This document shows positions 1-26,067 of a DNA stretch of 26,067 bases, in pieces. This DNA comes from a virus. The notes below the pieces were generated by a model. The model saw only the letters and a list, made by a program, of their open reading frames with translations. It ran no database searches and was not told the origin of the DNA. The translations under genes were made by a program, and so were the position numbers. Location: IMG/VR virus record IMGVR_UViG_3300042350_001128, positions 1-26,067 of that record; one strand, written 5' to 3'. Each line of letters opens with the position of its first letter. Position 1 is the first letter of the stretch.

Positions 1-620
1 AACTTTTCTCTTGCTTCTCCTAGCATGTATTTGCAGGCAGCAAGAGTATAATCCTTAATCCATTGTTTAGCCAGATAGTCCTGTAGTAGTTGACCATCGG
101 GTCTATAATTATAAGAATATATCAACACTTCTTCACCTGCTCTGGGACGCTGTAACAGTGTTAGTCTTTTAGTAACAGAATTCCATGTAAATTCTATAAA
201 ACTACCAAACATACGACCAACTAGTTCTTGTTGTCCTGCAAATAGCTCGTATGTTGCAAGTCCTCCCATTCCGCTGCCTGCTAACAAATATGTGTTTGTA
301 TATGCTAGGTTAAATGGTTCAAATAAACTGCTGCCGTCGCCCGAACCGCTGCGTGATCCTACACTACGTCTGAATATTTGTCTGACTTCAATAACTTCCG
401 GAGGTAAAATATAAGCATTTTGATCCTCAACGAGTTTTAACGATATATAGCTTTCTTCGACTGCGTGTTCGCTACGCTGACGATATCGGTTTAGGGCTTT
501 AGTTAACGCCACTTCGTAGTGTACTGGATCTAATTCCACATCGACCATGCCGCCACCTAACATAGTGTGTACATAATCAAACACTTCTTGCTTATATGTG
601 ACTAAATTGTTATCTGTCAT
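1..620 (-). CDS. 13: Neck protein gp13 (T4-like), C-terminus outside window
   Basis: Head-completion/neck protein that, with gp14, closes the filled capsid and forms the docking site for the tail (established for T4 gp13). I translated this strand by hand: 206 open codons from the ATG at 620 to the window edge, with no stop. Recognisable marine T4-like gp13 blocks are ALNRYRQRSEHAVEESY (about residues 41-57), ILPPEVIEVRQIFRR, the GGLATYELFAG stretch, and a C-terminal DYLAKQWIKDYTLAACK helix. The start is supported by GGAGA eight bases upstream and by a late-promoter octamer 19 bases upstream on the same strand. The C-terminal end is missing only because the window stops. It is divergent from gp14, whereas T4 carries 13-14-15 on one strand. 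Family assignment is from remembered sequence patterns, not a search. Confidence 0.85.
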   Translation of the reverse strand, partial: MTDNNLVTYKQEVFDYVHTMLGGGMVDVELDPVHYEVALTKALNRYRQRSEHAVEESYISLKLVEDQNAYILPPEVIEVRQIFRRSVGSRSGSGDGSSLFEPFNLAYTNTYLLAGSGMGGLATYELFAGQQELVGRMFGSFIEFTWNSVTKRLTLLQRPRAGEEVLIYSYNYRPDGQLLQDYLAKQWIKDYTLAACKYMLGEAREK

Positions 621-638
621 TTGTGTTGTCTCCAATAG

Positions 639-659
639 TATTTATCGTTACGATAAATA
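639..659. promoter_or_regulatory. Palindromic bidirectional late promoter between gp13 and gp14
   Basis: A perfect odd palindrome with 10-base arms (639-648 and 650-659) around T649. Each strand reads GATAAATA, one base from the T4 late-promoter octamer TATAAATA: 652-659 on plus, 646-639 on minus. With T4 spacing (octamer at about -13 to -6) the minus start would fall near 633, giving a 13-base leader that begins with the GGAGA ribosome site of gp13. The plus start would fall near 665, the gp14 ATG itself. The palindrome and octamers are seen; promoter function is inferred. Confidence 0.65.
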
Positions 660-664
660 TGTAT

Positions 665-1822
665 ATGCCTAGATTAAGTCTTTACCGCCCGAACAAAACA
701 GCCGATTACGAATTCCTTGATAGAATTATCAACGAACAATTCAGCATCGGCGGAACCGACTTGTTTATACACAAGTATCTTGGAACTAAAAATCCAACTG
801 ACGGAAATGCAACCGCAGATCAACCTCAGTATGCTGCAATAAAAGAAACTAACATTCAAGATATGTTATTTTTAGAAAATAGAGATAGAAAATACGATGC
901 TGACATATATCGTATTCGCGGAGTATATAACGTTCAGGACAATGATTTTAACTTGAGCCAATTTGGCTTATTCTTGAGCAACGACACATTGTTTTTAACA
1001 ATACATATAAACAGCAGTGTTAAGACCTTGGGCAGAAAAGTCATGCCGGGCGATGTTATTGAGTTACCACATTTAGTTGACGAGTATGCGCTTAACGATT
1101 ATTCAGTTGCGTTAAAACGTTTTTATGTAGTAGAAGATGTAAACAGAGCGTCTGAAGGGTTTAGTCAAACATGGTATCCGCATTTATATAGATTAAAATT
1201 AAAACAAATAATTGACAGCCAAGAGTACAAAGATATACTCGACCTACCTGCAGGCGACGAAGCAGGAAATACATTAAGAGATGTACTTAGTACGTTTGAA
1301 ATTGATATGCAAATCAACAACGCAGTTATTGCACAAGCAGAAGCAGATGCGGCAAAGAGTGGATATGATACCAGTCATTTCTATACATTGCAAGTTAATG
1401 ATAGCGGACAAACTGAATTAGTTACAGCAGATCTTACAACACTTGATACTTCGACTCAAAATGAAATGGCAGATAGAGTAAATCAAACACCCGAAAGAAC
1501 TGGATACTCAGGATATTTGCTTGGCGACGGATTAGCACCAAACGGCGAAGCATTTGGCAGCGGAATATCTTTTCCGTTAAGTTCTACAAAGGGTGATTAT
1601 TTTTTAAGATTAGATTTTATGCCAAACAGATTATTTAGGTTTGACGGAACTCGATGGGTAAAAATGGAAGACAACGTAAGAACAACATTAAGTAATACGT
1701 CAACTAGAAACACACAAAAGGGTACGTTTATTAATAATACCAACACAACTACTGTATGTGATGATACAATCGACGAAAGACAGAGTTTGTCAAAGGCTCT
1801 TAGACCAAAGGCAGATAATTAA
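665..1822 (+). CDS. 14: Neck protein gp14 (T4-like)
   Basis: Head-to-tail neck protein that acts with gp13 at the portal vertex to allow tail attachment (established for T4 gp14). The 385 residues begin MPRLSLYRPNKTADY. Family-like blocks are GGTDLFIHKYLG (29-40), an N-F/L-x-L-SQFGLFLSNDTLFLTIHIN region (about 95-117) and PGDVIELPHL (128-137). The last two match the order FFSNFGMQ..., then GDLIYFPMD in T4 gp14. It is longer than T4 gp14 (about 256). The extra C-terminal part (about 190-385) carries an FRFDGTRW element at 324-331 like those in gp15 and the fibre. I chose the ATG at 665; 659 is the alternative, and a GTG at 623 would run through the promoter palindrome. No Shine-Dalgarno sequence precedes any of these, so the message may be leaderless. 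gp15 follows after 31 bases. Confidence 0.85.
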   Translation: MPRLSLYRPNKTADYEFLDRIINEQFSIGGTDLFIHKYLGTKNPTDGNATADQPQYAAIKETNIQDMLFLENRDRKYDADIYRIRGVYNVQDNDFNLSQFGLFLSNDTLFLTIHINSSVKTLGRKVMPGDVIELPHLVDEYALNDYSVALKRFYVVEDVNRASEGFSQTWYPHLYRLKLKQIIDSQEYKDILDLPAGDEAGNTLRDVLSTFEIDMQINNAVIAQAEADAAKSGYDTSHFYTLQVNDSGQTELVTADLTTLDTSTQNEMADRVNQTPERTGYSGYLLGDGLAPNGEAFGSGISFPLSSTKGDYFLRLDFMPNRLFRFDGTRWVKMEDNVRTTLSNTSTRNTQKGTFINNTNTTTVCDDTIDERQSLSKALRPKADN

Positions 1823-1853
1823 TGTGTAAAAGAGCTTGGATGGATAAAGAACA

Positions 1854-3371
1854 ATGAGTTTGCATTTTTATGATGGACAAATAAGAAGATACTTAACTCA
1901 AATTATTAGAATGATGAGTAACTTCTCATACAAAGATGGAGACGGCGACTTAAGACAAGTTCCGGTAACATACGGCGACTTGACTAGACAAGTTGCTAGT
2001 ATCATGAGAGATAATTCTGAAAACAAAATACCTAGTGCTCCTCGCATGGCAGTTTACGTTACTGGGTTAGAAATGGACAGAAGTAGAACCAGTGATTCAT
2101 CATATGTTAGTAAAGTTCACATTAGAGAACGTGCATACGACACTAACGGAAACGAGTATTTAAATACCCAAGGCAAAAATTACACAGTCGAACGTTTAAT
2201 GCCTACTCCTTACAATTTAGCAGTAAGTGTTGATATATGGACAACTAATACAGATCAGAAACTACAAATACTAGAACAAATATTAATGTTGTTTAATCCT
2301 AGCTTAGAAATACAAACAACAGATAACTTTGTTGACTGGACTAGTTTAAGCGTGATAAATTTAGAAAGTATTACATTTAGCAGCAGAAGTATTCCTGTAG
2401 GTGTTGACTCGGAGATAGACATAGCTACATTAGGATTCAGTACTCCTATATTCATATCTCCGCCGGCAAAGGTAAAACGTCTAGGAGTTATTACAAATAT
2501 TATTACAAGCATATTTAACGAAGCAAACGGATCTATCGATTTAGGAATAAGCTCAGCACAAGGTGCGCTGGAAAATAATAATTTAACCATGCGAGAAGAA
2601 ATAGCAACAGTCGGTGCAGACGGAACAGTCGAAACAACAGTTGACAAGGGTGAATTTCCAAATACCGGAACTGGAGAAATGGACTTTAACGTTAAAAGAA
2701 CATTTGTTCCTGCTGCATTAGGAAGTGCAAACGGTAGTATCGGTATACTAGGACTAGGACTTTATATCAAAAGCGGAAAAGCATACGTTATTGACAAAGG
2801 AGAAGTTGGTACTGTAAATTGGGATGGATTATTTGCACAAGTGCCAGGCTGTTATACTCCTGGTGTAAGTCAAATACGTATTTCAAACGGAGACGGTACG
2901 TATATCATTGGCTACATAACTGTTAATCCATTAGACCCAACAGAGTTAATTGTTGAATGGGACGAAGATACATTTCCTGCAAATACTGTGTTGACCAGCA
3001 GTGCAAGAAATCCTAACAGTTATACTAGCATGGACTACATTATTGATCCGTTACGCTGGAACCCAACTACTAGACTAGTTGTAGGGTTACGTTTATTAAT
3101 ATTAAGTAAAGTAGGCAACGACAACAACGACGATGGGGCAGATGGATGGAAGAGTACAAACAGTCCGTTTGGCGAGCTGGTGGCAGGCGAAAATGATATA
3201 ATTGAGTGGGACGGCGATCAATGGAATATCATTTTCAATGCAAGTGAAAATGCAGATCCGATTTTTATAACTAATTTAGCAACAGGAAGTCAGTATAAAT
3301 GGACTGGCGAATATTGGACTAAAAGTTTCGAAGGCGAATATTCACAAGGATCGTGGGCGCTATTTCCATAA
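1854..3371 (+). CDS. 15: Tail completion and sheath stabiliser protein gp15 (T4-like), extended
   Basis: gp15 caps the finished tail tube and sheath and is the tail-side partner of the gp13/gp14 neck (established for T4). The N-terminus MSLHFYDGQIRRYLTQIIRM parallels T4 gp15 (aromatic-rich start, then FRRYATLMGDL). It is followed by the RQVPVTYGDLTRQ block and a P-x-P-YNLAVSVDIWT...QILEQIL segment corresponding to PIKMIYELSIFTR...QIVEQIL in T4. The gp15-like core is about residues 1-280. At 505 residues the protein is nearly twice T4 length (272). The extra C-terminal half contains acidic, aromatic WDGDQW (452-457) and KWTGEYW (482-488) elements, the look of a surface-exposed decoration or carbohydrate-binding module, but I do not recognise the domain. 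It follows gp14 by 31 bases and probably shares its transcript. Confidence 0.82.
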   Translation: MSLHFYDGQIRRYLTQIIRMMSNFSYKDGDGDLRQVPVTYGDLTRQVASIMRDNSENKIPSAPRMAVYVTGLEMDRSRTSDSSYVSKVHIRERAYDTNGNEYLNTQGKNYTVERLMPTPYNLAVSVDIWTTNTDQKLQILEQILMLFNPSLEIQTTDNFVDWTSLSVINLESITFSSRSIPVGVDSEIDIATLGFSTPIFISPPAKVKRLGVITNIITSIFNEANGSIDLGISSAQGALENNNLTMREEIATVGADGTVETTVDKGEFPNTGTGEMDFNVKRTFVPAALGSANGSIGILGLGLYIKSGKAYVIDKGEVGTVNWDGLFAQVPGCYTPGVSQIRISNGDGTYIIGYITVNPLDPTELIVEWDEDTFPANTVLTSSARNPNSYTSMDYIIDPLRWNPTTRLVVGLRLLILSKVGNDNNDDGADGWKSTNSPFGELVAGENDIIEWDGDQWNIIFNASENADPIFITNLATGSQYKWTGEYWTKSFEGEYSQGSWALFP

Positions 3372-3385
3372 CGCTAATTATTAGT

Positions 3386-3820
3386 ATGAAAAATATTGTT
3401 TGTTCTGGTGCGCTGTTTTATACATTATCCACTAATAGATTTTTATTACTTCATAGAACGCAATCTAAACAAAACAATGTTTGGGGATTAGTTGGCGGTA
3501 CAAATGAAGAACGTGAAACTCCATGGGAAGGGTTAAAACGAGAAATAACTGAAGAAATAGGGATTATGCCCGATATTAAAAAAGTTATTCCATTGGAAAC
3601 ATTTATAAGTAACGATGAACATTTTAAATTTCACACATACTTGTGTGTAATCGACCAAGAATTTTTTCCTACTTTAAACAACGAGCATGACGGATATGCT
3701 TGGGTTAAGTTTGGAAGTTGGCCAAAACCCTTGCATACTGGGTTGGCTAACACTCTTAGACGCAAAGCAAATCAGCAAAAATTAGACACAGTTTTTAAGA
3801 TTGTTGATTTAATTTCGTAA
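3386..3820 (+). CDS. Nudix hydrolase
   Basis: Hydrolyses a nucleoside diphosphate linked to another moiety; the substrate cannot be told from sequence. A textbook Nudix box fills residues 38-60: G38, E44, R52-E53, E56-E57, G59, matching Gx5Ex7REUxEExGU exactly, so the metal-binding glutamates are all present. The length (144 residues) is typical of a single-domain enzyme. The C-terminal WPKPLHTGL suggests a substrate-side loop. The start is the ATG at 3386. An in-frame GTG at 3353 inside gp15 would add 11 hydrophobic residues not expected in this family. It lies 14 bases after gp15 on the same strand, so it is probably co-expressed late with the neck genes. Its 3' end overlaps the convergent 1300-residue gene by 26 bases. 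Phage Nudix enzymes are usually read as nucleotide-pool or RNA-cap enzymes; which one this is remains open. Confidence 0.9.
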   Translation: MKNIVCSGALFYTLSTNRFLLLHRTQSKQNNVWGLVGGTNEERETPWEGLKREITEEIGIMPDIKKVIPLETFISNDEHFKFHTYLCVIDQEFFPTLNNEHDGYAWVKFGSWPKPLHTGLANTLRRKANQQKLDTVFKIVDLIS

Positions 3821-6800
3821 ACTGTTCTTTTAGCCAATCAAAGTCATTAATTTTTCTTAACGCTTCAATGTTGCCTACATTGTCGATACCATACTGCTTA
3901 CCTGCATTTGCACCAGCAATACAATAATCGCCAAATTCTTTATCCTTGCCACGAGTACACCAGACGTTTAATCTAAAATCAGTTTCCTCGTCTCGTTGTC
4001 CGTCAATGGTTTTCGATGACAATTTTACACATTCTCTAAACGCACTTCTCCAAGTACTGAAAGGATCAGTATTAAATTTAGTAATATTGGAAACACGATT
4101 TATAGACTTAAACAATGTAGATATACTTGTAGTCATGTCAGGTTTAGTTGTGTCCATGTTTAGTGTTAGCTCTTTAGGTAACAACTTTACGGCACCATAA
4201 CCGTATACTAAGTTATTAATAGGATTTAGTGATTTCCAAACGTGAACTGTTTTTTTACTATCAGGGTCGTATGTTGGAATATAGTAATCGAAATTAAAAT
4301 TATCAATAATCTCGGCATCGGCATCGACAACCCAGATCATTTCAGACGAACAAAGTCGTGCTGCTTCAATGTGTGCTTGGTGTATGCCGTGAACCCCGTG
4401 TACACGCTTTGCTCTAGGAAACTTTTCTTTTAATTTATTATAATTTGTATCTGCATGTTCCTCGTCTTTGCTTATAAACACAATGTCATAAGTTTTTGGA
4501 TTGCTTGCTACAATGTCGTATTCTTTCTTTTCTAAATAAAATCTATGTGTTACTTCGTGTTCGATTGCTGGAAGTTTTTTACTCATTAATGCTACGCCAT
4601 CGTATGCACTTCCATTTTTAAATATGTGGTGTATGCTTCTTTCAAACCATTGGTTGTGTGGAAAATACAAATCAAATTTAAAATTATTTGCAATGTCAAC
4701 ATCATCAGGAATTGACCAAAACATTTCTGTTTTTGAGTTCTGGACTGCATTTAAATAGTCGGCGTAATTCTTTATAATAAACTTATCATAAACAACTGGA
4801 CCACTTGCAACTATATCCCATTCTTTTCGTTTTGCAATTAATCTGTGTTCCACTTCTTTTTCAGTTAACACTATTTTTTTAGTACACAAAAATAATCCAT
4901 CAAACGATATTTCGTCACCGCACTTGTGTTTAAATACGTGATTTATGTTTCTGTCAAATGTCTCGTGATGACTAAAATACCTATTTAGATTAAACGTGTC
5001 AGAAATTTTTATATTATGTGTGCCCATCCAAAACATGTCAGTAGTTGATTTTTCAAGAGCATCTAAATATTGATCATACGTGTCGATAAAAAAGAAATCA
5101 TACGGCTTAGGATACGATGCAACAATATTATGATCTTTTTTGTTTATATAAAATCTTGTATCAACTTCTTTTTGTGTTGCGACAGCGTGTTTACTAAAAA
5201 GAACAATTCCGTCTCTATAATCTCCGTTAAACATGACATGATTTGTTTTTCTATCATATTCGTTTGAATGATTAAAATTCATATCAAATTTAAAATCACT
5301 TAATACAATTACATCCGAAGGAACGCCCCAGAACAATTCTGTTTTTGAATTTTCCAGTGCATTTAAATAGTCATTATAATTGTTAACTGTAAACTTTTCA
5401 TATTGACCGTTTGTAGATACAACAATATCCCATTCTTTTGCATTGACAACAAATCTGTGTTCTATTTCTTTTTCGGTAATAGGCTTATGTTTGCTTAATA
5501 AGAACACGCCGTTAAATTTTATTTCGTTGTTGTCTTCATGAGCAAATGCATGGTTTTGTTTTCTATCATATTCATTGTCATGAGTAAAATAAATTTTATC
5601 AAGTTCGTTTTCGTTTATTTTAATGTTGTGTGATAACGCCCAAAACATTTCAGTTTTAGTATTATCTAGCGCACTGATATAATCGTCAAATGTTTCTATA
5701 TAAAACTTATCATAAACAACTGGACTGCTTGCAACTATGTCCCACTCTTTTGCGTTAACAATAAATCTGTGTTCTATTTCTTTTTCTGTAACAGTCTTGT
5801 GTTTTGAAATTAAAAATAAACCGTTTCGATAAGTTTTACCTTCAACTTGATGAATGAAACTATGATGCGTTTTTCTGTCGTATTCGTTTTCGTAAGCAAA
5901 ATACAAATCGGGAATTGTGGGTGAAATATTACTGCTACTCATCCAGAACATCTCAGGACCTTCTGCATTCTGAGCCTTTAAATAGTCATTGTAACTGTCA
6001 ATTTTATATACAGGATACTTAACAGGAACAGATGCGACAATGTTCCATTCTTTTCTGTTAACTGGATAACGATAGCTAACTTCATTTTCCGTTAGCGGCG
6101 AGTGTTTGCTGCACAATATCAATCCGTTGTAGTAAACATCATCATTGACTTTATGAATAAATGCATGATTTATTGTTCTGTCATATTCATTGTCATGGGT
6201 AAAATATATGCTAGAAAAATCAAACATTGTTGTATCAATATTTTTGGTTGAAATCCAAAACATTTCAGTTTTAGAATTATCGAACGCATTTAAATAATCG
6301 TTATAATTTTCTACATTGAATTTGTCGTAAACAACCGGTGTACTTACAATGTCGTTCCACTCTTTTCGTTCAACAGGGTGTCTATATTTGATTTCTTTTT
6401 CTGTTAATACTTTATGTTTACTGCACAGCATTAAACCATTTTTATATAACTCGTCGTTTACTTTATGTAAAAATATGTGTGTTTGTTCACGGTCAACTCG
6501 GTTGTGCCAATCTATGTAAAAATTGTTTATGTAATCATGATCTACAGATATGTTATTTGTTGATACCCAAAATAGTTCTGTTGTGGTTTTGTTTAGTGCA
6601 TCTAAATAATCATTATAATTTTCTACGTTGAATATATCATAGGATTTTGGGTGCGATGCAACTACATCCCATTCTTTTTTTTCTATATAAAACCGATGTT
6701 CGAACTCTTTTCTAGTTACAGGGCTTCTTTTAGAAAACAATACTATTCCGTCATACAAGTCTTTGTTTTTAAAAACATGTGTAATATCTCTATCAAACAT

Positions 6801-7697
6801 GTTATAAAAATCAAAATTAATTGAAAAGTCAAAATCTTTTTCAACTATTACGTCTGTTGGAATATGCCAAAACAATTCTGTTTTTGAAGTTTTTAACGCT
6901 GATTCATAATCTTCATATGTGTCAAAAGAAAATGTTTCGTAATTTCTAGGTTTACTTGCTACTTGTTTTACTTGTTTCTTTTGTGCTAGAAATCTATATT
7001 CAAGTTCTTTGTCTGTTGGAATATAACTTTTAGGCATTAGCGCAATACCGTCAAACTTATCATTTTTTCCATTGCCAAACAAGTGAGGATATTTAAAACT
7101 CCACTCGTCGGGTTCGTAATCAAACTCAAATGTGTTGTCTATAATTAGGTCGTCGTACACAATCCAAAACATATCTGTTACTGCTAATCTCATAGCGTCT
7201 TGATAGGTTTTAACTGCTATTGCTTCAGGGAATCTTTTTCTTAAATCTTCCCATGTACCAGTTTCTTTGTCTCCTAAGAAGAAAATGTCAAAGTTGTGTT
7301 TTCCTCTATACACATCGTAGTCACCACAAATGTTGGTTTCGGTTACAAGTTGTGTTTCGTCGTTTATAGTAGTTGGCACAAGTCTAACTTTTTCCCAGCT
7401 ACTTACACGCTTGCTTTCTTTAAAAACATAAGGAAAACAAATAGTACATCCATAGTCGTCACGTTTGGGTTTGTAATGCCACGGAAACGATCTATACACT
7501 TCAATATCTTTATCGACTACCCATACGTAATCTGACTTATCTTTGAACTTATCAAGTTGTTTTAAATCGTAGTTCTTTGCATCTTCTACATACAAGATTG
7601 GAAATCTTTGCAAGATATGATTTTTTAAAACATCTTGTGCATTATAAGTCTTTTTACTAAATTTTTTAAAACGTTCAACTGTATTCATTTGTCTCAT
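3795..7697 (-). CDS. Giant tandem-repeat glycosyltransferase-like protein
   Basis: 1300 residues, no signal peptide or membrane segment. Residues 1-135 hold a Rossmann-like stretch ending SDYVWVVDKDIEV (DxD at 62/64). Residues 136-241 form a second module with TDMFWIVYDDLII. Residues 242-1059 are eight tandem repeats of 99-104 residues (xEMFW at 273, 373, 477, 581, 682, 786, 886, 990). Residues 1060-1300 are a full C-terminal module with SEMIWVVDADAEI (DxD at 1125/1127). The terminal modules look like GT-A nucleotide-sugar-binding domains. The inner repeats align with the same core strand but have lost DxD (for example ISTKNI, VSTNNI). It overlaps the glycosyltransferase gene upstream by 23 bases, so is probably translationally coupled; the ATG at 7688 is an equally good start. 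C-terminal modules of this kind occur in marine T4-like phages as I recall them. Activity, target and the purpose of the repeats are unknown. Confidence 0.8.
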   Translation of the reverse strand: MRQMNTVERFKKFSKKTYNAQDVLKNHILQRFPILYVEDAKNYDLKQLDKFKDKSDYVWVVDKDIEVYRSFPWHYKPKRDDYGCTICFPYVFKESKRVSSWEKVRLVPTTINDETQLVTETNICGDYDVYRGKHNFDIFFLGDKETGTWEDLRKRFPEAIAVKTYQDAMRLAVTDMFWIVYDDLIIDNTFEFDYEPDEWSFKYPHLFGNGKNDKFDGIALMPKSYIPTDKELEYRFLAQKKQVKQVASKPRNYETFSFDTYEDYESALKTSKTELFWHIPTDVIVEKDFDFSINFDFYNMFDRDITHVFKNKDLYDGIVLFSKRSPVTRKEFEHRFYIEKKEWDVVASHPKSYDIFNVENYNDYLDALNKTTTELFWVSTNNISVDHDYINNFYIDWHNRVDREQTHIFLHKVNDELYKNGLMLCSKHKVLTEKEIKYRHPVERKEWNDIVSTPVVYDKFNVENYNDYLNAFDNSKTEMFWISTKNIDTTMFDFSSIYFTHDNEYDRTINHAFIHKVNDDVYYNGLILCSKHSPLTENEVSYRYPVNRKEWNIVASVPVKYPVYKIDSYNDYLKAQNAEGPEMFWMSSSNISPTIPDLYFAYENEYDRKTHHSFIHQVEGKTYRNGLFLISKHKTVTEKEIEHRFIVNAKEWDIVASSPVVYDKFYIETFDDYISALDNTKTEMFWALSHNIKINENELDKIYFTHDNEYDRKQNHAFAHEDNNEIKFNGVFLLSKHKPITEKEIEHRFVVNAKEWDIVVSTNGQYEKFTVNNYNDYLNALENSKTELFWGVPSDVIVLSDFKFDMNFNHSNEYDRKTNHVMFNGDYRDGIVLFSKHAVATQKEVDTRFYINKKDHNIVASYPKPYDFFFIDTYDQYLDALEKSTTDMFWMGTHNIKISDTFNLNRYFSHHETFDRNINHVFKHKCGDEISFDGLFLCTKKIVLTEKEVEHRLIAKRKEWDIVASGPVVYDKFIIKNYADYLNAVQNSKTEMFWSIPDDVDIANNFKFDLYFPHNQWFERSIHHIFKNGSAYDGVALMSKKLPAIEHEVTHRFYLEKKEYDIVASNPKTYDIVFISKDEEHADTNYNKLKEKFPRAKRVHGVHGIHQAHIEAARLCSSEMIWVVDADAEIIDNFNFDYYIPTYDPDSKKTVHVWKSLNPINNLVYGYGAVKLLPKELTLNMDTTKPDMTTSISTLFKSINRVSNITKFNTDPFSTWRSAFRECVKLSSKTIDGQRDEETDFRLNVWCTRGKDKEFGDYCIAGANAGKQYGIDNVGNIEALRKINDFDWLKEQFTKLNQQS
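4521..6974 (-). repeat. Eight tandem ~100-residue repeats inside the 1300-residue protein
   Basis: Residues 242-1059 of the 1300-residue protein. Each unit runs: VAS-x-P-x-x-Y-D, then Y-x-D-Y-x-x-A, then S-K-T-E-M-F-W, then N/F-E-Y/F-D-R-x-x-x-H-x-F, then DG/NG-L-x-L-x-SKH, then TEKE-x-x-x-RF, ending KKEW. Spacing of the EMFW landmark is 100, 104, 104, 101, 104, 100 and 104 residues. Two length classes mix: short units with FKN-x-x-x-YDG (first, sixth, eighth) and longer ones with HKVND-type insertions. DNA-level similarity is visible between units, suggesting fairly recent or ongoing duplication. Confidence 0.9.
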
Positions 7698-8286
7698 CTA
7701 AAATAAATGCTTTTATTCCGTAGTGTGCTACTTGTTTACTCAAGTCAACGTCGATAAAAGTTTTGAATCCATACTCGTTTGCTTGTCTGCAAAAATAAAT
7801 ATCTTCACCTACAAAGTTGTCTTCTGCTTCGTTATAAATGTGAGTAAACCACGGCTTAGGTAACGTTTCAAAAACTTTTCGACTTACTAACATGCATCCC
7901 ATTCCAACTGCCCAAACTTTATGCAAGCCTGTTTTAGCATCTAGCCTAGCATCTAGATCGTGTTGATTAATAAATGCAACACTTCTTAATGGTTTAACTC
8001 TTGTGCTATAAGTTGCAGCAACAATATCTTTATTGTGTGCGAGCAACTGATCGACTGTGTCTTTTGGAAAGTGCATGTCACTGTCAAGCCAAAGTAAATA
8101 GTCCGATCCACTTTGTAATGCACGATTTGCTAGTATTTGTCGTAGGTCTGGAATAACAGTTCCTAAGGCAGAAAATATTTCAAAATCTACACCGGACTTT
8201 GCCAAGTGCGAAGTTAAATTAGCAAGAGACTTGGCAAATCCTAGGTGTACATAGTTGTGTGAAGGAATGCATATTGCAATTTTCAT
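7675..8286 (-). CDS. GT-A (family 2-like) glycosyltransferase
   Basis: 203-residue cytoplasmic glycosyltransferase that should transfer sugar from a nucleotide-sugar donor; acceptor unknown. It starts with the family opening MKIAICIPSH, has the metal-binding DSD at 68-70 within SDYLLWLDSDMHFP, a VGEDIYFCRQANEYG segment with the catalytic-type acidic pair E161-D162, and a late histidine in VAHYG (188) of the kind that completes the metal site. All core elements are therefore present in a compact single domain with no membrane helix. Its ATG overlaps the preceding stop by one base (TAATG), and its own end overlaps the 1300-residue glycosyltransferase-like gene, so the three genes are probably translated as a coupled unit. 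The position after the fibre genes suggests modification of virion or host surface glycans, but nothing in the sequence proves it. Confidence 0.85.
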   Translation of the reverse strand: MKIAICIPSHNYVHLGFAKSLANLTSHLAKSGVDFEIFSALGTVIPDLRQILANRALQSGSDYLLWLDSDMHFPKDTVDQLLAHNKDIVAATYSTRVKPLRSVAFINQHDLDARLDAKTGLHKVWAVGMGCMLVSRKVFETLPKPWFTHIYNEAEDNFVGEDIYFCRQANEYGFKTFIDVDLSKQVAHYGIKAFILDETNEYS

Positions 8287-8687
8287 TAGACTAGCTCTTG
8301 ACTAATCAAATCTAGATTCAATTCCTTTTCAGTTGCTAGTGTAAGTTTGTTTAGTTTGTTTGCAGTACTTGTTGCTTTTTTTACAACCTCTGCAAATTCT
8401 TTTTCAGGAAGCAGTGCCATTGCTAACATTGTTTCTGGTTGTACTTTACCTAAAGTTAGAAGATCTGCCGCTGCACGGTTACCAAAATGTTCAATCCAAT
8501 GATGTTTGTCATCGGCTTCTGCTCTACTTAAAACTTCTTCTTCGGTTTCACTGCCTAAGATTTTAGTTTTAATAGATTGTTCTAGATCTTTATCTTCTAA
8601 ATTAATAGATTTTAATTTTTTAAGTTTTCTTGCCTTACTAAATTCAGTAGCAAGAATAACATTCTCGAGTTCATATGCTGTTATCAT
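8286..8687 (-). CDS. Small helical protein of unknown function
   Basis: 133 residues that I do not recognise. The sequence is hydrophilic and mostly helical in character, rich in Lys, Glu, Leu and Ala, with no signal peptide, membrane segment or cysteine. A central segment HHWIEHFGNRAAADLLTLG (about 62-80) looks like the most structured part. The C-terminal half is a run of amphipathic helices. The start ATG has GGAG nine bases upstream. It lies 18 bases after the 57-residue gene and overlaps the glycosyltransferase start by one base. Its place directly between a fibre-type structural gene and a glycosyltransferase would suit a fibre assembly factor or a virion protein, but this is only context. 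Confidence 0.75.
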   Translation of the reverse strand: MITAYELENVILATEFSKARKLKKLKSINLEDKDLEQSIKTKILGSETEEEVLSRAEADDKHHWIEHFGNRAAADLLTLGKVQPETMLAMALLPEKEFAEVVKKATSTANKLNKLTLATEKELNLDLISQELV

Positions 8688-8705
8688 AAAAGTATTCTCC
8701 TCAAA

Positions 8706-8879
8706 TTAACTACCCTGACCACCGAATGTGGCACTAAGACAAATAAATGTACCTGAAGAAATACCTAAGTATGTTCCTAGTACACCCATGAATATAGGAG
8801 TTCCGGAAAGCCCGAAGTAAGTGTTTACATCGCTCATACAAATGAGACTACCTGTTGGTGGTAACGATCCTGTTGCCAT
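8706..8879 (-). CDS. 57-residue fibre-associated small structural protein
   Basis: Hand-translated small gene, start MATGSLPPTGSLICMSD, stop TAA. The ribosome site AGGAA lies six bases upstream of the ATG at 8879. The protein is glycine-, serine- and threonine-rich and contains an internal near-duplication: VNTYFGLSGTPIFM (about 18-31) and LGTYLGISSGTFIC (about 34-47), that is (N/G)TYxGxSxTxI. The opening PPTGSLICMSDVNTYFG resembles short proteins (P-x-x-G-x-I-S-x-x-D-I/V-N) that sit beside fibre or tail genes in marine T4-like phages as I recall them. I infer a virion accessory, perhaps a fibre tip or adaptor. It lies between the 3874-residue fibre and the 133-residue gene on the same strand, behind a candidate late promoter. 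Confidence 0.7.
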   Translation of the reverse strand: MATGSLPPTGSLICMSDVNTYFGLSGTPIFMGVLGTYLGISSGTFICLSATFGGQGS

Positions 8880-8930
8880 ATATATTCCTAGTTTTTACTA
8901 CAATAGCAGAGTATTTAATTTAAGTCAAGT

Positions 8931-8957
8931 AGGATAGCCAAGGTTTTTGGCTATCCT
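8931..8957 (-). terminator. Hairpin after the 3874-residue fibre gene
   Basis: Perfect 10-base stem AGGATAGCCA (8931-8940) with TGGCTATCCT (8948-8957) around a 7-base loop. It begins five bases past the fibre stop codon. No strong U-run follows on the minus strand, so it may be a 3'-end stabiliser rather than an efficient intrinsic terminator. It may also serve as the 5' stem-loop of a transcript started at the octamer just upstream. Confidence 0.65.
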
Positions 8958-8962
8958 TACTT

Positions 8963-11900
8963 TTATTTATCGAGTACTTTCTGAAGCATTGATCTCAACT
9001 CGTCAATTTGTCTTTGCTGTTCTTTAAACGCTTCGATAAATGCACCAGCAAAAGCACCGTAGTTAACTGACTTAATACCGTCCTCGCCTTCATGCACAAC
9101 TTCTGGGAAATATTTCTCAACTTCTTGTGCAATAACACCCATATGTCTACGTTCGGTGTCTTCTTTATCGGTTCTTGTAAATGTCACACCACGTATGCTT
9201 AATATCTTGGTTAGCGGATCTGCAATAACTTCAATGTTATCTTTAACTCTAACGTCAGAGAACGCACAAACATCACCGGTTGCAGTAAACGTTCCTGCGC
9301 CAGTTAGTACTGCGGCTTGTGTAGTTCCACCGTACCATCTGAAGTATGTGGTAGCACTGGCAGTCGGAACACTGTGCCACAATGTACTGCTTCCGATGCC
9401 TATTGCATAATCCACTGCCGCAGCACCTATATTTGGATACAACAACAGTTTAGTACCGGCGCTTCTTGTGGTAAATGTCGGCAAGTCGACTCCGTTGACG
9501 TTCCAGTCAATTCTGTTACCACTTGCACCATTTAGATAAAGCTGACTGCTACCTGCTGTAGCATTATTTGCACCAGATAGTATCAATGTTTGTGTACTTG
9601 GGTTTATACTGAAGTTAGTGTTAACAAGACCAGTTTGTGCACCTGTGGTGTTTGCAACAAACGTAATGTATCTTGTTGCGTTTGTCGAGTCAGTTGCAAT
9701 GCTTTGTAGTGTATCAGTGTTTGTGTCGGTGTCACTCCATGGAACGTTTACTACCAAATTGTCACTGCCATCGACTTGAACTGCATATGTTCTGCTTGCT
9801 GTTGCACTAACTGCGTTTGATGCAACTGTTTGTGTAGTAGCATTTACGTTTGCATTAAATGTTGTGCCGCTTAATGTTAATCCTGTTCCTGCTGTATAAG
9901 TTGTATTAGTATCAGTTGAGCTAATTGTAATAGTATTTGCATCAGTTCTTGTTACTGTTACGTTTGTGCCAGACGCGAACGTAACATTATCAGTTGATGC
10001 ATCGCTGCCTGTAAGTCTTAAATTGGCACCACCGACTACAGTTTCTGAACTAATACTATAGGTTGTATTAGTGTCAGTGACAGTTTCGGTTGCAGTTGTT
10101 AACCCAGTTACGTGACCGTATGTATCAAGATTAACACTCTGAATGTATGTTCTGCCAGTATTAGATAACGAACTTTGACCACTTGTATTTGAGTGACTGA
10201 TTGTTATTCGATCTGCGACTGTATCAGCTACTAGATCAATACCGTTTGTGCTATCTAATGCTCCTGCTCTAATATATAGCGTATCATTGTTACTGTCTGC
10301 AACAACTGTATCAATTGTAGTACCATCAGATTGTTCAAGTCTGATGTTTTTAAATATATTCTGCGAGCTGCCGAGATCGGTGTTTGTAATACGAATAGCA
10401 TCATTTGTTGCATCGATGTTAACACTAATACCAGTACCGCTTACTATCATTAATGTGTCTCCAGTAGTGTCTGCAACCGCACTACCTGACGTTGACCATG
10501 TATACCCGACGTCAGTGGTTAACGTAATAGTTCCAAAATCCGAACTTTGACTAGTCAAGTAAGTTGCAGTTGTAACCGCAGTTACGTGACCCATTTCGTC
10601 AACGGTTATACTTGCAATACCAGCACTTCCTTGCGCACCACTTAACGTCGAAGTATCAGCGTGAGCAATTTTTATTGCATCAGTACCTGCTACTGTATTT
10701 GTAAATAAGTCAATACCGGCAGTTGATCCAGTTAACCCACGAACAAATGTTATTGTATCAGTATTGCTTTCTGCCGCTTGAGTTGTATTGGTATTTGCAG
10801 TTCCCCATGTATAGCCAGCATCTGCACCGATTGAAGCGTTTGCAAACGCATAATTGCTTGCAGTATTCCATACTACTGTACTAGAAACAGTATTTGTCCA
10901 AGCAGCAGATCCATCTACAGATACACCGGCTGTACCTGTTACATCTCCAGTTAGCGTAACTGTAGCAGTTCTTGCTGTTGCCCACTTAGTTGCTGTTGCT
11001 GCGTTACCAGAAACACTAATTGAATATGTACCTGTTAGTCTGTCGCTAGGCACTGTACCGCTTGTTAGCTGGCTAGCATTAAGAGTTGTTAATCCACTAC
11101 CGTTGCCGTTAAATATACCATTAGAGTATACGTTTCCGGCAACACCTAAACCTCCGCCGATAATAACAGCACCGGTTGTATGGCTAGATGAAGCAGTGGT
11201 GTCGCTAAATGTCTTAGCTCCTGCCATAGTCTGAGTACCACCCAGTCGAGCTCCGTCTACAGTACCACTTGATAAGTTTGACGCATTAAGAGTTGTTAAT
11301 CCGCTACCGTTGCCAGTGATTGTACCGCCAAGATGAATGTTTCCAGCAACACCCAACCCGCCTCCGATAATAACAGCACCAGTTATAGTACTAGAAGAAG
11401 CAGTAGTATCGCTAAATGTCTTGACTCCTGCCATTGTTTGGTTTCCGCCTAGGCGAGCACCTGCTACTGTTCCACTGGTTAGTTCAGTAGCATTAAGAGC
11501 AGTTAAACTTGTACCTACACCGGAGAATCCACTGGTTCCACCAAATGTTAATGTTGTTGTACTAGCTGTTAAACTAACACCCGGAATACGGAAGTTGGTT
11601 ATACTACCATTACCTAGTGTAATTTCGTTGCTGGTTGTACTTGTGCTTGCATCTGCATTATAACCGATAACAATGTTATTGCTACCCAATGCAATGCTGT
11701 CGCCGGCATTACTACCGATAGCAACGTTTTGTTTACCAGTGGTAATTGCAAGTGCTTGATATCCAACTGCAACGTTGTTTGTAGCTGTATCACTTACAGT
11801 GCCGGTTGTGTTTTGCATTGATTGAGCACCAACAGCAACGTTGTATCCGGCATTTGCTGCGGCTTGTGCTAGTGCATCATTTCCTACCGCAGTATTATGT

Positions 11901-14900
11901 GTCGAGCTAGTAACAAGAGCCAATGCTGTATTACCGAGTGCAACGTTATCTGTGCCTGTAACAACAGCACCCATTGCACCGACACCGACTACTAGGTTGT
12001 CAGTACCGGTGCTTATAGCTTGTCCACCTGCTATTGCAAGATTGGTTGCACTATTTCCGCCACCACGACCAACTTTGTGGCTGTTTACAGTTATATCACT
12101 GGTAAATGTTTTGCCTGCTTGCGATGTAGGCAAATAGGAATCACTTATAGTACCAGAACTTATATTCGAAGCGTTTAGAGTTGTTAGTCCACTACCATTA
12201 CCAGTGAATGTACCACCAGAGTGAACATTTCCAGCAATACCAACACCGCCGTCAACAACTAATGCACCTGTTGTAGTGCTGCTCGAAGCAGTTGTTGCAT
12301 CTATGTTTACATTTGGTTTAAGAGCAATAGCATTGCTACCAGTTGTACTTGTGAAAACAATAAAGTCATTTGATCCGTCTGTGATACTTAACCCGTCTGC
12401 TAAGTTTGTAGGAAATACAATTTCGTTTTCAGTGGTTGCACCCTTGAAGTTTACACTTTCACTTAGGTACAAGTCTCTCCATGCAAGTGAACTTGTACCC
12501 AAGTCTCGAGCATCATTTGTACTTGGTTCTAGGTTGCTATCCATACGTCCTACAAATGTTATAGTATCAGAAGTGGCATTACCTAAATTGATATCTCCGT
12601 TTAGATCTGTTTGTCCTGTTACAGTTAGTGTACCTGCAACAGTTGTGTTACCGCTTGCTACTACTACACGGAATTTTTCAGAACCGCTCGCACCGATATC
12701 AAAGTTAGTGCCGTCAAAACGGAAGTTTGCATCATCTTCTAATGCACCACTGGTTCCTGCAATGACAATACGGTTATTGGTTAGATCACTTATAATTGCA
12801 CTGGCTAGAGTTGATTCACCAGTAACACCCAATGTTCCTGCAACGGAAGTATTGCCACTTGAAGCAGTTACAGTAAATTTATTTGTATTAACTGAAAAAT
12901 CGCCGCCGATGTCTCCTAGTCCAGAAACATCTAATGTGCCAATAGTTGCTGTTCCGTTGACATTTATGTTTGTAGCTGTTAGATTTCCTTCAAACGCATC
13001 TGCAACGACAGTGCCGAGACTAAACGATGCATCAGCGACATTGATGTTGCCACTTATTTCAGGATCATACTCGTCAAAGAATTTAAACTTTTGATCTGTA
13101 ACATCAAAGAAGAATCCTAAATGAGTGTACCCTACGCCGGATGTTCCTGTGTTTCTGTTTCCAGTAACGCCAACATCAACGTTTACTGGCGAAGCACTAC
13201 CTGACCAACTGTCGTTTAGTGTATGTCCTGTCGTCGATACCCATACAACACTGATACCGTCTGCTAGTGCCACTGGATCTGTATCTACGTCAATATCAGT
13301 TGCTTCTGTTGTAGAGAAGTTGTCCAATGACCATTCAAACGTATCAACTCCTCCGGTACCACCACCTTCGCTGTCTATTCTTACATAGAATGTTTGTGTT
13401 GTTGTACCTTCGTAGTGTCCTACTAGTGTAGCATCATCTAAGCCACTGCCTGAAAATGTTGTTCCGTCGGCACCTATTGTGTCTCCAGAATTTAAATATA
13501 TAAAACTAGAGTCAACTTCTAAGTTGTTCAATTTAACACTAGATTGACTACCTAATACTATTAAGTCTCCTGCAACTGTAACATCAGCATCAAAGTATGC
13601 ACCTTCGGTGACTCTAAATTTTTCTACTGTGTGACTTCTTAGTTCAATGTAAATTGATCCTGTGCTTGCATTACTGGTTAAACAGACACCAATATCAACT
13701 GGGAAGTTAGGATAATCAGGTGCAGTTTGCACTAGTGTTCCCGGAGTATCAAACCCTAAGTGAATCTTTTGTCCAGATGTTAAGTTACTGGTATCGATAC
13801 CGTCGATATATCCACTAACAATAACATAACCTTCTGCTCCGTTTGCAATATTATGTCCTGCTAATCCTATAACTTCTATTTTGTTAATATCACTGGCGTC
13901 GGCTAACGCAACTGTCGGATAACGTCCAAAAATAGCGTGTCCTGCAATATAAACACCTGTTATGTAAACGGGTTGACCTTTATTAATAGTTGCGCCTGAA
14001 CTGTTGCGGCAACGAATAAATTCACGTTCACCTACTGTAATGTCAAAATTGCTGTTGTTACTAAACAACACCAATGATTCAAAATCGCTGTCATAGTATA
14101 GTCTGCCTTCTTGGTATGACGGACGACTCGAATATGCAGTTGGCGAAAAGTCTATACGACCTAAGTTAGCTTCAGTTACGTTAACTGTACCGTTGACGTA
14201 TAAGTTTTCTGCAATGCCAACTCCGCCGTCAACAACTAACGCACCTGACGTATAACCAGTCGATCCTGTGGTTGAATTAAATGTTACACTACCGTCAACT
14301 GTTAGAGCGTCATCTACCTTTACGTCTCCTGTAAATGTTGCTAGACCACTGGTGTCTATAGTTAGACGTGTAGTTGATGTTTGTTCGATAGCACTAGACG
14401 ACCCAACTTCGCCTGTTTTTACAACAAAGTTGCCGCCAGTTGCATTACCTGTTCCTAGTCCAGCTTGTATAGTAAATGCGCCGCCGGCTATGTTTGTTCC
14501 TATACCGCTTTCACCTTTGAGTGTTGCATTTGCAGTACTGCTACTTGCTTCTGCGCTACCAAAAATAACATTTCTGTTTCTTATTAACATTGTGTTATCT
14601 TTAGTAAGTGTTCCTGCAACAGGCGATGACGAACTTACAGTAACATTTGCATCGGTCTGTATAGTAAAGCTAGTAGCGTTAAATGTTGCGCCTAGTACTG
14701 GCCATTGTCCATCTAAGTTAGAAACAGTGCTACTAGCTATGTTAACGGTGTCGCCTGCTCTGATGCCTAATGTAAACGGAGTATAGGTAAATGTTAATGT
14801 TGTACTTGACGATATTGTTCCAGTTGTTTCTGCACTCAAATAAACATAATCAGTTGTAACACCGGAAACTGTTGTATTTGCAGGAATACTAGCAGAACCA

Positions 14901-17900
14901 GTTACTAACATGCCTGCTAGTATTCCACTGGTACTTGCCATTGGAACTTCTTTGTCACCATTTCCAGTAATACCGTCTGTTGCTGCGGTAAAAGATTCTA
15001 AGTTTACTGTTACTGTTGTTGAGGAGGTTGCATCGTAGTTGTCAATGAAACTTGTTATATTTCTTGTAGCAGTACTCTTACCTATTTTTACAGTTTCGGC
15101 AGCAGATCCTAATTCTAGTGTAGTAACATTATCATTGTATACCAAACCAATTCCTGTGCTTGTTGAAGAAAGTCTTGCTGATCCTACGTCTAGCCCTTCT
15201 GCTAGATCTAGTGCAGTACTCCATTCAGGTGTTGTACCATTAGATTTCAAGAAGTTGTTGGCTCTTCCAATGTTTAGTGTGTTTAGTGTACTTGTAGACT
15301 GAGCATATATAAGGTCGCCTTGTGAATATGCTGATAGGTTAGTTCCGCCCTTGTTTACAGGAACATTAGAAGTTAAGTTTGAAGGATCTAGGAAATAAGC
15401 ACTATCAAGGCTGTCTAGTGTTCCTGCATCTACAACTCCATCCTTGATAAACACTTGTCCTGACGCACCAGTGTCTACATCAAATTGACTTTGTAAGAAT
15501 CTAGCAGTTCCGAGTGTCGAATATAGTTCGCCAGGATCGTAATCAACATTAGCAATACCAATACTTACGTCTCCGTAGTATTCTCCTGATATGTTAGAAC
15601 CTGTAAGTGTTATAGGGTTATCAGTTGTATTTGCTTCTATTAAATTCTGTACTACAACTCGATAGCTGCTATCTCCGTACAATACAGTATCAGAATTTGC
15701 TGTTCCCGAACCTGCTAATCTAGTAGGTGATACAATACCTGAAATAATGTTACTTGCATCTATGTTTGTAACAGCTAAACTATTCCAGTTTGCTTTTAGT
15801 CTACTGCTTGTATTAACAACGCCGTTTACCTGTACGTTTTGTAATATTACAGTTGCATGACCAACACCTGTTGATGTAATATTCTTTGCACCTACAACTA
15901 ACCCGTTACTACTAGCAAGTGCGTCACTTCTTAGTTCGTGTAGTGTAAAGCTGTTGGTTGTTACAGATCCAATAAAGAATCTGCTGCCGTCGACTATCTC
16001 TGTAGAAGCTATATCAGGTAATGCAGAAACTGAACTTCCATCATTTTCAATGCTGATTTTTATAGCGTCTCCTGTTGCAAATCCATGATTAACTACAGTA
16101 ATACTATTGTCAGCAATGTTAACTACGTATCTAGTTAAGTTGTGATTGTTGTTTGCCGGAGTACTTAAAAATTCTATTTTATTAACTAAACTAAAATCTT
16201 CATACAGTTCGATTGTATTAGCAGTAATACTTTTTGCATAATAAACTTCGCCATTTATCATGCCGCCTATAGCAACGTTTCCTAGAGTATTATATGTTAC
16301 TGGATCGCCATTTGAATATCCATGGTTTGTTATAGTAATTCTATAATTTACATAATCGACGTTGCCGCCAGCACCTGTGTCCCCGGCTAAGAAATTGTGG
16401 CTAATCGAATCTTCTAAATCAATAATTTGCTTTGTAAGGGGAGCATCGTTGTCTTCGACAAAATCTACAGATGACGTACTTGCAACAAAAAGCTCTCCGC
16501 CTATAATGTTAACATAGGCACGTTTTTCAACAGCAGTGATTTCAATTTCAAAATCGTGTCCGAGACCTACGCCGTCAAAGTTCGGATTGACCGAAAGCAG
16601 ATCACCGACAGCATATCCTGTGCCGCCTCTTCGAATGTCAACATCTACGATACAAGCATCAGTAACTGTTAGATCAGCATATGCACCAGTTCCTACACCG
16701 GTTACAGATGTCAACGGAATCATTTCCCAAACATATGTACCTGTTGCAGGAGCATAGTCAAATCCTGGTGTAAAGTTTGTATTATCAACGTTTGTACACA
16801 CACCGTATCTTGTTTCTGTAACAGCACCTTGTGCGTTTCCGTCGGCGCTGGTTACAAGAGTATAAGCATAGCCTGTGGCTGCTTTAATTGATTCATTTGC
16901 TCCAGTGTTTGCAATAGTAAATGTAGTATTTGTAGGTATCGACAACACTATACCGTTTCCATCGTACAAGTGGTCGTTAGCATCTACTCTTACACTGTTA
17001 CCAACTCTTAGATTATGATTTGTCGAAGTTGTGATTGTTGCAACGTTGCTGGATCTTGAAACAAAGGTAATTGCCGCACTAGTAAAATTATAATCGTCGT
17101 CATTTGACAATATCAAATACTGGCTGCTATTAGAACTTTTTAAGAAGAAGTTATCTATAATTGCACTGCTAGTACCTTTGCTTGACGGTTTTATACCGGA
17201 ATCGACGTTGTTAACATACAGGTTAGGAGCCGATACTCCTGTATCCCACGGGTCGCCAGTGCTGTCGTCAGTTGCATCCCATTCGCCTTCAACAGAAGCA
17301 ACAAGTAAGTTTAGTGATGCACCGTAATTTCCCTTTGCATATCCTACGGCACCAGCAATGCCAGGTTGACTGATTTCGTCACCGTCGTTTACTGTTATAC
17401 CAGATGGCAATGTAAGTTCTACCTGTTCATATTCTTCAGTTGCAATGTCTCCTGCTTTTAAGTCTACAGCAGGAATTTCGTCGACTTGTAATAGTCTAGA
17501 TAGATATCCTTGTGTTGTTGTACTAGTAAACTGTCTTGTTGCTGGAATCAATTCAGGGTTTAATTGACCGTTAGTATTAAGTTGTACAATTGCACCAGGA
17601 ACAGCAGCCGTTGATACTGCCTTGTCAATAAATCCACCTAGTCTGTTTGATAAGAAACTTCTAATAGCCAACTGTGTTGACAAGCGTGAATTGCTAGAAC
17701 CACCTAGTTCGTCATCGCCTAAGTTAACGTTTGTTGAAATTTCTTCAATTGCAATATCTGATAATGTTAGTCGTAGTGCATCGAGCTCGTCAACCTGTAC
17801 CTTGTTTCTAAATGTAATATTACCGGTTCTGTTGTATGCTGTAATAAAAGTGCCAACTTTAAAGTCTCCAAGTTCGTTTGTGCCTGATGTATAAACACGA

Positions 17901-20587
17901 CCGGGTAGTTCTTCATATTGTTCGTATTCTTCTCTAGTTCTTCCGCCGTTTTGTGGTAAAGCGTTATAGTCTACACCAGATCCTGAATATTCCCATGTGT
18001 GTGACGAACTGTTAACAATACTAGGTCTGTGGAACCAACACTGCTTTTCTGGTAAGTTTGCTAGATTTGTTAAGGATGTCCCAACAACAGTACTTTGTAT
18101 TGTAAATGTTGCAGTACCGAGACCTGCATAGTTTGAGACTTCGTTGATTCCAATGTTAGTATTTGGAATATCTGCATGATCAGATGTAATTATACTGCTT
18201 ACTGTAAATGTATTTCTTAAGGTGCTTGAACCGACAGCTACCAATTCAACGCTAACAATAAGCTCTCGTTCAACTGGTTTCCAACTATACACATATGCAC
18301 TGTTGTTGCCCGCTCCTGTTGTAGCAGCAATAGCTCTACCCGGTACAAATTCATAACTCTCTGCACCAGATTCTAGTATAAGTTTTTGATATGTCTGGTG
18401 ACTCGAAGTAATGTCATTAACAAAAAATTCTCTTGTGTTTGCCAAGAATTCGTGCGAACCTGTACTAGTTGATGTAATGTCGACGTTGAAGTCTCCACTT
18501 TCATCAAATGTTAACGAAAATTCGTTTTCATTTATAACTTTAACATAATATGTTTGTTCAGCATCTAATCCGCCTACTGGTGTATTTCCTACTGGATCGT
18601 AAATTACAGACTGTCTGTTAGTTAATCCATGCAAAGTAGAAGTAAAAGTATTTGTAGTAACATTTACATCAGTAGATGCATCGAACGCAATTTCTACAGT
18701 AGCAACAGATTTATAATCATTAGTTATGTCCCCCTCGGAAGTAACGTCAACTGCATCGGGTATAGAATTTGGATCGGATATAGCATCCTTAATTAAATCA
18801 AATTTCTCGTCAACAAATGCTCTTACAGTCGAATCTAAACTTGCTAAAACTGTTGCTGTGTAGACGCTTGCTTGTTCTAATGCTGCAATTGTTTGATCTT
18901 CTTGACCGCTTATAGTAGAGTTAGAACTATCTGCTAATCTTCCTGTATAATAAGACAGTGCTGCCTGGCGAGTCAGTGTGTTTCCAGTACTCCATGTATC
19001 TCTTGCAACCGCATCTAATATAATTAATAATTCTGCATAAAAGGTTGCAGCATTGTAAATGTATCCATCCCAAATACTTCCAGGAGTTGCACCGGCAATT
19101 TGAGCATCCATCCAGTCAATGGTATCTTGTGCAATATCCCCGGCGTTTGATTCTATCAAGTCATACGCAATTTTGTATTCTGGATTTCTAAATCTAATAA
19201 CGAATTCGTTTACTGGTTCAGTTCTTCCGATACCAACAACTGTTAATGTTTGTGCACCAGATGACACACCAGTAGATACAACAATCGATCTGTCAAATTC
19301 AAATGTCTTAGGAGAGAACCCTGAAGATCTTAGTGCATAAAGACCAAAGTTAGTAGCAGAGTTAGTAATAGATACATATCCGCCGGACTGAGCATAAATT
19401 CCGTTTAATAAGAAAATTTGGAAACACGAAACTATCTGTGCATAAGCATCGTTGGTTAGGCGCCAGCCGGTACCGCCAAAACTGATATGAGTAAATGCGT
19501 TTGCAACCATTGACTTACCCTGTTCCGGTGTCGGTCCTGCTACAGGATTTTCTGCTTCGATTTGTCTCGGAGGGGCGTTCGGAGTAGCAACTTTACTACC
19601 ATCAACTTTAGCACCGTTGCCTCCTAAGAACGAAATAATAGAACAGTTTTGTATGTATGGCGATGTTGTAATAGTCGGACGTGTGACTGGTAAGTTTGTA
19701 TATCCTACACGACTTACTGTAATGTCAGTTGGATCGTCGAACGAAACTGCATAGTCCCAAGTGAACTGAGGAACAAAGTTTACGTCAACTTTATCTCTAA
19801 AAGTAAATTCACCAAAGTAACATGCATTACGAACTCTTAACATATCAAGATTTGCATTAGCAGGACGAATAATACAGCCTCTTAAACCGTCGCCTTTGAT
19901 AACAACATTGTCAGGAACAATAATTGGATTCTGTTCAGTGTAGTCGCCAACAGCAACTTTGATGTTTATTCTGCGACCATTAACTGTACCATTTGAATTG
20001 TATACTAATCCTGATGCAATTTGACATGCTTTTTTAACAGTTCTAACAGGTAAGTTTAATCCGTCATTTGTGTCGTCGCCCTTTTCTGCGCTTACATAAA
20101 TCACATTTCCGCCAAATGTATCGGCACTGGCAAAAAATAATTCACCTACTCCGTTAACTCTTAGTAAATTTCCATCAATTCCGTTATCAGGAGGTAATAC
20201 TAACGTATATCCAGCATCTAATGTGTCAGGTGCTTTAATTGAAACACCATTGTTTCCTGATGCAATTAACTCGTTAAACGTTAAGGTCGATGCATCTTCA
20301 ATCTGTGTATTTTCTTGTAGTGAAATATAGGAAGCATTTACAGTTATCTTCTGAGAGCCATCAATTGTAATTGTCACTTCACCTGCAGAATCGCCCGGAT
20401 CGCTAACTAAAATTTGACTGTTGTTTTCAAAAATTCGTTGTGTAAGATCCTGTATTGTGTTATCATCTCTTAATAAAAACACTTTACCGTCGGCTGTGTT
20501 AATAGCTAATTCGCCTGATTCCAGTTGTGAAATTGTAGGTTTCTTGCCAGCGACTGCACTACGCTTGTGGCGTATCTTTGTAGACAT
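8963..20587 (-). CDS. Giant tail fibre protein with C-terminal S74 chaperone
   Basis: 3874 residues, a modular trimeric-type fibre. In order: an N-terminal virion-attachment-type motif with QLESGELAINTADGK (22-36); a pectate-lyase-like beta-helix stretch from about 158 to 430 (NVIYVSAEKGDDTNDG near its start); one degenerate helical repeat near 510-560; a SGSGVDYNALP domain near 870; long beta modules of the HG-x-x-x-GD type (about 652, 1190, 1422, 1500); TGALVVDGGVGIA cassettes (about 2125, 2773, 3070, 3140); a YadA-head-like repeat (about 2845-3000); and a peptidase S74 chaperone (from about 3775) with Ser3777 and Lys3782 and a short terminal coiled coil. S74 domains trimerise the fibre and cut themselves off. 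The start ATG has AGGAG six bases upstream. It is probably the receptor-binding fibre; the exact virion position is unknown. Confidence 0.88.
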   Translation of the reverse strand: MSTKIRHKRSAVAGKKPTISQLESGELAINTADGKVFLLRDDNTIQDLTQRIFENNSQILVSDPGDSAGEVTITIDGSQKITVNASYISLQENTQIEDASTLTFNELIASGNNGVSIKAPDTLDAGYTLVLPPDNGIDGNLLRVNGVGELFFASADTFGGNVIYVSAEKGDDTNDGLNLPVRTVKKACQIASGLVYNSNGTVNGRRINIKVAVGDYTEQNPIIVPDNVVIKGDGLRGCIIRPANANLDMLRVRNACYFGEFTFRDKVDVNFVPQFTWDYAVSFDDPTDITVSRVGYTNLPVTRPTITTSPYIQNCSIISFLGGNGAKVDGSKVATPNAPPRQIEAENPVAGPTPEQGKSMVANAFTHISFGGTGWRLTNDAYAQIVSCFQIFLLNGIYAQSGGYVSITNSATNFGLYALRSSGFSPKTFEFDRSIVVSTGVSSGAQTLTVVGIGRTEPVNEFVIRFRNPEYKIAYDLIESNAGDIAQDTIDWMDAQIAGATPGSIWDGYIYNAATFYAELLIILDAVARDTWSTGNTLTRQAALSYYTGRLADSSNSTISGQEDQTIAALEQASVYTATVLASLDSTVRAFVDEKFDLIKDAISDPNSIPDAVDVTSEGDITNDYKSVATVEIAFDASTDVNVTTNTFTSTLHGLTNRQSVIYDPVGNTPVGGLDAEQTYYVKVINENEFSLTFDESGDFNVDITSTSTGSHEFLANTREFFVNDITSSHQTYQKLILESGAESYEFVPGRAIAATTGAGNNSAYVYSWKPVERELIVSVELVAVGSSTLRNTFTVSSIITSDHADIPNTNIGINEVSNYAGLGTATFTIQSTVVGTSLTNLANLPEKQCWFHRPSIVNSSSHTWEYSGSGVDYNALPQNGGRTREEYEQYEELPGRVYTSGTNELGDFKVGTFITAYNRTGNITFRNKVQVDELDALRLTLSDIAIEEISTNVNLGDDELGGSSNSRLSTQLAIRSFLSNRLGGFIDKAVSTAAVPGAIVQLNTNGQLNPELIPATRQFTSTTTQGYLSRLLQVDEIPAVDLKAGDIATEEYEQVELTLPSGITVNDGDEISQPGIAGAVGYAKGNYGASLNLLVASVEGEWDATDDSTGDPWDTGVSAPNLYVNNVDSGIKPSSKGTSSAIIDNFFLKSSNSSQYLILSNDDDYNFTSAAITFVSRSSNVATITTSTNHNLRVGNSVRVDANDHLYDGNGIVLSIPTNTTFTIANTGANESIKAATGYAYTLVTSADGNAQGAVTETRYGVCTNVDNTNFTPGFDYAPATGTYVWEMIPLTSVTGVGTGAYADLTVTDACIVDVDIRRGGTGYAVGDLLSVNPNFDGVGLGHDFEIEITAVEKRAYVNIIGGELFVASTSSVDFVEDNDAPLTKQIIDLEDSISHNFLAGDTGAGGNVDYVNYRITITNHGYSNGDPVTYNTLGNVAIGGMINGEVYYAKSITANTIELYEDFSLVNKIEFLSTPANNNHNLTRYVVNIADNSITVVNHGFATGDAIKISIENDGSSVSALPDIASTEIVDGSRFFIGSVTTNSFTLHELRSDALASSNGLVVGAKNITSTGVGHATVILQNVQVNGVVNTSSRLKANWNSLAVTNIDASNIISGIVSPTRLAGSGTANSDTVLYGDSSYRVVVQNLIEANTTDNPITLTGSNISGEYYGDVSIGIANVDYDPGELYSTLGTARFLQSQFDVDTGASGQVFIKDGVVDAGTLDSLDSAYFLDPSNLTSNVPVNKGGTNLSAYSQGDLIYAQSTSTLNTLNIGRANNFLKSNGTTPEWSTALDLAEGLDVGSARLSSTSTGIGLVYNDNVTTLELGSAAETVKIGKSTATRNITSFIDNYDATSSTTVTVNLESFTAATDGITGNGDKEVPMASTSGILAGMLVTGSASIPANTTVSGVTTDYVYLSAETTGTISSSTTLTFTYTPFTLGIRAGDTVNIASSTVSNLDGQWPVLGATFNATSFTIQTDANVTVSSSSPVAGTLTKDNTMLIRNRNVIFGSAEASSSTANATLKGESGIGTNIAGGAFTIQAGLGTGNATGGNFVVKTGEVGSSSAIEQTSTTRLTIDTSGLATFTGDVKVDDALTVDGSVTFNSTTGSTGYTSGALVVDGGVGIAENLYVNGTVNVTEANLGRIDFSPTAYSSRPSYQEGRLYYDSDFESLVLFSNNSNFDITVGEREFIRCRNSSGATINKGQPVYITGVYIAGHAIFGRYPTVALADASDINKIEVIGLAGHNIANGAEGYVIVSGYIDGIDTSNLTSGQKIHLGFDTPGTLVQTAPDYPNFPVDIGVCLTSNASTGSIYIELRSHTVEKFRVTEGAYFDADVTVAGDLIVLGSQSSVKLNNLEVDSSFIYLNSGDTIGADGTTFSGSGLDDATLVGHYEGTTTQTFYVRIDSEGGGTGGVDTFEWSLDNFSTTEATDIDVDTDPVALADGISVVWVSTTGHTLNDSWSGSASPVNVDVGVTGNRNTGTSGVGYTHLGFFFDVTDQKFKFFDEYDPEISGNINVADASFSLGTVVADAFEGNLTATNINVNGTATIGTLDVSGLGDIGGDFSVNTNKFTVTASSGNTSVAGTLGVTGESTLASAIISDLTNNRIVIAGTSGALEDDANFRFDGTNFDIGASGSEKFRVVVASGNTTVAGTLTVTGQTDLNGDINLGNATSDTITFVGRMDSNLEPSTNDARDLGTSSLAWRDLYLSESVNFKGATTENEIVFPTNLADGLSITDGSNDFIVFTSTTGSNAIALKPNVNIDATTASSSTTTGALVVDGGVGIAGNVHSGGTFTGNGSGLTTLNASNISSGTISDSYLPTSQAGKTFTSDITVNSHKVGRGGGNSATNLAIAGGQAISTGTDNLVVGVGAMGAVVTGTDNVALGNTALALVTSSTHNTAVGNDALAQAAANAGYNVAVGAQSMQNTTGTVSDTATNNVAVGYQALAITTGKQNVAIGSNAGDSIALGSNNIVIGYNADASTSTTSNEITLGNGSITNFRIPGVSLTASTTTLTFGGTSGFSGVGTSLTALNATELTSGTVAGARLGGNQTMAGVKTFSDTTASSSTITGAVIIGGGLGVAGNIHLGGTITGNGSGLTTLNASNLSSGTVDGARLGGTQTMAGAKTFSDTTASSSHTTGAVIIGGGLGVAGNVYSNGIFNGNGSGLTTLNASQLTSGTVPSDRLTGTYSISVSGNAATATKWATARTATVTLTGDVTGTAGVSVDGSAAWTNTVSSTVVWNTASNYAFANASIGADAGYTWGTANTNTTQAAESNTDTITFVRGLTGSTAGIDLFTNTVAGTDAIKIAHADTSTLSGAQGSAGIASITVDEMGHVTAVTTATYLTSQSSDFGTITLTTDVGYTWSTSGSAVADTTGDTLMIVSGTGISVNIDATNDAIRITNTDLGSSQNIFKNIRLEQSDGTTIDTVVADSNNDTLYIRAGALDSTNGIDLVADTVADRITISHSNTSGQSSLSNTGRTYIQSVNLDTYGHVTGLTTATETVTDTNTTYSISSETVVGGANLRLTGSDASTDNVTFASGTNVTVTRTDANTITISSTDTNTTYTAGTGLTLSGTTFNANVNATTQTVASNAVSATASRTYAVQVDGSDNLVVNVPWSDTDTNTDTLQSIATDSTNATRYITFVANTTGAQTGLVNTNFSINPSTQTLILSGANNATAGSSQLYLNGASGNRIDWNVNGVDLPTFTTRSAGTKLLLYPNIGAAAVDYAIGIGSSTLWHSVPTASATTYFRWYGGTTQAAVLTGAGTFTATGDVCAFSDVRVKDNIEVIADPLTKILSIRGVTFTRTDKEDTERRHMGVIAQEVEKYFPEVVHEGEDGIKSVNYGAFAGAFIEAFKEQQRQIDELRSMLQKVLDK
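8964..8971 (-). promoter_or_regulatory. Candidate late promoter for the 57-residue gene operon
   Basis: GATAAATA on the minus strand, overlapping the last codons and stop of the fibre gene. It matches exactly the octamers at the gp13/gp14 palindrome and ahead of the fibre. With T4 late-promoter spacing, transcription would start near 8958, right at the first base of the 8957-8931 hairpin, and would run into the 57-residue gene, the 133-residue gene and the two glycosyltransferase-like genes. Confidence 0.45.
8966..9262 (-). other. Peptidase S74 intramolecular chaperone domain
   Basis: The last ~100 residues of the 3874-residue fibre. FSDVRVKDNIEVI carries the Ser-Lys pair (Ser3777, codon 9257-9259; Lys3782, five residues later) with the same spacing as the Ser911/Lys916 pair known in the K1F endosialidase. 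GVIAQEVEKYFPEVV is the second family signature. The end is a short heptad-like helix (FKEQQRQIDELRSMLQKVL). Self-cleavage is expected at Ser3777, releasing about 98 residues. Confidence 0.85.
11076..11489 (-). repeat. Two 207-base tandem repeats in the fibre gene
   Basis: The string gcattaagagttgttaatcc begins at 11076 and recurs at 11283. A third, shorter match (gcattaagag) begins at 11490, so the period is exactly 207 bases (69 residues). Each unit encodes TGAVIIGGGLGVAGN, then GNGSGLTTLNAS, then a variable linker. Differences lie largely at third codon positions. A diverged copy of the GSGLTTLNAS segment lies near 12170-12210. Confidence 0.85.
11590..12060 (-). repeat. YadA-head-like beta-roll repeats in the fibre
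   Basis: Encodes about residues 2845-3000 of the fibre. Successive short units of about 14-25 residues carry the N-x-x-x-G-x-x-A pattern: NLVVGVGAMG, NVALGNTALA, NTAVGNDALA, NVAVGAQSMQ, NVAVGYQALA, NVAIGSNAGD, NIVIGYNADA. This is the signature of left-handed beta-roll heads in trimeric autotransporter adhesins. Confidence 0.8.
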
Positions 20588-20593
20588 ATGTAA

Positions 20594-20598
20594 CTCCT
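20594..20598 (-). promoter_or_regulatory. Ribosome binding site of the 3874-residue fibre
   Basis: AGGAG on the minus strand, six bases before the ATG at 20587. It fixes the start of the giant fibre. Confidence 0.8.
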
Positions 20599-20660
20599 AT
20601 ATAGGTGTGGGTCAAAGCACTAGGCCGCCCGGATTTGAACGATATAAATCGCTACAAATA

Positions 20661-20668
20661 TATTTATC
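20661..20668 (-). promoter_or_regulatory. Candidate late promoter for the 3874-residue fibre
   Basis: GATAAATA on the minus strand in the 103-base gap between the two fibre genes. T4 spacing would start transcription near 20655, giving a leader of about 68 bases before the ATG at 20587. The same octamer lies ahead of gp13, gp14 and the 57-residue gene. Confidence 0.55.
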
Positions 20669-20681
20669 TTGGAGTTTAATA

Positions 20682-20704
20682 GTGGTACTTTTAGAATGTA
20701 CCAC
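20682..20704 (-). terminator. Hairpin across the stop codon of the second fibre gene
   Basis: GTGGTAC (20698-20704 on the minus strand) pairs perfectly over 7 bases with GTACCAC (20682-20688) around a 9-base loop containing the TAA stop. TATTAAA follows, so the U-run is weak. It may act as a leaky terminator or 3' stabiliser ahead of the next fibre gene's own promoter. Confidence 0.45.
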
Positions 20705-23700
20705 CATCTATTGTATCTGTCCAAACCGGAGTAGAATCGACATTGCTTGTGACAGTTAGTATTTGATATGAAGTAGCAATGTCACTTGTACCAGCGGCAG
20801 CAGTTACTTGTATTGGATTGGCAGTATCGCCATACAGTATTCCGTTTTCGGTAAATGTGCTAGCACCTGTACCACCGTATTGCACTGCTAAGTCATTATT
20901 AGTTAATATTAACGATCCGTTAACAGTTAAATCTTCATCGACTGCTAAGTCTTCATTAACTGTTACACTTTGATCAAATGTAGTTAGCCCGCCGGTTTTA
21001 CCTATATTAATTACAGTTGCATTTCCGAATGCATTAATTGTAGTCGGTGTTACATTTAGTAAATTAAATGTACCAGCACTAGTTGTAATATCGCCGCCGT
21101 TTACAGCTAAGTCGCCAGTTATAGTTGCAACAGTTGAGCCTAGTTTAAACTTTTCTGTTAACGTTCCGTTTGTCATTGTTTTAAATGACATGTCAAAGTA
21201 TTCAGCTAAGTTAGTTACATCTGTTACAACTACGTCTAAAATACCGCCTATTGTAAATATACTGGTGTCAGTTTCTAATTCAAACTTTAGTCCAGTACCG
21301 CTGTTTATAGTAGGTGTGCCAGATACACTATGATGTGCAAGTATGATTGGATATACAATTGCATCAGCACTACTATCAGGCGCATTTGATATCCACTTAA
21401 CTTCTTCAGGAGATTCAATTGTGCTAGCTTTGATGATAATCTTATCACTTGCATAATTAGTTAGTTGTAGTTCTCCGCTAGTGTTGCCACCGATATATTG
21501 ATTAACGTGTAATTCTTTACCGATACCAACACCGCCAGTAACAACTAATGCACCAGTGTTATAAGCTGAACTTGCTGTAGTATTTTCTATTCTTACATCA
21601 ACAGTATCGTCAACTCTTAAACGTGTTGTACTTAAATTCATACGCTCTATACCATCGGTATAGAACATCAATTCGTTTTCGTTTGCAGCCGGAGAGCTTT
21701 CAGCAATTATGTATGTATTGCCGTCAACATCTCGCACGCCACCGAGACTATTCCACGCAATACCGTCGTATCCTTCAAATTGTCCTACGTTGGTATTAAA
21801 ACGAACTTGACCAGTGACAGAAGTCGGTCTTTCGGCTGTTGTACCAACTGGTAGTTGAATACTAGCTACACTATCAAATATTGTTAGTTCGTTATTAACT
21901 GTTAATGTACCAGTTGCTGCACCTATGTTTAAAGTAGTTGCTGCACCAAATGCATTAACAGTAGTAGCAGTTGTATTTAATATGTTAAATGTACCAGCAG
22001 TTGTAGTAATGTCGCCGCCGTTTACAGCCAAGTCTCCGGTTACAGTTGCATCTTGCACCACTGACAAGTTTGCCCCTACATTTAAATTCTTTTCAATACC
22101 TACCCCGCCTTGAACAATTACTGCACCAGTGTCCTTATCAGAACTATCAGTTTCGTTAAGTACTATTATACTAGGTACAGTGCCAAACTTGATTGCTTCA
22201 CTACTGTTAGTAGTATCAATTGCTACATAAGAATTAGTCGATTCTTTAATTTCAAATGCAACTGCAATGTTATCAGGAATGTTAAATTCTGCATCACCAG
22301 TAACAACCAGTGAGTCTACTGCGGCATTACCTAGGTCTATACTACCGTTAATTGTTAAGTCGCCGTTAACACTTAAATTACCGCCAATTCCAACACCACC
22401 AGTAACAACTAATGCACCAGTTGAGTAAGTTGAAGAATTTGTTGTATTAAGTATATTGACAATAGGAGTTTCGCCAAACGTAACATTTTCAGTGCCGTTA
22501 ACTGTGTCAATTGTAAAATAGTTAAATGACCCTTGATAGATACTAAACACATCGGATGTATTGTCAGGAACACTGACGTTTGCAATTCCTGTAATAGTTA
22601 CGTCATCTTGAAATAAAGAAGTTCCTATTACTTCAAGGGTGTTATTAACAGTTGTTGTACCTATTAATGCACCGATATTAATATCAGTAGCACCGCCGAA
22701 CGCATTAACAGTTTGTGCGTTGTCGTTAATAAGATTAAATGTTACTGCGGTACTAGAAAGATCACCGCCGTTAACTTGAATATCAGTTTCAAATATTACA
22801 TCATCTTCGACTGTGCCGCCTGTAATTTTATTCAGGTATCTATTTTCAACATAAGAAATTACAGCAGTTTGTGTAGGAACAGTATAGCTATCAGGTGTAC
22901 CTAAGCTCGATGTTAAGTCACCGTTTTCACTTACTTCTCTTAGTTCAACTCCAACTGGTATGCCGTCTCTTCTAAATGGTCCAATTGACGTAATACCACT
23001 TAAACTAATTTCGTTTGCATTAAGCGTAATTGCACCTGTTAGTGCGTTAACTCTAAAGAAGTTACCGACCTTAAAGTTACCAATTTGGTCAACTACACCT
23101 CCGGCAAACACCTTACCGTTGTTAGTTTCAACAAATTCGTTTGCTGCTATAGGTACGCCACCAAAGAACGGTAATGCGTTATATGTAATGCCTGCACCTA
23201 CATATTCAAACGCATGTCCTGATGTAGACACAGTACTTACGTTTTGTAAACTTGATAATGTATTATCCAATACAAATGTAACACCAGGGAACAATGATAT
23301 AGTTGCAGTACCACCATATTCTTGATTTAACATTATAATTGTTTCATCAACAATATCATCTGTGTTGGTTAAGACCAATTCTCGTTTTGCATTAATAGTA
23401 ACATCAGCTAGTGTACTGTAGCTGTGATTTACTTCTGTAGGTAATGAAGTATTTCCATTCTTAATAACTTCTGCTATTTTTTCTACTAGAATCCATATGT
23501 AGTTTGCTGAAGTTGAACTCCCTGCAGAACTACCGATTACTTGAGTTTCTGTAACATCTTCGCTTGGAGTAATTGTATTGTTTAATGCTATTTCTTTTAA
23601 TACAGTTGCAAGGTGTTTATAAGAAAATTCCGAAACACCCGACTGATCGGCGGTACCGACTATTGCATTTCCTAATACTGCACCATTGTAGTACGCTTCA

Positions 23701-26067
23701 GCAGCTCGTCGAGTTTGTTTATTGCCGCCATAGGTCATGTCGTACACCGCAGCATCTATTATATAGCTTATATCACGTTGGCATTTTTGTACATTATAAC
23801 TAAAGCCAATTAAGTTGTTGGTGATAAAATCAATTGTACCTTGCTGTATTGTTGAACTTTGAGCTAAGAGGTTAGTAGCTGCATCGTCAACACTACTTGT
23901 ATTCCAAGAATAGTCAGGTAGTTCTTCTTGTGGAGTTGAAACTAATCCGTCATTTATTGCATCTATAACAATATCAAATAAGTTGTTTGATATATTGCTA
24001 TGTGTTGACAATCCAAATCCTGGAGTTAAAACTTGAGATTCAGTGTTTCCTGTAGTCGGTGTTACAGCAATTCCTTCTATTATATCGGCTGCAACATCTC
24101 TTAGATGTTCAATTGCAGCAGAAGTTTCTGTTTCTTGTGTAGGTATCTGAGTAGTACCGTAGTTGTAATACGCTCTAGCAGCAACTAAAATAGCTTTGTT
24201 ACCGCCGTATAATAGATCGTGTGTTACAGCATCTATTAGATACCCAGTGTCTCTAGCACAAAGAGATTCGTTGTATGTAAGTCCGCTTAGATCGGAATTA
24301 ATGTAAGATATAACACTTGACTGAAGACTTGTTTTTTGTGTTTGTAACGATATTCTTGCATTTGCATATTCCGAAGATACCCAACTAAAATCTGGCAATA
24401 CTTGAGAAGGCAATGTATCAATGTCGTCAATTGCATTTGCAATATCTTGAGACAGTTCGATTAACCTGTCTACTTCTGTACTACTTGCTGCTATGCTTCC
24501 TAAATCTTGTAGTTCGGCGTTGCCTGCTTGTGGAGTTATAGGTATACCTTGTATAATGTCGCCTAAGATATTAGTTAAATGATTAAACGCTGCAACTGTT
24601 TCAGTTTTTTCAGTTGGTACAACACTTGTCGTTCCATTCCAGTACGATTGTGCTGCAATTCTTGTTGCATAATTACCACCATACATTATGTCATGACTTA
24701 ACGCATCTACAAACAACTTTACGTCTCTGTTACAATAAGTTGTATTAAATGTTAAAGACGGGTATGTATTTTCTACAAATGCTACTACATCTGCACCTAT
24801 AAACTCTCTGTTATTTTGTAGTTGTTCTTTTGCATAAATTTGATCTGTCGGTACGCCAGATTCATCCCAAATTAAATTATCTGCTGCTATTGTTGTGCTT
24901 TCAGTTCCATTAACAATAATATCAATTATTTCGTCAAATCCTGCATTTGCTCTTAGCAACGCATTACTCGAACTTACTAGTAAGGTTCCTACTAATGATT
25001 TTAAATGTGTAATCGCCGAAACTGTTTGCACAACTTGGTCGTCTATTACCGGCGAAGCAACTGCTCGTTGGTATGATAAACCGGCAGTAACTGAATTATA
25101 ATTTGTTCCTAGTGCAACATCAAGACTTACTGCATCTACTATAAGTCCGACGTCACGAGAACACTTTGCACTATCATATATAAAATAGTTGTCATTGATC
25201 CATGCTATGGTTTCGGCAACTAGAAAATCCCTGTTGTCCTGTAGCTGTCTCGATGCATCTCTTAGTTCAGTACTAGCACTAGGAGGATAGTTAAATGTTT
25301 TTCCTTCGCTTGGAAGATCTTCGTATTCAATCACACTTAACAAATCGTCAAATCTATCACCTACTGCGGTTGATACCGATGAACTAGATATTGTTGCAAG
25401 TTGTGCTAGACGTTTAGTTTCTCTTAATGCTAAAATAGTAGCAGGCAACTGATTAGCGTCTACTACCGAAGCGGTTGCTCGTTTATAAGCAAGTCCGGCA
25501 GTTATGCTATTATAATTTGTGTTCAGCCTTACATCTCTTGCAACGGCATCTAAAATCAATGCTACGTCACGTTTGCATTTTGTTCTATCATATGTAAAAT
25601 CTGGATAGTTGTCTATTATAAAGTCAGAAATCTCAGTTACTGCGGTAGATTTATTTGCAAAAATTTGTCTCGATGCGTTTTGTATTTGCGAAGTTGCCCA
25701 AGTTATTTCCGGATAACTTGCTACAGGTAAACCACTTATAGTAGAATTATCAACAACGTCAATAAAAATTTGTACTAAATCAGATATTTCGTCAACTTCC
25801 AATCCTGTAGCATTATCGCTACTAGTATCTTGAGTTAACGGGTTGGCTGGAGTTTTTTCAATCAAGTTACCTAGAATAATTTGTCCTACAATATACTGTA
25901 GATGTTGATATGCTTCAACTGTAGGGTCAATTTCGTTTGCGTTTACTAGTTGAATACTGGTTTCTATAAAGTATGCATTAGATGCATTTCTTGTCGCAGT
26001 GTTGCCTTTATAAAGTATGTCATAAGACAACGCATCAACAATGTATCCGGCGTCTCTATAAAACTTG
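20691..26067 (-). CDS. Second giant fibre/structural protein, N-terminus outside window
   Basis: Open from the window edge (first full codon at 26066) to TAA at 20691: at least 1791 residues visible. The frame at 26066-26031 reads KFYRDAGYIVDA and joins a TTG (Leu) codon at 26030, so the TTG is internal and the gene starts beyond the window. The first ~770 visible residues form a helical array of six C-x-RD units. Next come a GAGITYNALP domain with QIGNFKVGNFF (about 23060-23220), beta cassettes with VNGGDITT and VNAFGAAT repeats, TGALVVTGGVGIG cassettes, a TSVTGQVRFNTNVGQFEGYD module typical of fibres, and the end GGTGASTFTENGILYG...DGGTF. It shares the helical unit, YNALP domain and GGVGIA-type cassettes with the 3874-residue fibre. 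It lacks an S74 domain. A fibre or baseplate-proximal structural role is inferred. Confidence 0.82.
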   Translation of the reverse strand, partial: KFYRDAGYIVDALSYDILYKGNTATRNASNAYFIETSIQLVNANEIDPTVEAYQHLQYIVGQIILGNLIEKTPANPLTQDTSSDNATGLEVDEISDLVQIFIDVVDNSTISGLPVASYPEITWATSQIQNASRQIFANKSTAVTEISDFIIDNYPDFTYDRTKCKRDVALILDAVARDVRLNTNYNSITAGLAYKRATASVVDANQLPATILALRETKRLAQLATISSSSVSTAVGDRFDDLLSVIEYEDLPSEGKTFNYPPSASTELRDASRQLQDNRDFLVAETIAWINDNYFIYDSAKCSRDVGLIVDAVSLDVALGTNYNSVTAGLSYQRAVASPVIDDQVVQTVSAITHLKSLVGTLLVSSSNALLRANAGFDEIIDIIVNGTESTTIAADNLIWDESGVPTDQIYAKEQLQNNREFIGADVVAFVENTYPSLTFNTTYCNRDVKLFVDALSHDIMYGGNYATRIAAQSYWNGTTSVVPTEKTETVAAFNHLTNILGDIIQGIPITPQAGNAELQDLGSIAASSTEVDRLIELSQDIANAIDDIDTLPSQVLPDFSWVSSEYANARISLQTQKTSLQSSVISYINSDLSGLTYNESLCARDTGYLIDAVTHDLLYGGNKAILVAARAYYNYGTTQIPTQETETSAAIEHLRDVAADIIEGIAVTPTTGNTESQVLTPGFGLSTHSNISNNLFDIVIDAINDGLVSTPQEELPDYSWNTSSVDDAATNLLAQSSTIQQGTIDFITNNLIGFSYNVQKCQRDISYIIDAAVYDMTYGGNKQTRRAAEAYYNGAVLGNAIVGTADQSGVSEFSYKHLATVLKEIALNNTITPSEDVTETQVIGSSAGSSTSANYIWILVEKIAEVIKNGNTSLPTEVNHSYSTLADVTINAKRELVLTNTDDIVDETIIMLNQEYGGTATISLFPGVTFVLDNTLSSLQNVSTVSTSGHAFEYVGAGITYNALPFFGGVPIAANEFVETNNGKVFAGGVVDQIGNFKVGNFFRVNALTGAITLNANEISLSGITSIGPFRRDGIPVGVELREVSENGDLTSSLGTPDSYTVPTQTAVISYVENRYLNKITGGTVEDDVIFETDIQVNGGDLSSTAVTFNLINDNAQTVNAFGGATDINIGALIGTTTVNNTLEVIGTSLFQDDVTITGIANVSVPDNTSDVFSIYQGSFNYFTIDTVNGTENVTFGETPIVNILNTTNSSTYSTGALVVTGGVGIGGNLSVNGDLTINGSIDLGNAAVDSLVVTGDAEFNIPDNIAVAFEIKESTNSYVAIDTTNSSEAIKFGTVPSIIVLNETDSSDKDTGAVIVQGGVGIEKNLNVGANLSVVQDATVTGDLAVNGGDITTTAGTFNILNTTATTVNAFGAATTLNIGAATGTLTVNNELTIFDSVASIQLPVGTTAERPTSVTGQVRFNTNVGQFEGYDGIAWNSLGGVRDVDGNTYIIAESSPAANENELMFYTDGIERMNLSTTRLRVDDTVDVRIENTTASSAYNTGALVVTGGVGIGKELHVNQYIGGNTSGELQLTNYASDKIIIKASTIESPEEVKWISNAPDSSADAIVYPIILAHHSVSGTPTINSGTGLKFELETDTSIFTIGGILDVVVTDVTNLAEYFDMSFKTMTNGTLTEKFKLGSTVATITGDLAVNGGDITTSAGTFNLLNVTPTTINAFGNATVINIGKTGGLTTFDQSVTVNEDLAVDEDLTVNGSLILTNNDLAVQYGGTGASTFTENGILYGDTANPIQVTAAAGTSDIATSYQILTVTSNVDSTPVWTDTIDGGTF
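21031..22790 (-). repeat. Three dispersed VNGGDITT/VNAFG cassettes in the second fibre
   Basis: Related stretches of about 85 bases start at 21031, 21952 and 22702 (plus-strand gcattaa...). They encode VNGGDITTSAGTFNLL...INAFGNAT, VNGGDITTTAGTFNIL...VNAFGAAT and VNGGDLSSTAVTFNLI...VNAFGGAT. The first two share long DNA matches around cgccgccgtttacagc. These are short beta modules of the fibre shaft. Confidence 0.75.
23690..26067 (-). repeat. Six-copy helical C-x-RD repeat array
   Basis: Units of about 140-159 residues, each with the core C-x-RD-x-x-x-(I/V)-DA-x-x-x-D-x-x-x-(G/N)-x-N-x-x-x-x-x-A-x-x-x-Y. The cores lie near 26050 (cut by the edge; Tyr or similar replaces Cys), 25585, 25166, 24737, 24263 and 23786. 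Each core is followed by a helix with HL-x-x-(I/V) and then an I-x-x-x-P loop. Copies 1-2 are more alike (TNYNS, AGL) and copies 3-5 form a second group (YGGN). A decayed copy without the Cys lies in the other fibre near 19012-19060. Confidence 0.85.

What the first reader, a model, noticed from the sequence alone, without database searches (positions are those of the whole stretch)
3795..7697. Tandem array of degenerate glycosyltransferase pieces capped by two DxD-bearing modules
Seen: eight ~100-residue repeats (residues 242-1059) plus a transitional module (136-241) share one core strand, x-E-M-F-W, with the C-terminal module SEMIWVVDADAEI and the N-terminal SDYVWVVDKDIEV. Only the two end modules keep DxD; inner copies read ISTKNI, VSTNNI, MSSSNI or IPTDVI at that place. 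Known: DxD in GT-A enzymes binds the metal and nucleotide sugar. Inference: the protein may have grown by duplicating a GT-A half-domain, with inner copies turned into a scaffold, sugar-binding ruler or decoy, and the ends possibly catalytic. I know of no described phage system with this architecture. It is the best candidate here for something new.
Basis: partly seen in the sequence, partly recalled or inferred. Interest (0 to 1): 0.78.

Follow-up and report, generated by a model that had tools for sequence, protein, structure and literature searches.

The report
Phage sugar-transferase with degenerate repeats
A phage protein looks like one intact sugar-adding enzyme at the end of a chain of worn-down copies of its own core, and related uncultured phages carry from none to sixteen such copies, which suggests that the copies have become an adjustable arm for the enzyme.

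Summary
The repeats are real. The 1300-aa ORF (3795-7697, minus strand) holds an N-module, a transitional module, eight ~100-aa repeats and a C-terminal ~235-aa module. A repeat model trained on three other phages finds nine copies at 66-115 bits; 200 shuffles reach 14.5 at most. Repeats are homologous to stand-alone C-modules (profile score 71; 20 shuffles, 18.8 at most). The C-module predicts as a GT-A fold. DxD is kept in 137 of 137 distinct C-like domains and in 0 of 358 distinct repeats. Repeats also lack the first beta-alpha unit and the C-terminal half. Relatives carry 0 to 16 repeats; end copies are orthologous by position, middle copies expanded. Repeats are under purifying selection. 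In the window's lineage the gene sits beside tail-fibre genes and a small glycosyltransferase. Best reading: one catalytic GT-A domain carrying a non-catalytic pseudo-GT arm that positions the acceptor; arm function and target are inferred. No tblastn match in the phage collection.

The parts
3795..7697 (-). whole ORF, 1300 aa: N-module, transitional module, eight inner repeats, C-module
3798..4520 (-). C-terminal GT-A module (aa 1060-1300), the only module whose DxD is conserved in the family; also found stand-alone in other phages
4317..4325 (-). DxD motif of the C-module (D1125-A-D1127)
   Evidence: both D invariant in 77 of 77 rows of A2 (numbering) and in 137 of 137 distinct C-like domains
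4521..4820 (-). inner repeat r9 (aa 960-1059), motif SIPDDV; orthologous to the last repeat of other long proteins
4821..5132 (-). inner repeat r8 (aa 856-959), motif MGTHNI
5133..5432 (-). inner repeat r7 (aa 756-855), motif GVPSDV
5433..5744 (-). inner repeat r6 (aa 652-755), motif ALSHNI
5745..6047 (-). inner repeat r5 (aa 551-651), motif MSSSNI
6048..6359 (-). inner repeat r4 (aa 447-550), motif ISTKNI; has no position orthologue in L005, whose protein has one repeat fewer
6360..6671 (-). inner repeat r3 (aa 343-446), motif VSTNNI
6672..6971 (-). inner repeat r2 (aa 243-342), motif HIPTDV
6975..7298 (-). transitional module (aa 134-241, r1): keeps beta1-alpha1 but reads YDD where the C-module has DxD
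   Evidence: Z 8.6 to GT-A enzyme B4GALNT1
7299..7616 (-). N-module (aa 28-133), a further degenerate repeat; DKD here, DxD in only 8 of 42 distinct relatives
7675..8286 (-). small GT-A-like glycosyltransferase gene (203 aa, phrog_1574); overlaps the start of the repeat gene; directly upstream in 70 of 71 window-type loci whose upstream gene is held
8286..8687 (-). 133-aa gene of unknown function (phrog_1409-like), upstream of the glycosyltransferase gene
8963..20587 (-). 3874-aa fibre-like protein ending in a Peptidase_S74 chaperone; neighbour and possible acceptor (inferred)
3353..3820 (+). NUDIX hydrolase gene, convergent neighbour; next downstream in 94 of 94 window-type loci

Best explanation
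The protein is a phage GT-A glycosyltransferase with a single catalytic domain, the C-terminal ~235-aa module, carrying a long arm made of ten degenerate copies (N-module, transitional module, eight inner repeats) of the core of such a domain. The copies cannot be ordinary transferases: they lack DxD, the first beta-alpha unit (kept only in the transitional module) and the acceptor half. They are kept by purifying selection and their number is changed by gain and loss in the middle of the array. Shown here: repeats, homology to the C-module, loss of DxD, copy-number range, selection, gene context. Inferred: the C-module transfers a sugar from a nucleotide-sugar donor; the arm binds or positions a long or repetitive acceptor, like non-catalytic GT-fold accessory domains of known enzymes, so that the C-module can modify it. 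In the window's lineage the likeliest acceptor is the phage's own tail fibre, whose genes lie upstream together with a second glycosyltransferase; a host surface glycan is the main alternative.
For: GT-A C-module: pLDDT 91.9 and pTM 0.81 for aa 846-1300; 124 Foldseek matches at E 0.001 or better, the best 50 shown being glycosyltransferases, best E 3.1e-6; Z 11.8, rmsd 2.7 over 138 residues to B4GALNT1. DxD in 137 of 137 distinct C-like domains and 0 of 358 distinct repeats. Repeat-C-module homology score 71.2 against at most 18.8 in 20 shuffles. Copy number with N-module and C-module both present, 72 proteins: 3 (5), 5 (39), 7 (1), 8 (6), 9 (10), 11 (5), 16 (6). Positional orthology at both ends and a central expansion cluster in a tree of 117 repeats from 18 proteins. 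dN/dS of inner repeats 0.067 and 0.092, of the C-module 0.022 and 0.060, in two close pairs. Conserved columns in 295 inner repeats: Y23, G76, L79, E90 at 1.00, H66 0.99, F35 0.96, W36 0.93. Context. Precedent: the LH3 accessory domain, a GT-fold domain thought to have lost catalysis and possibly to recognise collagen (PMC6082870, passages); a mimivirus collagen glucosyltransferase with catalytic and adjacent accessory Rossmann domains (PMC11838735, one passage).
Against: No binding or activity evidence exists. Inner repeats alone gave no strong fold match (best Foldseek E 0.044; VIA rows centre on 128-254), and pTM 0.50 leaves their mutual arrangement unknown. Foldseek TM-scores for the C-terminal model are low (0.18-0.27 by query length among the 50 rows shown), because the match covers one domain of the model. 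No Pfam, NCBIfam or PDB-sequence family is met. A hairpin lies between the fibre gene and the cassette, so joint transcription with the fibre is not shown. Most related loci outside the window's lineage lie in sugar and radical-SAM clusters, which fits host-glycan work as well.
Confidence: 0.45

Rival explanations
1. The enzyme modifies a host surface glycan (O-chain-like) during infection, to exclude other phages, and the arm binds that polysaccharide.
For: C-module genes outside the window's lineage sit among radical SAM, UDP-sugar dehydrogenase and epimerase genes. Pelagimyophage host-recognition clusters with glycosyltransferases and radical-SAM cassettes were read as O-chain modification by their authors (PMC7029224, passages).
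Against: In the window's lineage the gene is not in such a cluster but between fibre and neck/tail genes, in 94 loci of that type.
Confidence: 0.3
2. The repeats are a spacer or ruler: their number sets how far the catalytic domain reaches or how long a product chain becomes.
For: Copy number ranges 3 to 16 with conserved ends. Repeat number and length of the giant fibre ORF rank together (Spearman 0.94, 12 genomes; 0.94 within the six with eight or more repeats).
Against: The 12 genomes are not independent (near-identical contigs, two clades) and one of 13 complete cases, L182/G012, was left out for its broken array; repeat number changes 3.2-fold while fibre length changes 1.10-fold. Polar conserved positions (D61, R62, N65, H66, E90, R94) suggest more than spacing.
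Confidence: 0.15
3. The array is neutral expansion without function.
For: Copy number is labile; L017 carries a 69-aa loss across two repeats and L072 has the gene split in two frames.
Against: dN/dS 0.067 and 0.092 in inner repeats; position-wise orthology across proteins that share about 50-60% identity.
Confidence: 0.05
4. The protein is a virion part (receptor-binding or fibre-associated arm) and the C-module binds rather than transfers sugar.
For: Position next to fibre and neck genes.
Against: DxD and many pocket-like positions invariant in the C-module; stand-alone C-modules in sugar clusters.
Confidence: 0.12

Closest known systems
GT-A fold glycosyltransferases (B4GALNT1, WrtF, SunS/ThuS, RmlT and others)
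   Same: Predicted fold and DxD of the C-module.
   Different: No sequence family met; donor and acceptor unknown; array of degenerate cores in front.
LH3/PLOD3 and mimivirus R699: catalytic GT domain plus accessory GT-fold domain
   Same: A catalytic GT-fold domain joined to a GT-fold domain held to be non-catalytic (PMC6082870 and PMC11838735, passages).
   Different: One accessory domain of full size, not 3-16 truncated copies; no sequence relation tested here; LH3 has an added hydroxylase domain.
Pelagimyophage host-recognition cluster glycosyltransferases
   Same: Large phages, glycosyltransferases beside tail-fibre genes, radical-SAM cassettes (PMC7029224, passages).
   Different: The passages seen describe no repeat array; the window's lineage has another gene order (gp15-NUDIX).
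UniProt A0A6J5LK21 and A0A6J5L5L5 (uncultured Caudovirales phage, uncharacterized)
   Same: Very strong structural matches (E 2.8e-28 and 3.9e-27), probably members.
   Different: Not described; their sequences were not examined here.
POMGnT1 stem / FAM3 domains
   Same: A non-catalytic domain beside a glycosyltransferase that binds sugar (PMC9802357, passages).
   Different: Another fold (beta-beta-alpha), one copy; an analogy only.

Membership tests
GT-A fold glycosyltransferase (C-module) | GT-A fold | tested here: met
   pLDDT 91.9 model; Foldseek E 3.1e-6; Z 11.8 over 138 residues
GT-A fold glycosyltransferase (C-module) | DxD motif at the end of the core strand | tested here: met
   137 of 137 distinct C-like domains
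GT-A fold glycosyltransferase (C-module) | binds nucleotide-sugar and transfers sugar | not testable with these tools
   needs biochemistry
Pfam glycosyltransferase family 2 (PF00535, PF13641) | score at or above the curated cut-off | tested here: not met
   no such hit for the window C-module; best in relatives 25.0 bits against a cut-off of 27 for PF13641 in L125
GT-A domain (inner repeats) | homology to a GT-A domain | tested here: met
   score 71.2 against stand-alone C-modules, shuffles 18.8 at most; against the ~300-aa paralogues only 16.5, not significant
GT-A domain (inner repeats) | DxD motif | tested here: not met
   0 of 358 distinct repeats
GT-A domain (inner repeats) | first beta-alpha unit and acceptor half | tested here: not met
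   absent from predicted secondary structure; the transitional module does have the first unit
GT-A domain (inner repeats) | structural match to solved GT-A enzymes on its own | tested here: inconclusive
   best Foldseek E 0.044 for aa 1-970; VIA rows centre on 128-254
LH3-type catalytic plus accessory GT architecture | non-catalytic GT-fold domain joined to a catalytic one | tested here: met
   sequence criteria only; likeness of plan, not kinship
LH3-type catalytic plus accessory GT architecture | lysyl hydroxylase domain | tested here: not met
   no such Pfam hit in the protein

The most novel reading that the evidence does not exclude
The array is a modular reader: each degenerate GT-A module binds one unit of a repetitive acceptor (fibre repeat or polysaccharide unit), in two flavours (PxD-type and S/TxN-type), and phages tune specificity and reach by adding or dropping modules, a pseudo-enzyme counterpart of other one-module-one-unit repeat proteins.
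Probability: 0.12. Interest if true: 0.88.

Novelty: new variant of a known kind. Interest (0 to 1): 0.6.

Why it matters
Pseudo-enzyme domains usually occur once beside an active one. Naturally occurring series from 0 to 16 copies make the question of what such copies do directly testable, and the C-module family itself is a widespread phage transferase for which no donor or acceptor is known from these calls.

Tried and rejected
Two catalytic ends: rejected, N-module DxD in 8 of 42. Inner repeats as active enzymes: rejected on motif and missing elements. Repeats derived from the ~300-aa upstream paralogue: not supported (hhalign score 16.5, E 0.072). Known protein family: Pfam, PHROGs and NCBIfam gave only weak or sub-cut-off hits to this protein; PHROGs phrog_37395 (E 0.0043) and phrog_29110 (E 0.0096) hit repeats weakly. 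PDB by sequence profile: none up to E 10. Cultured phages: tblastn of the whole protein (E 1e-3), of an L055 C-module (E 10: three weak matches, E 5 to 7), of the L074 two-domain protein (E 1) and of the L089 paralogue (E 0.1) gave no relative; the tool warns that records very near the window may be left out. Literature: eight full-text searches on GT repeats, pseudo-GTs, rulers, virion glycosylation, phage sugar clusters, jumbo phages and the two accessions listed no description of such an array; subscription papers are not held. Promoter scan: no more sites than in shuffles (26 against 25.2). T4 late-promoter motif TATAAATA (recalled): 0 matches. Fibre-length ruler: correlation seen but confounded.

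Full report
What is there. The ORF at 3795-7697 (minus strand) is 1300 aa long. It lies in a fragment of a tailed phage with a T4-type tail sheath stabiliser gene (PF16724, E 7.7e-26), a NUDIX gene, a small glycosyltransferase and two very large fibre-like proteins. The record held is this 26,067-base fragment only. The closest phage records to the gp15 gene are large phages (Sinorhizobium phage Phosso 32.7%, the PA5oct group about 30%); in one of that group, vB_Pa-PAC2, the order gp15-NUDIX-hypothetical-long tail fibre matches the window except for the glycosyltransferase cassette. In Phosso and Atu_ph07 the neighbours of gp15 differ.

Repeats. The strand motif recurs at nine places before the C-module. 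An HMM trained on 10 repeats of three other phages gives nine copies 66.2-114.6 bits, the C-module core 32.8 and the N-module 9.7; 200 shuffles give at most 14.5. Copies in the window are 21-54% identical to each other. They come in two flavours, about 100 aa with PxD and about 104 aa with S/TxN at the DxD place.

Origin from a GT-A domain. The C-module occurs alone in other phages. Among the 77 loci's new set (L077-L153), 61 proteins without an N-module had 0 (33), 1 (7), 2 (2), 3 (6), 4 (5), 5 (7) or 7 (1) repeats; some of these are cut by contig ends, so their counts are lower bounds. Aligning 295 distinct inner repeats with 30 distinct stand-alone C-modules gives E 1.1e-11 and score 71.2; 20 column shuffles reach 18.8. 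Against 30 of the ~300-aa paralogues that often stand upstream, the score is 16.5, no better than shuffles. AlphaFold2 for aa 846-1300 is confident (pLDDT 91.9), and the C-module matches GT-A enzymes. For aa 1-970 pLDDT is 88.6 but pTM 0.50; only the transitional module drew clear GT-A matches (Z 8.6), the inner repeats none (Foldseek best E 0.044). Element order in the models shows why: an inner repeat is beta-alpha-beta(FW)-beta-alpha-beta-beta-alpha-long beta, the middle slice of the C-module without its first beta-alpha unit and without its C-terminal helices.

Loss of the motif. Of 358 distinct repeats of at least 80 aa, none has D at both DxD places and none has D at the first; the commonest pairs are P/D 111, S/N 66, T/N 35, Y/D 29, W/D 22. 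Of 137 distinct C-like domains of at least 170 aa, paralogues included, all have both. The N-module keeps DxD in 8 of 42 and is a degenerate repeat by profile.

Evolution. In 72 proteins with N-module and C-module, repeat numbers (transitional included) are 3 (5), 5 (39), 7 (1, the partly deleted L017), 8 (6), 9 (10), 11 (5) and 16 (6); 45 of these are distinct by their last 400 residues. A tree of 117 repeats from 18 chosen proteins, drawn without support values, groups first, second and last copies by position and puts the middle copies of the long proteins in one cluster. Close pairs show dN/dS 0.067 and 0.092 for inner repeats and 0.022 and 0.060 for the C-module; in two distant pairs, near saturation, the C-module is 0.118 and 0.117 and the rest 0.274 and 0.18. 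So the repeats evolve somewhat faster than the C-module but under constraint.

Context. 94 of the 153 loci (the window piece L001 included; L016 and L082 come from one contig) are of the window type, defined by any of five neighbour clusters; the NUDIX gene is next downstream in 94 of 94 and the small glycosyltransferase next upstream in 70 of 71 whose upstream gene is held. The exception is L072, where the gene itself is split. In the other 59 loci the C-like paralogue is next upstream in 24 of 59, and neighbours include radical SAM, UDP-sugar dehydrogenase and epimerase genes. Eighteen bacterial contigs, mostly metagenome-assembled and including Bdellovibrionota-type and Roseibium records, encode relatives of the C-module; the C-module HMM marked an ORF in 17 of 18 and no repeat array was seen.

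Fibre length. Of 16 upstream regions fetched, 12 hold the giant fibre ORF whole (3577-3943 codons, stop to stop) and 4 are cut. With the window and without L182/G012, whose array is broken, 12 genomes give Spearman 0.94, and 0.94 in the six with eight or more repeats. The genomes are not independent, and 3.2-fold in repeats goes with 1.10-fold in fibre length, so a proportional ruler is unlikely, though a link is not excluded.

Mechanism. The most economical reading is one active GT-A domain with a pseudo-GT arm. The arm's role in holding the acceptor is inferred from precedent (LH3 accessory domain, PMC6082870, passages), from strict conservation of surface-type polar positions and from the fibre context; nothing here shows binding. 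Virion glycosylation is known in other phages (mentioned in PMC12619734, passages). Host-glycan modification, as proposed for pelagimyophage clusters (PMC7029224, passages), is the main rival for the target.

Novelty. GT-A enzymes and single accessory GT domains are known; an array of up to 16 truncated, motif-less copies beside one intact copy was not found in the searches made. Two UniProt entries of uncultured phages, named uncharacterized, match the model very strongly, so sequences of this kind are deposited but, as far as seen, undescribed.

Noticed in passing
window 8931-8957: Hairpin with a 12-bp stem just past the stop of the giant fibre ORF, before the cassette; may separate transcription of fibre and cassette.
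   Followed up: partly
window 8706-8879 (-): 57-aa ORF between hairpin and the 133-aa gene, glycine- and serine-rich, beginning MATGSLPPTGSLICMSDVNTYFG; possibly a small structural protein.
   Followed up: no
L072: The repeat gene is split into ORFs of 692 and 244 aa in two frames; real or a sequence error.
   Followed up: no
L017: 69 aa shorter than L005, the loss running from within one repeat into the start of the next.
   Followed up: no
L099:4369-7716: Protein continues about 230 aa beyond the C-module.
   Followed up: no
L074, L125, L138, L145, L155, L157: Two C-like domains fused in one protein without repeats.
   Followed up: partly
L019, L021, L023, L026, L032: 16-repeat type proteins come with an extra 672-677-aa gene between giant fibre and cassette.
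   Followed up: no
L087-L153 type loci: Phage clusters with several radical SAM/SPASM genes, UDP-sugar dehydrogenase and epimerase around C-module genes.
   Followed up: partly
L158, L161: Bacterial relatives with the C-like domain inside larger proteins of 654 and 1244 aa.
   Followed up: no
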